From Pectobacterium zantedeschiae (lineage in GTDB: Bacteria > Pseudomonadota > Gammaproteobacteria > Enterobacterales > Enterobacteriaceae), in contig NZ_NWTM01000001.1 in the NCBI RefSeq assembly GCF_004137795.1, positions 2,886,035-2,950,034 on the forward strand: 64,000 nt of DNA. Direction: 5' to 3'. The notes below the pieces were generated by a model that was given only the letters and a program-made list of their open reading frames with translations, did no database searches and was not told the origin of the DNA. Shown here in pieces: positions 1 to 64,000 of the stretch; position 1 is the stretch's first letter, and every line of letters begins with the position of its first letter. Position numbers and translations under genes: made by a program.

Positions 1-150
1 CCACATCGCCGCTTTTCTCAAAAGCAAATTTTCATATACTGATACATGTAAACACATTTAGTTACGGAAAGAAAAAGCCACCCGGTACATGCCAGAGGTG
101 TCAGCTCCGTGCACACAATCACTAAACGGAACGGTTACACCGTCAAAATT

Positions 151-1398
151 ATGGAAACTCAACAGTCTCGTTTTTTGCAGTACATTACTCGCGGTAGTCT
201 GGTTCAGCAGATCCTTCTGGGGCTTGCGGCCGGTATTATCCTGGCCTCTCTGTCTACGCAGGCCGCGTTGGCTGCCGGTTTATTGGGAACGCTGTTCGTC
301 GGCGCATTGAAAGCCGTCGCGCCCGTTCTGGTATTGGTACTGGTCATGGCCTCTATCGCCAACCACCAGCAAGGGCAGAAAACCAATATCCGCCCTATCC
401 TGTTTCTCTACCTCATCGGAACCTTCTCTGCGGCGCTGATTGCCGTGGTGCTAAGCGTTCTTTTCCCTTCCACGCTGGCGCTCAACGCGCAGGCCACCGA
501 CATTACGCCGCCATCAGGAATTGTCGAAGTGCTGGAGGGGCTGTTGATGAGCGTCATCGCCAACCCCATTCACGCTCTGCTGAATGCAAATTACATCGGT
601 ATCCTGGTCTGGGCCGTTGGGCTGGGCATTGCGTTCCGACACGGTTCGGACAGTACAAAAAACATGATTAACGATGCCTCCAACGCGGTCACAATGATTG
701 TACGTGTAGTGATTCGTTTCGCACCGCTGGGGATTTTCGGTCTGGTGGCGTCAACGTTGGCGGAGACTGGCTTCGGCGCGCTATGGGGCTATGCCCATCT
801 GCTGATGGTACTGATCGGCGGTATGCTGCTGGTCGCGTTGGTAGTCAACCCACTCATCGTCTATTGGAAAATTCGCAGCAACCCTTATCCACTGGTGCTA
901 CGCTGCCTGCGTGAGAGCGGCGTGACCGCCTTCTTCACCCGCAGCTCTGCCGCTAATATTCCGGTAAATATGGAGCTATGCCGTAAGCTGAATCTGGATG
1001 AAGACACATACTCTGTCGCCATCCCGCTGGGTGCCACCATCAATATGGCAGGTGCGGCGATTACCATCACGGTACTGACGCTGGCCGCTGCACATACGCT
1101 GGGCATTCAGATCGACTTACCAACCGCGCTGCTGCTCAGCGTCGTGGCGTCGCTGTGCGCCTGTGGCGCATCGGGCGTAGCGGGTGGCTCACTGTTGCTG
1201 ATTCCGCTGGCGTGCAGCATGTTTGGTATTTCCAACGATATCGCCATGCAGGTCGTCGCCGTTGGCTTCATCATCGGCGTCTTACAGGACTCGGCAGAAA
1301 CCGCGGTGAACTCCTCAACGGACGTGATGTTCATCGCCGCCGTGTGTCACGCGGAAGATGCCAAACTGGCGGAAAAAGAGCGCCTAAATCTGCTGTAA
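151..1398 (+). CDS. sstT: Serine/threonine:sodium symporter SstT
   Basis: Inner-membrane sodium-driven uptake of serine and threonine (dicarboxylate/amino acid:cation symporter family). The 415-residue product follows E. coli SstT almost throughout, including the hairpin region with [11 protein letters not shown] and the conserved segments [11 protein letters not shown] and [17 protein letters not shown]. Hydrophobic segments run the whole length. The frame is open further upstream with a GTG at 109, but the family begins just before the first hydrophobic segment, so the ATG at 151 is chosen; the ribosome site there is weak. The gene is monocistronic, with a non-coding hairpin block behind it. 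Confidence 0.95.
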
Positions 1399-1911
1399 CC
1401 GATTAGGGGTAGCTCCCCCCTTTACGATAGGCGGCCTTTTAGCCACGCGTAGTGTAGTAGAGCAAGTCGGTTGTCAGTCATTCGGCGTAAGAAATTATGC
1501 TGAGGAGATAGCTGGCTAGGATGAGCCGCATGGACGCGGCTCAAGCTTGCGCCACGCAGGACAAAAACGTCAGAGACGTTTTTGAACAGCACTTGTGCTG
1601 GCCCGAAGGGCGAGTCCCATTTATGGGGCGAGTAACCGTGTCGCAAGCGGTCCGTTAAGCCTGATACCGACGAAGGTATCGCGCAGCGACATAATTTAGC
1701 CGGAAGCCAGGGTTCACAGGGCGACGGCGACTGAGCCGCCCTGTGTCGGCGCGTGCTACGAGGTAGCATGGAAATGGAGGTATTCTTGCGCACGAAACCC
1801 TTTCCACATCTACATAAAATATTACTAAGAAGCAGCTCCTCGCAGAAGGAGGAACGTAGTTATGTAGAAAACAGATTTACTCCCGCATCTCGACCAGCGA
1901 AAAACCTGAAA
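1399..1911. other. Gene-free stretch rich in hairpins
   Basis: About 510 bases between sstT and the convergent ygjV without a credible gene; the small open frames here do not look like proteins. Its middle part (1522-1769) is a chain of perfect inverted repeats listed separately. The remaining flanks show nothing I can name. Confidence 0.6.
1522..1769. repeat. Block of at least seven consecutive short hairpins
   Basis: Visible inverted repeats, in order: TGAGCCGC 1522-1529 with 1536-1543; CAAAAACGTC 1562-1571 with 1575-1584 (perfect, 3-base loop); CAGCAC 1587-1592 with 1595-1600; GCCC 1601-1604 with 1608-1611 (GAA loop); GATACC 1663-1668 with 1675-1680; CACAGGGCG 1715-1723 with 1737-1745; TGCTAC 1754-1759 with 1763-1768. 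Such density is not expected by chance and resembles a composite enterobacterial intergenic repeat or a structured RNA. No known RNA family is recognised. Confidence 0.65.
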
Positions 1912-2442
1912 TTATGCCTTCTTCTCTACGCTGAAAGGATCGATGCCGCGCTGCTGCATACGCCAGAAGCGGATAATGTTAAAACCATTCATCAGCAAGA
2001 AGCTGCCTTCGATCAGCGAGCCACCAATCGAGCCCAGCCAGATATTATGCGCGACCCAGCCAGCGGTTGAGCACCACATCACGCAGCGAGTCGTTAACCC
2101 AGAGGTGCGGAACAGCGCCCAGGTACTGACGACAGTACCCGCTATCGGCAGCAGTTCCATCGCATGATGCATGCCCGATAAACCAAAGAGCAGCGTGAGC
2201 GAGATAAAAACAAACATCACAAGAATATTGTGCGTTTTCAATGAAATGATCGTACGTGCCGAGTTCAACAATGCGCTGGCACCCGCCGCATTTGCTCCCA
2301 TAAGGAAGAAATGCAGGCCAATCACAGCGCTGTATGCCGATAGCTGTATTTTAAATTTTTGATCGTTACGGTTGAAAAACATGGTGATACCGACCAGAAA
2401 CGCCAATACACCAACAGACTGGGCAATCCAATACTGTGTCAT
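1912..2442 (-). CDS. ygjV: Inner membrane protein YgjV
   Basis: 176-residue membrane protein of unknown function, closely matching E. coli YgjV (conserved stretches VGVLAFLVGITMFFNR and GSLIEGSFLLMNGFNIIRFW). About five hydrophobic segments predict an integral inner-membrane protein. It sits between sstT and uxaA as in E. coli. The upstream uxaCBA operon is separated from it by a strong terminator at 2471-2508, so it probably has its own promoter. Only the family identity is certain; no reaction can be read from the sequence. Confidence 0.9.
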   Translation of the reverse strand: MTQYWIAQSVGVLAFLVGITMFFNRNDQKFKIQLSAYSAVIGLHFFLMGANAAGASALLNSARTIISLKTHNILVMFVFISLTLLFGLSGMHHAMELLPIAGTVVSTWALFRTSGLTTRCVMWCSTAGWVAHNIWLGSIGGSLIEGSFLLMNGFNIIRFWRMQQRGIDPFSVEKKA

Positions 2443-2470
2443 GATCCCTGCCTCTAAAAAGTTGCTGCGA

Positions 2471-2508
2471 AAAAAAACGGCGTCATTATAAAAATGAAAC
2501 GCCGTTTT
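2471..2508 (-). terminator. Rho-independent terminator of uxaCBA
   Basis: AAAACGGCGT at 2474-2483 pairs with 2499-2508; read on the minus strand the stem is followed by a run of eight T. It lies just after the uxaA stop and before ygjV. Confidence 0.85.
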
Positions 2509-2531
2509 ATTTTAATTGGAATAAATAATAT

Positions 2532-4022
2532 TTACAACGTCACGCCGCTCTTAAATATGGCTAATTCGCGGAAGTCGTTTACTTCATTCTTCGTACGCTT
2601 ACCGTCGGCAATCTCGACAATCAGTTCTACAAACTGACTCAGCAGTTCATCCATTGGCATATCGTGAATCAGACGCCCCGCATCGAAATCAATCCAGTGC
2701 GGTTTCTTTTTCGCCAGTTCGCTGTTGGTTGCCAGTTTTACGGTAGGCACAAATCCGCCGTAAGGCGTGCCACGTCCGGTACTGAAGAGCACCATATGAC
2801 AACCCGCACCCGCCAGCGCGCTGGTAGCTACGGCATCATTCCCCGGCGCGCTGAGTAGATTAAGCCCAGGAGTGTGTAAGCGCTCACCATATTTCAGCAC
2901 GTCCACGACCTTGCTCTGCCCTGCTTTTTGCGTACAGCCCAGTGATTTCTCTTCCAGCGTAGTGATCCCCCCCGCCTTGTTACCCGGCGATGGGTTCTCA
3001 TAAATCGGCTGATTGTGCGCGATAAAGTACTGTTTGAAGTCATTCACCATGTGCACGGTTTTCTCAAACGTGGCTTCATCACGGCAGCGGCTCATCAGAA
3101 TACGTTCCGCACCGAACATTTCCGGTACTTCGGTCAGAACAGTGGTGCCGCCATTGGCGATCAGATAGTCGGAGAAGCGACCTAACAGCGGGTTGGCAGT
3201 AATACCGGACAACCCATCTGAACCGCCGCATTCCAAGCCAAACTTCAGTTCGCTCAGCTTGCCCGGCTCGCGTTTGTCATGGCGCATCGCTTCATACAGC
3301 GTGTGCAGACGCTCCAGGCCGGCTTCAACCTCATCGTCCTGCTGCTGGCATACCATGAACGTGACACGATCGGAATCAAAACCACCCAATGTGGTGCGGA
3401 ACGCGTCAACCTGGTTGTTTTCACAGCCCAGGCCGATCACCAACACCGCACCCGCATTGGGGTGACGCACCATGTTTTGCAGCATCGTACGGGTATTCTC
3501 GTGATCCTGACCGAGCTGTGAGCAGCCAAAGGTATGGCTAAACAGGTAAACGCCGTCGATACCTTCCGCATCATTGGTTTCTTTCAGGAAACGCTGCTGA
3601 ATCTGGCGAGCAATCCCGTTCACACAGCCAACGGTTGGCAGAATCCACAATTCATTACGGATACCGACATCGCCATTTTTACGGCGATAAAGCTGCACCT
3701 CTCGATCGCCCATCTGTGGCGGCAATTCGAGAAACTCAGGCTGGTACTGATATTCATCCAGATCGCTCAGATTGGTTTTCGCATTCTGGGAGTGAATATG
3801 TTCTCCGGGAGCAATAGACACCAATGCATGGCCGATCGGCAGGCCATATTTGGTAATCATTTCTCCCGGTGCGATGGTTTCTAGCGCGAACTTATGTCCG
3901 CGCACGACAGGTTGCTGAAGTGTCACCGTATGGCTATCCACCGACACCGTTTCGCCTTGCTCGACATCACGCAGGGCGACAGCCACATTGTCCAGAGAAT
4001 GAATTTTTATAATACTTTGCAT
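2532..4022 (-). CDS. uxaA: Altronate dehydratase UxaA
   Basis: Converts D-altronate to 2-keto-3-deoxygluconate, the third step of intracellular galacturonate breakdown. The 496-residue product matches E. coli UxaA (495 residues) across its length, with an N-terminal SAF-type domain followed by the large catalytic part containing GCVNGIARQI, GLGCENNQ, GLECGGSDGLSGITANP and the C-terminal GRGTPYGGFVPT. The start at 4022 has GAAGGG upstream; the open frame extends 21 codons further but those residues overlap uxaB and are not conserved. It is the last gene of uxaC-uxaB-uxaA, 19 bases after uxaB. Confidence 0.97.
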   Translation of the reverse strand: MQSIIKIHSLDNVAVALRDVEQGETVSVDSHTVTLQQPVVRGHKFALETIAPGEMITKYGLPIGHALVSIAPGEHIHSQNAKTNLSDLDEYQYQPEFLELPPQMGDREVQLYRRKNGDVGIRNELWILPTVGCVNGIARQIQQRFLKETNDAEGIDGVYLFSHTFGCSQLGQDHENTRTMLQNMVRHPNAGAVLVIGLGCENNQVDAFRTTLGGFDSDRVTFMVCQQQDDEVEAGLERLHTLYEAMRHDKREPGKLSELKFGLECGGSDGLSGITANPLLGRFSDYLIANGGTTVLTEVPEMFGAERILMSRCRDEATFEKTVHMVNDFKQYFIAHNQPIYENPSPGNKAGGITTLEEKSLGCTQKAGQSKVVDVLKYGERLHTPGLNLLSAPGNDAVATSALAGAGCHMVLFSTGRGTPYGGFVPTVKLATNSELAKKKPHWIDFDAGRLIHDMPMDELLSQFVELIVEIADGKRTKNEVNDFRELAIFKSGVTL

Positions 4023-4041
4023 GGATAACCCTTCTTGCTGA

Positions 4042-5508
4042 TTAGCAATAACCTTCCACGGCTGCGCGCATACCGCGCTCAACAATGGTTTGCAACTGTT
4101 CAGTCACTTGCGCAGCCAGACCAGGAACTTGTGTTAAATCTTGTTCCCAGTGATCTGCATCGCGCAGTACTACATTCACCAACTCAGCCAAGCTGACGGT
4201 GTTTTCTTTTACGCCCGCCCACAGCGTGGAATAACGCTCCAGCCAGTGTGCGTCATCCTGCAACGGATAGGTTTGTAACACATCGCCTTCACCGCTGCGC
4301 TCGCCGCGATAGAATGCAATCAGAGCCGCCAGCGCAAACGTCAGGCGCGCAGGCAATTCACCGTGACGTTCACGGTAAGTCAGCAGTTGCGGCAGAATGC
4401 GGGTACGGAATTTGGTCATGCCATTCAGCGAGATAGATAACAGCTGATGCTGAATGAACGGGTTACGGAAGCGGCTTAGCACGGCCTGAGCAAACGAGGT
4501 CAGTTCGTCATGAGGTAAATCCAATACCGGTACAATCTCTTCGGCAATGGTCTTTTCCACGAATTTGCCAATCAGGGCATCATTCATCGATTCGCCAACG
4601 GTATCCAGACCCGCCAGGAATGCGACCGGTACCAGCGCGGTATGGGCACCGTTAAGAATTGCCACTTTGCGTTCTTTATATGGCTTGATGTCATCAACGA
4701 TACGTACGTTCAGATCCAGCTTGTTCAGACGTAATTCTTCTGCCAACCACTGTGGCCCTTGAATCACAAACAGATAGAAGTGCTCCGCCGTATCCCAGAA
4801 TGTATCCTGATAGCCCATTTCCTGCTGTAGCGCCTCAACTTCGGCACGCGGGTAACCCGTAACAATACGGTCCACCAGAGTCGAGCAGAACGTGTTGTGA
4901 TCATTCAACCAGGCGGTAAACGTTGGCGTCAGTTCCCACTGTGCGGCATAGCGCAGCACCAGCTCTTTCAGCGCCACGCCGTTGTAATCAATCAGTTCAC
5001 ACGGCAGCAGCACCCAGCCTTTATCCGCGGCACCGTCAAAATGGCAGAAGCGCTCGTACAGCAGACGGGTTAATTTTGCCGGGAAACTAACAGGCGGAGC
5101 GTCGCTCAAGCGGTCATCGGCGTGGTAGCTGATACCCGCTTCGGTGGTATTAGAGAACACGAAGCGAATGTTTGGATCGTGCGCCAAAGCCAGATATTCA
5201 TCGAACTGACGGTACACGTTGATTTCACGGTTTACCGAACGGATCAGACGCGGTTCGCGAACCGCTTCACCCTGCTCGTTCAGGCCACGGATAATGGTGG
5301 TGTACAGCCCATCCTGAGTATCCAGCGCGGGCGGGAAATCAGAATCGATCGGGCGAACCACGACAATACCCGCATCCAGATCGGTATGCTCATTCAGCAA
5401 GTCCAGTTGCCAATCGACAAAAGCACGCAGGAAGTTGCCTTCACCAAACTGAATAACACGATCCGGGTGTTGACGACCGGGGAAATTACGACGATTTAAC
5501 GTTTGCAT
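4042..5508 (-). CDS. uxaB: Tagaturonate reductase (altronate oxidoreductase) UxaB
   Basis: NAD-dependent reduction of D-tagaturonate to D-altronate, second step of the galacturonate branch, in the cytoplasm. 488 residues, the usual length for the polyol/uronate dehydrogenase family; [16 protein letters not shown] forms the nucleotide-binding start and [19 protein letters not shown] the substrate-site signature. In E. coli uxaB lies apart from uxaCA, whereas here it is in the middle of the operon, the arrangement known from pectinolytic Erwinia-type bacteria. A 208-base spacer with a hairpin separates it from uxaC. Confidence 0.96.
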
Positions 5509-5643
5509 TAACAGGCTACCTCAGGACGAATCTCACATTCAGGGCACGACCGATAAACCGTCATCCTTGCCCTCTCATTCATATTCACCAGCACCGTATC
5601 AATAACCACGCACGCTGATGACAAAAGACCGAGACATCGAGAG

Positions 5644-5682
5644 CCGCGGCGTCACTCCCTTGGGGAATATTACCGCCGCGCC
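5644..5682. repeat. REP-like hairpin in the uxaC-uxaB spacer
   Basis: CGCGGCG pairs with CGCCGCG across a roughly 25-base loop, in the transcribed spacer between uxaC and uxaB. It could stabilise the uxaC part of the message or weaken read-through. There is no T run, so a terminator is unlikely. Confidence 0.45.
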
Positions 5683-5716
5683 TCTCGCGCAATTCACACC
5701 TTATGACGCGGCGGAA

Positions 5717-7126
5717 TTACAGCTCGATGGCAAAATAATTTTTAGCGTTATCGAAACTGATGTTTTTCACCATTTCGCCCAGCAGAGGCAGATCTGCTGG
5801 CGCTTCACCATCTTCCACCCAGCGGCCAATCATCTGGCACAGAATGCGGCGGAAATATTCATGACGGGTATAAGACAGGAAGCTACGGCTGTCGGTCAGC
5901 ATACCAACGAACCGGCTCAGCAAACCAAGTTGCGCTAGCTGGGTCATCTGGCGTTGCATGCCATCTTTCTGATCGTTGAACCACCAGCCGGAACCAAACT
6001 GCATTTTGCCCGGCATACCTTCACCCTGGAAGTTACCGATCATGGTGCCAAGCACTTCGTTATCGCGTGGGTTCAGGCAGTAAAGGATGGTTTTCGGCAG
6101 CAGATTTTCTTCATTCTGCTTGCTGAGCAGGCGAGACAGTTCTTGAGCCAGCGGACGGTCATTGATGGAGTCGAAGCCCACATCCGGCCCCAGCAGCTTG
6201 AACTGACGCAGGTTATTGTTGCGCAGTGCGCCAATGTGATACTGCTGAACCCAACCGCGACGCGCATATTCCGCACCCAGCCAAACCAGAACACCGGTCT
6301 TGAACTGTGCAACTTCATGGTCGCTCAGCGCTTCACCCGCAAGGCGACGCGCCAGAATTTTATCTAGCGTTGCGTCATCCGCTTCGGCAAACATCACCAC
6401 ATCCAGCGCGTGGTCGGACACTTTACAGCCGTGTGCTGCGAAGTGATCCAGACGCTTGGTCAGCGCCGTTTGCAGATCGTTGAAGCGACGAATGTCGGTG
6501 TCAGAAACTTCACCCAACTTCGCCATATAGTCGTTAAAGGTTGCCAACTCAATGTTGAACGCTTTATCTGGGCGCCAGCTCGGCAACACTTTGATAGAGA
6601 AACTTGAATCCTGAGCAACCGTTTTATGGTGGCGCAGATCGTCAATGGGATCATCTGTCGTACCGACCATTTTCACATTCATCTGCTGCATGATACCGCG
6701 CGCAGTAAAGTCATCGCGCTCCAGCATGGCATTGCAACGATCCCAGATGTCTTTTGCCGTGCCTGGCGATAACAGCGTACCAGTGACGCCGAACGGACGG
6801 CGCAGTTCCAGGTGTGTCCAGTGATAAAGCGGATTGCCGATGGTGTGCGGCACGGTTGCAGCCCAGGCTTCAAATTTTTCCCAATCGCTGGCATCACCCG
6901 TACACAAGCGCTCAGGCACGCCGTTAGTACGCATCGCACGCCATTTGTAGTGATCGCCCTTCAACCAGATGTCATACAAATTTTTGAAACGATAGTTTTC
7001 CGCGATCTGTTCAGGCGGTAAATGACAGTGGTAGTCAAAGATAGGTTGGTCGACGGCATACTCATGATAAAGGCGGCGAGCAAATTCAGTATCTAACAGA
7101 AAATCTTCACTCAGAAACTGGGGCAT
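5717..7126 (-). CDS. uxaC: Glucuronate/galacturonate isomerase UxaC
   Basis: Isomerises D-galacturonate to D-tagaturonate and D-glucuronate to D-fructuronate, entry step of hexuronate catabolism. 469 residues, amidohydrolase-like barrel; the metal-binding start FDYHCHLPP, the TTDDP motif and [18 protein letters not shown] near the C-terminus match E. coli UxaC. The start at 7126 has GGAAG a few bases upstream; eleven further upstream codons are open but not conserved. First gene of uxaCBA, divergent from exuT across a 416-base regulatory region. Confidence 0.97.
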
Positions 7127-7177
7127 GTTTTCTTCCTTACCGTGCTTCTTGTGCACCAAATGGGTTGGTCGTTAAAA

Positions 7178-7192
7178 GATATCACACCAATT
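7178..7192 (-). promoter_or_regulatory. Candidate ExuR operator upstream of uxaC
   Basis: On the minus strand AATTGGTGTGATATC resembles the half-palindromic motif seen twice more near exuT and exuR (core TTGTATGACAA / TGGTATAACAA). It lies about 50 bases before the uxaC start. GntR-type ExuR is known to repress this pathway in the absence of uronates; the assignment of this exact site is inference. Confidence 0.4.
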
Positions 7193-7336
7193 ATGCGCAA
7201 TATCTCACAGCATTTGTGAGGTCATGATCGCAAAAATGTAACAAGCAGTACAATAACTCAGCACTTTTGGCCCTGTACGGCTGACTCTTCTCTATTTAAA
7301 CGAAGAATTCATTATTCCGCATAAAAATAATGGTTT

Positions 7337-7352
7337 TGTGATATCACTCAAC
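7337..7352 (+). promoter_or_regulatory. Candidate CRP site before exuT
   Basis: TGTGA-N6-TCAAC fits the CRP consensus fully in the left half and at three of five positions in the right half, immediately upstream of the ExuR-like site. Hexuronate genes are known CRP targets in enterobacteria. Confidence 0.4.
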
Positions 7353-7357
7353 TTTTA

Positions 7358-7374
7358 AAGTTGTATGACAAATT
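7358..7374 (+). promoter_or_regulatory. Candidate ExuR operator before exuT
   Basis: AAGTTGTATGACAAATT differs at few positions from AAGTGGTATAACAAATC found before exuR, and both are imperfect palindromes. Shared occurrence in front of exuT and exuR supports an ExuR operator. Confidence 0.55.
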
Positions 7375-7542
7375 ATTGTAGCGCTGCCTTAAGCAGGGAT
7401 TCAATCGCTATCTCACAAAGAGAAGGGTTTTCCTGTTCAGCACAACAAAAAAACGTGTCGCATTACATCACAAGACACATCACACCGTGACGCTACTCAA
7501 GAGCCACCACTGTGTTTTTTATTGACTCGGAGAGAAAGTTAA

Positions 7543-8844
7543 ATGCGTAAAATCAAAGGATTACGCTGGTATATGATCGGCTTGGTGACCATCGGCACCG
7601 TGCTGGGATATCTGACGCGTAATGCAATTTCCGTCGCCGCACCGACGCTACAAGACCAATTGCATATCACCACACAGCAATATTCTTACATCGTTGCAGC
7701 CTACTCAGCTTGTTATACCATTATGCAGCCCATCGCCGGCTATGTACTGGATTTGCTTGGCACAAAAGTCGGCTATGCCATGTTTGCCATTCTGTGGGCA
7801 ATCTTCTGTATGGGAACTGCGTTGGCAAACAGCTGGGGCGGCCTGGCTATCGCCCGCGGCGCGGTCGGTATGGCAGAAGCAGCGATGATCCCTGCGGGCC
7901 TGAAAGCCAGCAGCGAGTGGTTCCCGGCAAAAGAGCGTTCAGTCGCGGTCGGTTACTTCAATGTGGGATCATCCATCGGTGCGATGATCGCTCCACCTTT
8001 GGTGGTATGGGCCATTGTGGCACACAGTTGGGAAATGGCTTTTATCATTACCGGTGGGCTTAGCATGGTCTGGGCCATCTGCTGGCTCGTTTTCTATAAA
8101 CACCCGAAAGATCAGAAAAAGCTCAGCGACGAAGAGCGCGACTACATTCTTAGCGGCCAAGAAGCGCAGCACCAAACCAATAACTCGAAGAAAATGTCTG
8201 CCTGGCAGATCCTGCGTAATCGCCAATTCTGGGGTATCGCACTGCCGCGCTTTCTGGCTGAACCAGCTTGGGGAACTTTCAACGCATGGATCCCGCTGTT
8301 CATGTTTAAAGCCTATGGCTTTAACCTGAAAGAAATCGCTATGTTCGCCTGGATGCCGATGCTGTTCGCCGATATCGGCTGTATTCTAGGTGGCTATTTG
8401 CCGATGCTGTTCCAGAAACATTTCAAAGTGAACCTGATCGTTTCTCGCAAACTCGTGGTAACCATGGGTGCGATACTGATGATTGCTCCTGGGATGATCG
8501 GGCTGTTTTCCAGTCCTTATGTCGCCATTGCGCTGCTGTGTGTCGGTGGTTTCGCGCACCAGTCGCTGTCCGGCGCGCTGATTACTCTGTCATCTGACGT
8601 ATTCGGCCGCAATGAAGTCGCGACGGCAAACGGCTTAACAGGTATGGCTGCCTGGATGGCAAGTACCATGTTTGCACTGGTTGTGGGCGCACTGGCTGAT
8701 ACGCTGGGCTTTAGCCCACTGTTTGCTGCACTCGCGGTCTTTGACCTGCTGGGCGCCGTCGTAATCTGGACTGTGTTGAAAAACCAACCTGCTTCAGAAG
8801 TCGCCGCTGCGGCTGAAACATTGAAAGAAGCCAACCAGCACTGA
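7543..8844 (+). CDS. exuT: Hexuronate transporter ExuT (MFS)
   Basis: Proton-driven uptake of galacturonate and glucuronate through the inner membrane; major facilitator superfamily, anion:cation symporter group. 433 residues with twelve hydrophobic segments, the loop 2-3 region after GYVLDLLGTKVGY, and the family signature GAVGMAEAAMIPAGLKASSEWFP. GGAGAG lies upstream of the start. It is divergent from uxaCBA and followed by exuR after a hairpin at 8865-8894, so import, catabolism and repression form one locus. Confidence 0.95.
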   Translation: MRKIKGLRWYMIGLVTIGTVLGYLTRNAISVAAPTLQDQLHITTQQYSYIVAAYSACYTIMQPIAGYVLDLLGTKVGYAMFAILWAIFCMGTALANSWGGLAIARGAVGMAEAAMIPAGLKASSEWFPAKERSVAVGYFNVGSSIGAMIAPPLVVWAIVAHSWEMAFIITGGLSMVWAICWLVFYKHPKDQKKLSDEERDYILSGQEAQHQTNNSKKMSAWQILRNRQFWGIALPRFLAEPAWGTFNAWIPLFMFKAYGFNLKEIAMFAWMPMLFADIGCILGGYLPMLFQKHFKVNLIVSRKLVVTMGAILMIAPGMIGLFSSPYVAIALLCVGGFAHQSLSGALITLSSDVFGRNEVATANGLTGMAAWMASTMFALVVGALADTLGFSPLFAALAVFDLLGAVVIWTVLKNQPASEVAAAAETLKEANQH

Positions 8845-8864
8845 TAGTTCCTGCATTATCCTGA

Positions 8865-8894
8865 CTCATCCGGTATGATTTGATACCGGGTGAG
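8865..8894 (+). terminator. Hairpin after exuT
   Basis: CTCATCCGGTAT pairs with ATACCGGGTGAG (one wobble) just after the exuT stop. No T run follows, so it may be an attenuating or RNA-stabilising hairpin rather than a full terminator. Confidence 0.55.
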
Positions 8895-8954
8895 CCACCT
8901 CCCCAGTAACACATTGTAATAACTGTGACCACAACATTGGTTGCTGCTATGATT

Positions 8955-8971
8955 AAGTGGTATAACAAATC
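8955..8971 (+). promoter_or_regulatory. Candidate ExuR operator before exuR
   Basis: AAGTGGTATAACAAATC is nearly the same as the site before exuT, about 80 bases ahead of the exuR start, which fits autoregulation. Confidence 0.5.
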
Positions 8972-9051
8972 ATCCCTCAAAGATTAACGAGATAGACACT
9001 CAGGCCCTGACGTGGCACATGGACCGTCATCTATCGAGAGTAGACATCATC

Positions 9052-9828
9052 ATGGCACTCACTGAACCCCGACGGCTATACCAGCAGTTAGCCGCAGAAT
9101 TAAAACAGCGCATCGAAAGCGGTATGTATCAGGTCGGCGAAAAATTACCGGCAGAGCGTTATATTTCTGAAGAAATGAACGTTAGTCGCACCGTGGTACG
9201 CGAAGCCATCATCATGCTGGAGGTCGAAGGTTACGTTGAAGTCCGCAAGGGTTCAGGCATCCATGTGATTTCCAACCAGCAGAAGAACCCGTTCATTAAT
9301 AGCGGTGACATTGAATTTGTCGCAGCCGGTCCGTTTGAGCTGCTTCAGGCACGCCAGCTCATTGAAAGCAATATTGCCGAATTTGCAGCAACGCAGGTGA
9401 CCCGTCAGGACATCATCCAACTGATGGAAATTCAGGAATATGCACGTCAGGAAGATCGTTTCCGTGATTCTCAGTGGGATCTCAAATTTCACGTTCAGGT
9501 CGCGCTCGCAACACAAAATTCCGCGATGGCAACCATCGTCGAGAAAATGTGGAGCCAACGGATTCACAATCCATACTGGCGCAAACTGCATGAGCACATT
9601 GACGATAAGTCGATTGAAAGCTGGTGTGAAGAACACGATCGCATCCTTAAAGCACTGATTCGCAAAGATCCTTACGCTGCAAAACTGGCGATGTGGCAAC
9701 ATCTGGAAAACACCAAGCAGATGCTGTTTCGCGCCACAACGGATGATTTCGAGTTTAACGTCGATCGCTATATGTTTGCCGAAAATCCGGTCGTTCATCT
9801 CGACCAAATACACACTGGCAAGTCCTAA
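9052..9828 (+). CDS. exuR: Hexuronate repressor ExuR (GntR family)
   Basis: Cytoplasmic repressor of galacturonate/glucuronate genes, released by uronate inducers. 258 residues: an N-terminal winged helix-turn-helix ([22 protein letters not shown], about residues 27-50) followed by an all-helical FadR-type effector domain. It matches E. coli ExuR throughout (258 residues there). The start at 9052 (MALTEPRR) is set by that alignment; an ATG at 9019 is in frame but adds non-conserved residues. Confidence 0.95.
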
Positions 9829-9837
9829 AATATGCAT

Positions 9838-9875
9838 TTTCCCCCTCGTTTTGAACAAAGGGGGAAAATTTTGAA
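9838..9875 (+). terminator. Terminator of exuR
   Basis: TTTTCCCCCT pairs with AAGGGGGAAAA, followed by TTTT, shortly after the exuR stop codon. Confidence 0.8.
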
Positions 9876-10200
9876 CCTGAGGGAAAAAGTCAGAAAACGT
9901 TGATTTCTGTCAGCGAGTGTAAAATATCGCAGAAATCCCAACTCTTCCTCGAAAAATCCCCCTAAACCGCCCGAGTTGTCGTAATATTTTTCTGTCTCAG
10001 CAACACCTATTTTGTTACAGTTAACGCGTCTTTCTTACGCTTAATCCGTCGCTTTGGATGCAAAGTCTGCCAAGACCAAACAATCCCCAAGCTGCCTGTT
10101 TATCAGGTGCGCAGCGAAAAATGAGCATCAAGTCAGACACCAGCGTCACTATCAGGCGGAAAAAACAGAGATCATCAAAAAATCACAATCCTGTGTCCTG

Positions 10201-10235
10201 ATATACCCGAAATAACGTGAAGTATGACGGGTATA
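10201..10235. repeat. Short ERIC-end-like palindrome
   Basis: TATACCCG and CGGGTATA frame the interior GTGAAGTATGA, which is the characteristic terminal sequence of ERIC repeats. It looks like a remnant in which the middle has been lost. Confidence 0.4.
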
Positions 10236-10261
10236 AAACTGTATTCACTCTTGTCATGTCT

Positions 10262-10999
<738 letters not shown>

Positions 11000-11001
11000 C
11001 C

Positions 11002-11397
11002 GTGTCAATCCGCTGGTTATTCCCTACGTTATCGCCCAGAAAAGTAGGCCGTATACTGCTACTGCTTGCTCTACCCATTATCGTATTGACACAGTCGCAG
11101 TCACCACGTCATTCCCAAGACGATGCTATGCTACACATCAAGCCTTATGATGGTGCCGCATTGCCAGATGGCTTTTACGTATATCAACGTCTCAATGAAA
11201 AAGGGATTGCGATCAAAAGCATTACACCAGAGCAAGATAGCCTGATCGTCCGTCTTGCTTCGCCAGAACAGAGTATCGCTGCCAGAGATGTCCTGCGTTT
11301 ATCTCTGCCTAAAGTCACGATTACCGCGCAACAGGCGACAAACCCGACACCATTTTGGCAGCAGAAACTGACACAGAAACAATCCAAACTGGGGTGA
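11002..11397 (+). CDS. mzrA: EnvZ/OmpR modulator MzrA
   Basis: Small bitopic inner-membrane protein that in E. coli binds EnvZ and links CpxA to the EnvZ/OmpR system. 131 residues starting at GTG, with one N-terminal membrane segment (LLLLALPIIVLT) and a periplasmic domain containing the family's LPDGFYVYQRLNEKGIAIKS and LASPEQSIAARD. The start lies two bases after the yqjA stop and the stop five bases before yqjC, indicating tight cotranscription. The long tail beyond residue 110 is less conserved. Confidence 0.88.
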   Translation: MSIRWLFPTLSPRKVGRILLLLALPIIVLTQSQSPRHSQDDAMLHIKPYDGAALPDGFYVYQRLNEKGIAIKSITPEQDSLIVRLASPEQSIAARDVLRLSLPKVTITAQQATNPTPFWQQKLTQKQSKLG

Positions 11398-11402
11398 CGA
11401 AT

Positions 11403-11792
11403 ATGAAACTGTCTCCATCTGTTATTGTACTATCTGTCCTTTTTTCCGGTCATGCTCTTGCGAATACCGCTGGTCAGGTGGAAACCTGTCAGCAGAAAGC
11501 GCACGATATTCAGCGCCAAATCGATGAAGCACACAAGCACGGTAACCAGAATCGTATCAGTGGATTAGAAAAGGCACTGGACGGTGTAAAAAACCATTGC
11601 ACAGATGCCGGGCTAGTAGAGAAACATCAGAAAGCGATTGAGGAAAAGCGTAAAGAAGTCGCCGAACGACAGCAGGAACTGAGCGAAAGTCGTCAGAAAG
11701 AGGATGACGCAGAGAAGATCCTCAAGCGAGAAAGAAAGCTAGCTGAAGCTGAACAGGCATTACGCGCAGCGGAAAATGGCACATCGCAATAA
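11403..11792 (+). CDS. yqjC: DUF1090 periplasmic protein YqjC
   Basis: 129 residues with a clear signal peptide (MKLSPSVIVLSVLFSGHALA) followed by a DUF1090 region: one cysteine pair (ETCQQKA, KNHCTDA) and a long charged coiled coil of Glu/Lys/Gln residues. Function is unknown; in E. coli YqjC has been tied to acid and thiol stress phenotypes only loosely. The start at 11403 is chosen because the signal peptide begins there. Confidence 0.88.
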   Translation: MKLSPSVIVLSVLFSGHALANTAGQVETCQQKAHDIQRQIDEAHKHGNQNRISGLEKALDGVKNHCTDAGLVEKHQKAIEEKRKEVAERQQELSESRQKEDDAEKILKRERKLAEAEQALRAAENGTSQ

Positions 11793-11982
11793 CTCATCAC
11801 CCCACCGATCTTGTAAACATTGACCATATAAAACACGCAACAACTGTTCGTTTTATACTCAAAAACCAAATCACTAAAATTTACAGTGAGTTATCAGAAT
11901 TGTCCGTACCCATTTAGGGCGGCATAAATCTCAGCTTCAGCTATAGTTAACGTTCAGGTTTATAACATGAAGGGTTATTAAT

Positions 11983-12288
11983 ATGGCTAAAGATCAAAAT
12001 TCTGAATACCTACGCGCCGAATTGAAATCACTGGCGGACACGCTGGAAGAAGTATTAAGTACCTCCAGCGATAAATCTAAAGCGGAACTGGACAAGCTGC
12101 GTAATAAGGCAGAAAGCGCACTGAAAGAAACACGCAACCGTCTGAGCGATACGGGTGAACGCATCGCATCCCAAACTAAAGAAGCGGTTGAATCTGCGGA
12201 CGACTATGTACGCCAGAACCCGTGGACTGGTGTCGGCATTGGCGCAGCAGTCGGTGTCGTGCTTGGCGTCCTGCTGTCTCGTCGCTAA
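11983..12288 (+). CDS. yqjD: Ribosome-associated membrane protein YqjD (DUF883)
   Basis: 101 residues; a charged helical N-terminal part ends in a single C-terminal membrane anchor (NPWTGVGIGAAVGVVLGVLLSRR), the hallmark of the YqjD/ElaB/YgaM family. In E. coli these proteins attach ribosomes to the membrane in stationary phase. It leads a yqjD-yqjE-yqjK cluster with 13 bases to yqjE. Confidence 0.92.
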   Translation: MAKDQNSEYLRAELKSLADTLEEVLSTSSDKSKAELDKLRNKAESALKETRNRLSDTGERIASQTKEAVESADDYVRQNPWTGVGIGAAVGVVLGVLLSRR

Positions 12289-12301
12289 TTAGCGGATTGT
12301 T

Positions 12302-12697
12302 ATGACGGATAAATCTCAACAAGGCCCCGCGAGCGGGGTCATGGCTTCTGCTCAGCGCATCATCTCCATTATTGTCAGCATGGTGGAAAGCCGTGTTCGA
12401 CTAGCTGTAATTGAATTAGAGGAAGAGAAAGCCAATCTGATTCAGTTGCTGATCATGGTCGGGCTAACGCTGCTTTTTGCCACTTTTGGCATTATGAGCC
12501 TGATTGCGCTGATCATCTGGGGCATCGATCCGCAATACCGTCTCTTTGCATTGGGGTGTATTACCGCCACATTGCTTGGGTTGGCGGTGATAGGTTGCAT
12601 ATGGACACTCCTGAAGGTACGCCGTTCCACCTTGCTCAAAGCGACGCGTAAAGAGCTGGCAACCGACAGATCGTTGCTTGAGGATGATCCCAAATGA
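12302..12697 (+). CDS. yqjE: Inner membrane protein YqjE
   Basis: 131 residues, phage-holin-like superfamily III type. Two hydrophobic hairpin segments (about 45-70 and 78-102) follow an N-terminal amphipathic helix. No activity is known; the conserved order yqjD-yqjE-yqjK suggests a common envelope role. The stop codon overlaps the yqjK start. Confidence 0.88.
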   Translation: MTDKSQQGPASGVMASAQRIISIIVSMVESRVRLAVIELEEEKANLIQLLIMVGLTLLFATFGIMSLIALIIWGIDPQYRLFALGCITATLLGLAVIGCIWTLLKVRRSTLLKATRKELATDRSLLEDDPK

Positions 12698-12984
12698 GCC
12701 AGCACCAGCAGCGAGACAGAGAAAAAGCCCAGCTACTGCGCCGGATACAGCAGCAGCGGCTGGATTTATCGGCAGGTAAGAAAAATTGGCTGAATACTAC
12801 CGCCCGTTACGATCGCGGTTGGCAAAGCCTGATGCAATGGCGTAAATACTGGATTGTTGGCTCCAGCCTCGTGGCGCTCTATGGTGTGCGCCATCCTAGC
12901 CGCATGATTCGCTGGGGACGCCGCGTTGTCGGGCTGTGGGGAACGTTCAGGCTCGTCCGCAAAACATTTGACCATCGTCCGTAA
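12694..12984 (+). CDS. yqjK: YqjK-like protein
   Basis: 96 residues overlapping yqjE by four bases (ATGA). Basic N-terminal helix rich in Gln/Arg, then WLNTTARYDRGWQSLMQWRKYW and a moderately hydrophobic stretch ending in a basic tail, as in E. coli YqjK. Unknown function; probably membrane-associated and translationally coupled to yqjE. Confidence 0.82.
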   Translation: MSQHQQRDREKAQLLRRIQQQRLDLSAGKKNWLNTTARYDRGWQSLMQWRKYWIVGSSLVALYGVRHPSRMIRWGRRVVGLWGTFRLVRKTFDHRP

Positions 12985-13047
12985 TCCATTCTATTACATC
13001 AGCTATTCGCCTTCCCTGTACGACGATTTTCGTCTCACTTTTGCCTA

Positions 13048-13076
13048 ACGCGCTCACATTATCACAGCGCGTTCTT
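13048..13076 (+). terminator. Probable terminator after yqjK
   Basis: AACGCGC pairs with GCGCGTT across a 13-base loop and is followed by CTTGT. Moderate stem and weak T run. Confidence 0.45.
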
Positions 13077-13257
13077 GTACATTTAACCGAACATCAATTT
13101 TTCTGAAATAAAACAACAATTATACTCGCTGGTAGCATAAATCATCTCTCTATACTATCTGCCCATAACCTGATGGCAGGCCAAGTTTTCAGACAACACC
13201 TGCTACAACAAACACAACAGGGCGATATCGCCCACAACAAAGTTAATTGGAGAGATG

Positions 13258-13653
13258 ATGAAAAATTTAGAAAGCACTGCACTACTGATTGCACGTATCT
13301 TAATGCCAATTCTGTTTATCGTTGCAGGTTACGGTAAGCTGGGCGATGCCTATGCAGGCACGCAACAATACATGCAGGCGATGGGCGTACCGACCTTCCT
13401 GCTGCCTTTGACCATTCTGCTGGAACTGGGCGGTGGTCTGGCGGTTCTGTTCGGACTGCTGACTCGTACCGTCGCACTGTTCACCGCGGGCTTTACGCTG
13501 CTGACCGCACTGCTTTTCCACTCTAACTTTGCGGAAGGCATGAACCAACTGATGTTCATGAAAAACCTGACCATCGCAGGTGGCTACCTCCTGCTGGCTG
13601 TAACTGGCCCAGGCGCATTCAGCATCGACCGTCTGCTGGGTAAAAAGTGGTAA
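13258..13653 (+). CDS. yqjF: DoxX-family membrane protein YqjF
   Basis: 131 residues with four hydrophobic segments, matching E. coli YqjF (conserved YGKLGDAYAGTQQYMQAMGVP and HSNFAEGMNQLMFMKNL). DoxX relatives are quinone-linked or redox membrane proteins, but the reaction here is unknown. Adjacent ATG codons occur at 13255 and 13258; the second leaves a better spacing to GGAG and gives the E. coli-like start. A strong terminator follows and yqjG is next, as in E. coli. Confidence 0.9.
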   Translation: MKNLESTALLIARILMPILFIVAGYGKLGDAYAGTQQYMQAMGVPTFLLPLTILLELGGGLAVLFGLLTRTVALFTAGFTLLTALLFHSNFAEGMNQLMFMKNLTIAGGYLLLAVTGPGAFSIDRLLGKKW

Positions 13654-13714
13654 GACGGGCCTTCTCCAGCCTGTACTACACTTAATAGTTGAATAGCGAA
13701 TACATTCAAAATAG

Positions 13715-13748
13715 CGACGGCAAGCACAACAATGCTTGCCGTCGTTTT
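13715..13748 (+). terminator. Terminator of yqjF
   Basis: CGACGGCAAGCA at 13715-13726 pairs perfectly with 13733-13744 and is followed by TTTT. Confidence 0.88.
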
Positions 13749-13774
13749 ATCATCATTCACTAACGGGAGGATTT

Positions 13775-14770
13775 ATGGGACAACTGGTTGACGGCGTATG
13801 GCACGATACCTGGTATGAAACCAAATCTACCGGCGGTCACTTTAAGCGTTCGGAATCGGTATTCCGCAACTGGGTAACGCCCGATGGTTCACCTGGTCTC
13901 ACCGGCAAAGGTGGCTTTCCTGCCCAGTCAGGCCGTTATCATCTCTATGTTTCTCTCGCCTGCCCTTGGGCACATCGCACGCTGTTAATGCGGCAGTTGA
14001 AAGGGTTAGAAGATCACATCGCAGTTTCCGTTGTTCATCCGCTCATGCTCGATCATGGCTGGACGTTCGGTACCGATTTTGAGGCCACAACAGGTGATTC
14101 ACTCTATCAGCACGAATTCCTCTATCAACTCTATCTGCACGCCAAACCAGACTACAGCGGTCGAGTCACCGTGCCTGTCCTGTGGGACACCGAGCAACAC
14201 ACCATCGTCAGTAACGAATCCGCCGATATCATCCGCATGCTGAACAGCGCTTTTGATGGCGTAGGTGCAACCGCGGGAGATTACTACCCGCAGACACTAC
14301 GAACTCAGATTGACGAATTGAATAGCTGGATTTACGACAAGGTCAACAACGGTGTTTATAAAGCCGGTTTTGCAACGACTCAGCCAGCCTATGATGAATC
14401 AGCTACGACCGTTTTCGCCGCGTTGTCCGATCTGGAAACCATACTGGCAAAGCAGCGCTACCTGACCGGAGAACGGTTAACCGAAGCCGACCTGCGGCTA
14501 TGGACGACATTGATCCGTTTCGATCCGGTCTATCACACGCATTTTAAGTGCGATAAATATCGCCTGAGCGATTATCCAAATCTGTTCGGTTTTCTGCGTG
14601 ATATTTATCAAATGCCTGGCATCGCCGATACCGTCAATATGGCGCATATTCGTCACCACTACTATCGTAGTCACGGTACGATAAATCCACACGGCGTGAT
14701 TTCGCTAGGCCCAGAACAAGATCTGAACCAGCCTCACCACCGTGATAAGACGTTTATCGCTTTATACTAA
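13775..14770 (+). CDS. yqjG: Glutathionyl-hydroquinone reductase YqjG
   Basis: Xi-class glutathione transferase-like enzyme that reduces glutathionyl-hydroquinones using glutathione, in the cytoplasm. 331 residues; thioredoxin-like N-terminal half with the catalytic Cys63 in SLACPWAHR, then an all-helical C-terminal half. Cys63 is at the same position as in E. coli YqjG. GGGAGG precedes the ATG at 13775. The frame is open further upstream into the yqjF terminator, which rules out the longer form. Confidence 0.94.
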   Translation: MGQLVDGVWHDTWYETKSTGGHFKRSESVFRNWVTPDGSPGLTGKGGFPAQSGRYHLYVSLACPWAHRTLLMRQLKGLEDHIAVSVVHPLMLDHGWTFGTDFEATTGDSLYQHEFLYQLYLHAKPDYSGRVTVPVLWDTEQHTIVSNESADIIRMLNSAFDGVGATAGDYYPQTLRTQIDELNSWIYDKVNNGVYKAGFATTQPAYDESATTVFAALSDLETILAKQRYLTGERLTEADLRLWTTLIRFDPVYHTHFKCDKYRLSDYPNLFGFLRDIYQMPGIADTVNMAHIRHHYYRSHGTINPHGVISLGPEQDLNQPHHRDKTFIALY

Positions 14771-14803
14771 GGGTTTGTCGATTGACACGTACAGTATGAA
14801 GTG

Positions 14804-14837
14804 CTGAGACAAGGTGTAGTTTCACTCCTTGTCTCAG
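14804..14837. terminator. Hairpin between convergent yqjG and yhaJ
   Basis: CTGAGACAAGG pairs perfectly with CCTTGTCTCAG. It sits between two convergent genes, so it can serve either strand, although T runs are short. Confidence 0.6.
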
Positions 14838-14849
14838 AAAGTGCGGGAT

Positions 14850-15746
14850 TTAGGGCTGGTTCAGCAGTTTTGGAATTTCACGCAGGAACCAGGACTTCGC
14901 CTCGCCCATACTGTCTCGCCGCCACGCCATAATAATCTGACTTTCCATCTGATGCTCTGGCCCAATGACCAGTAAACGCCCTTCCGCAATGTCTTGTGCC
15001 ACCATCGGATAAGGCATAGTTGCAACACCTAATCCAGCCAGTAACGCACGCCGTTTATCATCCAGTGAACTCACTGTCAGGCGCTGCTGTTTATCCAACA
15101 GTTGCACGGTCAACACCGGGCGCTCACGCGCGGTGTCCGCCACCGCAATCCCACGATATTTCACACGAGTCGCATCCGACAGCGGCTCAGGCTCCTGATG
15201 AATAGGGTGCTCTGGGCTGGCGACATAAACGTTATTCATCGTGTACAGCTTGCGCGTATTCATTTCGGAAGACGCACGAAAATGCATGTCCGGCGCAATT
15301 ACGATATCAGCGCGCCCTTGCTCAAGGCGCTCCCACGCCCCTGCCAGCACTTCCGTCAGGATCGATACCTGCGTATTCGCTTTGAGCGCCAGTTTATCGA
15401 TTAATGGGAAAATCCGCTGAGTCGGGATCAGGGCTTCGGTCACAATAGTCAGATGCGTTTCCCAACCGCGTGCCAGTGCTTCCGCATCCGTGGTGAGCTT
15501 ATCTGCAGCTTCCAGCAGGATACGTCCACGTTCCAGCAGCATTCGTCCAACATTCGTGAATTTAGTACGATGCCCAGAACGATCGAACAACACGACATCA
15601 AGCTCTTCTTCCAGTTTTTGCATGGTATAGCTCAGTGCCGAAGGCACTCTACCCAGCTCGTCTGCCGCGGCGGCAAAGCTGCCACGACGATCGATCGCAT
15701 CCATCACCCTCAAGGCTTCCAGCGTCAGTGCTCGTTCTCTCGCCAT
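14850..15746 (-). CDS. yhaJ: LysR-type regulator YhaJ
   Basis: 298-residue LysR regulator: N-terminal helix-turn-helix (FAAAADELGRVPSALSYTMQKLEEEL) and a periplasmic-binding-like effector domain. It matches E. coli YhaJ, which regulates the quinol oxidoreductase gene yqjF and responds to aromatic compounds such as dinitrotoluene metabolites. Its closeness to yqjF and yqjG here supports the same circuit. An ATG four codons upstream (15758) is also possible; 15746 gives the E. coli length. Divergent from yhaK. Confidence 0.92.
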   Translation of the reverse strand: MARERALTLEALRVMDAIDRRGSFAAAADELGRVPSALSYTMQKLEEELDVVLFDRSGHRTKFTNVGRMLLERGRILLEAADKLTTDAEALARGWETHLTIVTEALIPTQRIFPLIDKLALKANTQVSILTEVLAGAWERLEQGRADIVIAPDMHFRASSEMNTRKLYTMNNVYVASPEHPIHQEPEPLSDATRVKYRGIAVADTARERPVLTVQLLDKQQRLTVSSLDDKRRALLAGLGVATMPYPMVAQDIAEGRLLVIGPEHQMESQIIMAWRRDSMGEAKSWFLREIPKLLNQP

Positions 15747-15859
15747 CTTCGTACTCATTCAGGAATTTTGAATATACCCACCAGATTAACTAGCTAACAA
15801 TCCAACGTCCACACAATTACTATCAGTTTAATAAATAATTCTCTGGGGGGATAAAGATT

Positions 15860-16558
15860 ATGATCACACGAAGAGCAGCGGGGCAATGCGGCCAAGCCGA
15901 CTATGGCTGGTTGCAGGCACGCTATACATTCTCTTTCGGTCACTATTTTGACCCACAGTTACTGGGCTACGCTTCTCTTCGCGTGCTCAATCAGGAAGTA
16001 TTGGCGCCGGGAGCCTCATTCCAGCCTCGAACCTACCCACGCGTAGATATCCTGAACATTATTCTTCAGGGTGAAGCGGAATACCGCGACAGCAACGGCT
16101 GCCACATTCAGGCTAAAGCGGGAGATGTGCTGTTACTCGCCACGCAGCCGAACGTCAGCTATAGCGAACACAATACCAATGCCAGTAAATCACTGACTCG
16201 CCTGCAATTATGGTTGAATGCTTGCCAGACAAGAGAGAATAGCCCGTTACAGCGTATGGGGCTGGATTCATCAAATCATACTCTACTTGCCTCGCCAGAA
16301 GGTGAGCAGGATAGTCTGCAACTGCGCCAGCAGGTCTGGATCCATCATGTCGATCTCCAGTCGAATGAGCAGAGTACGATCGCACTACAAGGAAATCAGG
16401 CGTACCTCCAATTGATCCACGGTTCAATGGTGGTGAAAGGCAACCAGCACTGCGAAACATTGCACTGTGGTGACGGAGCCTTCATCAAGGAAGAAACGAC
16501 GTTGACGCTACAGGCAGAATCACCGTTGCGGGCGTTGCTCATCGATCTGGTCGTATAG
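15860..16558 (+). CDS. yhaK: Pirin-like bicupin protein YhaK
   Basis: 232 residues with two cupin folds; N-terminal motif FSFGHYFDPQLLGYASLRVLN and PRTYPRVDILNIILQGEAEYRDS match E. coli YhaK. The E. coli protein is described as a redox-sensitive bicupin without a clear metal site and is regulated by neighbouring YhaJ in some accounts. Divergent from yhaJ with a 113-base shared upstream region, typical of a LysR regulator and its target. The enzymatic activity is unknown. Confidence 0.92.
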   Translation: MITRRAAGQCGQADYGWLQARYTFSFGHYFDPQLLGYASLRVLNQEVLAPGASFQPRTYPRVDILNIILQGEAEYRDSNGCHIQAKAGDVLLLATQPNVSYSEHNTNASKSLTRLQLWLNACQTRENSPLQRMGLDSSNHTLLASPEGEQDSLQLRQQVWIHHVDLQSNEQSTIALQGNQAYLQLIHGSMVVKGNQHCETLHCGDGAFIKEETTLTLQAESPLRALLIDLVV

Positions 16559-16583
16559 TTCTTCCGCTCGTTGTTTTCGCAGG

Positions 16584-16608
16584 AAAACGCCACTCACTCG
16601 GCGTTTTT
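16584..16608 (+). terminator. Terminator of yhaK
   Basis: AAAACGCC pairs with GGCGTTTT and continues into a T run right after yhaK. Confidence 0.82.
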
Positions 16609-16658
16609 ACTCAGCCGTGGTAAGATATCCGTCTTGTTCCTCAATGCGTCAGGGTGAT

Positions 16659-17174
16659 ATGACAATGGATTCAACCAAACAGGACAAACTTCTTGCCCAG
16701 GCTGAACAGATTTGTCAGCAGCGCGCTGTGCGTCTCACTCCACAGCGGTTAGAGGTTTTACGCCTTATGGCACAGCAGTCCGGCGCTATCAGCGCTTATG
16801 ACCTGCTGGACCTGCTGCGAGTTTCCGAGCCCCAGGCCAAACCACCGACCGTCTATCGCGCGCTGGATTTTCTGCTGGAACAAGGCTTCATTCACCGAGT
16901 CGAATCAAACAACAGCTACGTGCTGTGTCACCATATCGAAGACCACAGCCATACGTCTGCCCTTTTCATCTGCGATCGCTGTGGGCAGGTCACTGAGCGT
17001 CAAACCGAGGGTGTGGAAGAAACGCTACGCAGCCTGGCGCAGCAATCAGGTTTTACACTGCGTCACAGCGTTGTGGAAGCACACGGGTTATGCGGAGGCT
17101 GTCAGGAAGTCGCGACATGCAAGCAGCCGGATCATTGCGATCACGACCATACCGTTCCTATCAAAAAACGATAG
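16659..17174 (+). CDS. zur: Zinc uptake regulator Zur
   Basis: Fur-family repressor that shuts zinc import genes when zinc is sufficient. 171 residues, the E. coli length with this start. Winged helix in the first half (VRLTPQRLEVLRLM, PTVYRALDFLLEQGFIHR), then the metal-binding and dimer domain with two CxxC pairs (ICDRCGQ, CGGCQE) and histidines HHIEDHSH. ATG codons at 16659 and 16665 are both possible; AGGG upstream fits the first. It faces yjbJ tail to tail. Confidence 0.94.
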   Translation: MTMDSTKQDKLLAQAEQICQQRAVRLTPQRLEVLRLMAQQSGAISAYDLLDLLRVSEPQAKPPTVYRALDFLLEQGFIHRVESNNSYVLCHHIEDHSHTSALFICDRCGQVTERQTEGVEETLRSLAQQSGFTLRHSVVEAHGLCGGCQEVATCKQPDHCDHDHTVPIKKR

Positions 17175-17190
17175 CCCTGAGGGCTATCGT
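17168..17190 (-). terminator. Terminator shared by zur and yjbJ
   Basis: ACGATAGCCC and GGGCTATCGT form a perfect 10-base stem with loop TGA. On the minus strand it is followed by six T, ideal for yjbJ; it overlaps the zur stop on the plus strand. Confidence 0.82.
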
Positions 17191-17219
17191 TCGTTTCCTG
17201 TGGAGAAGCATCACGTTTG

Positions 17220-17429
17220 CTACCAGTGATATTTGTGGTGCTCTTCCCAGTGTTTCACTTCTTTCTCTGCCGCTTCCTTTTCGTACCCGTAACGTTCTTG
17301 GATCCTACCGACCAGTTGGTCACGTTTACCTTCGATGACTGTCAGATCGTCATCCGTTAATTTACCCCATTGCTCTTTCGCTTTACCTTTAAACTGTTTC
17401 CAGTTACCGCTGGCTTGGTCTTTATTCAT
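17220..17429 (-). CDS. yjbJ: CsbD-like stress protein YjbJ
   Basis: 69 residues, same length as E. coli YjbJ, a CsbD-family protein abundant in stationary and osmotic stress conditions. The conserved GNWKQFKGKAKEQWGKLTDDDL opens the protein and GYEKEAAEKEVKHW closes it. The neighbours zur and lexA match E. coli order, although dinF, which follows lexA in E. coli, is not in this window. RBS AGATTCT is weak but the start is fixed by homology. Confidence 0.92.
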   Translation of the reverse strand: MNKDQASGNWKQFKGKAKEQWGKLTDDDLTVIEGKRDQLVGRIQERYGYEKEAAEKEVKHWEEHHKYHW

Positions 17430-17871
17430 AAGAATCTCCATACCTTAGGTGCATTGCGCATAAAAAATCGTAACTACCGACTTATGCGTCAGTTTCAGAT
17501 AAATAGTTTTATTCAGTAAGCAGCATCATAAATATGTGAGCCATCACAGTGTCCTTCGCCACTGTCTCCCTTGATTACTGGGCTGACCTAAATGTGATAG
17601 CTCATGATCAATCACTAAACGATCAATCAAGATAAAAACACTTACCTTGATAAAAATTATAGTCGAATATTTCACTTAAAATAAAAATACAAGTATCTGT
17701 AACTGGAATGGAGTAAAGATAGAAAAAATCACCGCAAGAAAGCAGTGAAAAAACAGGCGGTAATGCGGAGTAGTAGAGAACGCTCGTTAAATGTAACTAA
17801 ATATATCTCTAGCAGATTAACACATAAAACATGATGCACTGATCCAGACAAGAGCAGTGCATCAGTAACGG
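17430..17871. other. AT-rich gene-free stretch between yjbJ and lexA
   Basis: Contains the yjbJ promoter region and the lexA terminator. Short direct repeats of GATCAATCA occur around 17606-17632. No open frame looks coding. Confidence 0.5.
17832..17866 (-). terminator. Terminator of lexA
   Basis: GATGCACTG and CAGTGCATC pair across a 13-base loop just after the lexA stop; on the minus strand ATGTTTTAT follows. Confidence 0.72.
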
Positions 17872-18480
17872 TTAGCTCCAGTCGCTATTACGAATAACAC
17901 CAACCGCTAAACCTTCTATCGAAAAACTCTGCTGACGCAGGTCGACAACGATGGGGGCAAACTCCTCATTTTCAGCGAGAAGATGCACAGTATTACCTTG
18001 TTTTTTCAGGCGTTTAACTGTCACTTCATCTTCAATACGCGCCACCACAATCTGCCCGTTGCGCACATCTTCTGTTTTATGTACGGCCAGCAAATCGCCA
18101 TCCATAATGCCAATGTTTTTCATCGACATACCGCTGACACGTAGCAAAAAATCAGCGCTGGGTTTAAACATTGCAGGGTCAACCTGATAGCGGCATTCGA
18201 TATGTTCCTGTGCTAGCAGGGGTTCACCTGCCGCCACGCGACCAACCAGAGGAATACCCGTTTCTTCTTCCATCAGCAGACGAATACCACGAGAAGCGCC
18301 CGATACAATTTCAATCACACCTTTGCGCGCCAGCGCTTTCAGATGTTCTTCAGCCGCATTCGGAGAGCGAAATCCCAGTTGTTGAGCAATTTCCGCGCGC
18401 GTTGGCGGCATCCCGGTTTGCGCAATATGATCGCGGATCAGGTCATAAACCTGCTGCTGCCTTGCTGTTAATACTTTCAT
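17872..18480 (-). CDS. lexA: SOS repressor LexA
   Basis: Represses SOS genes and cleaves itself when RecA filaments form. 202 residues as in E. coli. N-terminal winged helix ([24 protein letters not shown]); cleavage bond Ala84-Gly85 in RVAAGEP; catalytic Ser119 in SGMSM and Lys156 in VTVKRLKK, all at the standard positions. Start at 18480; an extended frame upstream lies over the operators and is not real. Two SOS boxes in front show autoregulation. Confidence 0.97.
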
Positions 18481-18488
18481 TCCGCCCC

Positions 18489-18504
18489 CTGGTTGTTTAT
18501 ACAG
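18489..18504 (-). promoter_or_regulatory. LexA (SOS) box proximal to lexA
   Basis: CTGTATAAACAACCAG on the minus strand: CTGT-N8-CCAG, one mismatch from CTGT-N8-ACAG. Confidence 0.8.
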
Positions 18505-18509
18505 TCTTG

Positions 18510-18525
18510 CTGTGAGTATATACAG
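18510..18525 (-). promoter_or_regulatory. LexA (SOS) box distal to lexA
   Basis: CTGTATATACTCACAG on the minus strand is a perfect CTGT-N8-ACAG box. The two boxes spaced 21 bases centre to centre copy the E. coli lexA operator layout. Confidence 0.92.
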
Positions 18526-18590
18526 GTAAGGCACAATTGGGAATCGGGATATAGGCAAAGTCCCTGACTTTTATTCATTTCTGCGTGCCG

Positions 18591-18956
18591 TCAGGCAAAA
18601 TGCTGCCAGAGGATGCTGCCCCATACGACAGCGGCTAACAAGATGGCAACAAATACCGCTGCCGACCCGATATCTTTCGCCCGACCGGATAATTCATGAT
18701 GCTCAAGGCCAATACGGTCGACTACTGCTTCAATAGCACTGTTGGCCAGTTCAAATAACATAATCAATACCACAGACCCGATCAGCAGCAGTTTTTCAAC
18801 CAGCGTAACCGGCAGCAGACCAGCAATAATAACGCCGACAATCGTCAATATGGTTTCCTGACGAAACGCGGCCTCATGCTGCCATGCCTGCTTCAGCCCC
18901 TTAAAGGAATAACCGGTAGCCTTAATAATCCGGGTTATCCCCGTTGCTTTATTCAT
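18591..18956 (-). CDS. dgkA: Diacylglycerol kinase DgkA
   Basis: Small trimeric inner-membrane kinase that phosphorylates diacylglycerol to phosphatidic acid, recycling lipid from osmoregulated glucan synthesis. 121 residues, three membrane segments, with the conserved active-site stretch FELANSAIEAVVDRIGLEHHELSGRAKDIGSAAV. It is divergent from plsB, and lexA lies just downstream, as in E. coli. Confidence 0.96.
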   Translation of the reverse strand: MNKATGITRIIKATGYSFKGLKQAWQHEAAFRQETILTIVGVIIAGLLPVTLVEKLLLIGSVVLIMLFELANSAIEAVVDRIGLEHHELSGRAKDIGSAAVFVAILLAAVVWGSILWQHFA

Positions 18957-19279
<323 letters not shown>

Positions 19280-21751
19280 ATGTCAGGTTGGCGTAAAATT
19301 TACTATAAACTATTGAATCTCCCGCTGAAACTGCTGGTTAAAAGCAAAGTTATTCCCGCAGATCCGGTGGTCGAGTTGGGGTTAGATCCCTCACGTCCTA
19401 TACTTTATGTTCTGCCTTATAACTCTCAGGCGGACCTATTGACGCTACGTGCGAAATGCTTGGCATTGGGGTTACCCGATCCGTCGCAGTCGTTCGAATT
19501 CAATGGCGTTGAACTCCCTAGCCACGTCTTTATTAATGACGGGCCGCGCGTCTTCCGCTATTACGTTCCCAAACAGAAATCCGTCAAGCTATTCCACGAC
19601 TATCTGGATCTGCATCGTGCCAATCCAGATTTAGACGTACAGATGGTGCCAGTTTCCGTGATGTTTGGGCGCTCTCCAGGTCGGGAAGGCCACACTCAGG
19701 CCACACCACACCTGCGATTGCTCAACGGCATTGAGAAATTCTTCGCCGTTCTGTGGTTAGGTCGTGATAGCTTTGTCCGCTTCTCCAGCCCCGTGTCGCT
19801 GCGCTATATGGCGACCGAGCATGGCACTGACAAAACCATAGCCCACAAACTGGCACGTGTCGCGCGTATGCACTTCTCCCGCCAGCGTTTGGCAGCAGTT
19901 GGCCCGCGGTTGCCGGTGCGTCAGGAGCTGTTTAACAAGCTGCTGGATTCCAAAGCGATCAAGAAAGCCGTAGACGATGAGGCGCGCAGTAAAAAGATTT
20001 CTCATGAGAAAGCACAGCAAAACGCCATTGCGCTCATGGAGGAAATCGCCGCCGACTTCTCCTACGAAGCCGTACGTCTGTCGGATCGCGTATTGAGCTG
20101 GACGTGGAACCGCCTTTATCAAGGGATTAACGTCCATAATGCCGAACGTGTTCGTCAGTTGGCGCAGGATGGACACGGCATTGTTTATGTGCCCTGCCAC
20201 CGTAGCCATATGGATTACCTGTTGCTCTCCTATGTCTTGTACCACCAAGGCTTAGTACCACCGCATATCGCCGCAGGTATCAATCTGAATTTCTGGCCTG
20301 CGGGTCCTATCTTCCGCCGTCTTGGTGCGTTCTTTATTCGTCGTACCTTCAAAGGCAACAAGCTCTATTCCACGATTTTCCGTGAGTATCTGGGTGAGCT
20401 GTTTGCCCGTGGTTATTCGGTTGAATACTTCATGGAAGGCGGGCGCTCCCGCACGGGACGTCTTCTGGATCCCAAAACCGGTACGCTAGCCATGACCATT
20501 CAGGCCATGCTCAGAGGCGGCACGCGTCCTATCACCTTGGTGCCGATTTATGTCGGTTACGAGCATGTGATGGAAGTCGGCACCTATGCAAAAGAGTTGC
20601 GTGGTGCAGTGAAGGAAAAAGAAGGCTTTATGCAGATGGTGCGTGGTTTGCGCAAGCTGCGTAATCTGGGTCAAGGTTATGTTAACTTCGGTGAACCGCT
20701 CCCACTGACAACCTATCTGAATCAACATGTCCCTCAATGGCGTGACGCGATTGATCCAATTGAAGCACAGCGGCCAAGTTGGCTAACGCCGACGGTGCAG
20801 GATATCTCTATGGATATCATGGTGCGCATCAATAATTCCGCGGCAGCAAACGCGATGAACCTGTGCTCCACCGCACTGTTAGCATCGCGCCAGCGCTCAC
20901 TGACTCGTGAGCAAATGCACGAACAGCTGGATTGCTACCTGCAACTGCTGCGTCAGGTTCCTTACCACAAAGATATTACCGCGCCTAAGAAGACAGCGGA
21001 TGAGCTGTTGGAACACGCGCTGGGCATGAACAAGTTCGAAGTGGAGAAGGACAACATTGGCGACATCATCATTCTGCCGCGCGAGCAGGCGGTTCTGATG
21101 ACGTATTACCGTAATAACATCCAGCATCTGTTGGTATTACCGTCGCTGATCGCCAGTATCGTCATCCACCACCGCCGGATTACGCTTGCTGAAGTCGTAC
21201 GACAAATCACACTGATCTATCCGCTACTGCAAGCTGAGTTGTTCCTGCACTATTCCAAAGAACAATTGCCGGACGTGCTGGAAACGTTGGCTAATGAACT
21301 GACGCGACAAGAGTTACTGTGCAGCCGTGACGGTCAATTAGCTATTAATCCGCCACGTATACGTACGCTGCAACTGCTGTCGGCAGGCGTACGTGAAACA
21401 CTGCAACGTTATGCGATTACGCTGTCGCTGCTCTGCGCGAATCCAGAAATCAATCGTGGGACGCTGGAGAAAGAGAGCCGGAACATGGCACAGCGTCTGT
21501 CCGTCCTCCACGGCATCAACGCACCGGAATTCTTTGATAAAGCCGTGTTCTCAACGCTGGTTGCCACCTTACGTACAGAAGGGTATATCACCGACAGTGC
21601 GGAAGCGGCGCAAGGCGATATCGTGGCAATCTATAACATCCTTGGGGATCTGATCACGCCAGAAGTTCGCTTGACTATTGAAAGCGCCAGCTCATCCACT
21701 GAAATGGAAGCAAGGAGTAGTCAAACAGTGGAAGAGACAACGCAGGAATAG
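19280..21751 (+). CDS. plsB: Glycerol-3-phosphate acyltransferase PlsB
   Basis: First acylation step of phospholipid synthesis at the inner membrane, using acyl-ACP or acyl-CoA. 823 residues, near the E. coli length. The acyltransferase motifs are present: HRSHMDY (His307-x4-Asp312), the [12 protein letters not shown] block, [11 protein letters not shown] and the [12 protein letters not shown] block. The start at 19280 ([10 protein letters not shown]) is fixed by homology and AAGAGG upstream; the frame stays open 56 codons further into the ERIC, which is not coding. It is divergent from dgkA, so two phospholipid genes share this control region. Confidence 0.96.
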
Positions 21752-21841
21752 CGCGAAAAAGTCACGGGAAGATGGCGGAGAAACACCGTCATCAAGCCGT
21801 GGATGAGTCTTGCATGATAGATGCACAGAACATTCCGCTAT

Positions 21842-21872
21842 AAAAAAAGCAGCGATTCATCGCTGCTCTTTT
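21842..21872. terminator. Bidirectional terminator between plsB and ubiA
   Basis: GCAGCGAT pairs with ATCGCTGC, flanked by a run of A on the left and CTTTT on the right, between convergent genes. Confidence 0.85.
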
Positions 21873-21889
21873 GTATCTGGTAATTAGTC

Positions 21890-22753
21890 CTACAGACCAA
21901 ACAACACGCCAATAAATATCGCCATACCCGCGTACTTATTATTGTGGAATGCCTTGAAACAGGCATCACGTTCGCGCCCGGCAGTCAGTATTTGCTGATA
22001 GATAAACATCCCAGCGGCCACCAACAGCGAAATAGTGTAGGGGATTCCCAGTCCGATGATGCTTCCCAAGGCCAACAGCAACGCCAGCATACTGAACTGC
22101 AATAATCCGATAATGATATTGTCAAAACGTCCAAACAGGATCGCTGTAGACTTCACACCGATCTTCAGATCATCATCACGATCGACCATCGCATATTGCG
22201 TATCGTAAGCCACCGTCCAGCAGATATACGCCAGAAACATCATCCAGCAGGTCGCTGGCAGGCTTTCACTCACCGCAGCATAGGCCATGGGGATCGACCA
22301 GCCAAATGCCGCCCCCAGCACAAACTGGGGCAGATGGCTGACGCGTTTCATGAACGGATAGATCCATGCCAGAGCAAGCCCTGCGACAGACAACAGGATC
22401 GTCATCTTATTCAGCGTCAGCACCAGGCCAAACGCCAGCAAGACCAGCACAACAAACAGAACTTTAGCAGATTGCTCGCTCACTTCACCGCTTGGCAATG
22501 GGCGAGAAGCCGTTCGTTTTACATGACCATCAAAATGTCGATCGGCATAATCATTAATGACACAGCCCGCCGCACGCATTAAGAAAACGCCAGCGACAAA
22601 AACAAAGAGCGTCCACGGTGCAGGTGCTCCCCCTCCTGCCAGCCACAGCGCCCATAGCGTTGGCCACAGCAGTAACAGAGAACCTATCGGTTTATCAATC
22701 CGCATCAAGCGACAATAAGCCAGCCATTTCCCTGCTGTAACACTTCTTTCCAA
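21890..22753 (-). CDS. ubiA: 4-hydroxybenzoate octaprenyltransferase UbiA
   Basis: Membrane prenyltransferase that attaches the octaprenyl chain to 4-hydroxybenzoate in ubiquinone synthesis. 287 residues, eight to nine hydrophobic segments, with both Asp-rich motifs: NDYADRHFD (residue ~67) and [13 protein letters not shown] (residue ~185). Located 12 bases after ubiC, which makes its substrate, so the two form the classical ubiCA operon. Confidence 0.96.
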
Positions 22754-22765
22754 GGATTTATCTCC

Positions 22766-23299
22766 TCAAATTACCTGCCAACCTTCATCACCGGGTGTGT
22801 AATAAACCGGTGATTCTGGTAAGAAAAGCTCAGTCAACAGTAACGGATGGCCTGAAAGACACAAGCGGGAACGCCGCGCCCATAAGCCTTCGCAGCATCC
22901 AGTATGAATGTAGTCACGAGTCAGCGATTTTTGCTCAAACAGATAACGACCTAACGGCTGATTGCCTATTTTCGTCAAAGCCGCGCCGGAACCATCGAGC
23001 GTCTGTTGCGGGACAATCGTTCGACCGAAAAGCCAGGGACGATCGTCACCATACAGCACCACTTCACGCAGCCAATAACGCTCGTCAGGTGGTAACTGAT
23101 CGCGCTCTTCATCCAGCATCTGTGGCGTAATGAACCCCTCACGGCAAAGCGTGACCCTCAGTTGGGCACAATATTTTTCAAGCCGCTGCGTCATGGAACT
23201 GGTTTCCATCAGCCAGTCACCAATGTGCTCAGGCAACATCGAAGGGGGTTCAGTAAACCAGGATATGGTGCGCAGAAGCGTTGACGCATCGTCAGACAT
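22766..23299 (-). CDS. ubiC: Chorismate pyruvate-lyase UbiC
   Basis: Cleaves chorismate to 4-hydroxybenzoate and pyruvate, first committed step of ubiquinone synthesis, in the cytoplasm. 177 residues, slightly longer than E. coli UbiC (165). Conserved active-site stretches are RYWLREVVLYGDDRPWLFGRTIVP, PLGRYLF and LLLTELFLPESPVY, holding the family Arg, Leu and Glu. The start at 23299 is supported by GTAGGGAA upstream; the longer open frame includes non-conserved residues. Confidence 0.94.
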   Translation of the reverse strand: MSDDASTLLRTISWFTEPPSMLPEHIGDWLMETSSMTQRLEKYCAQLRVTLCREGFITPQMLDEERDQLPPDERYWLREVVLYGDDRPWLFGRTIVPQQTLDGSGAALTKIGNQPLGRYLFEQKSLTRDYIHTGCCEGLWARRSRLCLSGHPLLLTELFLPESPVYYTPGDEGWQVI

Positions 23300-23460
23300 T
23301 TCCCTACTCCGAACAGGGTTACTTTGCAAATGAAAGTATTCGTCAATAAAGCATTCGTAAATAAAGTAAGCGTCCCTATTGTAGCGCAGAATGCTCCCCT
23401 GATAACACGCTATAAACCAATTCATCCCCGATGTGGCAACATTTCAGCAATGCGGCGCAT

Positions 23461-23500
23461 AAAAAAAGCACTACCCGGTACACAACCGGATAGTGCTCTT
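23461..23500. terminator. Terminator after groL
   Basis: AGCACTACCCGGT pairs with AACCGGATAGTGCT (one mismatch), with A and T runs on each side. It ends groSL on the minus strand; between groL and the ubiC start region. Confidence 0.8.
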
Positions 23501-23576
23501 TAAAGGACAGAAAGACGAGCTTCTGTAACCTGACTCCCTGCCACCGGAAAACGGCTTCCGGCGACGAGGTGTCACA

Positions 23577-25235
<1,659 letters not shown>

Positions 25236-25268
25236 TTAAATTCGTTCAGTTCAGATGATTACGCGCAA

Positions 25269-25595
<327 letters not shown>

Positions 25596-25660
25596 TTAGG
25601 ATAAACGCCGACTATGTGTTCATAACGACTATGCTTTTCATAATCGGCCTTGTGGTGTTC

Positions 25661-25691
25661 TAAGTGGGGGCGTTTCGCTGCCCTTCAAGGG
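25661..25691 (-). promoter_or_regulatory. Sigma-32 heat-shock promoter of groSL
   Basis: Minus-strand CCCTTGAA (within 25681-25691) and CCCCCACTTA (25661-25670) with a short GC-rich spacer follow the E. coli groE heat-shock promoter (CCCTTGAA ... CCCCAT). Confidence 0.88.
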
Positions 25692-25741
25692 AGAAAATTC
25701 ATTTTTTTTGCGTTAGGCGGCTAAGTGTTACCAACTGCGGA

Positions 25742-25774
25742 TAAAAAATAAGGATTATCAATATGATAATCCTT
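25742..25774 (-). terminator. Terminator of fxsA
   Basis: AAGGATTATC pairs perfectly with GATAATCCTT (loop AATAT); the minus-strand continuation is ATTTTTTAT. Confidence 0.85.
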
Positions 25775-25799
25775 AGCTGCTTTTCAGACTGTCGCGACG

Positions 25800-26270
25800 T
25801 TAACGGTCGTCCCGGTCGTCTCGATGTTCAATATTTCCGTGCCCGCCATCCTTCCGCTGGTATTCACCTTCAAAAGTATTCCCGCCGGAAGACGGTGTAC
25901 TGGAACCGGAACGCCAGATGTGCAAATGAGGCATCAGCTTTAACGTCAGGCTTTTCTGTACAGGCGGCAGCAACAGCAACAGCCCCAGAAAGTCAGTCAG
26001 GAAGCCCGGAATCAGGAGCAGGAAGCCAGCCAGCACCAGCGAAACGCTTTTTACCATTTCGGCCGCAGGGCTTTCACCTGCTGCCATTTTCTGCTGCATC
26101 TGCACCAGCGTTTTCATCCCCTGATTTCGCACCAGCGAGACGCCCACGCAGGACGTGAAGACCACCAGCAGCAGCGTCATAGCGACACCCAGCACTTCAG
26201 CCACTTGAATAAACAGCGATATCTCGATGTAAGCTAAAAGAAAAATAAGTAATAACGGTAACCAGCGCAC
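25800..26270 (-). CDS. fxsA: Membrane protein FxsA
   Basis: 156-residue inner-membrane protein whose overproduction in E. coli relieves F-plasmid exclusion of phage T7. Four hydrophobic segments with the family stretch QQKMAAGESPAAEMVKSVSLVLAGFLLLIPGFLTDFLGLLLLLPP and the charged tail NTFEGEYQRKD. The start is the GTG at 26270 with AGGAGA at proper spacing; upstream residues in the longer frame are not conserved. Between groSL and aspA as in E. coli. Confidence 0.92.
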   Translation of the reverse strand: MRWLPLLLIFLLAYIEISLFIQVAEVLGVAMTLLLVVFTSCVGVSLVRNQGMKTLVQMQQKMAAGESPAAEMVKSVSLVLAGFLLLIPGFLTDFLGLLLLLPPVQKSLTLKLMPHLHIWRSGSSTPSSGGNTFEGEYQRKDGGHGNIEHRDDRDDR

Positions 26271-26766
26271 CCGGTTCTCCTGTGTTTTTTTACGCGTACT
26301 GTCGTTAATAAGAACGTGTGTTAATGAAAACGTGTTAAGCCATCGCGATTGAAAATCCAGATACACGATACTCCCAATGAATTAGGTAAAGTACCTGCGT
26401 TGCTCTGCGATCCGCTACATCATGATTTAGTGAAATGGGTGTGCCTTTGCCCATTTTCAAGCCGCCACCCCACGATTATTGTTCTAAAATAGTGACTCGT
26501 GACTACAATCACAGTTCATTTACCGTAACGGCAGAGAACGCCAGTATAGTGATCTAAACACCTGTTTTTCACTGCCGTAACGACATATCCTCACGGCAAT
26601 GGATATATGGTTGGTCAAACATCCCAATACTATTGCCGAGAGAAGACGGTTTATCCGTAGTCGCACTATGTTCCCAAATAAGGCGTTTTCCGAAGTAAGG
26701 CCATCCGAAAAACCAGCCCACAACGTCTAGTCACATCACTAGTCGTACAACAGGATAGGAATTTTC
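26271..26766. promoter_or_regulatory. Divergent fxsA / aspA control region
   Basis: About 500 bases without a gene. Contains a good CRP site at 26498-26514 and an imperfect inverted repeat pair (GTAACGGCAG near 26525 and CTGCCGTAAC near 26573). The aspA promoter is expected in the right part. Confidence 0.55.
26498..26514 (+). promoter_or_regulatory. CRP site upstream of aspA
   Basis: CGTGA-CTACAA-TCACAG fits TGTGA-N6-TCACA with a single mismatch. aspA and dcuA are known CRP-dependent genes in E. coli, so it probably serves aspA although it lies some 250 bases ahead. Confidence 0.6.
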
Positions 26767-28206
26767 ATGTCAGAAAACATCCGTATTGAAGAAGACCTGT
26801 TAGGCACCCGAGAAGTTCCCGCAGACGCGTATTATGGCGTTCATACGCTGCGCGCCATCGAAAACTTCTATATCAGTAACAATAAAATCAGTGACATTCC
26901 CGAGTTCGTACGCGGCATGGTCATGGTGAAGAAAGCCGCAGCGATGGCGAACAAAGAGCTGCAAACCATCCCGAAAAAAATTGCCGACGTTATCATTCGC
27001 GCCTGCGACGAAGTGCTGAATAACGGTAAATGCATGGACCAGTTCCCGGTAGATGTCTATCAGGGAGGCGCAGGCACGTCGGTCAACATGAATACCAACG
27101 AAGTATTAGCCAATATTGGTCTGGAACTGATGGGCCACCAGAAAGGCGAATACCAGTATCTGAACCCCAACGACCACCTGAATAAATGCCAGTCCACTAA
27201 TGATGCCTACCCTACCGGATTTCGTATTGCGGTCTACGCGGCCATACTGAAACTGACGGATGCAATAGCGAAGTTGAGCGATGGCTTCGAGCGTAAAGCC
27301 AAAGAATTTGAAGACGTGCTGAAAATGGGGCGTACCCAGTTGCAGGACGCCGTGCCGATGACGCTCGGTCAGGAATTTCATGCATTTAACGTGCTGTTGC
27401 AGGAGGAAATCAAAAACCTGCTGCGTACGTCAGAACTGCTGCTTGAAGTCAATCTGGGTGCCACCGCGATCGGTACGCGTCTGAACACGCCAGACGGCTA
27501 CCAACAACTGGCAGTGCAACGCCTCGCGGAAGTCAGCGGTCTGCCGTGCGTACCAGCAGAAGACTTGATCGAAGCCACATCAGACTGTGGTGCTTATGTC
27601 ATGGTCCACAGTTCGCTAAAGCGTCTGGCAGTGAAGCTATCGAAGATTTGTAATGACCTGCGTCTGCTCTCTTCAGGCCCTCGCGCTGGCCTTAATGAAA
27701 TCAACCTGCCGGAGTTGCAGGCGGGTTCCTCAATCATGCCCGCCAAGGTGAATCCCGTGGTGCCGGAAGTCGTCAATCAGGTGTGCTTCAAAGTCATCGG
27801 TAACGACACCTGCGTCACCATGGCGTCGGAAGCCGGACAATTACAGTTAAACGTGATGGAGCCGGTTATCGGTCAGGCGATGTTTGAATCGACCCACGTT
27901 CTGACCAACGCCTGCTACAACCTGCTGGAGAAATGCGTCAATGGCATCACCGCTAATAAGAGCGTCTGCGAAGCCTATGTTTTCAACTCCATCGGAATTG
28001 TAACGTACCTGAATCCGTTCATCGGTCACCACAATGGCGATATCGTCGGTAGAATCTGTGCGGAAACAGGAAAGAGCGTGCGTGAAGTCATACTGGAGCG
28101 CGGCCTGCTGACAGAAGCTGAGCTAGATGACATTTTCTCCATCCAGAACCTGATGCATCCGGCTTACAAAGCCAAACGCTATACCGATGAAAACGAGCTT
28201 CCTTAA
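26767..28206 (+). CDS. aspA: Aspartate ammonia-lyase AspA
   Basis: Reversible deamination of aspartate to fumarate and ammonia; feeds fumarate respiration. 479 residues of the fumarase/aspartase superfamily, with the flexible signature loop [15 protein letters not shown] at about residue 320 and the substrate motifs NMNTNEV and [11 protein letters not shown]. dcuA, the C4-dicarboxylate carrier, follows after a terminator-like hairpin, the same pair as in E. coli. Confidence 0.98.
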
Positions 28207-28227
28207 CACCAACATTTAATTCTTTTC

Positions 28228-28268
28228 AGGCACGTCCGTTCACGGAGAACGGCGTGCCTTTATTTTTT
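28228..28268 (+). terminator. Terminator of aspA
   Basis: GGCACGTCCGTTC pairs with GAACGGCGTGCC (one bulge), followed by TTTATTTTTT. Confidence 0.88.
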
Positions 28269-28328
28269 GCTGCATTCAGCCATAAGAATAAGTTATGCAA
28301 TTTTTATTATTAATTAAGGAGCATAGTC

Positions 28329-29630
28329 ATGCTTGGTCTTGAGTTACTTATTGTTCTGCTCGCCATCTATTTGGGGGCACGACTAGGAGGCATCGGCATT
28401 GGTTTCGCCGGTGGTCTAGGGGTGCTTGTACTTACGCTAGGGTTTCAGATAAAGCCCGGCGTAATCCCTTTTGATGTTATTGAAATTATCATGGCCGTTA
28501 TCGCCGCCATCGCCGCAATGCAGGTGGCGGGCGGAATGGATTATCTGGTCAGTCTGGCGGAGAAACTGCTGCGTAAACACCCGAAATACGTCACCTTTCT
28601 CGCGCCGCTGGTCACCTACTTCATGACGATTCTGGCCGGAACCGGACACACCGCGTTTTCCACCCTGCCGGTTATCGCCGAAGTCGCCAAAGAGCAGGGC
28701 ATTCGCCCTTCTCGTCCGCTTTCGATTGCCGTCGTTGCCTCGCAAATCGCCATTACTGCCTCACCGATCTCGGCAGCGGTGGTGTTTGTCGCCGGTATTC
28801 TTGAACCGCATGGCGTTAGCTACCTGCTGCTGTTAGGGATCTGTATTCCCACCACGTTGGCAGCGATCATGTTGACGGCGATCGTGACTAACTTCTTGGG
28901 TAAAGAGCTGAAAGACGATCCGATTTATCAGGAACGTCTTAAGAAAGGGGAAACCACGCTGCGTGGTAATAGCCAGCATGAGATCAAACCCGGTGCCAAA
29001 CTGTCCGTGACACTGTTTCTGATTGGTATCGTTGCTGTCGTTCTGTATGCCACCGCAATCAGCAGCACCGTCGGGCTGATCCAGAACCCGGTCCTGCCAC
29101 GTAACGAAGCGATTGTGGTTTTCATGCTGACTATCGCTACGCTGATTTGCATCACCTGCAAAATAGACACCGCTCGCATCCTCTCCGCCAGCACGTTTAA
29201 GTCAGGCATGAGCGCCTGTATTTGCGTGATGGGCGTAGCCTGGCTGGGTGATACCTTTGTTAAAGCGCATATTTCCGATATTCAGGATACCGCTGGCGCA
29301 CTGCTGCAAAGCTACCCGTGGATGCTTGCCGTGGTGTTGTTCTTTGCGGCCACGCTGCTTTACTCTCAGGCAGCAACGGCGAAAGCGCTAATGCCTGCCG
29401 CATTACTGCTGGGCGTCTCTCCGGTCACGGCCGTCGCTTCTTTTGCCGCGGTTTCCGCCCTGTTTGTTCTGCCGACCTACCCCACTCTGCTGGCAGCGGT
29501 GGAGATGGACGACACGGGCTCAACGCGCATCGGCAAGTTTGTGTTTAACCACTCCTTCCTGATTCCCGGCGTGATCGCCATTACGCTATCGGTGATATTT
29601 GGCTTTATCCTCGGCAGCATACTGATCTAA
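28329..29630 (+). CDS. dcuA: Anaerobic C4-dicarboxylate transporter DcuA
   Basis: Inner-membrane carrier exchanging aspartate, fumarate, malate and succinate. 433 residues with about ten to twelve hydrophobic segments; the family motifs LAGTGHTAFSTLPVIAEVAKEQGIRPSRPLS and ITASPISAAVV are intact. Paired with aspA: one supplies aspartate, the other makes fumarate. RBS AAGGAG at proper spacing before the ATG. Confidence 0.97.
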   Translation: MLGLELLIVLLAIYLGARLGGIGIGFAGGLGVLVLTLGFQIKPGVIPFDVIEIIMAVIAAIAAMQVAGGMDYLVSLAEKLLRKHPKYVTFLAPLVTYFMTILAGTGHTAFSTLPVIAEVAKEQGIRPSRPLSIAVVASQIAITASPISAAVVFVAGILEPHGVSYLLLLGICIPTTLAAIMLTAIVTNFLGKELKDDPIYQERLKKGETTLRGNSQHEIKPGAKLSVTLFLIGIVAVVLYATAISSTVGLIQNPVLPRNEAIVVFMLTIATLICITCKIDTARILSASTFKSGMSACICVMGVAWLGDTFVKAHISDIQDTAGALLQSYPWMLAVVLFFAATLLYSQAATAKALMPAALLLGVSPVTAVASFAAVSALFVLPTYPTLLAAVEMDDTGSTRIGKFVFNHSFLIPGVIAITLSVIFGFILGSILI

Positions 29631-29654
29631 AGATTGCTCTTCGAGCAGTACCTC

Positions 29655-29690
29655 GCGGATTGGCCTGACAGGTCAATCCGCATCATTTCC
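29655..29690 (+). terminator. Terminator of dcuA
   Basis: GCGGATTG and CAATCCGC form an 8-base stem with an inner CCT/AGG extension shortly after dcuA; the T run is broken. Confidence 0.65.
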
Positions 29691-29781
29691 CTTCGAGCGG
29701 TTCATTCCCTTCAAACAATAAAGCAAGGTATAGTGTGGCTCTGGTTAGCTGGGATTTTGTTCATCTGACACGGAGGATATG

Positions 29782-30114
29782 ATGTCTGACAGTCCGCTTT
29801 GCGATGCCGTCGTCATATTATGTACCGCACCTGACGATGCCTGTGCGCAGCAGCTTGCCAATTCGCTGCTGGAAATGCGGCTTGCTGCCTGCGTCACCCT
29901 GCTGCCCGGCGCGCATTCGCTCTACTATTGGGAAGGCAAGCTCGAACAGCAATCAGAAGTACAAATGCTGATAAAAAGCGATACCTCACATCAGCAAACT
30001 CTGCTGACTCATCTGAAACAACAACACCCTTATGATACGCCGGAGCTGCTCGTCCTGCCGGTATCTGGGGGCGATAGCGATTATCTAACATGGCTCAACG
30101 CATCTTTACGCTGA
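29782..30114 (+). CDS. cutA: Divalent-cation tolerance protein CutA
   Basis: Trimeric PII-like fold protein linked genetically to copper tolerance; exact role is unsettled. 110 residues with the conserved [29 protein letters not shown] and [16 protein letters not shown] codons at 29779 and 29782; GGAGG spacing favours the second. Its last 25 bases overlap dsbD in another frame, so the two are translationally coupled as in E. coli. Confidence 0.94.
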
Positions 30115-31823
30115 TTTTCCTGTTATGGACGGCTGTCGGCACACCCAATGTGGCCGCTTCTTCTTTTGGTCAGAAACTGTTTGGCAACAGCACGACGTCA
30201 CGGTTTCTTCCGGTCGATAACGCATTCGCCTTTGAGTTTCAGCAGCAGGGGAACCAGCTCAATCTGCGTTGGGACATCCATCCCGATTACTACCTGTACC
30301 GCGCTCAAATCAAGATCGAAGGAAACGGCGCTACGCTTGGCAAGGTGGAATTGCCACAGGGTGAAAGCCATAACGACGAGTTCTTCGGCCAGGTCTTTAT
30401 CCTGCGGGATCGGCTGGCGCTCACCGTTCCCATTGAACAGGCCGAGAACAGTGCGACCATCAAAGTGACCTATCAAGGCTGCGCCGATGCGGGTTTCTGC
30501 TATCCGCCAGAAACGCGAACCGTTCCCCTCAGCCAGGTGCTTGCTAACGTAGGTATGGATGTACCACTCAATACCACATCGAGCCAGATCGTACCGCCGC
30601 AGACCACGCCGATGCCGTTCTCGCCGTGGTGGGCGTTGCTGATTGGTATCGGCGTCGCTTTTACCCCTTGCGTACTGCCGATGTATCCGCTAATTGCCAG
30701 CCTGGTACTAGGCAGAAAAGAGCAGCTGACGCCGCGCCGCACGCTGCTGCTGTCGATGACTTATGTTCAGGGTATGGCGCTGACCTACACGCTGCTCGGG
30801 CTGGTTGTCGCCGCTGCGGGATTACGCTTTCAGGCGGCGCTTCAGCATCCGTACATTCTGATCGGCCTGTCGGTGATGTTTATCGCACTGGCGCTGTCGA
30901 TGTTTGGCCTGTATACGCTCCAACTCCCATCATCGGTGCAAACCCGGCTGACAGAGTGGAGCAACCGCCAGCAGGGCGGTTCCGTCACCGGCGTATTCTG
31001 CATGGGTGCGCTAGCAGGGTTGATTTGCTCTCCCTGCACCACCGCCCCGCTCAGCGCCATCCTGCTTTACATCGCTCAGAGCGGCAACATGCTGGCAGGC
31101 GGTGGCACGCTTTATCTCTACGCGCTAGGCATGGGCTTACCGCTGATTCTGGTCACGCTATTCGGTAACAAACTGCTGCCGCGCAGCGGCCCGTGGATGC
31201 AGTACGTTAAGGAGGCCTTTGGCTTCATCATTCTGGCGCTACCTGTCTTCCTGTTGGAACGTATTCTTGGCGAAGTCTGGGGAATGAGGCTGTGGAGCGC
31301 GCTGGGTATCGCCTTCTTCGGCTGGGCGCTTATGCTGACGCTGCGCAACGGCAAAGGCTGGATGCGTGGCGTACAGTTACTGCTGCTGGCAGGCGTGGTG
31401 ATCAGCGCCAAACCGCTGCAAGACTGGGTATTCCCCCCAACTGGCGTTGCGCAAACCCACACCTCGGCACTGAACTTCGCTCCTGTCGCTAATATTGCCG
31501 ATCTCAACAGCGCGCTGGCAAAGAGCTCTCAGCCTGTTATGCTCGATCTTTACGCTGACTGGTGCGTGGCCTGCAAAGAGTTTGAGAAATACACGTTCAG
31601 CGACCCGGCGGTGCAAAACCATTTGTCGCGCATCACGCTGCTACAGGCGGATGTTACCGCGAACCGCGAAGAACAGAACGCGCTGCTGAAAAAGCTACAG
31701 GTTTTAGGGTTGCCGACCATCGTATTTTTTGACGCTCAGGGGAAAGAGATCCCCGGCTCACGCATCACCGGTTTTATGAATGCTGAACAATTTCAGGCAC
31801 ATTTACAGAAGTTCAGCCCATAA
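30090..31823 (+). CDS. dsbD: Thiol:disulfide interchange protein DsbD
   Basis: Carries electrons from cytoplasmic thioredoxin across the inner membrane to DsbC, DsbG and CcmG. 577 residues: signal peptide (1-24), N-terminal periplasmic domain with the Cys131/Cys137 pair ([13 protein letters not shown]), eight-segment membrane core with Cys194 (TPCVLPMYP) and a cysteine in LICSPCTT, and a C-terminal thioredoxin domain with Cys492-x2-Cys495 (DWCVACKE). Overlaps cutA by 25 bases. Confidence 0.97.
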
Positions 31824-31865
31824 ACGACACTTTCTATTCGATTTTGTGCTTCTGGAGGAGACCTA

Positions 31866-32441
31866 ATGCAACGGGAAGATGTTCTTGAACATGCGCTTAC
31901 TCTGCTGGAGCAGCACGGATTTGCCATGACGACGCTGGATATGCTGGCGGAGAAACTGGGTGTTCCTGTCGAGGAACTAACACCATTTTGGCCGGATCGG
32001 GAGGCGCTACTGTACGACGGCCTGCGTCACCACAGCCAACAGGTCGATACCTGGCGGCGTCAGTTGCTATTGGACGATGAGAAGAGTATTGAGCAAAAGC
32101 TGCTGGCACGCTATCAGGTGTTGCATGAATCGGTGAACAAACAGCGATATCCGGGTTGCTTGTTTATCGCAGCGTGCAGCTTCTTCCCTGATATCAATCA
32201 CCCTATCCACCAGATTGCGGAACAACAGAAGCTGGCTTCCTACAGCTACACTCGCGATTTGCTGGAAGAGCTGGAAACGGACGATCCCGAGATGGTCGCA
32301 CAGCAGATGGAATTGATTCTGGAAGGCTGCCTGAGTAACCTGCTGGTCAAACATCAGGCCGCCAGCATTGCCACCGCACAACGCCTAGCAGAGGATGTAT
32401 TACGCTTCGCGCTGTGCCGAAAAAACGGCGCACTCACCTGA
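31866..32441 (+). CDS. yjdC: TetR-family regulator YjdC
   Basis: 191 residues with an N-terminal TetR helix-turn-helix ([33 protein letters not shown]) and a ligand-type C-terminal domain ([15 protein letters not shown]). It matches E. coli YjdC, whose targets are poorly known. It follows dsbD by 42 bases with GGAGGAG upstream and precedes the tRNA-Phe gene exactly as in E. coli, so it is the last core gene before the accessory region. Confidence 0.92.
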
Positions 32442-32528
32442 TTTCAGGCATCAAACGCGAGAAGCCCCACACATTGACTGAAAAGTCGGCAGTCAGTAGG
32501 GTTTTCCGTGCTTTCGTTGATAAACCCG

Positions 32529-32557
32529 TTGACGCCACGCGGCCAATACGGTTTAAT
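32529..32557 (+). promoter_or_regulatory. Promoter of the tRNA-Phe gene
   Basis: TTGACG (32529-32534), a 17-base spacer and TTTAAT (32552-32557), then a GC-rich discriminator GCGCCCC typical of stringently controlled stable-RNA promoters. Confidence 0.8.
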
Positions 32558-32567
32558 GCGCCCCGTT

Positions 32568-32643
32568 GCCCGGATAGCTCAGTCGGTAGAGCAGAGGATT
32601 GAAAATCCTCGTGTCCTTGGTTCGATTCCGAGTCCGGGCACCA
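32568..32643 (+). tRNA. pheU: tRNA-Phe (GAA)
   Basis: 76-base cloverleaf with acceptor stem GCCCGGA/TCCGGGC, anticodon GAA in the loop TTGAAAA, T-arm GGTTCGATTCC and encoded CCA. In E. coli the same neighbour (yjdC) flanks pheU, a common integration site; accessory genes start right after it here. Confidence 0.97.
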
Positions 32644-32654
32644 CTTATTTAAAG

Positions 32655-32679
32655 AAACCAGCCTAACGGCTGGTTTTTT
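32655..32679 (+). terminator. Terminator of the tRNA gene
   Basis: AACCAGCC and GGCTGGTT with loop TAA, continuing into TTTTTT, 12 bases after the tRNA. Confidence 0.88.
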
Positions 32680-32726
32680 GCTTTTGGGGATTGGATTCTG
32701 AACTGATTCGATTCTCTGAGAGAGTG

Positions 32727-32969
32727 CTATCCCGCCTCCCCTTCCCCATGATTCGGGGTCATACCCTGATAGCGCGACGGCCAGATCTCTTCCGGCTGCT
32801 TTCCCAATGCACAGGCGCTTAACCCCTCACCTTTCAGCCACTATCTTGTCAACGCATTGGCAAGTGTTGAAGACGCTAGCCCAGATGCCCTTGAAACCGC
32901 CGCCAGCGTTGTGCCCTTCTTCCTCAAGCCAGCAATAATGTCTGCCGGATGCCAATCGTGCTTATCCAT
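32727..32969 (-). pseudogene. Broken Ner/Nlp-like (SfsB) DNA-binding regulator
   Basis: Reading the minus strand from the ATG at 32969 gives DWHPADIIAGLRKKGTTLAA and later SSTLANAL, the unmistakable start of Mu Ner / E. coli Nlp (SfsB) proteins. A TAG at 32841-32843 (codon 43) interrupts the frame at the place where the family has RPWPKGE; the same frame continues with KGEG and IWPSRYQG to a stop at 32727. So it is an 80-codon gene killed by one in-frame stop. Ner-type regulators come from Mu-like phages, consistent with an old phage remnant at the tRNA. Confidence 0.75.
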
Positions 32970-33003
32970 TTCTCTAATCTCTCCCTATGATAAATCGGCT
33001 CAA

Positions 33004-33022
33004 TTATCCCATTTTGGGATAA
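33004..33022. promoter_or_regulatory. Palindromic operator before the first XRE gene
   Basis: TTATCCCATTTTGGGATAA is a near-perfect palindrome; a further half-like copy ATTTTGGGATA lies at 33045-33055, just before the start. The same palindrome precedes the second XRE gene. Confidence 0.7.
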
Positions 33023-33073
33023 AAAAGAAAATGATTGATATTCGATTTTGGGATATCTATCAAGGTCACCAAA

Positions 33074-33328
33074 ATGGCATCTATTTATTCAAATGAATAT
33101 CAATCAGTTATAAAAATACTGCGAGAGGCCAGAATCAAAAAAGGCATGACCCAAGAAAATTTGGCGAACGTTTTAGGTCGGCCTCAGTCCTTTGTAGCCA
33201 AAATCGAGAATGGGGAACGTAGGCTGGATGTTGTTGAATTTGTCCATATCGCTCGACTGCTATCTGTAGACGCTTCCACTGTTTTAGAAAAAATAGCACA
33301 TAAAATACAAACAGATAACATTAAGTAA
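33074..33328 (+). CDS. XRE-family helix-turn-helix regulator (copy 1)
   Basis: 84 residues, essentially one Cro/C1-type helix-turn-helix: LREARIKKGMTQENLANVLGRPQSFVAKIENGERRLDVVEFVHIARLL. The start at 33074 (MASIYSNEYQSVI) matches the start of the neighbouring paralogue; the longer frame upstream covers the operator. Product is a DNA-binding repressor by family; its target is unknown. Paired with copy 2 and with shared palindromes, so auto- or cross-regulation is likely. It may control the divergent-facing ATPase gene or belong to a lost restriction or phage module. Confidence 0.8.
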   Translation: MASIYSNEYQSVIKILREARIKKGMTQENLANVLGRPQSFVAKIENGERRLDVVEFVHIARLLSVDASTVLEKIAHKIQTDNIK

Positions 33329-33345
33329 TCAATACAAACCCTTAC

Positions 33346-33364
33346 TTATCCCGTTTTGGGATAA
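33346..33364. promoter_or_regulatory. Palindromic operator before the second XRE gene
   Basis: TTATCCCGTTTTGGGATAA differs by one base from the palindrome before copy 1; GATCCCAAATTTT at 33386-33398 looks like a degenerate second half site. Confidence 0.7.
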
Positions 33365-33412
33365 AGCAACGAGCGACTGATATTTGATCCCAAATTTTAT
33401 GGGGTTGAATCG

Positions 33413-33661
33413 ATGGCTTCTGTTTACTCTGATGAATATCAAACCGTTATCAAGGCACTACGTGAAGCACGCATTGCCAAAAGGATCACGCAGGGAAACC
33501 TGGCGTTAGCGCTAGATCGTCCTCAATCGTTTATCGCCAAGGTTGAGAACGGGGAAAGAAGGTTAGACATCGTAGAATTTACCCATATCGCCCGTTTACT
33601 CTCGCTAGACCCCGCTAGTATTATTGCTAAAATCCCTTCTAAACATAAAACGCTTGGCTAA
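33413..33661 (+). CDS. XRE-family helix-turn-helix regulator (copy 2)
   Basis: 82 residues, clearly paralogous to the gene before it (MASVYSDEYQTVIKALREAR, RPQSFIAKVENGERRLDIVEFTHIARLLSLD). Same architecture: a single Cro/C1-type domain. The two copies have diverged at many positions while the operator palindromes stayed almost identical. GGGG lies upstream of the ATG. Role unknown; a regulator pair arising by tandem duplication. Confidence 0.8.
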   Translation: MASVYSDEYQTVIKALREARIAKRITQGNLALALDRPQSFIAKVENGERRLDIVEFTHIARLLSLDPASIIAKIPSKHKTLG

Positions 33662-33705
33662 TGATTTAAATTTTTGGTGATAATAAGAAATTATTTAACT
33701 CTTAC

Positions 33706-33732
33706 AAAAAGACTGCTTAAAATAAAGCAGTC
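33706..33732 (-). terminator. Terminator of the PHP-ATPase gene
   Basis: GACTGCTT and AAGCAGTC pair perfectly; on the minus strand five T follow. It lies just behind the 33753 stop. Confidence 0.75.
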
Positions 33733-33752
33733 ACATATAAATAATATTGAAA

Positions 33753-36713
33753 TTAGTTAAACCTATATTTTCGCTCTCTCATTTTGAATGCTTCTTTCCC
33801 ACCCTCAACGATATCAGCAATGTGCTGACGAATCCCCATAGAATTTAATATATCTTTCTCATTATTTATTTTTTCAAAAGAGTTTTCAATAGCACCATTA
33901 ATATAATCAAATCTAAAAGAACTAGAATTCCTGTCATTATTTTGCCCAATTTGATTTGCAACGATTACATTCTCTGCATCTGCATTAACAACAATGTTTG
34001 CATTGTGGGTTACAACAATGATTTGCCTTTCAAGTTTTTTATTACGTAAGTAACCAACTAAATCAGTGGTAATAGATCTATTATCAAGATTATCTTCTGG
34101 TTGGTCTATTAAAATAGGAGCCTTTGAAGTGCTCAGACCAACGATCAACATTAAAATAACAAAACTTGCTTTTCCTGTGGACATCTCACCTAATTTGTCA
34201 CTTTTATACGTAATCTCCCAATAATCAAAAAAATAATCATCTAACACATCTTTAACAACAGATTCAATATTAGCATTTCGATTAAAATAATATTTACCTG
34301 CTGTTATGTCATCAAAAAGCCTCTTAATATCACTTATAATTATTTGGTATTCGACCTCACTCGTTGATTCAATATCATCTGACAGAATTGAATATCCTTT
34401 GTATGATGATTTTCTTCCATCACTAACACTTAGTAGTGATTTTTTCATTTTTGTAAAGTTAAATTTAGCCTTTCCAACAATAGTTAAACCATCTTTTTCC
34501 AACTCATTTGTTCTAGTTTTCAATCCTTCAATTACCTTGATATACTCTTGATAACTGGATTCGTATACCTCTAGTATTTTATTTTTAGTTTCTTCTAATT
34601 TTTCTTTATTATCCTTTATTTTTTTCACTAATATATCAATGTCTGTCAATAATCTTTTATCATTAGTGATTGATTCGTTAATTTTTTCAATATCTTTCCC
34701 TACATCACGATCGCTTAAATATGGCTGAATACTACTAGTTATTTCCTTATTTTCAGCATACAAAATGCTCAGTATTTCATTAAATTTGCAATCTGACTTA
34801 AAATAACTCACACCGTCATCTTTAGTCTCTAACTGTAATAAACCCTCTACTTCATTAATTTTAACGAGCAGCATATCTACTATGGAATAGATATCTTTAT
34901 AATATTCAATTATTTTTGGCGACTTTAAATTCGATAATAAACTATCTTTTCTAAATTTTAAATTACCTGATATCTGTAGTAATTCAGAGTTAGCATTTTT
35001 TACATAAAAATAATCATCATTAACTCCACTTATATTATTTTTATTTACCTCAAGTTTACTTTGTAATAATTTAAAGCTATCAATTTCCTCCTGTGTTAAT
35101 TTAATGATTTTATTTAACTCTTCTATTTTTTTTGTATTCGCATTAATGTTTCCAGTAAGGACTTCTTTATTCGACTTACTTTTTAGCTCATCTTCTGAAG
35201 TCGTTATTTCTTTGGATATTTTAAAGTACAAATCAATCAGATTATTTCTGAATTTATCGTTTTGAGTAACATTACTAATAAAATCAACATATAATTTATT
35301 AGCATCGTTATTTTCAATAATTAAATTTCTAATTAATTTATTAAGCGATGCTCCGGTTTTATTCACTTCTGGCTCTGCAAGTTTCACTAAATAATTTTGA
35401 GGAATGTATTTTATTTCAGGAATAATAGAATTCTCACCATTATCTTCTCGGGAATTTAGTCTCTGGCTAAAACCGCCTCTGGTTGTCACTTCAAAATCCA
35501 ATCCTTTTTCAATTTCATCTAACTCATATAAGTAATTATCATTTTTATTTTTTAAAATATCTAAATCAGAAGATAGTGTTTTTGCAATAGCATACAACAA
35601 AATGGATTTACCAGAAGACTTACCACCAATAATAACATTAAGATTCGGATTAAGGTAAATTTCACGGTCAGAGAAAATGTTATCAGGAGAAATAAATCTA
35701 ACCTTTTCAATTATAAATTTCCCTTCTTTAAAATCTGGTTTTATAGGATGAATTTTAACTCTACACTCCGGTTCTAAACAGATTTGTCTCAACCCTTCAA
35801 AATTTAAATCAGCTTTAATCCACGTAAATCGAGTAAATAATTCATCTTCTGTATGCGCGTCACAACCGACAATACAAGGTTTTAACGAACCTTTATCTCT
35901 TTTTATTTCTTCTACTTCACTTCTATACACTTGTTCACTATAATTTTCATTCCCTTGAGACTTTCTCCCAAGAAAATACTTAATATCTTTAGGGTTTGAT
36001 GAGAAAATTGCATCTGATAAGTTATAAATAGACCTACGTACACCATCTAAACTCCCAGGTTCATTCTCGAATAGTTCATAGTGTCCCTGTGTTCCAGATG
36101 CACCATCGTTACTAGAATTACTAACGACTAAAATAGTGTTATTCTTTAAATTTCCAGAAATAGCTTCATTTAGTGATTTAATGTCTACGGTAAAATTATC
36201 AACCCCCTTTTTATATTGCTCCCCCTCATTTTGAATCGAAGGATCTAAGTTTTTACCATAATTTATAATTCCATGACGAGTCATTTGATATAATGATTCA
36301 TTTTTTATTCTAGTAAAAAAATCATGCTCTAGATTGGATATATAGTCTGGGTTAAATAAACAATGAATATTGATTAACTTACTCTTATTTGTTGTTGGCA
36401 ACAGTCTCAACTCTACATTTGGGAAAAGAAAAATATTCTTTATAAATTTAACCTCATCATCACTAAAAAGAGCACCACCATATTCATTTAATTTATTTTC
36501 TATATTTTCTTGATACTCAATCGCTTCCAAATATCTTTCAATTGAGAAATAATCAGTTATTCCAAGTGCAAAAATTCCGTTATCGAAAGCCTTTTTAAAA
36601 AAATAATGAAAAAAAACTTCTATTGAAGATGATTTGAATTGATCATTCTTATTTGTGCCTTTTGTATGAACATGTAAATCCCATTTTCTCCAATCAGAAC
36701 CTCGGTTAATCAT
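33753..36713 (-). CDS. PHP domain plus SMC-like ATPase (TrlF/Ppl-type, probable phage defence)
   Basis: 986 residues. N-terminal PHP phosphoesterase: H14xH16 in WDLHVHT, GITDYFS (Asp54), NIH at 116-117 and GCDAH at 283-287, all typical metal ligands. Then an ABC/SMC-type ATPase split by a long Lys/Glu/Asn-rich coiled coil (about 470-800): Walker A GGKSSGKS at 363-370, a signature-like STGKAS at 845-850, Walker B ILIDQPEDNLDN at 867-878 and the switch histidine in VVTHNANI. This architecture is that of TrlF-family proteins and of the single-gene Ppl defence system (names from memory, to be confirmed by HMM). DNA is strikingly AT-rich compared with neighbours, so it was acquired. Target molecule unknown. 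Confidence 0.8.
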   Translation of the reverse strand: MINRGSDWRKWDLHVHTKGTNKNDQFKSSSIEVFFHYFFKKAFDNGIFALGITDYFSIERYLEAIEYQENIENKLNEYGGALFSDDEVKFIKNIFLFPNVELRLLPTTNKSKLINIHCLFNPDYISNLEHDFFTRIKNESLYQMTRHGIINYGKNLDPSIQNEGEQYKKGVDNFTVDIKSLNEAISGNLKNNTILVVSNSSNDGASGTQGHYELFENEPGSLDGVRRSIYNLSDAIFSSNPKDIKYFLGRKSQGNENYSEQVYRSEVEEIKRDKGSLKPCIVGCDAHTEDELFTRFTWIKADLNFEGLRQICLEPECRVKIHPIKPDFKEGKFIIEKVRFISPDNIFSDREIYLNPNLNVIIGGKSSGKSILLYAIAKTLSSDLDILKNKNDNYLYELDEIEKGLDFEVTTRGGFSQRLNSREDNGENSIIPEIKYIPQNYLVKLAEPEVNKTGASLNKLIRNLIIENNDANKLYVDFISNVTQNDKFRNNLIDLYFKISKEITTSEDELKSKSNKEVLTGNINANTKKIEELNKIIKLTQEEIDSFKLLQSKLEVNKNNISGVNDDYFYVKNANSELLQISGNLKFRKDSLLSNLKSPKIIEYYKDIYSIVDMLLVKINEVEGLLQLETKDDGVSYFKSDCKFNEILSILYAENKEITSSIQPYLSDRDVGKDIEKINESITNDKRLLTDIDILVKKIKDNKEKLEETKNKILEVYESSYQEYIKVIEGLKTRTNELEKDGLTIVGKAKFNFTKMKKSLLSVSDGRKSSYKGYSILSDDIESTSEVEYQIIISDIKRLFDDITAGKYYFNRNANIESVVKDVLDDYFFDYWEITYKSDKLGEMSTGKASFVILMLIVGLSTSKAPILIDQPEDNLDNRSITTDLVGYLRNKKLERQIIVVTHNANIVVNADAENVIVANQIGQNNDRNSSSFRFDYINGAIENSFEKINNEKDILNSMGIRQHIADIVEGGKEAFKMRERKYRFN

Positions 36714-36836
36714 ATCATCTCCTTAGCAAACTGTTAGATAATTTCATCTGAATGCTACACCCCCATTGTTATAAACAAAATGAGAAATTAGCATCAATAA
36801 TATAAAATTGTAAATGAATTATTTCTTTTCATAGAA

Positions 36837-36851
36837 CGATAATTATTATCG
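36837..36851. promoter_or_regulatory. Fur-box-like palindrome upstream of the PHP-ATPase gene
   Basis: CGATAATTATTATCG is a perfect 7-1-7 palindrome close to TGATAAT-N-ATTATCA, about 125 bases before the ATPase start. The local AT richness raises the chance of coincidence. Confidence 0.35.
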
Positions 36852-37224
36852 CAACAATTAAATTAACCTATTTATTTTTATTTTATTATTTCCAAAAATT
36901 ACAAACTCTTGCTACATTTTTCTAAAACCCTCCCTAAACTAATGCTAAATTAAATTAGATAAAAGATCAAAATAACTATTCACACATTCCTATCAATATC
37001 ACAAAAATAGGAGTAATCAGTGAAGGGCAAAACCCACTCACTGGAAAAAAATCTATCACCCAACAAGATAAAATATGAACTACCATTATACGAATATCAA
37101 TAATTTGTTCTACGAACATCACTCATCATTTCTGCTAGTTGTCCATAGAAATCGCACAGTAGTTAAATAAGGAGAATTCATGTTCAGCACGGAGTAGCCC
37201 AAGAGCGGAGAGCATTAATCCTAT

Positions 37225-37410
37225 CTACACTCTGAGGAGTTTACATAGTTTGCGGATGGCGGCATTTGGGAAGGTGGCCCGGCAGAAACGGGCAAGAAAT
37301 TCATGAGCATCCATGATGATTCGCAGATCAATCAACGTTTCCTCTCTGGCAGAGTGGGCAGCTTAGAGAACAAAATCAGTACGATTTTTTCCTTTTACTT
37401 TCGTTGGCAT
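37225..37410 (-). pseudogene. Interrupted 62-codon remnant of unknown origin
   Basis: From the ATG at 37410 the minus strand reads MPTKVKGKNRTDFVL, then TAA at codon 16, and the same frame continues with IIMDAHEFLARFCRATFPNAA to a TAG at 37225. Base composition is unlike the AT-rich gap around it. I do not recognise the protein; it could equally be chance. Confidence 0.25.
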
Positions 37411-37541
37411 AACACTATCCTCGGCACTGGATCCGGGATATAAACCATACAAAACGCTCATCGCTAATGTCATTACGACTACAGGTAGCGCGGTAAATCA
37501 AAATACCCACCAAACCGCATTCTCCCGTATAACCCCCATCC

Positions 37542-38315
37542 CTACAGCCCCAACTCCACCCCATCATAAGCAGCCTGAACGTTCTCAGGCAGCAACGTTT
37601 GCGTTTGAAGCCAGCGATCCAGTTCGTGGCCGATGTGGGTCAGGTACATCTGTTTGGGATTAAGCTGGGTGAAGATCTCCAGCGCACGGGGGACGTCATT
37701 GTGGTTACGTGGGGGCGTTGTCTGGGGAGGATGGCTGCAATCGACAACCGCATAATCGATCGTGTGTGCTGAGAGAAATTGAGCAGTTTCAAGCGGTAGC
37801 CCAACGGTGTCGGTCAGGTAGGCCAGCGTATGCGTCGGCGTCTGGATGAGGTAGCCATAGGTTAATTTGGAATGGATTAAGGGAACCGGCGTGATCCTGA
37901 TGCCGTCCAGTTCAAAGGGCTGAAAAGCTATCAGCGGTTTTTGGAAATGCAGAATCCCTGGGTGCTTGAAGAGGTCGTCGCAACCCATCTCATCTGGTGG
38001 GCCAAAGACCGGAATGGGATCGCCGTAGCCCCAGCGCAGGGGAAATAATCCCTGGACGTGGTCCATATGATAATGGGTCAATAGAATATGCCGATGCGGA
38101 TAGGGAAGTAGATAAGGCGCTAGCTCGGGTAATCCGGCATCAATCAGCACGATGCGGTCTTTTGTTGTGATTGCTGCGCAGCAGGCGCGCCGCTGTTTCC
38201 TTTCATCTTGCTGCGCCTGCTGACAAACCTCGCATTCACAGCCAAATGCGGGAACCTGCTGCGCGCCGCCCGTTCCCAGAAAGTGAAAAACGATCTCGTC
38301 ATTATCCGCTGTCAT
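37542..38315 (-). CDS. phnP: Cyclic phosphodiesterase PhnP
   Basis: Opens 5-phosphoribosyl 1,2-cyclic phosphate to ribose 1,5-bisphosphate in the C-P lyase pathway. 257 residues, metallo-beta-lactamase fold with LTHYHMDHVQG and a zinc knuckle CECEVC near the start; the C-terminal part has the conserved DCSHPP and THIGHELD. The start at 38315 has AGGAGA eight bases upstream. Last gene of the phosphonate unit, following phnN directly. Confidence 0.93.
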   Translation of the reverse strand: MTADNDEIVFHFLGTGGAQQVPAFGCECEVCQQAQQDERKQRRACCAAITTKDRIVLIDAGLPELAPYLLPYPHRHILLTHYHMDHVQGLFPLRWGYGDPIPVFGPPDEMGCDDLFKHPGILHFQKPLIAFQPFELDGIRITPVPLIHSKLTYGYLIQTPTHTLAYLTDTVGLPLETAQFLSAHTIDYAVVDCSHPPQTTPPRNHNDVPRALEIFTQLNPKQMYLTHIGHELDRWLQTQTLLPENVQAAYDGVELGL

Positions 38316-38355
38316 CGGCTTTCTCCTGCTCTCCGGTATGCCCGCCATTCAGCTA

Positions 38356-38922
38356 TTATTCGCGGTGCGCCGCGCAAGCCTTATCGAACGGCAGCAGCGA
38401 CTGAAAAACAGATAAAGTGTGTTGCAGATCGCCGTCGTTATTCAATAACACACAGTCGCTTTGTAAGCGGCTTTGCTCTTCCTCAGCACGCTGCAAACGT
38501 GTGGCAATCTGCTGTTCACTTTCTCGTCCTCTGGCACGTAGCCGCTGCCGTAGTGCCGATTCAGATACGGTCAAACATATCGGAAACAACGTATTGCCGT
38601 AGCGTTCACGCGCCTGAGTCAGGTAAGCCCGCGAACCGTTAACGATGACGTTGCTTCCCCGCTGTAACCAGTAATCAATCTCAATCCCGATACCGTAATG
38701 GCACTGATGCGCCTGCCAATTAAGTGCGAAGATGCCAAGCTGCTGGCGGAACGCAAACTCTTCGGGGGTAAGCGCTATGTGGTTCTCTCCTTGAATTTCT
38801 GCGGGACGGGTAATGTACCGATGCGCCACCAGCAGGCGTGGTAGCGGCAATTGACGGATCGCCCGAAGCAGGCTGTCTTTGCCTGCACCGGAAGGGCCAA
38901 TAAGGTAGATGAGTCTCGTCAT
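38356..38922 (-). CDS. phnN: Ribose 1,5-bisphosphokinase PhnN
   Basis: Phosphorylates ribose 1,5-bisphosphate to PRPP, the salvage end of the pathway. 188 residues, P-loop kinase with LIGPSGAGKDSLLRAI at the N-terminus and the guanylate-kinase-like stretch RYITRP. The start at 38922 is two bases after the phnM stop. PhnP, PhnN and PhnM together turn the C-P lyase product into PRPP. Confidence 0.93.
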   Translation of the reverse strand: MTRLIYLIGPSGAGKDSLLRAIRQLPLPRLLVAHRYITRPAEIQGENHIALTPEEFAFRQQLGIFALNWQAHQCHYGIGIEIDYWLQRGSNVIVNGSRAYLTQARERYGNTLFPICLTVSESALRQRLRARGRESEQQIATRLQRAEEEQSRLQSDCVLLNNDGDLQHTLSVFQSLLPFDKACAAHRE

Positions 38923-38924
38923 GA

Positions 38925-40061
38925 TCAGAATACCCGAACGCCCTGACGCCACACTCGCATCAGCTTCATTTGCGGCGCTCGCCGTTTTACGAGCAACAGG
39001 TCGGCTCGCCGTCCCTCTTCAATACAGCCACGATCGTCAAATTTCAGCACCTGAGCGGGGTTACTGCTAACCAGAGCTATGGCTCGCGGCAGATCGTAAT
39101 CATTGCGCTCATCCTCTGCGATCATGAATGCCGCCTCCAGCAAACTGGCCGGATAATAGTCCGAAGACAGAATGTGAAGCACGCCAAGCGTAGCCAGATG
39201 ATGCGCCGACACATTCCCGGAATGAGAACCGCCGCAGATGACATTCGGTGCCCCCATCAGCACGTTCATTCCGACGCGGTGTGCCTGCTGCGCGGCGATC
39301 TCGGTGGTGGGAAATTCAGCGATGGCGACACGATGCTGGTGGGACTCGGTGATATGTTCAGGCGTCGCATCGTCATGGCTGGCCAGCGTGATACCTTTTT
39401 CGTGACAAAGGCGAACGATAGCCTCACGGTTCGGTTGCGACCAACGACGTGAACCGGCAAGCTGTTCCTCCTCAAACGCAGCCATTTGTTCATCATTCAG
39501 GTGATACTTACCTTTGTAATACTGATGATATTTCTCCTGGGAAGAAAATTGCCGCTGCCCCGGAGAGTGATCCATTAACGATGCAAGCGCGACCAGTGGA
39601 ATATCCACTAGTTGTTCAAAGAGGGGAAATGTATCCTGATGCGGCAGCTCACAGCGGAGGTGCAAATGGTGGTCAGCCCGATTGGTGCCATGTTGTTGGC
39701 TGTGCAATATCGCATCCGTCATGCGCCGCAGGTTCTCAAGCCGATGCCCACCATCGCGCACATCCCCGACCGCGACCGCATCCAAAACAGTGGTGATCCC
39801 GCTGGATATAATCAACGCGTCGTGATTGCGCATCGCCGCTTCAGAAGGCCAATTAACACCGGGACGCGGTGTAAAACACTTATCAAGATTATCCGTATGT
39901 AGCTCGACAAGCCCCGGCAGGAGCCAGGCCTGTTCACCATCCAACGCACCGGGATGGCGGCTGGGCCTATCGCTGATATGGTGAATTACGCCGTTGCGCA
40001 CTTCCAATGAGCCATGAATGATTTCCTCTGAGAACACCATATTGACGTTATTAATGATCAT
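38925..40061 (-). CDS. phnM: Triphosphoribosyl phosphonate diphosphatase PhnM
   Basis: Removes pyrophosphate from the 5-triphosphoribosyl phosphonate intermediate before C-P cleavage. 378 residues, same length as E. coli; amidohydrolase fold with the metal motif [10 protein letters not shown], the later histidines in [11 protein letters not shown] and [14 protein letters not shown], and [12 protein letters not shown]. Its start overlaps phnL by 11 bases. Confidence 0.95.
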
Positions 40062-40767
40062 TTACGTTCTCCTGAGTGCGGGAAGTCATTGCCATCGAGT
40101 AAAGGCGATCGGCGACGTGTTGGCGAACTTCATCATCATGAAAGATGCCGACGACAGCACACCCCTTACTTTTTGCATCATCGATGAGCTGTGTGACGGC
40201 GAGTCGATTTTTGGTATCCAGCGAGGCCGTCGGTTCGTCTAATAGCAGAATCGGGTAATCACCAATAAATCCGCGAGCAATATTGATGCGCTGCTGCTCA
40301 CCGCCTGAAAAGGTGGCGGGCGCGAGCGACCAGAGCCGCTCGGGGACGTTCAGGTGCGTCAGCAATTCACCGGCGCGAATCTCGCTTTCCTGACGCGACA
40401 TGCCGCGTTCCAGTAAAGGCTGGATGACCACGTTCAATGTGCTAATACGCGGAATGACTCGCAAAAACTGGCTTACCCAGCCTACCGTTTCACGGCGAAT
40501 TTCCAGTACATGTCGTGCGTCTGCGTTGACGATATCGACCCAGCGTTCGCGATGGCGAACCCAGATATGGCCGCCATCGGGTCGATAGTTGCCGTATAGA
40601 GAGCGCAGTAGCGTGGATTTTCCTGTCCCTGAATGCCCATGAAGCGCAACGCATTCACCGCACTTCACGGACAGACTGACATCGTGGAAAACGGGCAGTC
40701 GCGTACCCTGCTGATTATATAACACGAACGTTTTATCAACGTTCTCGATGCGTAATTGAGTATCCAT
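40051..40767 (-). CDS. phnL: C-P lyase ABC-type subunit PhnL
   Basis: 238-residue ABC ATPase-like component bound to the C-P lyase core together with PhnK. Walker [10 protein letters not shown], signature FSGGEQQR, Walker [13 protein letters not shown] and a switch-type histidine (GIFHDDEV). There is no transport partner here, as in other C-P lyase loci. Start taken at the ATG 40767 with AAGGA upstream; a TTG directly before it is also in frame. Confidence 0.94.
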
Positions 40768-40788
40768 CAAGCGTCCTTTTGGCTGGAT

Positions 40789-41577
40789 TTACAAAATGGA
40801 AGAAACAAGTAGCTGAGTATAGGGGTGGCTCGGATCGTCAAGCACCCTGTCCGTTAATCCCTGCTCGACAACTCGCCCACGCTGCATCACCAGCAGACGA
40901 TGTGATAGCAGGCGAGCGACGCCGAGATCGTGTGTCACAATAACGACAGAAAGCTGCATCTCCACAACCAGCGTCCTGAGCAGATCGAGCAACCGAGCCT
41001 GTACCGACACGTCTAATCCGCCAGTGGGTTCATCCATAAATATCAGCCGCGGTGCCGTCACCAGATTGCGCGCGATCTGAAGGCGTTGCTGCATCCCGCC
41101 GGAAAATGTGGTGGGAAGATCGTCCAGACGGTTTTCGGGCAGCTCAACATTTTCCATCCACTGTGCCGCCTTGCTGCGAATATCACCGTAGTGCCGATTA
41201 CCGATAGCCATAAGCCGTTCGCCAATATTTCCACCGGCAGACACTGTGGGGCGTAATCCTGCCAGCGGGTGCTGCCAGACGATTCCCCACTCGGTTCGCA
41301 CTAGTGCTCGACGCTGCCGTTCGCTGATGTCATAAATCGAGAGCGCCTGCTGCTCGGCGTTGCGATAGATAACCTCACCTTCCTGCGGTGCCAAACGTGC
41401 GGAGATCGCATTCAGCAGCGTCGTTTTCCCTGAACCCGATTCGCCAACAATCCCTAAAACCTCCCCCGGCCACAGTTGAAACGACACGTCGCGGAAGCCT
41501 TTTTCCGGCGCATATAAATGTGTGAGGTGTCGCACATCAAGCAGAGGACTGTCGGATACGTGATGTTCTGTCGTCAT
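40789..41577 (-). CDS. phnK: C-P lyase ABC-type subunit PhnK
   Basis: 262-residue ABC ATPase-like protein that docks on PhnJ in the C-P lyase complex. Walker A GESGSGKTT, signature TFSGGMQQR, Walker B IFMDEPTGGLDVSVQ and VVIVTHDLGVARL. Start ATG overlaps the phnJ stop (ATGA) with GGAGGAG just upstream, showing coupled translation. Confidence 0.95.
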   Translation of the reverse strand: MTTEHHVSDSPLLDVRHLTHLYAPEKGFRDVSFQLWPGEVLGIVGESGSGKTTLLNAISARLAPQEGEVIYRNAEQQALSIYDISERQRRALVRTEWGIVWQHPLAGLRPTVSAGGNIGERLMAIGNRHYGDIRSKAAQWMENVELPENRLDDLPTTFSGGMQQRLQIARNLVTAPRLIFMDEPTGGLDVSVQARLLDLLRTLVVEMQLSVVIVTHDLGVARLLSHRLLVMQRGRVVEQGLTDRVLDDPSHPYTQLLVSSIL

Positions 41578-42479
41578 GACGTTTCTCCTCCCTGACTCTG
41601 GCGCTGCTGACAATAGTCGGTGTCGGAGCAGACAAACATACGTGTACCGTCATCATCCATCACGACTTCATCAAGGAAGCTATCGCGCGCGCCACACAGC
41701 TCACACGGCTTGTCCCACTGCTGTATTCTGAAGGGGTGATCGTCAAAATCGAGGCTTTTCACCACGGTATACGGAGGAACGGCATAGACCCGTTTTTCAC
41801 GTCCGGCACCAAAGAGTTGCAGCGCGGGCATCATATCCATCTTTGGGTTGTCAAATTTCGGGATGGGCGAAGGATCCATGACATAGCGATGATTCACCTT
41901 TACCGGGTAGGCGTAAGTCGTGGCAATGTGTCCAAAGCGTGCAATGTCTTCATAGAGTTTCACCTGCATGACACCGTATTCTTCTAGCGCATGCATTTTG
42001 CACGTCTCGGTTTCACGTGGTTCAATAAAGCGCAGAGGTTCGGGGATCGGCACCTGAAAAACCAGGATCTGATCCTCCTTAAGCGGCGTTTCAGGAATGC
42101 GGTGTCGCGTTTGAATCAGCGTCGCTTCGCTTGTTTTCTCCGTGGTCGGCACGTTTGTCACCTTGCGGAAAAAGGCGCGGATCGATACCGCATTGGTCGT
42201 ATCATCGGAACCCTGATCGATCACTTTAAGCGTATCGTCCGGCCCGATAATACTGGCCGTGATTTGAATACCGCCAGTCCCCCAGCCATAGGGCATTGGC
42301 ATTTCCCGGCTACCAAACGGCACCTGATGGCCGGGAATGGCAATCGCTTTCAGAATCGCACGCCGTATCATTCCCTTCGTGCTTTCATCCAGATAGCCAT
42401 AGTTGTATGCCGTTTCTGAATCGTTGTATGCCGTTTCTGGCTGGCTGTCTTTCTGTCGTGAGATCGTTGTCTGACCCAT
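41574..42479 (-). CDS. phnJ: C-P lyase radical SAM subunit PhnJ
   Basis: Cleaves the carbon-phosphorus bond by a radical SAM/iron-sulfur mechanism. 301 residues, 20 longer than E. coli PhnJ (281). The four cysteines Cys259, Cys262, Cys284 and Cys290 and the radical-bearing Gly50 sit exactly 18 residues after their E. coli counterparts, so the catalytic set is intact. The extra length is N-terminal and contains a duplicated ETAYN unit from a 21-base tandem repeat. Start overlaps the phnI stop by one base. Confidence 0.96.
   Translation of the reverse strand: MGQTTISRQKDSQPETAYNDSETAYNYGYLDESTKGMIRRAILKAIAIPGHQVPFGSREMPMPYGWGTGGIQITASIIGPDDTLKVIDQGSDDTTNAVSIRAFFRKVTNVPTTEKTSEATLIQTRHRIPETPLKEDQILVFQVPIPEPLRFIEPRETETCKMHALEEYGVMQVKLYEDIARFGHIATTYAYPVKVNHRYVMDPSPIPKFDNPKMDMMPALQLFGAGREKRVYAVPPYTVVKSLDFDDHPFRIQQWDKPCELCGARDSFLDEVVMDDDGTRMFVCSDTDYCQQRQSQGGETS
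42402..42439. repeat. 21-base tandem duplication inside phnJ
   Basis: GTTGTATGCCGTTTCTG occurs at 42402-42418 and again at 42423-42439, a 21-base period that keeps the frame and yields two successive ETAYN peptides at residues 15-26 of PhnJ, just before the conserved protein begins. Confidence 0.9.
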
Positions 42480-43582
42480 TACGCTTTACTCCTTGGCACA
42501 GAAGCGAGGTATTCCTCACGTAGTCGTTTTAATAGCTCCAGCTCTGACTGGAAATCGACGTAATGCGGAAGCTTCAGATGCGAGACAAAACCTGCCGCCT
42601 CGACATTGTCAGCATGAGAAAGAACGAATTCCTCATCCTGAGCCGGACCGCGAATTTCCTCTTGATAATCGGCGGCCTGAAGCGCGCGATCGGCTAATGC
42701 CACCGTGATAGCCTTACGCTCCGAACGGCCAAATGCCAGTCCGTAACCACGGGTAAAATGCGGCGCGTCGTTGGTAGGTTTAACAAAACCGTTCACGGTT
42801 TCGCATTCGGTCAGTAAGATCTCGCCGATATCAATGGCAAAGCCGACCTCTTCAGCGACGATACTGACGGTGATGTATCCCGTGCGGATCTCGCCGACAA
42901 ACGGATGGTTACGACCATAACCGCGTTGGGTTGAATACCCGAGCGACAAGAGAAACCCCTCATCGCCGCGGAACAATTGCTGAAGGCGCGCCGCACGTGT
43001 GCCGGGGTAACTCGGTGGATCCATCGTGATATCTGGCGGATCGCTGTCGTCGCTGATACTCCGTTCAGGCACGAAGTGCTGCTGGGAAAGGAACTGAAAC
43101 GCATGAGGAGTGTGTTCACGAATTCCTTCATCCTCATCAACTGCGTCAGACTGTGGTACGACAGGATCCTCTCCGTCAGCCAATAGAGAGAAATCCAGCA
43201 AGCGATGGGTATAGTCATAGGTCGGGCCCAATAGCTGCCCACCCGGTAAATCCTTGAAAATGGCCGAAACACGGCGTTCAAGACGCATATCAGGCGTATT
43301 AAGCGGCTGACTGATTCCCCAGCGTGGCAGCGTGGAACGGTAGGCTCGTAAAAGAAAGATACTTTCTACCAGATCGCCACTGGCCTGTTTGATGGCCAGC
43401 GCAGCGAGTTGGCGGTCGTAAATATTACCTTCGGTCATCACGCGATCGACGGCTAAATTAAGCTGCTGCTCTATTTGTGAACAGTCTAATTCTGGTATAT
43501 CCGTACACCCACGGCGGCGACAGGATTGTAGCTGGTGAGCAGCCTCAATGGCCTTTTCCCCACCTTTGACGGCAACATACAT
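42479..43582 (-). CDS. phnI: C-P lyase core subunit PhnI
   Basis: Nucleosidase-type subunit that with PhnGHL couples the phosphonate to the ribose of ATP. 367 residues, typical PhnI with the N-terminal MYVAVKGGEKAIEAAH, YDRQLAALAIKQASGD and the LLDFSLLADGE region. TAATG overlap with phnH fixes the start at 43582; residues in the longer upstream frame overlap phnH and are not conserved. Confidence 0.95.
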   Translation of the reverse strand: MYVAVKGGEKAIEAAHQLQSCRRRGCTDIPELDCSQIEQQLNLAVDRVMTEGNIYDRQLAALAIKQASGDLVESIFLLRAYRSTLPRWGISQPLNTPDMRLERRVSAIFKDLPGGQLLGPTYDYTHRLLDFSLLADGEDPVVPQSDAVDEDEGIREHTPHAFQFLSQQHFVPERSISDDSDPPDITMDPPSYPGTRAARLQQLFRGDEGFLLSLGYSTQRGYGRNHPFVGEIRTGYITVSIVAEEVGFAIDIGEILLTECETVNGFVKPTNDAPHFTRGYGLAFGRSERKAITVALADRALQAADYQEEIRGPAQDEEFVLSHADNVEAAGFVSHLKLPHYVDFQSELELLKRLREEYLASVPRSKA

Positions 43583-44163
43583 TAGCATTCCTCCACGTGG
43601 GTACTTCTGGGGATTGCAAAGAGCTTTTTCCCAGACGTAAAGAGAAAATCCAACCCTGTAGGGAAGGCATGAGGGCGGTTGCACAGGTAGTGCCTGATAC
43701 TACCGGGCAGACGGGGAGAAATAATGCGATGTGTCTTGATGCCCGGCCCAGTCAGCTTTAGACAAGGTCCGTCGTGCATACCTTCCACTTCTAAAATAAC
43801 GGTGGTGGATTTTTCCGGTTCTATTTCGCTGCCGCAGGAGAGCGCCATCAGGTCATAAGAAAAACGGTTTCCACTTAGCAGCACAAAGTAAGCCTCTTCG
43901 AACATCGTGGTAATCGGCACGTTCGTATGCAGGCAAAGTGTGCGTAACAGCAGTGGATTACCGATCTTGGGATCTATAAACAGCGGTGTCGTGTGACTGG
44001 TCAGCGTGAGCAGCGTGGCGGCCGTTGCAGACGACATAGATTCCAGGCCAGAGACATTCGGAACCGTGACCAGAGAACCCGGCTCGCTCATGGCCTTCAC
44101 GATTTTGCGAAAGCAGAGTTGTGTACCAAATACGGGATGGGCGAAGCCCGTCATCGTTGTCAT
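43582..44163 (-). CDS. phnH: C-P lyase core subunit PhnH
   Basis: 193-residue structural subunit of the C-P lyase core (PLP-transferase-like fold without the cofactor). Family stretches: FAHPVFGTQLCFRKIVKAMSEPG near the N-terminus, SLVTVPN, TLTSHTTPLFID, and PGSIRHYLCNRPHAFPTGLDFLF. Six bases after phnG, one-base overlap with phnI. Confidence 0.94.
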   Translation of the reverse strand: MTTMTGFAHPVFGTQLCFRKIVKAMSEPGSLVTVPNVSGLESMSSATAATLLTLTSHTTPLFIDPKIGNPLLLRTLCLHTNVPITTMFEEAYFVLLSGNRFSYDLMALSCGSEIEPEKSTTVILEVEGMHDGPCLKLTGPGIKTHRIISPRLPGSIRHYLCNRPHAFPTGLDFLFTSGKKLFAIPRSTHVEEC

Positions 44164-44169
44164 GACAAA

Positions 44170-44613
44170 TCATTCTCCCCTGACCAAAGTAAAGAAATTC
44201 ACTCGACTGGCAGCCACTTCACTCTGTTGCTGTTCCCGATGAGCAAGCTGTTGGTCTGCTAACGGTGTGATGATTCGCTCCCATATTTCATGGAAATAGG
44301 CTCGGGTTTGCAGAAGTGCATCGATCCAGGCACAGAGCTCGGCATGCGGCTTGTTTCTGCCTGCGATATAGCTGTAGCCGCACGTTCCGTCCTCCAGTTG
44401 CACCGCAGCACGGGTCACCGTCATATCCCCCACAATAAAACGCGGACCATCAACCTCCATTCTTCCCTGTAGTTGGATCAAACCAATCTGCGTTGGGCGT
44501 AATAGCTGGTAGTGCGCAGGGAAGTGCAGCGTATTCCAGTGTTCTTCCAATTCGGCAGGGTCGCTGTGAGCGAGAATGGACATCCAGCGTTGTCGCTGTG
44601 TTAACTCAGACAT
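44170..44613 (-). CDS. phnG: C-P lyase core subunit PhnG
   Basis: 147-residue core subunit; RQRWMSILAHSDPAEL and VGDMTVTRAAVQLEDGTCGYSYIAGRNKPHAELCAWIDALLQ are typical. Its ATG directly abuts the stop of the upstream dehydrogenase gene, so translation of the degradative and biosynthetic parts is physically linked. No phnF or phnCDE gene lies upstream, unlike the standard enterobacterial layout. Confidence 0.94.
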   Translation of the reverse strand: MSELTQRQRWMSILAHSDPAELEEHWNTLHFPAHYQLLRPTQIGLIQLQGRMEVDGPRFIVGDMTVTRAAVQLEDGTCGYSYIAGRNKPHAELCAWIDALLQTRAYFHEIWERIITPLADQQLAHREQQQSEVAASRVNFFTLVRGE

Positions 44614-45507
44614 CTAGTACCTCCCCGTCGGCAAGGTACGTGAGAGATAAGTAAAACAGGCGGTTTGATCCTGAGGATCGGCAGAAAGATCGGCCGTGCT
44701 TTGATACAGCTGGCGCGCCGTATCGAAGAATTTACTGTGGATCGCCGAGCGCTGGAAAAGCGAGTTAGCAAGATCGAGATCTTTCAAACGGATAGATAAA
44801 GGAACTGACACGGTTTCACGCGGGTTCAGATAGCGATCCAGCATGACTTCCATATAGGTCGAACGTCCGCGTCCCAGCGTCAACGCGTTTGCCAGCACAT
44901 CAGGGGCGATGCCGTGAGCTCCCGCCAGCAATAGCGCTTCCGCAGCCACCAGCAGATGCACCGCCTCACAATAATTATTAATCACCTTCATGGTCTGTGC
45001 ACCGTGGTTACTCTCCATCAGTACATAGTGATCTGACAGGCTGCTGATGACAGCATTCACCACGCTGGCAAAATCGTCAGCATACGGCCCTACCCAGGCA
45101 GCAAGTCGCCCCTGTCGTGCGCCCTCTGGCCCACCTGAGACTGGGCACTCCACATAATGCGCACCGTGCTGATGAAAAAAAGTTTCCATCCAGCGGCTCT
45201 CTTCAGGCCCTATCGTGCTGATATTGAGAAACAAAGGACGATAGAGAGTCAGCTTGTGTATCACTTCTTCCGACTGAAAAACGTCACGTATCGCCTCCGC
45301 ATCCTTCAGACAGATAAGCACAATTTGTTTTTCCTGCGTAAACAGCTGGTGCAGTTCGGGGACGGCTTGAGCACCTTCGGCGGCAACCTCGTTCGCTTTA
45401 TGGTAAGTGCGGTTGAACACGCTGAGCGAGAAATGACGCTGTAATAGTCTCAGCGAGATAGCTTTTCCTAATACACCAACGCCAACTAAAGAAATAGAAT
45501 GAGTCAT
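44614..45507 (-). CDS. Beta-hydroxyacid dehydrogenase-family oxidoreductase in the phosphonate operon
   Basis: 297 residues of the 3-hydroxyisobutyrate/tartronate-semialdehyde reductase family: NAD(P)-binding GVGVLG at 9-14, substrate motif VECPVSGGPEGA at about 119-130, catalytic Lys174 and Asn178 in TMKVINNY. Set between phosphonopyruvate decarboxylase and phnG. Phosphonoacetaldehyde is a phosphonate analogue of malonate semialdehyde, a normal product type of this family, so reduction to 2-hydroxyethylphosphonate is the likely reaction, though phosphonopyruvate or its derivatives are not excluded. Start at 45507 is chosen because the Rossmann fold begins there. Confidence 0.75.
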   Translation of the reverse strand: MTHSISLVGVGVLGKAISLRLLQRHFSLSVFNRTYHKANEVAAEGAQAVPELHQLFTQEKQIVLICLKDAEAIRDVFQSEEVIHKLTLYRPLFLNISTIGPEESRWMETFFHQHGAHYVECPVSGGPEGARQGRLAAWVGPYADDFASVVNAVISSLSDHYVLMESNHGAQTMKVINNYCEAVHLLVAAEALLLAGAHGIAPDVLANALTLGRGRSTYMEVMLDRYLNPRETVSVPLSIRLKDLDLANSLFQRSAIHSKFFDTARQLYQSTADLSADPQDQTACFTYLSRTLPTGRY

Positions 45508-45556
45508 ATCGGCAATCCTTGTCGCTAAGGGGTGGCAATACTCAGGGTATTGCCGC

Positions 45557-46714
45557 TCATAAAGAGGCCTTAGGGGTTGTATTAAGAAACTGCATAAACG
45601 CATCGCGGTTTTCAGCAGGAGACGTCGCAGGCCGCCCCAGATCGCTGCGATGACCTACGCGGCATTGCACCTCGATAAATTGGCTGCTTTGTGCCCGCAA
45701 AGCCTGTTGCAGCGCAGCCTGCAAGGCTTCTTCCGTCTCGGCATAGTAGGTTTTTCCATAGCCGCTAGCGGCAGCGATGGGTGCCAGCGGTAAGCGGGAC
45801 GCCGCCGTGGGCTGCCCTCCCACAGAGTCATGCGCACCGTTGTTGATGACGATGTGTATCAGGTTGCTTGCCTGAGCAGTGTTTGTCAGCCCACCCATGT
45901 GCATCAATAGCGCCCCATCCCCATCCAGACAGACAACTTTCCGCTGCGGCTGCGCGTCACACAAACCCAGAGCAATCTGGCTGGCAAGGCCCATACCACC
46001 GACTGTCAGAAAATCCCGCTGATGTCCTTCACCGCGCTGTTCACGTAGTTCATAGAGCTCACGGGATAACATGCCCGTGGTACTCACCATGGGGATCGTG
46101 GATGGCAGCGCTTTCAGGCATGCGGCGACGATAGCTTCTCGCCGCATCAAGGCTGTCTCAGCGGCAGGGTTAGCAGGTGCTGCTGGCGAGGAAAAGGTGT
46201 TTTTTCTCACCACCAGTGCAACAGGACGATGTTCATCATGCGCACGCTGAAGCAAAGCCTGAATATCATCCCACGGGGGTGGGTTATGGCTATCCAGCAC
46301 AATATGAGGAACATCAAGCACATTAAGTTGAGGTAAGGTGACTCGCCCCTGCATAACATGCTGCGGCTCATCGTGCTGCTGCTTACCACTATCATCAACC
46401 TCGCCACGCCAGCCGATAATCAGTAACAGCGGAATACCATAAACATCCGGCGTAGCCAGAGAACAGAGGGGGTTGATCGCATTGCCTAATCCCGAGTTTT
46501 GCATATAGACTACGGGCAGTGTTCGAGTAGACAGATAATGCCCAATCGCCATACCCACCGCACAACCTTCATTACTCGCGATACGGTGCGCAAGCCCACT
46601 GTGATTACTTTCAATCGCCAGACAAAATGCCTTTAATAATGAGTCAGGGACGCCACTGAAAAAATGTACGCCGCGTTGAGTAAGAAATTCGATAAACTTA
46701 TCAGGGTCAATCAC
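45557..46714 (-). CDS. Phosphonopyruvate decarboxylase
   Basis: Thiamine diphosphate enzyme that decarboxylates phosphonopyruvate to phosphonoacetaldehyde, pulling the unfavourable PEP mutase step forward. 385 residues, usual length; N-terminal FFSGVPDSLLK, the NEGCAVGMAIGHYL and QNSGLGNAINPL motifs, and the cofactor motif GDGALLMHMGGLTNTA ending in VINN. Start is the GTG at 46714 with GGGGAGG upstream. 49 bases before the dehydrogenase gene and 229 after the mutase gene. Confidence 0.9.
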   Translation of the reverse strand: MIDPDKFIEFLTQRGVHFFSGVPDSLLKAFCLAIESNHSGLAHRIASNEGCAVGMAIGHYLSTRTLPVVYMQNSGLGNAINPLCSLATPDVYGIPLLLIIGWRGEVDDSGKQQHDEPQHVMQGRVTLPQLNVLDVPHIVLDSHNPPPWDDIQALLQRAHDEHRPVALVVRKNTFSSPAAPANPAAETALMRREAIVAACLKALPSTIPMVSTTGMLSRELYELREQRGEGHQRDFLTVGGMGLASQIALGLCDAQPQRKVVCLDGDGALLMHMGGLTNTAQASNLIHIVINNGAHDSVGGQPTAASRLPLAPIAAASGYGKTYYAETEEALQAALQQALRAQSSQFIEVQCRVGHRSDLGRPATSPAENRDAFMQFLNTTPKASL

Positions 46715-46943
46715 AATAAACCTCCCCTTCGCATCATGCTGTATTTAACTGCGATGATGACGTTCTAATTTTTCATTACGTGATAAAAGCCACAAGGGGC
46801 AATATAATTATTTAACCAAAAACAGACAGTTTCTTAAAAGAATAACGAAATTCATGCAAATGGCTTACAATAAAAAAATAATAAGCCTCTAGCGTCAAAT
46901 AATAACGCTATAAAATAATCATACTGACACCCAATATATTCTG

Positions 46944-47876
46944 TTAGCGTGTACCAGGTATAAGATCCAGAATATCTTTTATCGACATACATTTATCCTC
47001 AACTTCCAGCGTTCGACCATGCTTGAGGATTTCTGGCAAAATTGATTTCATTGCCGGATAAGCCGCACGTAACATATGGTTCGCATAAATAACGATATTG
47101 AACCCGCCATCAATAAGTTGATCGAAAGTAATATCGTTAAAACTGGTAGGGACACAAACCAAAGGTAAATGTGGGTAATGATCGCGGAATTGTTTGGCGA
47201 ACGTTAAAATCTCAGAAGGGTTTTTATGCCGACTGTGGATCATAATTCCATCGGCACCGGCATCCGCATAATGCAGGGCACGATTTATCGCATCTTCCAT
47301 ACCGACATCCAGAATCAGGCTCTCAATACGCGCTATCAGCATAAACTCGGGCGTCAGCTGTGCTTTTTTAGCAGTCGTAATTTTTTCGCAAAAGTCAGCC
47401 ACAGAAGCTTGCGTTTGCTTTACATCGTTACCAAATAAAGAGTTCTTCTTCAGGCCAGTTTTATCTTCGATAATCATGGCAGAAATGCCCAGATTTTCAG
47501 CAGCTCGAATACGGTGTGCCAAATGTTCAGTTTGTCCGCCAGTATCGCCATCAAAAATTAATGGTCGGGTGGTAACATCAAATATTTCCGTAATCGCATG
47601 GAAACGATGGCTGATATCGACCAATTCCGTATCGGGTTTTCCCCGCAAGGTAGAATCAGTGAGTGAGCTAGACCAAAATGCATCAAATTGATAATGAATA
47701 TCGCCATCTTCATAAGCGGCTTGTTCTATTAATAAGGCAGAAAGTGGACTGTGAGCCTCCATCACACGAATGCCTTTTTGCTGCTGTAATAATTCGCGGA
47801 GCGCACTGCGGCGTGAGCCAGGTGTACACCCCTTATATGAATCTATTGGGGTATGATTAGGTAAAATGATAGACAT
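46944..47876 (-). CDS. pepM: Phosphoenolpyruvate phosphomutase
   Basis: Forms the C-P bond by isomerising PEP to phosphonopyruvate, the entry step of nearly all phosphonate biosynthesis. 310 residues of the isocitrate lyase/PEP mutase superfamily; the diagnostic EDKTGLKKNS (residues 137-146, pattern EDKxxxKxNS) distinguishes it from hydrolases and lyases, and FDGDTGG carries the magnesium-binding Asp. AGGAGA precedes the ATG. First gene of the unit; a large dyad symmetry lies about 70-115 bases upstream. Confidence 0.93.
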   Translation of the reverse strand: MSIILPNHTPIDSYKGCTPGSRRSALRELLQQQKGIRVMEAHSPLSALLIEQAAYEDGDIHYQFDAFWSSSLTDSTLRGKPDTELVDISHRFHAITEIFDVTTRPLIFDGDTGGQTEHLAHRIRAAENLGISAMIIEDKTGLKKNSLFGNDVKQTQASVADFCEKITTAKKAQLTPEFMLIARIESLILDVGMEDAINRALHYADAGADGIMIHSRHKNPSEILTFAKQFRDHYPHLPLVCVPTSFNDITFDQLIDGGFNIVIYANHMLRAAYPAMKSILPEILKHGRTLEVEDKCMSIKDILDLIPGTR

Positions 47877-47945
47877 GGTTATCTCCTATGTACCATAGAG
47901 TTGGGGGTATACTTTCCCTAGTAAACCAAGCGTGACAATCAAGAG

Positions 47946-47990
47946 ACCCTGCAACGTTATATTTATTTAAATTAAATATACCAACAGGGT
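47946..47990. promoter_or_regulatory. Imperfect 45-base dyad upstream of pepM
   Basis: ACCCTG and CAGGGT at the ends, TATATTT and AAATATA within, centred near 47968, so about 70-115 bases before the pepM start. It could be an operator or an attenuating hairpin. Confidence 0.45.
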
Positions 47991-48447
47991 GATTCTATTC
48001 CTTGAAAACAACACTTCAATAGGGTTAAAAATTTTTTGTTTATTTTCTAATTTCACCTACCTTATTGAAATAGAATCGATTTAAACGAGAGGAAAACGCC
48101 AAAAACAGGATTTCAGTTTAAAAAAAATGATTTATTCATGTTAAAAAACTAAAAAAATAGTCACTTTTGGTTTTTTACTTCAAAACATGTTCTATGGATA
48201 GGAGGTAGAGAAAGGAAATACTATTCTTATATATATTCATCATTGAATATATAATTCCACAGTGAATGATTAGCATGTGAAGACTAAGATATACTTATAA
48301 ATTCTCATGGTTTTATGACAATCAGATTTCTGCTTCACGGTAACGGTATGGCTGGATAGCATGACGGTTTAAAAACTTGGCGATTTGTTTATCCAGAAAA
48401 GACATTCAGACGGCGACCTGAACCGGGCAACCCACTTTTCTCCTCGT

Positions 48448-48735
48448 AATAAACCATTTTAAACAGTTATTTATATTTATGTGGAAATCGATATCTCTTC
48501 ACCAATTTATTGGTATAACTATGATTATTATCAAATAGATACAACACATTATGCCCCCAAAAAACTGCCTGCAAATGCAGGTCTGAGCTGCCGCACATCC
48601 TGAGAGCTATCACGCCCATCATCTAACCGGGCAGTACTGGGAAAATACCGCAGCATGGATTCGTACCTCAAATGGCGGGCAGTCTGTAGAAGACGATCGC
48701 TGGATGGGCGCTGAGCTGGCACACTGGATGGCACA
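48448..48735 (+). pseudogene. Truncated duplicate of the upstream region and front of the DUF4034 gene
   Basis: 48448-48570 resembles 49642-49762 (shared CCATTTTAAA, TTGGTATAACTAT, TATCAAATAGATACAACAC). Then 48588-48735 resembles 50047-50195 inside the DUF4034 gene (GAGAGCTATCACGCCCATCA, AGACGATCGCTGGATGGGCG). The roughly 285 bases between, including the start codon, are missing, and the copy stops after the GAGCTGGCAC match. A segmental duplication followed by internal deletion. Confidence 0.8.
48514..48532. promoter_or_regulatory. Fur-box-like site, duplicated copy
   Basis: TATAACTATGATTATTATC agrees with the 19-base Fur consensus at 14 positions; it is the decayed partner of the site at 49701. 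Confidence 0.3.
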
Positions 48736-48911
48736 ACCTTTTTTTATAAGTTGCTCTAATGTAAGGTATATAGGGTGAATTGATAGAGCATTTGCAAATG
48801 GTTTCAGCACTCCCCTATATTGCAGAACGAAAGTACTGAGGATTAATTTTTCAGTTGGCACAAAAATGATTTTGCCAATCCACAATGCACTTTACTTATC
48901 ATCCAGGACAT

Positions 48912-49514
48912 ATGGAAATAAACCTTTTTGGCTTTATACCCGCACTACTCCCCGTTGCGCTCTCTCCAGGGGCGAGCTATACTCTCGCCATGAACAGCGC
49001 CATTTCAGGCGGACGACGCGGACTGATCAAGACTCTCACCGGAACGGCCCTTGGTATATATACCCATGCAACACTTATCGGCCTCGGCATAACAGCCATA
49101 CTCGTTGCCTCTCCTACGATATTTAACATTCTGAAGATTGCAGGGACAATTTACCTGTTCTGGTTAGGCGTCCAACTCATCCGCAGCGGTATGAAAGCGA
49201 AAAGTATGGAGCTTAATGCAAACGTCATTACCATTACGGTGAAAGATGCATGGCTAGCAAATGTGCTTAACCCAAAAGCTGTTATGTTTTATCTAACGGT
49301 GGTCTCACAGTTTGCTGGCAGTAACGGGGATGTTGCTGATTATCTGGCTTTGGCTTCCGTGCATATTGTAATTATGAGTATATGGCTTATCGCTGTCAGC
49401 AATGCATTAGTCTTTTCTGCCAAAAAAGCTAATCCTTTAACACTAAAAAAATACGTCAATATAGGTGGAGGAATGATGCTCATCTTTTTCTCTTCAAGCA
49501 GTTTCATTCACTAA
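48912..49514 (+). CDS. LysE/RhtB-family amino-acid exporter
   Basis: 200 residues, about six hydrophobic segments, with the family N-terminus PALLPVALSPGASYTLAMNSAISGGRRGLIKTLTGTALG. Such proteins export amino acids or small amino compounds. The start at 48912 (AGGA five bases upstream) gives the normal family start; an ATG at 48885 adds nine residues. It sits alone between the two copies of a duplicated segment, so the substrate cannot be inferred from neighbours; a link to the phosphonate unit is possible only by proximity. Confidence 0.85.
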   Translation: MEINLFGFIPALLPVALSPGASYTLAMNSAISGGRRGLIKTLTGTALGIYTHATLIGLGITAILVASPTIFNILKIAGTIYLFWLGVQLIRSGMKAKSMELNANVITITVKDAWLANVLNPKAVMFYLTVVSQFAGSNGDVADYLALASVHIVIMSIWLIAVSNALVFSAKKANPLTLKKYVNIGGGMMLIFFSSSSFIH

Positions 49515-49829
49515 ATAACGTTGCCTATTACCGCTCCACTTTAGCCAGACTACAATGATTGCCGGAGAATTTACTGTCAGTCTCTCAGCAATCTAAACTC
49601 GCCCCCCCCCAATTCATCTCCTTTCTTGTCCACAGCCACACCATTTTAAATAGTTATTTACATTTATGTAAAAAACGATGTCTACTCACCCAATTGTTGG
49701 TATAACTATAATCATTATCAAATAGATACAACACGATTACTCCCCCAAAAACCTGCCTGCGCATGCTGCTGATAAAGCACGATGTTGTCGGCACTATGAC
49801 TACTCAACAACAGCCTAAGAATTTACTCT
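49515..49829. promoter_or_regulatory. Upstream region of the DUF4034 gene
   Basis: Contains a run of nine C at 49602-49610, the intact copy of the duplicated promoter segment and a good Fur-like box. No gene. Confidence 0.5.
49701..49719. promoter_or_regulatory. Fur-box-like site before the DUF4034 gene
   Basis: TATAACTATAATCATTATC matches the 19-base Fur consensus (GATAATGATAATCATTATC) at 16 positions, about 110 bases ahead of the start. Confidence 0.5.
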
Positions 49830-51911
49830 ATGACATCAATCTCTGAATCACTCACCGTATTGATTAAGCGTCGTGCTCAGTTGCGTGAGATGTTCGCGAC
49901 ACATCAATTCGATGCACTTGATCGCCTGCTGGAGCAAGAGCACCTGGTTTGGCTGGATGGCCCTAATCTGCCTTATACCTATAACTGGAACATTAATTCC
50001 ATCTTTGACCCAGCCGTCTCTCATGCTGACATATTGTCGCACTTGCAGGCCTGGGTTGCCGCACGTCCTGAGAGCTATCACGCCCATCACCTAACCGGTC
50101 AGTACTGGGAAAATGCCGCAGCACGGATTCGTACCTCAAATGGCGGACAATATGTAGAAGACGATCGCTGGATGGGCGCCGAGCTGGCACGCGATCTGGG
50201 CGTCGCGGCTTACCTTCGCGCCAGTGCGTTACATCAGCGACCTGCCCTGACCTTTTCGCGCTTGTTTCGTTTGACCTGCTATTTAGGCGAACCGCAGTGG
50301 CTGGGAGTCTTACTGCAAGGCGGTGAACCACTGACCTACACACAGCGTCAGGCGCAGGTTGAACCCGAGCTTTGGGAAGCGGGTCTACAGCACTTGCGTA
50401 ATGAGGGTGCACAGGCGCTTGTTGAGCTTCCTGCTGCGCTGCCTACTCCGCTGCCAGCAAGAGAAGAACACGAATGGGAAGAGCCCATGCACTACTGGCT
50501 GCGTGTCACATTAGCCACTCGTCCACAGGACTTAGCCATTCGTAATGAGTACGTTTACTTCCTGTATCCACGCTGGGGCGGCAGCCATGAGGCGATGACA
50601 CAATTTATTGATGGGCCACTGTGTGAAGCACTGACAGAGTCCGAACGTAACAGCCTGCGTGTTACGCAGTGTTGGGACTACATTGGCTATGACGTGCTCC
50701 TGCCTGATGCTCAGGACACAGAAAACGTGGCGTACTGCCGAGAAACCTTTGACTGGTTACTGACGCTTGAACTTGATGTGGATGTTCGGGCCAGGGTACT
50801 ACGCAAATACGCCAGCTTCCTCAGCACGTATGCGCGCACCGAAGAAGGTGACGAGATCCGCTGGAATAAGGCCGATATGCAGAAAGCCTATGACCTGATG
50901 GTTGAAGCCTGGCAGGTTGATCTCCCGGAATCACACCCTGATGAGGGCGCACTCGACACGTTAATAAGCTGTGTGAATTTTGCCGGTATCGAAGACAGCT
51001 TCAATTTGATGCCAAAATTTCTGGAACGCTGTCAGGCATGGGCAGATTCGGCGTATGAAACCACTATCGCCGCGCTCGCCAGCAAGTTTGGTTTCTATGG
51101 CATCGCTCAAGGCCAGTTCGACAGTGATGCCTTACTTGCGCGTTGCAGTACTCTTGAATCCGATGTCAATTTTGGCCAGGCCGCCGCTAACCTGTTCGAA
51201 TCAGTTTCCGAAGAAGCAGGCGTCTTTCTGTTACACGAAGCCGCAAGTTGGGGAGAAGTCTCCTCAATGGCGTCACTCGGTGACCTCTATTCCGGCTATC
51301 TATCACGCATGTATGGCCGCGACCCTTCACCTTATGAAGATCACGAAAAATCACGCTATTGGAAGGGTGTATCGGCAGAGAAAGGTCATGTCGTCAGCAT
51401 GTACAACGTTGCCTATAATCTAATCAATGAAAATGACACGCTGACGCCGGAACAGTATCAGCAAGCGAGCACACTGCTGTTTAGCGTACTGCGTAGCCCG
51501 AATCTTGGCAGGACCGTCTGGCAACGTTCAGCAAGAGAGCTAAGTACACTCTTGTTGTTTAGCAACATCCCAGAAGATCAGGCGCGCTGTGTCGATAGCG
51601 TACTCCCGGAATTATGGAACGACGAAGATGATGATAACCGCGATTATGCAGCAGGTTATTACGCGTATGCTTTCCGTAACGGTGCGGGCGTAGCCCAAAA
51701 TAGCTATCTGGCCAAAGTATGGATCGATCGCGCGTTGGAAATCACCCCCGATAGCCAGTACAACCACGATCGGGCGAACGAGATCTATCAACGGGGCGGT
51801 ATGCTGGGTGGCGTTCGAGCGAAGATGGGTTTCAACCGTGATAAAGCGAAAATAGATGCGCGTGGACGTGCAATCACGTTTGGTGATGACGCCCATCAGG
51901 AACATCAGTAG
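49830..51911 (+). CDS. DUF4034 domain protein with Sel1-like repeats
   Basis: 693 residues, soluble, no signal peptide. The first 250 residues fit the DUF4034 type (WLDGPNLPYTYNWNINSIF, RPESYHAHHLTGQYWENAA, DDRWMGAELARDLGVAAYLRA). The C-terminal third has helical pairs of Sel1/TPR kind (AASWGEVSSMASLGDLYSGYLS, SAEKGHVVSMYNVAYNL, YAAGYYAYAFRNGAGVAQNSYLAKVWIDRAL). Sel1-type repeats normally mediate protein contacts; no function is known. A decayed copy of its front lies upstream of the LysE gene. Fur-like box suggests possible iron control. It is followed by a terminator. Confidence 0.75.
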   Translation: MTSISESLTVLIKRRAQLREMFATHQFDALDRLLEQEHLVWLDGPNLPYTYNWNINSIFDPAVSHADILSHLQAWVAARPESYHAHHLTGQYWENAAARIRTSNGGQYVEDDRWMGAELARDLGVAAYLRASALHQRPALTFSRLFRLTCYLGEPQWLGVLLQGGEPLTYTQRQAQVEPELWEAGLQHLRNEGAQALVELPAALPTPLPAREEHEWEEPMHYWLRVTLATRPQDLAIRNEYVYFLYPRWGGSHEAMTQFIDGPLCEALTESERNSLRVTQCWDYIGYDVLLPDAQDTENVAYCRETFDWLLTLELDVDVRARVLRKYASFLSTYARTEEGDEIRWNKADMQKAYDLMVEAWQVDLPESHPDEGALDTLISCVNFAGIEDSFNLMPKFLERCQAWADSAYETTIAALASKFGFYGIAQGQFDSDALLARCSTLESDVNFGQAAANLFESVSEEAGVFLLHEAASWGEVSSMASLGDLYSGYLSRMYGRDPSPYEDHEKSRYWKGVSAEKGHVVSMYNVAYNLINENDTLTPEQYQQASTLLFSVLRSPNLGRTVWQRSARELSTLLLFSNIPEDQARCVDSVLPELWNDEDDDNRDYAAGYYAYAFRNGAGVAQNSYLAKVWIDRALEITPDSQYNHDRANEIYQRGGMLGGVRAKMGFNRDKAKIDARGRAITFGDDAHQEHQ

Positions 51912-52211
51912 ACCACAGCCACACACCGGTTTCTTCCTCTCCTCATGGTGGGAAATCACAGTATCGTACGATTGGGGCGGCAACACTGCCCCTGTTATTT
52001 TCAGGTGTTAATATCCCTCAGACCTCACATCGCACAAACATGAGCTAAAGTGACAAACGGAGGCCAGAACGGCACGCTATTGCAGTTGTCAATTCAGCGT
52101 ATTTTGTACCATTATATTCCTCAAAATAAGCACCGCTAATAAGTGAAAATTCAGAAAGTCCCTTTATCTTTTCTGGCGTGGCACACACCTCAACAAATAA
52201 GGCAGGTCAGT
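51912..52211. other. Spacer before the export locus
   Basis: Holds the terminator at 51975-52001 and presumably the promoter of the HlyD/M50 genes. A possible GTG start at 52143 adds a poor N-terminus and is not preferred. Confidence 0.5.
51975..52001 (+). terminator. Terminator of the DUF4034 gene
   Basis: GGGGC and GCCCC with a nine-base loop, followed by TGTTATTTT. Confidence 0.6.
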
Positions 52212-53015
52212 GTGAATGGTTTCAATAACGTAATATTTCGCCACGCTTTTCAATTGCTGGCACTTTGCTTATTCGCATTTACGGCCCATGCGCAAACGAG
52301 CGACCCACTCTTGGCAATGCCTTCTCATGATAATCAAACCGCTGCCCCCGCCGACAATCAGGCTCGCGGCATTCTGATAGCGGTGGAACAAGCCACGCTG
52401 TCCAGCGAACTGGCTGGACGAATTGTGGAAATACCGTTTAGAGAAGGGGAATCCTTTAAGAAAGGCGATCTGTTGGTGCGATTTGACTGTTCTATTTACC
52501 AAGCTCAACTGGCTGCGGCTTCTGCCGCCACGCGAGCCGCAGAAGCGGAGCTGAGCCAAAATCAGCAACTGGCGCAGATGAAGTCGGTAGGGAAACATGC
52601 GGTATCGTTATCAGCAGCGCACTTTGCACAAGCTCAGGCAGAAAGTCAGGTTTACCAAATTCAGGTCAATCGTTGTCGCATCACAGCCCCCTTCGACGGC
52701 CAGGTGGTGAAACGCCGTGCGCAGACATTTGAGAGCGTGGCGCAAGGTGCTCCACTGCTGGACGTGGTGAATAACCGCAATCTAGAAATCAACCTACTAG
52801 TCCCATCACGACTTCTGTCGGTGCTCAAACCTGGGTTAGTCTTTACCTTCACGCCGGATGAAACCGGAAAACCGTTACAAGCCAAAGTCACACGGCTTGG
52901 TGCACGCATTGATGAGAGCAGCCAAACCCTGGGACTCACCGGTACGCTGGCTCACGCGGACAATACCTTAATGGCCGGTATGAGCGGAACGGCACAGTTT
53001 TCGGAGGCGCAGTGA
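52212..53015 (+). CDS. Periplasmic HlyD/RND-type adaptor protein
   Basis: 267 residues. With the GTG at 52212 (AAGGCAGG upstream) the protein begins with a good signal peptide ending in AFTAHA before QTSDP. It has two lipoyl half-motifs (EIPFREGESFKKGDLLVRFDCS and later RITAPFDGQVVKRRAQTFESVAQGAPLLDVV) flanking a short Ala/Gln-rich coiled coil, and a beta-barrel. This is the membrane-fusion architecture, unusually short. It overlaps the next gene by GTGA, and belongs to a three-gene export set. No ABC ATPase or outer-membrane factor is adjacent. Confidence 0.85.
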   Translation: MNGFNNVIFRHAFQLLALCLFAFTAHAQTSDPLLAMPSHDNQTAAPADNQARGILIAVEQATLSSELAGRIVEIPFREGESFKKGDLLVRFDCSIYQAQLAAASAATRAAEAELSQNQQLAQMKSVGKHAVSLSAAHFAQAQAESQVYQIQVNRCRITAPFDGQVVKRRAQTFESVAQGAPLLDVVNNRNLEINLLVPSRLLSVLKPGLVFTFTPDETGKPLQAKVTRLGARIDESSQTLGLTGTLAHADNTLMAGMSGTAQFSEAQ

Positions 53016-54340
53016 GCACCACGCCAACCTCTGCAAGTACCGCCGCGTTTGCCCGCTTTCTTGACGTTGAACGACAAGCACGGGCGGCAAACAGCACAGA
53101 AGAGCTGGCCTACTGCATCGTCAACGACAGCCAGCCGCTGTTTGGTTTTCGCCATGCGGCACTGATCATCAATGGCCGGGTTCGCGCGGTGACTGGCGTC
53201 ACCCAACCCGCTCCCCACGCCCCTTTTGTTGCGTTTATCGAACGTGCCTGCACCCAGTTGTCATCAGTCGATGAGAAAGCGTTAGCTAAATGCGCGGTGA
53301 TTGAAGCCTCACAGCTTGATGAACAAAGCCGTAAAGATTGGCAGGCGCTGTCTGCCCCTGAGGCATTGTGGTCCCCTCTCAACGATCGTCAGGGGAACCC
53401 CTTCGGTGCTATTTGGTATGCAAGAGAGCAACCATGGCAGAGTACCGATCAGGTGCTGGCAGCTCAGCTCAGTGGGGCTTTTAGCCATGCATGGCTGGCA
53501 CTCGAGCCACAAACGACACGCTGGCGTCGCCGACAGACTCGGTGGAAAATCGCCGTCCCTGCGCTGCTACTGCTCGCTTGCCTGTTCATTCCGGTGCGCC
53601 AGTCCGTGTTGGCACCCGCAGAGGTTATTCCTCATCAGGGCCGTGTCGTCGCCGCGCCACTGGACGGCGTAATCCAATCCTTTACCGTGTTACCGAACCA
53701 GAGTGTACGTAAAGGTGAGGTGTTGGTTCGCTTTGACAGTACCACCCTGAAAGCCCAGGCAGATGTGGCCGAACGCGCATTGAATGTCGCCGAAGCGGAG
53801 CATCGTGCGAGTTCTCAACGTGCGTTTCAGGATGCGGACTCCAAAGCCCGGCTCGACTTTCTCGCCGCCCAGGTGGCACAAAAACGCGCGGAACGCGATT
53901 ACGCCAATGCCTTGCTGAGTCGCGCAGAAATCCGCGCCGAACGGGATGGCATCGCGGTATTTGCCGACGCTACGCGCTGGATGGGTAAACCGGTACGCAC
54001 TGGCGAACGTTTGATGGAGTTGGCAGACCCTGCTCTCACCGCGTTACGCATCGAGTTGGACGTAGGCGACGCCATCCGGTTGCAGCAAGAAGCGCCCATT
54101 ACCCTGTTTCTGGACAGCGATCCACTAACGCCGCATGCCGCATTGTTAGAACGTATCGCCTATGAGTCAGAACAGACACCAGCCGGCAATCTGGCCTACC
54201 GTCTGGATGCACGCTTTACTGACACACCACCACGTATCGGCCTGCGCGGCACGGCAAAAATTTCAGGCGACTATGTTCCCCTTGCCGTTTATTTGTTCCG
54301 TCGACCGCTGGCAGTGATCCGTCAGGCGATTGGGCTATGA
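53012..54340 (+). CDS. Membrane HlyD-family protein with an N-terminal GAF-like domain
   Basis: 442 residues. Residues about 10-165 look like a GAF domain (LAYCIVNDSQPLFGFRHAALII, SPLNDRQGNPFGAIWYAR), then one membrane segment (VPALLLLACLFIPV, ~180-195), then a HlyD-like adaptor with lipoyl half-motifs (GRVVAAPLDGVIQSFTVLPNQSVRKGEVLVRFD; RAERDGIAVF) and a coiled coil. So the front is cytoplasmic and may sense or bind a small ligand or the substrate. Starts at GTG overlapping the previous stop, and its stop overlaps the M50 gene (ATGA). Confidence 0.8.
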   Translation: MSTTPTSASTAAFARFLDVERQARAANSTEELAYCIVNDSQPLFGFRHAALIINGRVRAVTGVTQPAPHAPFVAFIERACTQLSSVDEKALAKCAVIEASQLDEQSRKDWQALSAPEALWSPLNDRQGNPFGAIWYAREQPWQSTDQVLAAQLSGAFSHAWLALEPQTTRWRRRQTRWKIAVPALLLLACLFIPVRQSVLAPAEVIPHQGRVVAAPLDGVIQSFTVLPNQSVRKGEVLVRFDSTTLKAQADVAERALNVAEAEHRASSQRAFQDADSKARLDFLAAQVAQKRAERDYANALLSRAEIRAERDGIAVFADATRWMGKPVRTGERLMELADPALTALRIELDVGDAIRLQQEAPITLFLDSDPLTPHAALLERIAYESEQTPAGNLAYRLDARFTDTPPRIGLRGTAKISGDYVPLAVYLFRRPLAVIRQAIGL

Positions 54341-56442
54341 ATCCGCATCTGCCTCCTCTGCGCGCCGATCTTCAATTGGCAGAATCGGCGCCTGGCATCA
54401 ACGGGGCCCCGCAGTGGGTGCTGTCCGATCCTATAACCGGACGTTATTTTACCCTGACCCCGTCGGCTATCCGCCTGCTGCGTCATTGGTCACTGCGCCA
54501 GCCGCAGCAAATCCTGGCCGCTGCCAACAGTGAGCCCGGCCTGCCACTGCGAGTGAAAGAGTTGGAGCAACTGATGCAGTTCCTGCGCCAGCACGATCTG
54601 GTCGCAGCAAGCGATCCAGAACAACGTCAGCGCTATCTGGGCAAAGCCCACGCGATGCGCACCAGCTTGTGGAAAAGCGTGCTGCACCAGTATCTATTTT
54701 TCCGTATTCCTCTGTGGCGACCCGATCCGGTACTTAACCGCTGTTGGCCGTGGCTACAGCGCTATGGCACGCCCTTTCTGATTTGGGTATTTCCATTTAT
54801 CCTGCTGCTGGGTTTATTTTTGGTCAGTCGAGACTGGGTACGTTATACCCATTCGTTTCCACACCTTTTCAGCCTGTCTGGCATGGCCGTGTTCGGTATT
54901 TCTCTGGTGTTCGCCAAATTTATCCATGAGCTAGGCCATGCTTTTATGGCTAAACGGGCGGGCTGCCGTGTGCAGAGCATGGGTGTTGCCTTTATCGTGT
55001 TATTTCCCTTGTTTTATACTGACACTACCGACGCCTGGAAACTGAAAGATCGTCAGGCACGCTTGCTGATCGGCGCGGGCGGCATTCTGGCCGAACTGAT
55101 GTTGGCGGTGATTGCGCTATTGGCCTGGGCATTACTGCCAGATGGACCAGCACGAACGGCCGCCTTTATGCTTTCCAGCGCGACGTGGCTGACCACGTTA
55201 GTCGTAAACCTTAACCCTTTGATGCGCTTCGATGGCTACTTTTTGCTGAGCGATTTCTGGCGCGTAGAAAATCTGCAAGAACGCGCCTATGCGCTCTGCC
55301 GCTGGCGGTTGCGGGAAAGTCTGTTCGGTCATGGTCACCCAGCGCCGGAAAACCTTTCCCCGTCTCTGCAACGCAAACTGCTGGTGTGGGGCTATGCCTC
55401 CTGGATATGGCGTTTTTTCCTGTTCTTTGGCATCGCGCTGGTGGTTTATCACTTTTTTATCAAGGTGATCGGCATTGGTTTAATGCTGGTTGAGATCGTC
55501 TGGTTTATCGCGCTACCGATAGCCAAAGAAGCCTATGCCTGGTGGTCAATGCGCAAATCAATACACCCTATCGCTTTTTTGCGCAGTGCCCTGCTGTGCT
55601 CGGCCCTCTTGTTTATCTTGCTCTATCCATGGGGTGGCAGTATCCGCATTCCTGCCGTCTTGGAAGCCGAGAAGGTCAGTACCCTCTACAGTCCGGTACC
55701 GGCACAGGTGAACCAGCTACACGTTACAGATGGTCAGCGGGTGGATGCCGGAGACATTCTGCTGGAACTGACGTCAGTCGACCTGGATTACCGTCTCGAT
55801 ATTGAGCGTCAACGTATCGCCCAATTACAACAGCAGCGGCAGCGTGGAGCGGCGCGACAGGAAACCGCGAGTGAAATTCAGGTCATGGATCGGCAGTTAG
55901 CGGAGGCGCTAGCACGCTATCGAGGGTTGGCAGCACAGCGTCAACGCTTAACGATTCGGGCGCCGCAAACGGGCGTAGTACGCGATCTGGCGCGTGACAT
56001 GACAGCAGGACGCTGGCTAACGGCGGATACGCCATTACTACGTGTGGTGGAACCCGCACAAGGCCGAGTGGTTGGCTATATCCCCGAGGAATCACTCAAG
56101 CGCACTCAAGAGGGCATGCACGGCGTATTCCTTGCCGACGATCCCGCTTTCCCACGTCTTGACGTTACGCTTCATGAGATCGCCCCCACGGGCAGCGCTT
56201 ATCTGCAACAAGAAATGCTCGCGTCCGATCGCCACGGCCCGATTGCCGTGCGGCGCGATAACGAACGTAATCCGCAGCCCGTGCAAGCACAATACCGCGT
56301 GCAGTTTACCCTGTCCCCTCAGGCACTGTTACCACAACAGCCTCTGCGCGGTAGCGTCATTCTGGAAGGAGAAAAGGAATCTATTCTTGGCACGGTGTGG
56401 CGTCGGGTAGCGGCATTGGGTATCCGGGAAAGTGGTTTTTAG
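54337..56442 (+). CDS. Site-2-protease (M50) membrane protein fused to a HlyD-like domain
   Basis: 701 residues. An N-terminal stretch (about 20-95, WVLSDPITGRYFTLTPSAIRLLRHW) resembles PqqD-type peptide-binding domains. The membrane part carries HELGH (His197, Glu198, His201) in FAKFIHELGHAFMAKRAGC and the second metal motif NLNPLMRFDGYFLL (Asn291-Asp299). The C-terminal 250 residues are adaptor-like: STLYSPVPAQVNQLHVTDGQRVDAGDILLEL, a Gln/Arg coiled coil and TIRAPQTGVVRDL. This combination is seen next to LEPR-XLL giant proteins in other Gram-negatives (recollection, not checked), suggesting processing coupled to export. Confidence 0.85.
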   Translation: MNPHLPPLRADLQLAESAPGINGAPQWVLSDPITGRYFTLTPSAIRLLRHWSLRQPQQILAAANSEPGLPLRVKELEQLMQFLRQHDLVAASDPEQRQRYLGKAHAMRTSLWKSVLHQYLFFRIPLWRPDPVLNRCWPWLQRYGTPFLIWVFPFILLLGLFLVSRDWVRYTHSFPHLFSLSGMAVFGISLVFAKFIHELGHAFMAKRAGCRVQSMGVAFIVLFPLFYTDTTDAWKLKDRQARLLIGAGGILAELMLAVIALLAWALLPDGPARTAAFMLSSATWLTTLVVNLNPLMRFDGYFLLSDFWRVENLQERAYALCRWRLRESLFGHGHPAPENLSPSLQRKLLVWGYASWIWRFFLFFGIALVVYHFFIKVIGIGLMLVEIVWFIALPIAKEAYAWWSMRKSIHPIAFLRSALLCSALLFILLYPWGGSIRIPAVLEAEKVSTLYSPVPAQVNQLHVTDGQRVDAGDILLELTSVDLDYRLDIERQRIAQLQQQRQRGAARQETASEIQVMDRQLAEALARYRGLAAQRQRLTIRAPQTGVVRDLARDMTAGRWLTADTPLLRVVEPAQGRVVGYIPEESLKRTQEGMHGVFLADDPAFPRLDVTLHEIAPTGSAYLQQEMLASDRHGPIAVRRDNERNPQPVQAQYRVQFTLSPQALLPQQPLRGSVILEGEKESILGTVWRRVAALGIRESGF

Positions 56443-56935
56443 TAAGTTGGTATCCTCAACATATACGCCTACCTTAGCTGGTATCTGGAGCAGGAGATGC
56501 TCCAGACTCTGTAGAAAAGCGCTACACCCTTTCTGATTTCATCAGTTAATAAGATTACTTAACGTTTTCACATGTCTATTGCGTCGAACATACACTACAT
56601 TTTATTAACAAATAAATTTCTCTCTGGTTTTTTCATTACGCTGACAACATATACATATCGCAGCAATTTCAGCACATCCCTCCTTTGATAAGCCAAATTA
56701 AACCCATTAAATATCAAATAAAATCAACAAATTAAAAAAACAAATCTTTTTCTTATCGGCTTACGTAAAAGCCTATTGCTAGTTTCACTTTTTATATGTA
56801 ATTTTGTTTTTATTGTTTACATAAAATTACATGTTACTTAGCAAGTGAAGTTAGGCATCACAAGACCAAGCATCAAAATCATCAGATATATTTCACCCAG
56901 CGTGGAACTATCCCCCATTCCAAGGAGAGATGTTT
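56443..56935. other. AT-rich promoter region before the collar protein gene
   Basis: About 490 very AT-rich bases without a gene, likely a promoter for the collar and giant genes; AT richness of this kind is typical of H-NS-bound accessory DNA. Confidence 0.5.
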
Positions 56936-57676
56936 ATGAAATGCGTTCAGCGTCTGTTTGCCAAATCTGCGATCGCAACTGTGTTAGCTGTAGGCTTATC
57001 GCAACCAGCTACCGCATCTGCATGCAGTACTGAGCCTTACATTGGCTCTATTTGTTATATGGTCACCAGCTATTGCCCAGAGGGCTATCTGCCTGCAAAT
57101 GGGCAAACAGTGACTATCAATCAATATCAGGCGCTTTATGCCTTGATCGGAAATATCTGGGGAGGTTCTCCACAGCAGGGGAACTTTATGCTCCCCGACA
57201 TGCGTGGGCGCGTACCGGTAGGGGCTGGACAAGGAACAGGATTAGCGAATGTCACTCGTGGACAAGTATTTGGGGCAGAGAATGTCTCATTGACGACGAG
57301 CAACGTTGCCCCACACATACATCCGGCCACTGTTGCCTCTTCTGGAAGCGTGAGCGGTACCGCATCTATCGCTATTCCTGTGGTAAATGGTGCGGCAACA
57401 GCCAACGTACCAGACAACACGACATCACTGGCGACAACGTCTCCTTCGTTTGATTTAAGTTCCGTTGGTGGGGTTGACTCACCAGCTAAAATTTACAGTA
57501 ATGCAACACCTACAACAACGTTGAAACCATTTTCAGCCCCGTTTAGTGTGAGCAACCTAACGGGTATAACCATTTCCCCTAATATTGGCGGTATACCTTT
57601 TAGTGTTCGTAACCCCAGTGTAGGTCTCACTGCGTGCATCGCTACTATGGGCGTTTATCCTGTAAACCCAAACTAA
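56936..57676 (+). CDS. Secreted phage tail-collar domain protein
   Basis: 246 residues. Signal peptide MKCVQRLFAKSAIATVLAVG... cleaved after ATASA, then the collar domain: GSICYMVTSYCPEGYLPANGQTV, YQALYALIGNIWGG and GNFMLPDMRGRVPVG, which is the standard Tail_Collar motif. A Thr/Ala/Ser-rich middle follows and a Cys near the C-terminus. Such proteins occur both in phages and as secreted microcystin-dependent-protein-like bacterial proteins. No phage genes are near, so it is a surface or secreted partner of the giant protein. Start 56936 has AGGAG eight bases upstream; ATG 56930 is too close. Confidence 0.8.
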   Translation: MKCVQRLFAKSAIATVLAVGLSQPATASACSTEPYIGSICYMVTSYCPEGYLPANGQTVTINQYQALYALIGNIWGGSPQQGNFMLPDMRGRVPVGAGQGTGLANVTRGQVFGAENVSLTTSNVAPHIHPATVASSGSVSGTASIAIPVVNGAATANVPDNTTSLATTSPSFDLSSVGGVDSPAKIYSNATPTTTLKPFSAPFSVSNLTGITISPNIGGIPFSVRNPSVGLTACIATMGVYPVNPN

Positions 57677-57684
57677 TATAACTA

Positions 57685-57713
57685 CGCGCTTCCCTCATTT
57701 TTAGGGGAGCGCG
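57685..57713 (+). terminator. Hairpin between the collar gene and the giant gene
   Basis: CGCGCTTCCCT pairs with AGGGGAGCGCG (one wobble), no T run. May attenuate read-through from the collar gene into the giant gene. Confidence 0.55.
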
Positions 57714-57886
57714 ACATCTGTAAGATTTTGAAAGTAAAAACGTAATATATAACCTAATGATGGACATAGGAGTGGTCTGTTGGTAGTCACGATGGCAAGC
57801 GTACCGATAGTCCGTATTTAGTGATGACTTCCCGATATTAGCTGTAGAAAAATTATACGTACTAACACCACTCTGGAGTATGTCTT

Positions 57887-60800
57887 ATGCTGTGGCGCCA
57901 ATTATTCAGTAAGAAAAGTGACCATCCAACTGACCACATTGAGCAGGCTTATTCCGCTCCTCTTGGTTTTGTCCTTGAATCCCGCGTCTTATTTGACGGC
58001 GCAATAGCCGCAACGGCCACTCAGGCCGAAACCAGTAATTCGAGTGATGCCACGGCTTCTTCTAATCCTAATTCTGCACAGACTGCCAATCATTCTGCTG
58101 AAGCCGCATCGGAGAGCAACACATCATCCGATCAGAATAGTGCCACGCATGACATCACAACTGACGTCGTTGTACAGGCTGTTGCAGGCGAAACAATACG
58201 TAAAGAAGCGGTATTTATTGATACGGCGCTGACGGATTACCAAACACTGGTCAACAGTGTCCCCGCTGGGGTTGATGTGTTTTTATTGGATAGCAGTAAA
58301 GACGGACTGACGCAGATGGCGGTATGGGCTGAAACCCATACTGGTTACGATGCGATCCATATATTGAGCCATGGCAACGAAGGGCAAGTTCGCCTTGGCA
58401 ATCTGACGCTTGATAGCGCTACGGCGGAGGCACGTTCGGCCGACCTGGCTAAACTCGGCACAGCGTTAACACAGGATGGCGATCTACTGCTCTATGGCTG
58501 TGATATTGCACAGGACACCGGAAAAAGCTTTGTCTCTTTACTATCACAGCTCACTCAGGCAGATATTGCAGCCTCGGATGATTTAACTGGCGCCATAGCC
58601 AAAGGTGGCAACTGGCAACTGGAAACAACGGTTGGCAGCATAGAAACGAACAATGCTGCATTGGGTGAAATAACCTCAAATTACAATAATTTACTCGCGT
58701 CCCCAACTCTCGGCACTAACACATTCTCGCAATTTTCAGGCACGAATACATTTGTTAGCAGCCAGTCTGGTGTCCAATCTTATGATGATATCAACAACGG
58801 CTTTACCTACGTTGCTTCCAGTACTGACAGAGTAACACTTCAAACTGTTGCGATAAGCGGTAACCAGGTCCTGAATACGATTGTTGCTCCTGGGGGAAAT
58901 CTTAACTATTTTGCAATTAAATCGACGGATGGCAGCGAATTCAACCTATCGAATATTGATCTTAGAGGGCTGGGCAATTACGCATCAACGTTCACCATCA
59001 CTGGGTATAAAGACGGTAGCGCGGTGGCGGGTGCAACGCAAACCATCACCCTCACGACCGCATTCCAGACGGCGACACTCTCCAATGCCTTTCAAAATAT
59101 TGACGAGGTGAGATTAACAACAGCGACACTCGGTAATGGTACTGTCCAATGGGATAATATCGTCACCGCACCTGTCGTCGCTTCCACCGATAACGTTCCC
59201 AGCATAGCGGGCTCAGCGACAAACCCTACCTATACAGAAAACGGCACCGACGTCGGCTTATTTACCAACGTAATCGCTAACACCAACGACAGTGGACAAA
59301 CCTTTACTGGCGCCACATTGACCATCTCCAATGTCGCGGATAGCACAGAATATTTAAACATCAACGGTGTCAAGGTGTCCTTGATCAATGGTAATAGCGT
59401 CAGTCTCGGCAGCGGTTACGGGTCGGCCAGTGTTTCCCTCAGCGCAGGCACGGCCACCATCAGCCTAAGCGGAGGAACGCTGAGCAATGCCAATATGGGC
59501 ACCTTGCTGTCCGGCATGACTTACGGCAACAGCAGTGACAATCCCCATACCACCGCACGGGTCGTAACCCTGACTCAGGTCACTGATTCCGGCGCCAGCA
59601 ACAACAGCTACAGCCCCGGCAATATCGCCAGCACCGTCACCGTGGTTGCCGTCAACGATGCGCCAACGGATCTGGCTCTCTCCAACACGACATTCGGTCA
59701 GTCTCTGGGCAGCAACGGTATCGTTGGGACGCTGTCGGCAACCGACGTAGACTCCACCACGTTTACCTACAGTCTGGTGAGTGGCGTCGGCAGTACTGAT
59801 AATGCACTCTTTACCCTCAGCGGCAGCACGCTGAGAGCGGTTAATGCCGCCACCATGGCAGCCGGAACCTATTCCGTGCGTATCCAGGTCTCCGACGGAC
59901 AAGCGACCTATGAGAAGGTCGTCACCCTGATGGTGGCCGACGATATCGCCCCCACCTTTGACGCCACCCCAACGATCACCGTACCGACCACCAGCGGTTT
60001 TACCCTTAACACTGATCTGAGCGAAGCTGGTACCGTCTATTACGTGGTGGTGTCGGATGGCGCCAGCGCACCGAGCGTCACTCAGGTCATTAACGGGCAG
60101 AACGCCACTGGCAGCGCGGCATTGGCTTCCGGCAGTCAGATATCCAGCAGCGCGCCCTACAGTCAATCCCTGACCCTGACGGGTTTAGCCGCAGCAACCG
60201 CCTATGATGTGTATGTGGTCGCCAGAGACAGTGCCGGTAATGCCACCGTCAGCGTGGTCAAGCTTGATGTCACCACCGCCGCAAGCAGCACCGCCCCGAC
60301 ATTGTCCGCCACGGGCAGCAATCCTACCTTTATCGCCGGTATGGCGGGATCCATCGATCTGTTCAGCGGCGTCAGCGCAGACACGCGGGACAGCGGGCAA
60401 ACCTTTAACTCACTGACCCTGACCGTGTCCAACGTCAGCGACAGCGGTGAATTTATCAGCGTGGCAGGCAACACCATCAGTCTGGCGAGCAATGGCAGCG
60501 GCACGCTGACTGGCATCGGCAGTTATACGGTAACGCGCGTCGGCAACACCGTGACGCTACAACTGAGCGGGATGAGCGCCAGCAACACGCAATTTGCCGG
60601 TCTGGTAGATGGCTTACGCTACGGCAATAGCAACAGCAGCGTCACAGCGGCCACACGAGATGTGTCCTTAACCGCCGTCAGCGATAGCGGTACCAGCAAC
60701 AACACCACAGCGTTAAGCCTAACGTCATCAGTGAACGTGCTGGCCAGCAACAGCACCCTGTATGTGACCGCAGCAGGAGATTCGGGCGATGACGCCACCT

Positions 60801-63800
60801 TTGGTAGCAGCCTGGCGGAAGATGAAAGTGATGGCGGTGGCCTTAGCTTACGCGAGGCGCTTTACTGGGCGAATAATACCGCAGGCGTTGACCGTATCGT
60901 ATTTCAAACCAATGTCACGCTGGCTGAAAACATTTTGGTCCCCACCAGCACCTTGCTGATCGACGGGCAAAGCTTCACCCTGAATGGCGGTGGCTATTCC
61001 GGCTTTCAAATCACCAGTTCGTCCTTTACCTTCGCCATTCAAAACCTGACCCTGACCAATTTCACCACCACCAATAGCATGGATACGGGGGGCGTACTGG
61101 GGCTCAGTTATAGCGCGTCAGATGTCAATTTAAGGCTGTATAACGTTGATATTCATGACAACATCGATTATGGCTGGGGCAATGGCATGATTGACCTCAG
61201 CAGTGTCTCCCCAGGCACCTATGTTATCGATCTGGATCAGGTCAATATTTATAAAAATACCTTGGTGGGGGGCTACGACAGCGAAGGCGTGATCAAGCTG
61301 TTCGTGTCAGGCACCCAGCAAACGCTCTCGCTGTCGCTCACCAATTCGGCCATCTACAACAACAGCAGTTTCAACCCCTCCAATGGGGCGGTCGGTGTAG
61401 CAGGTCTCTATCTGGCATCAAGCGGCAGCACCAACGCCATCAACACCCATATCACCTTGATAAACACCACCATCACCGGTCAGGATGCCGGTATTGAGTT
61501 TGACTTCACCAACGCAGCGTCAAGCTGGGTTGCCAGTGTGCGCAACTCGATTATATCGGGCAATACTGTCGATATTGTCGTCCATAACGACACCACCACT
61601 AACGGTTCCTATACCCTAAATGGCGGTAATAACCTGATCGGCAGTAGCGTTAATCTGGTGTCATCATCAGATCCACGGCTGGCTGCTACAGCCAGCAATG
61701 CCATTAATCAGGGTGACCGTTTCTATGTTACCGGCAATAGTGATGCGCGGGGTTTGGATCGCATACGCCAGGGTACGGTAGATATTGGTGCTTACGAATC
61801 ACAGTTTGCCTCAGGCGTGAGTCCGCAGTTAGACCTGAACGGTGCAGGCTCAGGCAGTGACTATAGCGCTACCGTCTCCAGCGGTTTGAGCACGGGCGTG
61901 CCTATAACCGATATGCTGGCAACACTCTCGCAAACCGACGGCGACACACGCCTGTGGACACTGACGCTCTCGCTGGCGGGCAACGTCAATGGCAGCAGCG
62001 AATATTTGACGTTATCGCAACAGGCATTACTGGCTGCCCATGCCGCAGGCATCAACGTGTCAGGAGATGGCGGCCAAACGGTGACCCTCACCGGTGGTGC
62101 CACGCTGGACGCCTTCCAGACAGCGTTACGCGCCATCGTTTATGTTAATGTCGCCACCACACCCACCGCAGGCAATCGCACCATTTCGGTTACCGCCAAT
62201 GACGATGCCAGCAGCAGTGCGACCTCAACGTTGACGGTCGTTGTTGGCAATCCTCCAGTGGTCGCAACGCCAATACCCGCACAGAGCGTGGCGCAGGATG
62301 GAAGCCTGAGCTTCACCGTACCGGCAGGTACCTTCACGGATCCGGATGGCGATACGCTGACACTGAGCGCCACATTGGCCAACGGTTCACCTCTGCCGAG
62401 CTGGCTCACCTTTAATCCGGCCACAGGCACCTTCACCGGCACACCGGGCAATGCGGATGTCGGCATCCTGAGCATCAAAGTTACAGCCACAGATACCACC
62501 AATGCCTCGGTCAGCACCACCTTTAGTCTGACCGTCACCAACGTCAACGACGCGCCCGTGGTCGCAACGCCAATACCCGCACAGAGCGTGGCACAGGATA
62601 GCCCCCTGATTTACACCGTGCCTGGAAACACCTTTACCGATCCCGATGGCGATAGCCTGACATTCACCGCTACCTTGGCGGATGGCTCCGCGTTGCCCAG
62701 TTGGCTGAGCTTTAATCCCACCGTCCGTACCTTCTCCGGGATACCGGGTAACGCAGATGTGGGTACTCTGTCGATCAAGATCACCGCTTCTGATGGCAAT
62801 GCCTCCGTTAGTACCACCTTTAGTCTGACCGTCACCAATGTTAACGATGCACCGGTGGTCTCTGCCACTATTCCGGCGCAAAGTGTGGCGCAGGATGCTA
62901 GCCTGAACTTCACCGTACCGGCAGGCACTTTCACGGACCCGGATGGCGATACCCTGACCCTGAGTGCCACGCTGGCAAATGGTTTGGCGTTGCCCAGTTG
63001 GTTGACGTTTAATCCTGCTACCGGCACCTTTACGGGTACGCCAGGCAATGCGGATGTTGGCACCCTGAGCATTAAGGTTATCGCCAACGATGGTAATGCC
63101 TCTGTCAGTACCACCTTTAGTTTGGCTGTCACCAACGTCAACGACGCACCCGTGGTCGCAACGCCAATACCCGCACAGAGCGTGGCACAGGATGGCAGCC
63201 TGAACTTCGCCATCCCCGCAGGCACCTTCACGGACCCGGATGGCGATACTCTCTCTCTGAGCGCCACGCTGGCTAACGGTTCACCGCTGCCGGGTTGGAT
63301 CACCTTTAATCCGGCCACCGGCACCTTCTCCGGCACGCCGGGCAATGCGGATGTCGGCACCCTGAGCATTAAGGTTACCGCCAACGATGGCAATGCCTCT
63401 GTCAGCACCACCTTTAGCCTGACCGTCACCAACGTCAACGATGCGCCAGTGATCGCGACACCGATACCGGCACAGAGCGTGGCACAGGATGGCAACCTGA
63501 ACTTCACCGTACCGGCAGGCACCTTCACTGACCCTGATGGCGATACTCTGACTTTGAGCGCTACGCTGGCCAACGGCTTGCCGCTGCCGAGCTGGATCAC
63601 CTTTAATCCGGCCACCGGTACCTTCTCCGGCACGCCGGGCAACGCCGATGTTGGTAGCCTGTCTATCCGCGTCACCGCTACCGACGGCAGCAACGCCTCG
63701 GTACATACTGATTTCAGCCTGACCATCACCAACGTCAACGACGCCCCAGTGGTCGCAACGCCAATACCGGCACAGAGCGTGGTACAGGATGGTAGCCTGA

Positions 63801-64000
63801 ACTTCACCGTACCGGCAGGCACCTTCACGGACCCAGATGGCGATACCCTGACCTTGAGCGCTACGCTGGCCAACGGCTCGCCGCTGCCGAGCTGGATCAC
63901 CTTTAATCCAGCCACCGGTACCTTCTCCGGCACGCCCGGCAACGCAGATGTCGGTAGCCTGTCTATTCGCGTCACCGCCACCGATAGCAGCAACGCCTCG
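57887..64000 (+). CDS. Giant LEPR-XLL/DUF4347 repeat protein, running off the window
   Basis: Open from the ATG at 57887 (TGGAG upstream) to the last base, 2038 codons without a stop; the 3' end is outside. There is no hydrophobic signal peptide. Order: charged start with LEPR-XLL-like LESRVLFDG (30-38); low-complexity Ser/Thr/Asn linker; DUF4347 (about 105-265) with His162-Gly163 and Cys205; lectin/Ig-like segments (270-940); a beta-helix segment with SLREAL and CSLREA-like context (about 960-1310); another Ig-like domain; then Ig-like repeats (He_PIG/cadherin type) of 99-100 residues from residue 1456 on. A surface adhesin or exoprotein, probably exported by the three genes before it. Confidence 0.85.
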   Translation, partial: MLWRQLFSKKSDHPTDHIEQAYSAPLGFVLESRVLFDGAIAATATQAETSNSSDATASSNPNSAQTANHSAEAASESNTSSDQNSATHDITTDVVVQAVAGETIRKEAVFIDTALTDYQTLVNSVPAGVDVFLLDSSKDGLTQMAVWAETHTGYDAIHILSHGNEGQVRLGNLTLDSATAEARSADLAKLGTALTQDGDLLLYGCDIAQDTGKSFVSLLSQLTQADIAASDDLTGAIAKGGNWQLETTVGSIETNNAALGEITSNYNNLLASPTLGTNTFSQFSGTNTFVSSQSGVQSYDDINNGFTYVASSTDRVTLQTVAISGNQVLNTIVAPGGNLNYFAIKSTDGSEFNLSNIDLRGLGNYASTFTITGYKDGSAVAGATQTITLTTAFQTATLSNAFQNIDEVRLTTATLGNGTVQWDNIVTAPVVASTDNVPSIAGSATNPTYTENGTDVGLFTNVIANTNDSGQTFTGATLTISNVADSTEYLNINGVKVSLINGNSVSLGSGYGSASVSLSAGTATISLSGGTLSNANMGTLLSGMTYGNSSDNPHTTARVVTLTQVTDSGASNNSYSPGNIASTVTVVAVNDAPTDLALSNTTFGQSLGSNGIVGTLSATDVDSTTFTYSLVSGVGSTDNALFTLSGSTLRAVNAATMAAGTYSVRIQVSDGQATYEKVVTLMVADDIAPTFDATPTITVPTTSGFTLNTDLSEAGTVYYVVVSDGASAPSVTQVINGQNATGSAALASGSQISSSAPYSQSLTLTGLAAATAYDVYVVARDSAGNATVSVVKLDVTTAASSTAPTLSATGSNPTFIAGMAGSIDLFSGVSADTRDSGQTFNSLTLTVSNVSDSGEFISVAGNTISLASNGSGTLTGIGSYTVTRVGNTVTLQLSGMSASNTQFAGLVDGLRYGNSNSSVTAATRDVSLTAVSDSGTSNNTTALSLTSSVNVLASNSTLYVTAAGDSGDDATFGSSLAEDESDGGGLSLREALYWANNTAGVDRIVFQTNVTLAENILVPTSTLLIDGQSFTLNGGGYSGFQITSSSFTFAIQNLTLTNFTTTNSMDTGGVLGLSYSASDVNLRLYNVDIHDNIDYGWGNGMIDLSSVSPGTYVIDLDQVNIYKNTLVGGYDSEGVIKLFVSGTQQTLSLSLTNSAIYNNSSFNPSNGAVGVAGLYLASSGSTNAINTHITLINTTITGQDAGIEFDFTNAASSWVASVRNSIISGNTVDIVVHNDTTTNGSYTLNGGNNLIGSSVNLVSSSDPRLAATASNAINQGDRFYVTGNSDARGLDRIRQGTVDIGAYESQFASGVSPQLDLNGAGSGSDYSATVSSGLSTGVPITDMLATLSQTDGDTRLWTLTLSLAGNVNGSSEYLTLSQQALLAAHAAGINVSGDGGQTVTLTGGATLDAFQTALRAIVYVNVATTPTAGNRTISVTANDDASSSATSTLTVVVGNPPVVATPIPAQSVAQDGSLSFTVPAGTFTDPDGDTLTLSATLANGSPLPSWLTFNPATGTFTGTPGNADVGILSIKVTATDTTNASVSTTFSLTVTNVNDAPVVATPIPAQSVAQDSPLIYTVPGNTFTDPDGDSLTFTATLADGSALPSWLSFNPTVRTFSGIPGNADVGTLSIKITASDGNASVSTTFSLTVTNVNDAPVVSATIPAQSVAQDASLNFTVPAGTFTDPDGDTLTLSATLANGLALPSWLTFNPATGTFTGTPGNADVGTLSIKVIANDGNASVSTTFSLAVTNVNDAPVVATPIPAQSVAQDGSLNFAIPAGTFTDPDGDTLSLSATLANGSPLPGWITFNPATGTFSGTPGNADVGTLSIKVTANDGNASVSTTFSLTVTNVNDAPVIATPIPAQSVAQDGNLNFTVPAGTFTDPDGDTLTLSATLANGLPLPSWITFNPATGTFSGTPGNADVGSLSIRVTATDGSNASVHTDFSLTITNVNDAPVVATPIPAQSVVQDGSLNFTVPAGTFTDPDGDTLTLSATLANGSPLPSWITFNPATGTFSGTPGNADVGSLSIRVTATDSSNAS
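62252..64000 (+). repeat. Six near-identical 297/300-base repeats in the giant gene
   Basis: Units begin (PVVATPIPAQSV) at about 62255, 62555, 62852, 63149, 63446 and 63746; the sixth is cut by the window edge. Each codes for an Ig-like domain with TFTDPDGDTLTLSATLANG, FNPATGTF and GTPGNADVG. Copies 5 and 6 are nearly the same at DNA level, implying recent duplication or gene conversion. Confidence 0.9.

What the first reader, a model, noticed from the sequence alone, without database searches (positions are those of the whole stretch)
37542..47876. Make-and-break phosphonate operon: PEP mutase pathway fused to C-P lyase
pepM, phosphonopyruvate decarboxylase and a dehydrogenase are followed, stop codon touching start codon, by phnGHIJKLMNP. 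These are normally separate systems: one builds C-P bonds, the other breaks them to obtain phosphate. No phnCDE importer or phnF repressor is present, so the lyase's substrate would come from inside. Possibilities are recycling of an own phosphonate store or modified polymer, a shunt from PEP to PRPP and ethanol, or production of a ribosylated phosphonate by incomplete C-P lyase action.
Basis: partly seen in the sequence, partly recalled or inferred. Interest (0 to 1): 0.78.

Follow-up and report, generated by a model that had tools for sequence, protein, structure and literature searches.

The report
Operon that makes and breaks phosphonates
In soft-rot and oak-decline bacteria, the genes that build carbon-phosphorus compounds and the genes that tear them apart travel together as one conserved twelve-gene unit, which is surprising because a cell usually has one kind or the other.

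Summary
pepM, ppd and a reductase are followed, with no gap, by phnGHIJKLMNP (37542-47876, minus strand; a Pectobacterium). The same 12 genes occur in 12 of 25 Pectobacterium genomes, 5 of 5 Lonsdalea (one cut by a contig end) and Erwinia psidii. Their lyases form one clade, apart from the importer-linked lyase that some Pectobacterium also have. Genes are under purifying selection in Pectobacterium; the catalytic residues checked are intact. PhnD was found in 27 of 27 examined genomes with an ordinary C-P lyase and in 0 of 13 with the pepM-linked lyase alone, so the lyase is most simply fed from inside. The reductase's nearest solved relative is 5u5g (Psf3 by recall), pointing to 2-hydroxyethylphosphonate. 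A 2024 paper shows that pepM makes extracellular phosphonates in P. atrosepticum, induced by plant extract, pectin and quorum sensing; its main text does not mention the lyase. Best reading: a plant-induced phosphonate producer with a built-in breakdown valve. The lyase's role is inferred, not shown; a ribosylated product, a phosphorus store, or feeding by an unlinked PhnSTU2-like importer (present, under cut-offs) are not excluded.

The parts
46944..47876 (-). pepM, phosphoenolpyruvate mutase (310 aa)
   Evidence: TIGR02320 432 bits, cut-off 320; EDKTGLKKNS loop in 16 of 16 linked loci examined that hold pepM; dN/dS 0.03
46715..46943 (-). 229-nt gap between pepM and ppd, the only long gap in the unit; possible internal promoter, no terminator-like site on the coding strand
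45557..46714 (-). ppd, phosphonopyruvate decarboxylase (385 aa)
   Evidence: TIGR03297 524 bits, cut-off 312
44614..45603 (-). dh, beta-hydroxyacid-dehydrogenase-fold reductase, predicted phosphonoacetaldehyde reductase (listed as longest ORF; homologues suggest a start near 45507)
   Evidence: best solved relative 5u5g_A E 1e-34, next 7e-23; same top hit for the E. psidii copy; RGRSxYM(D/E)V in 17 of 17
44170..44613 (-). phnG, directly abutting dh
   Evidence: TIGR03293 165 bits; gap 0
43582..44163 (-). phnH
   Evidence: TIGR03292 177 bits
42479..43684 (-). phnI (longest ORF; likely start near 43582)
   Evidence: Pfam PhnI 515 bits; His328/His333 kept in 17 of 17 linked loci
41574..42479 (-). 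phnJ, radical-SAM C-P lyase subunit
   Evidence: E 2e-160 to E. coli PhnJ 7z15; Gly32, His108 and four Cys kept in 17 of 17
40789..41613 (-). phnK, ABC ATPase of the lyase
   Evidence: TIGR02323 384 bits
40051..40770 (-). phnL, ABC ATPase of the lyase
   Evidence: TIGR02324 341 bits
38925..40061 (-). phnM, triphosphate diphosphatase
   Evidence: NF011981 697 bits
38356..38952 (-). phnN, ribose 1,5-bisphosphokinase
   Evidence: Pfam Guanylate_kin and AAA_18; position; matched in 17 of 17 linked loci
37542..38348 (-). phnP, cyclic-phosphate phosphodiesterase
   Evidence: E 4e-85 to E. coli PhnP 3g1p
47877..48050 (-). conserved upstream region and leader of pepM
   Evidence: alignment of 12 Pectobacterium copies, last 21 nt invariant; leader not unusually structured

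Best explanation
A self-contained phosphonate production unit with a built-in breakdown arm. PepM turns PEP into phosphonopyruvate, Ppd makes phosphonoacetaldehyde, and the Psf3-like dehydrogenase reduces it, most likely to 2-hydroxyethylphosphonate (HEP). Part of the product, or a derivative, leaves the cell (shown for P. atrosepticum). The intracellular remainder is the substrate of the dedicated PhnGHIJKLMNP lyase, which ribosylates it, cuts the C-P bond and returns the phosphorus as PRPP. The lyase thus limits the internal pool and recovers its phosphorus. Shown here: gene content, junctions, conservation, selection, intact catalytic residues, no canonical importer. Shown by others: pepM-dependent extracellular phosphonate and its induction. 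Inferred: HEP as product, lyase co-expression, and the valve/recycling role.
For: 12 genes kept together in 18 genomes of three genera, one of them cut by a contig end; dh-phnG abutting in 12 of 12 Pectobacterium copies; one lyase clade, SH-aLRT 100; PhnD 0 of 13 vs 27 of 27; PhnN and PhnP retained and mean dN/dS 0.03-0.14 for the 12 genes in Pectobacterium; lyase residues intact and no clade-fixed switch in PhnJ; dh nearest to 5u5g; P. atrosepticum pepM deletion abolishes 31P signals at 15-25 ppm (PMC11546328, text parts 1-3 of 8 read).
Against: I have no expression or metabolite data for the lyase genes. Published structures (2-diethoxyphosphorylethanamine, phenylphosphonic acid) are not HEP. 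Making and breaking on one transcript looks futile without a switch, and none was found. A weak promoter-like match in the pepM-ppd gap could let the halves be expressed apart. Own genome holds a PhnSTU2-like transporter (342, 409 and 480 bits; all under cut-offs). Some copies have split genes: ppd in L031 and L038, phnK in L038, dh in L012, phnK and phnL in L010; L038's genome also has split phnM, phnD and phnE2 elsewhere, so its assembly may be poor.
Confidence: 0.45

Rival explanations
1. Phosphorus store: the unit banks phosphorus as a stable phosphonate when phosphate is plentiful and the lyase releases it in starvation.
For: Both halves in one unit; full set for a PRPP-yielding pathway. 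The storage idea for phosphonates is discussed in PMC8931226 (passages).
Against: Product is extracellular and induced by pectin, plant extract and quorum sensing (PMC11546328). No PHO box above shuffles on the coding strand upstream of pepM or ppd in 16 loci (the scan is weak: in the ordinary Pectobacterium phn operon it passes 0.05 in only 2 of 7).
Confidence: 0.15
2. Biosynthetic lyase: PhnGHI(L) and PhnM add a phosphoribosyl group to HEP and a ribosylated phosphonate is the real product.
For: Lyase placed downstream of a biosynthetic module; no canonical importer. The expected 5-phosphoribosyl-HEP has [M+H]+ 339.02, nominally one of the two main ions in PMC11546328.
Against: PhnJ, PhnN and PhnP intact and constrained. 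The reported 374 negative ion and losses of 45, 63 and 81 do not fit that compound (373 expected as chloride adduct), so the mass match is probably accident.
Confidence: 0.15
3. Ordinary scavenging: the lyase degrades external phosphonates imported by an unlinked transporter, and pepM-ppd-dh are separate passengers.
For: PhnSTU2-like genes in the own genome.
Against: That transporter is under all three cut-offs, lies about 1.2 Mb away, and by eye has no phosphonate gene in its 12-kb surroundings. PhnD absent in 13 of 13 pepM-only-lyase genomes. Linkage kept through a change of gene order and with different neighbours.
Confidence: 0.12
4. Linkage without coupling: the two halves spread together but work at different times, pepM from its own promoter and ppd-dh-phn from another.
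For: 229-nt gap with promoter-like match; pepM has lower G+C (0.43 against 0.51-0.56).
Against: ppd and dh, useless without PepM, are on the lyase side of the gap and dh abuts phnG.
Confidence: 0.08
5. Metabolic shunt from PEP to PRPP, CO2 and ethanol.
For: Genes for every step are present.
Against: It spends ATP and a reduced cofactor and gives nothing that fermentation does not give (inference).
Confidence: 0.03

Closest known systems
E. coli phnCDEFGHIJKLMNOP (C-P lyase operon; gene list recalled)
   Same: PhnGHIJKLMNP orthologues in the same order, catalytic residues kept
   Different: No phnD, phnE or phnF; pepM-ppd-dh sit where phnF usually is; no PHO box found
Second Pectobacterium lyase operon phnF-GHIJKLM-CDE1E2 (7 of 25 genomes)
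   Same: PhnG-M homologues, 42-80% identical
   Different: Has regulator and importer, no phnN or phnP in the stretches read, separate clade
PEP mutase phosphonate pathways (fosfomycin, pantaphos, AEP, HEP)
   Same: PepM entry step, in many also Ppd
   Different: Reductase is nearest to a Psf3-type enzyme, not the iron alcohol dehydrogenase PhpC (recalled); no constant tailoring genes; C-P lyase follows
P. atrosepticum fom1-fom2-ECA0489 (PMC11546328)
   Same: Same first three genes; pepM deletion abolishes extracellular phosphonate
   Different: Main text has 0 occurrences of phn, C-P lyase or carbon-phosphorus lyase; orthology with the window is inferred from gene order
Genomes with both traits (SAR11 HTCC7217, two roseobacters, Burkholderiaceae; PMC8931226, passages)
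   Same: Producer and consumer in one cell
   Different: The passages I read describe co-occurrence in a genome, not one operon

Membership tests
C-P lyase pathway (PhnGHIJKLM core) | All seven core genes | tested here: met
C-P lyase pathway (PhnGHIJKLM core) | PhnJ Gly32, Cys241/244/266/272, His108; PhnI His328/His333 | tested here: met
   17 of 17 linked loci examined; residues from PMC9947105 passages
C-P lyase pathway (PhnGHIJKLM core) | Cleaves phosphonates in vivo | not testable with these tools
   needs phnJ deletion
Phosphonate-scavenging phn operon | PhnCDE importer in the operon or genome | tested here: not met
   no PhnD in own genome, no PhnE over cut-off; PhnD in 0 of 13 genomes
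Phosphonate-scavenging phn operon | Some other phosphonate importer in the genome | tested here: inconclusive
   PhnS2/T2/U2-like genes under all three cut-offs
Phosphonate-scavenging phn operon | GntR regulator PhnF beside phnG | tested here: not met
   absent in the stretches of 17 of 17 linked loci; present in 26 of 27 others
Phosphonate-scavenging phn operon | PHO box promoter | tested here: inconclusive
   none above shuffles in 16 loci, but the scan is weak
PEP mutase phosphonate biosynthesis | True PEP mutase, not hydrolase or lyase | tested here: met
   TIGR02320 over cut-off; phosphonopyruvate hydrolase model 150 bits against its cut-off 374
PEP mutase phosphonate biosynthesis | Ppd pulls the reaction forward | tested here: met
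   gene present, TIGR03297 over cut-off; activity not tested
PEP mutase phosphonate biosynthesis | Phosphonate made in vivo | not testable with these tools
   shown for P. atrosepticum pepM by others (PMC11546328)
Psf3-type phosphonate reductase | Nearest to 5u5g and sharing its RGRSxYM(D/E)V stretch | tested here: met
   that 5u5g is Psf3 is recalled
Psf3-type phosphonate reductase | Reduces phosphonoacetaldehyde | not testable with these tools
   enzyme assay needed

The most novel reading that the evidence does not exclude
The C-P lyase has been recruited into biosynthesis: in these plant pathogens it turns self-made HEP into ribosylated phosphonates that are PRPP analogues, cutting them only under some conditions, so that one operon makes, activates and destroys its own bioactive compound.
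Probability: 0.15. Interest if true: 0.9.

Novelty: new variant of a known kind. Interest (0 to 1): 0.66.

Why it matters
Making and breaking C-P bonds are reported as nearly exclusive traits (under 1% of genomes, PMC8931226, passages), and what phosphonates are for is largely open. Here selection has kept both in one operon across three genera, in a genus with a published pepM mutant, complementation and 31P NMR assay. One gene removal (phnJ) would tell what a producer wants with a C-P lyase. It also means that the one study of Pectobacterium phosphonates that I found leaves nine co-located genes out of account.

Tried and rejected
Rejected: annotation error or chance neighbourhood (17 further genomes, one of them in a changed gene order). 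Rejected: the lyase is a recent copy of the genus's scavenging lyase (separate clade). Rejected: decayed or neofunctionalised lyase (no clade-fixed switch in PhnJ, one each in PhnI, PhnL, PhnM). Rejected as diagnostic: absence of an adjacent importer alone, since 8 of the 20 ordinary Enterobacterales lyase loci I fetched (of 54) also lack phnD in the stretch; all 8 have PhnD elsewhere.

Led nowhere: Rfam (only the tRNA; chance hits); fold of the leader (weaker than shuffles); KdgR-like sites (a one-mismatch site near -141 in 5 of 12 Pectobacterium copies and the same site at -306 in L038; consensus recalled, unproven); plasmid and E. coli searches (no match; pepM in 31 plasmid records, at most 55% identical, neighbours not read).

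Limits: the survey for independent fusions is partial. In 398 Pseudomonadota genomes there are 26 unlinked pepM places, of which I read 16; with 4 from the order survey, 2 from Erwinia and G012 that makes 23, and 0 of 23 had phnG-J in stretches of 13.6-19.9 kb. Whether E. psidii has a second PhnJ was not tested. Literature: my first search missed the key paper; one search found it. Listings showed 20 papers of 139, 47 and 126. Li and Horsman 2022 and Yu 2013 could not be read, so an earlier mention of this gene order there is not excluded. Mattinen 2008 and Gorshkov 2018, cited for induction of phosphonate genes, were seen only as references. Three other P. atrosepticum papers have 0 occurrences of my phosphonate terms.
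Full report
WHAT IS THERE. The window belongs to a Pectobacterium genome of 5.06 Mb in 13 contigs. On the minus strand lie, in order of transcription, pepM, ppd, a beta-hydroxyacid-dehydrogenase-fold reductase (dh), and phnG, H, I, J, K, L, M, N, P. From ppd to phnP the longest ORFs overlap, abut or are up to 18 nt apart; several of these starts are probably too early by homology (dh near 45507, which would leave about 50 nt after ppd; phnI near 43582). The stop of dh touches the start of phnG. pepM is 229 nt upstream of ppd. No terminator-like site lies on the coding strand in that gap; a weak promoter-like match starts at the end of pepM (over the whole scanned region terminator-like matches are at the number expected from shuffles and promoter-like ones 1.3 sd above). 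So nothing found separates the building half from the breaking half at their junction, but pepM could have its own transcript.

CONSERVATION. A scan of one genome per species with the reductase found the linkage in Pectobacterium, Lonsdalea and Erwinia psidii. In 25 Pectobacterium genomes, PEP mutase of this type is in 12, every one about 5.3 kb from a PhnJ, and all 12 have the 12 genes. A thirteenth genome (G012) has a different pepM and no PhnJ. All 5 Lonsdalea genomes searched have one PhnJ, and all five sit in this unit (in L010 pepM and ppd lie beyond the contig end). In Erwinia, 3 of 37 genomes have PEP mutase and only E. psidii has the linked unit; there the order is dh-pepM-ppd-phnG. 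That makes 18 genomes. In 394 Enterobacterales genomes PhnJ is in 56 and PEP mutase in 7; they are linked in 2, both Pectobacterium. Of 23 other pepM places read, 0 carry phnG-J. The dh-phnG gap is 0 nt in 12 of 12 Pectobacterium copies; in Lonsdalea it is 3 nt in 4 of 5 and a 7-nt overlap in L012.

NEIGHBOURS. By eye: in the window and in L036 a tRNA-Phe gene follows within about 5 kb of phnP and downstream genes vary among Pectobacterium copies; the Lonsdalea copy L008 lies between a rapZ-like and a TldD/PmbA-like gene; the E. psidii copy follows an oligopeptide-type ABC transporter and a MetE-like gene. Among the genes I compared, none beyond the twelve is constant, so I take the twelve as the unit.

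ONE ORIGIN. A tree of concatenated PhnG-M (44 rows, 1920 columns, quick method) puts the 17 pepM-linked lyases on one side of a branch with SH-aLRT 100. The second Pectobacterium lyase (7 genomes) groups with importer-linked lyases of other genera. L080 was found later and is not in the tree or in the residue counts.

NO CANONICAL IMPORT. The second Pectobacterium lyase is phnF-GHIJKLM-CDE1E2 without phnN or phnP in the stretch. phnF is in 26 of 27 unlinked loci and in 0 of 17 linked ones (stretches only; the 20 non-Pectobacterium unlinked loci are my choice from 54). In Pectobacterium, PhnD occurs in exactly the 7 of 25 genomes with that second lyase. Of the 20 others, 12 have a phnD match in the stretch (tblastn) and the 8 that do not all have PhnD elsewhere in the genome, while 4 Lonsdalea, E. 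psidii and two Pectobacterium met a second time have none. Together 27 of 27 against 0 of 13 (Fisher p 8e-11; related genomes are not independent; two methods were mixed; L080's genome was not tested). The caveat: the own genome holds a PhnS2-PhnT2-PhnU2-like transporter, best matched by those models but under each curated cut-off (342 of 393, 409 of 458, 480 of 593 bits). Whether other Pectobacterium share it was not tested.

THE ENZYMES LOOK ACTIVE. PhnJ Gly32, His108 and the four cysteines, and PhnI His328 and His333 (named in PMC9947105, passages), are kept in 17 of 17 linked loci. PhnJ has no clade-fixed switch; PhnI, PhnL and PhnM have one each. Mean pairwise dN/dS over 12 Pectobacterium copies (66 pairs) is 0.03-0.14 for every gene, phnJ 0.05, phnN 0.11, phnP 0.14. 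Against this, a few copies have split genes: ppd in L031 and L038, phnK in L038, dh in L012, phnK and phnL in L010. Stops seen in L029, L037 and L011 lie at the very ends of the alignments.

THE PRODUCT. dh is nearest among solved structures to 5u5g (E 1e-34; next 7e-23), as is the diverged E. psidii copy (2e-25; next 1e-21). I recall 5u5g as Psf3, the 2-oxopropylphosphonate reductase of the Pseudomonas fosfomycin pathway; the tool calls it 6-phosphogluconate dehydrogenase. PMC11546328 independently calls ECA0489 homologous to 2-oxopropylphosphonate reductase. Phosphonoacetaldehyde has its carbonyl at the same place, so HEP is the expected product (inference). The FNRT/YNRT motif suggests NADPH (recalled rule).

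WHAT IS ALREADY KNOWN. PMC11546328 (text parts 1-3 of 8, figure legends, part of the references and term searches) deleted pepM (fom1, ECA0487) of P. atrosepticum SCRI1043: extracellular 31P signals at 15-25 ppm vanish and return on complementation; fom1 expression with plant extract is 800 times that in LB and 150 times that in minimal medium, rises 12-fold with pectin, and is 40-fold lower without ExpI. The mutant is more virulent on salicylate-primed plants, has more pectate lyase activity and less H2O2 resistance (the last not restored by complementation). The authors assign 2-diethoxyphosphorylethanamine and phenylphosphonic acid and say only the root of the pathway is predicted. The terms phn, C-P lyase, phosphonate degrad and carbon-phosphorus lyase have 0 occurrences in the main text. 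That the window's operon is the orthologue is inferred from the gene order pepM-ppd-reductase. PMC8931226 (passages) reports that under 1% of genomes both produce and consume phosphonates. PMC9381506 (passages) says that C-P lyase operons in its examples include phnCDE and a GntR regulator; PMC10574752 (passages) notes lyase clusters without phnF in Trichodesmium and two archaea, so lack of phnF alone is not new. Ten literature searches listed no paper that I recognised as describing this operon as a unit; two likely inventories were not readable.

HOW IT PROBABLY WORKS. PEP to phosphonopyruvate to phosphonoacetaldehyde to HEP; part exported or modified; the internal rest ribosylated from ATP, trimmed by PhnM, cut by PhnJ, and returned through PhnP and PhnN as PRPP. 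The complete lyase, with the salvage enzymes PhnN and PhnP that the sister operon lacks, favours breakdown and recovery over an arrested pathway. Induction by pectin and quorum sensing rather than (as far as known) phosphate favours a turnover valve on a plant-phase product over a phosphorus bank. The lack of a known switch against a futile cycle is the main weakness. I put this reading at 0.45.

VERDICT. A real, conserved and, as far as I could search, undescribed arrangement of two known systems: new variant of a known kind, interest 0.66.

Noticed in passing
L039 (G012:C1:3850000-3869000), about 3664-9889: Another Pectobacterium species carries what looks like a fosfomycin-type cluster of the Pseudomonas (Psf) kind: pepM, HMGL-like synthase, Psf3-like reductase with the same RGRSxYMEV stretch, a cupin protein, amino-acid-kinase-like and thymidylate-kinase-like genes and a PHP protein; no Ppd match. 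The Psf label is recalled.
   Followed up: partly
window 33753-36713 (-) with 33035-33328 (+): A 986-aa PHP/SMC-like ATPase between tRNA-Phe and the operon matches the anti-phage protein Ppl (E 4e-24), next to an HTH protein; a possible defence gene at a tRNA site.
   Followed up: partly
window 48885-49514 and repeats 48453-48565 / 49640-49752: A LysE-family exporter gene next to pepM, not matched in the stretches of the other linked Pectobacterium loci; it lies between two copies of an 82% identical 113-nt direct repeat, the first beside a fragment of the neighbouring tpr gene.
   Followed up: no
L031, L033, L034 downstream of phnP: In 3 of the 10 other Pectobacterium copies with readable downstream sequence the unit is followed by what look, by eye, like exopolysaccharide genes (WcaJ-like and Wza-like).
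   Followed up: no
window 46944-47876: pepM has clearly lower G+C (0.43, third position 0.38) than the eleven other genes (0.51-0.56).
   Followed up: no
Candidatus Stammera capleta plasmids (e.g. CP144779): 17 of the 31 plasmid records with a PEP mutase homologue are 8.7-9.7 kb plasmids of this insect symbiont; the records carry no annotation and the product is unknown to me.
   Followed up: no
G000:C3:1712691-1716519 (L083:4692-8520): PhnS2T2U2-like ABC transporter in the own genome, under all three cut-offs, beside a regulator that looks DeoR-like by eye.
   Followed up: partly
L084:3883-8367 (G000:C3): A second PhnS2-like binding protein (236 bits, under cut-off) followed, by eye, by a permease and an ATPase gene.
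   Followed up: no
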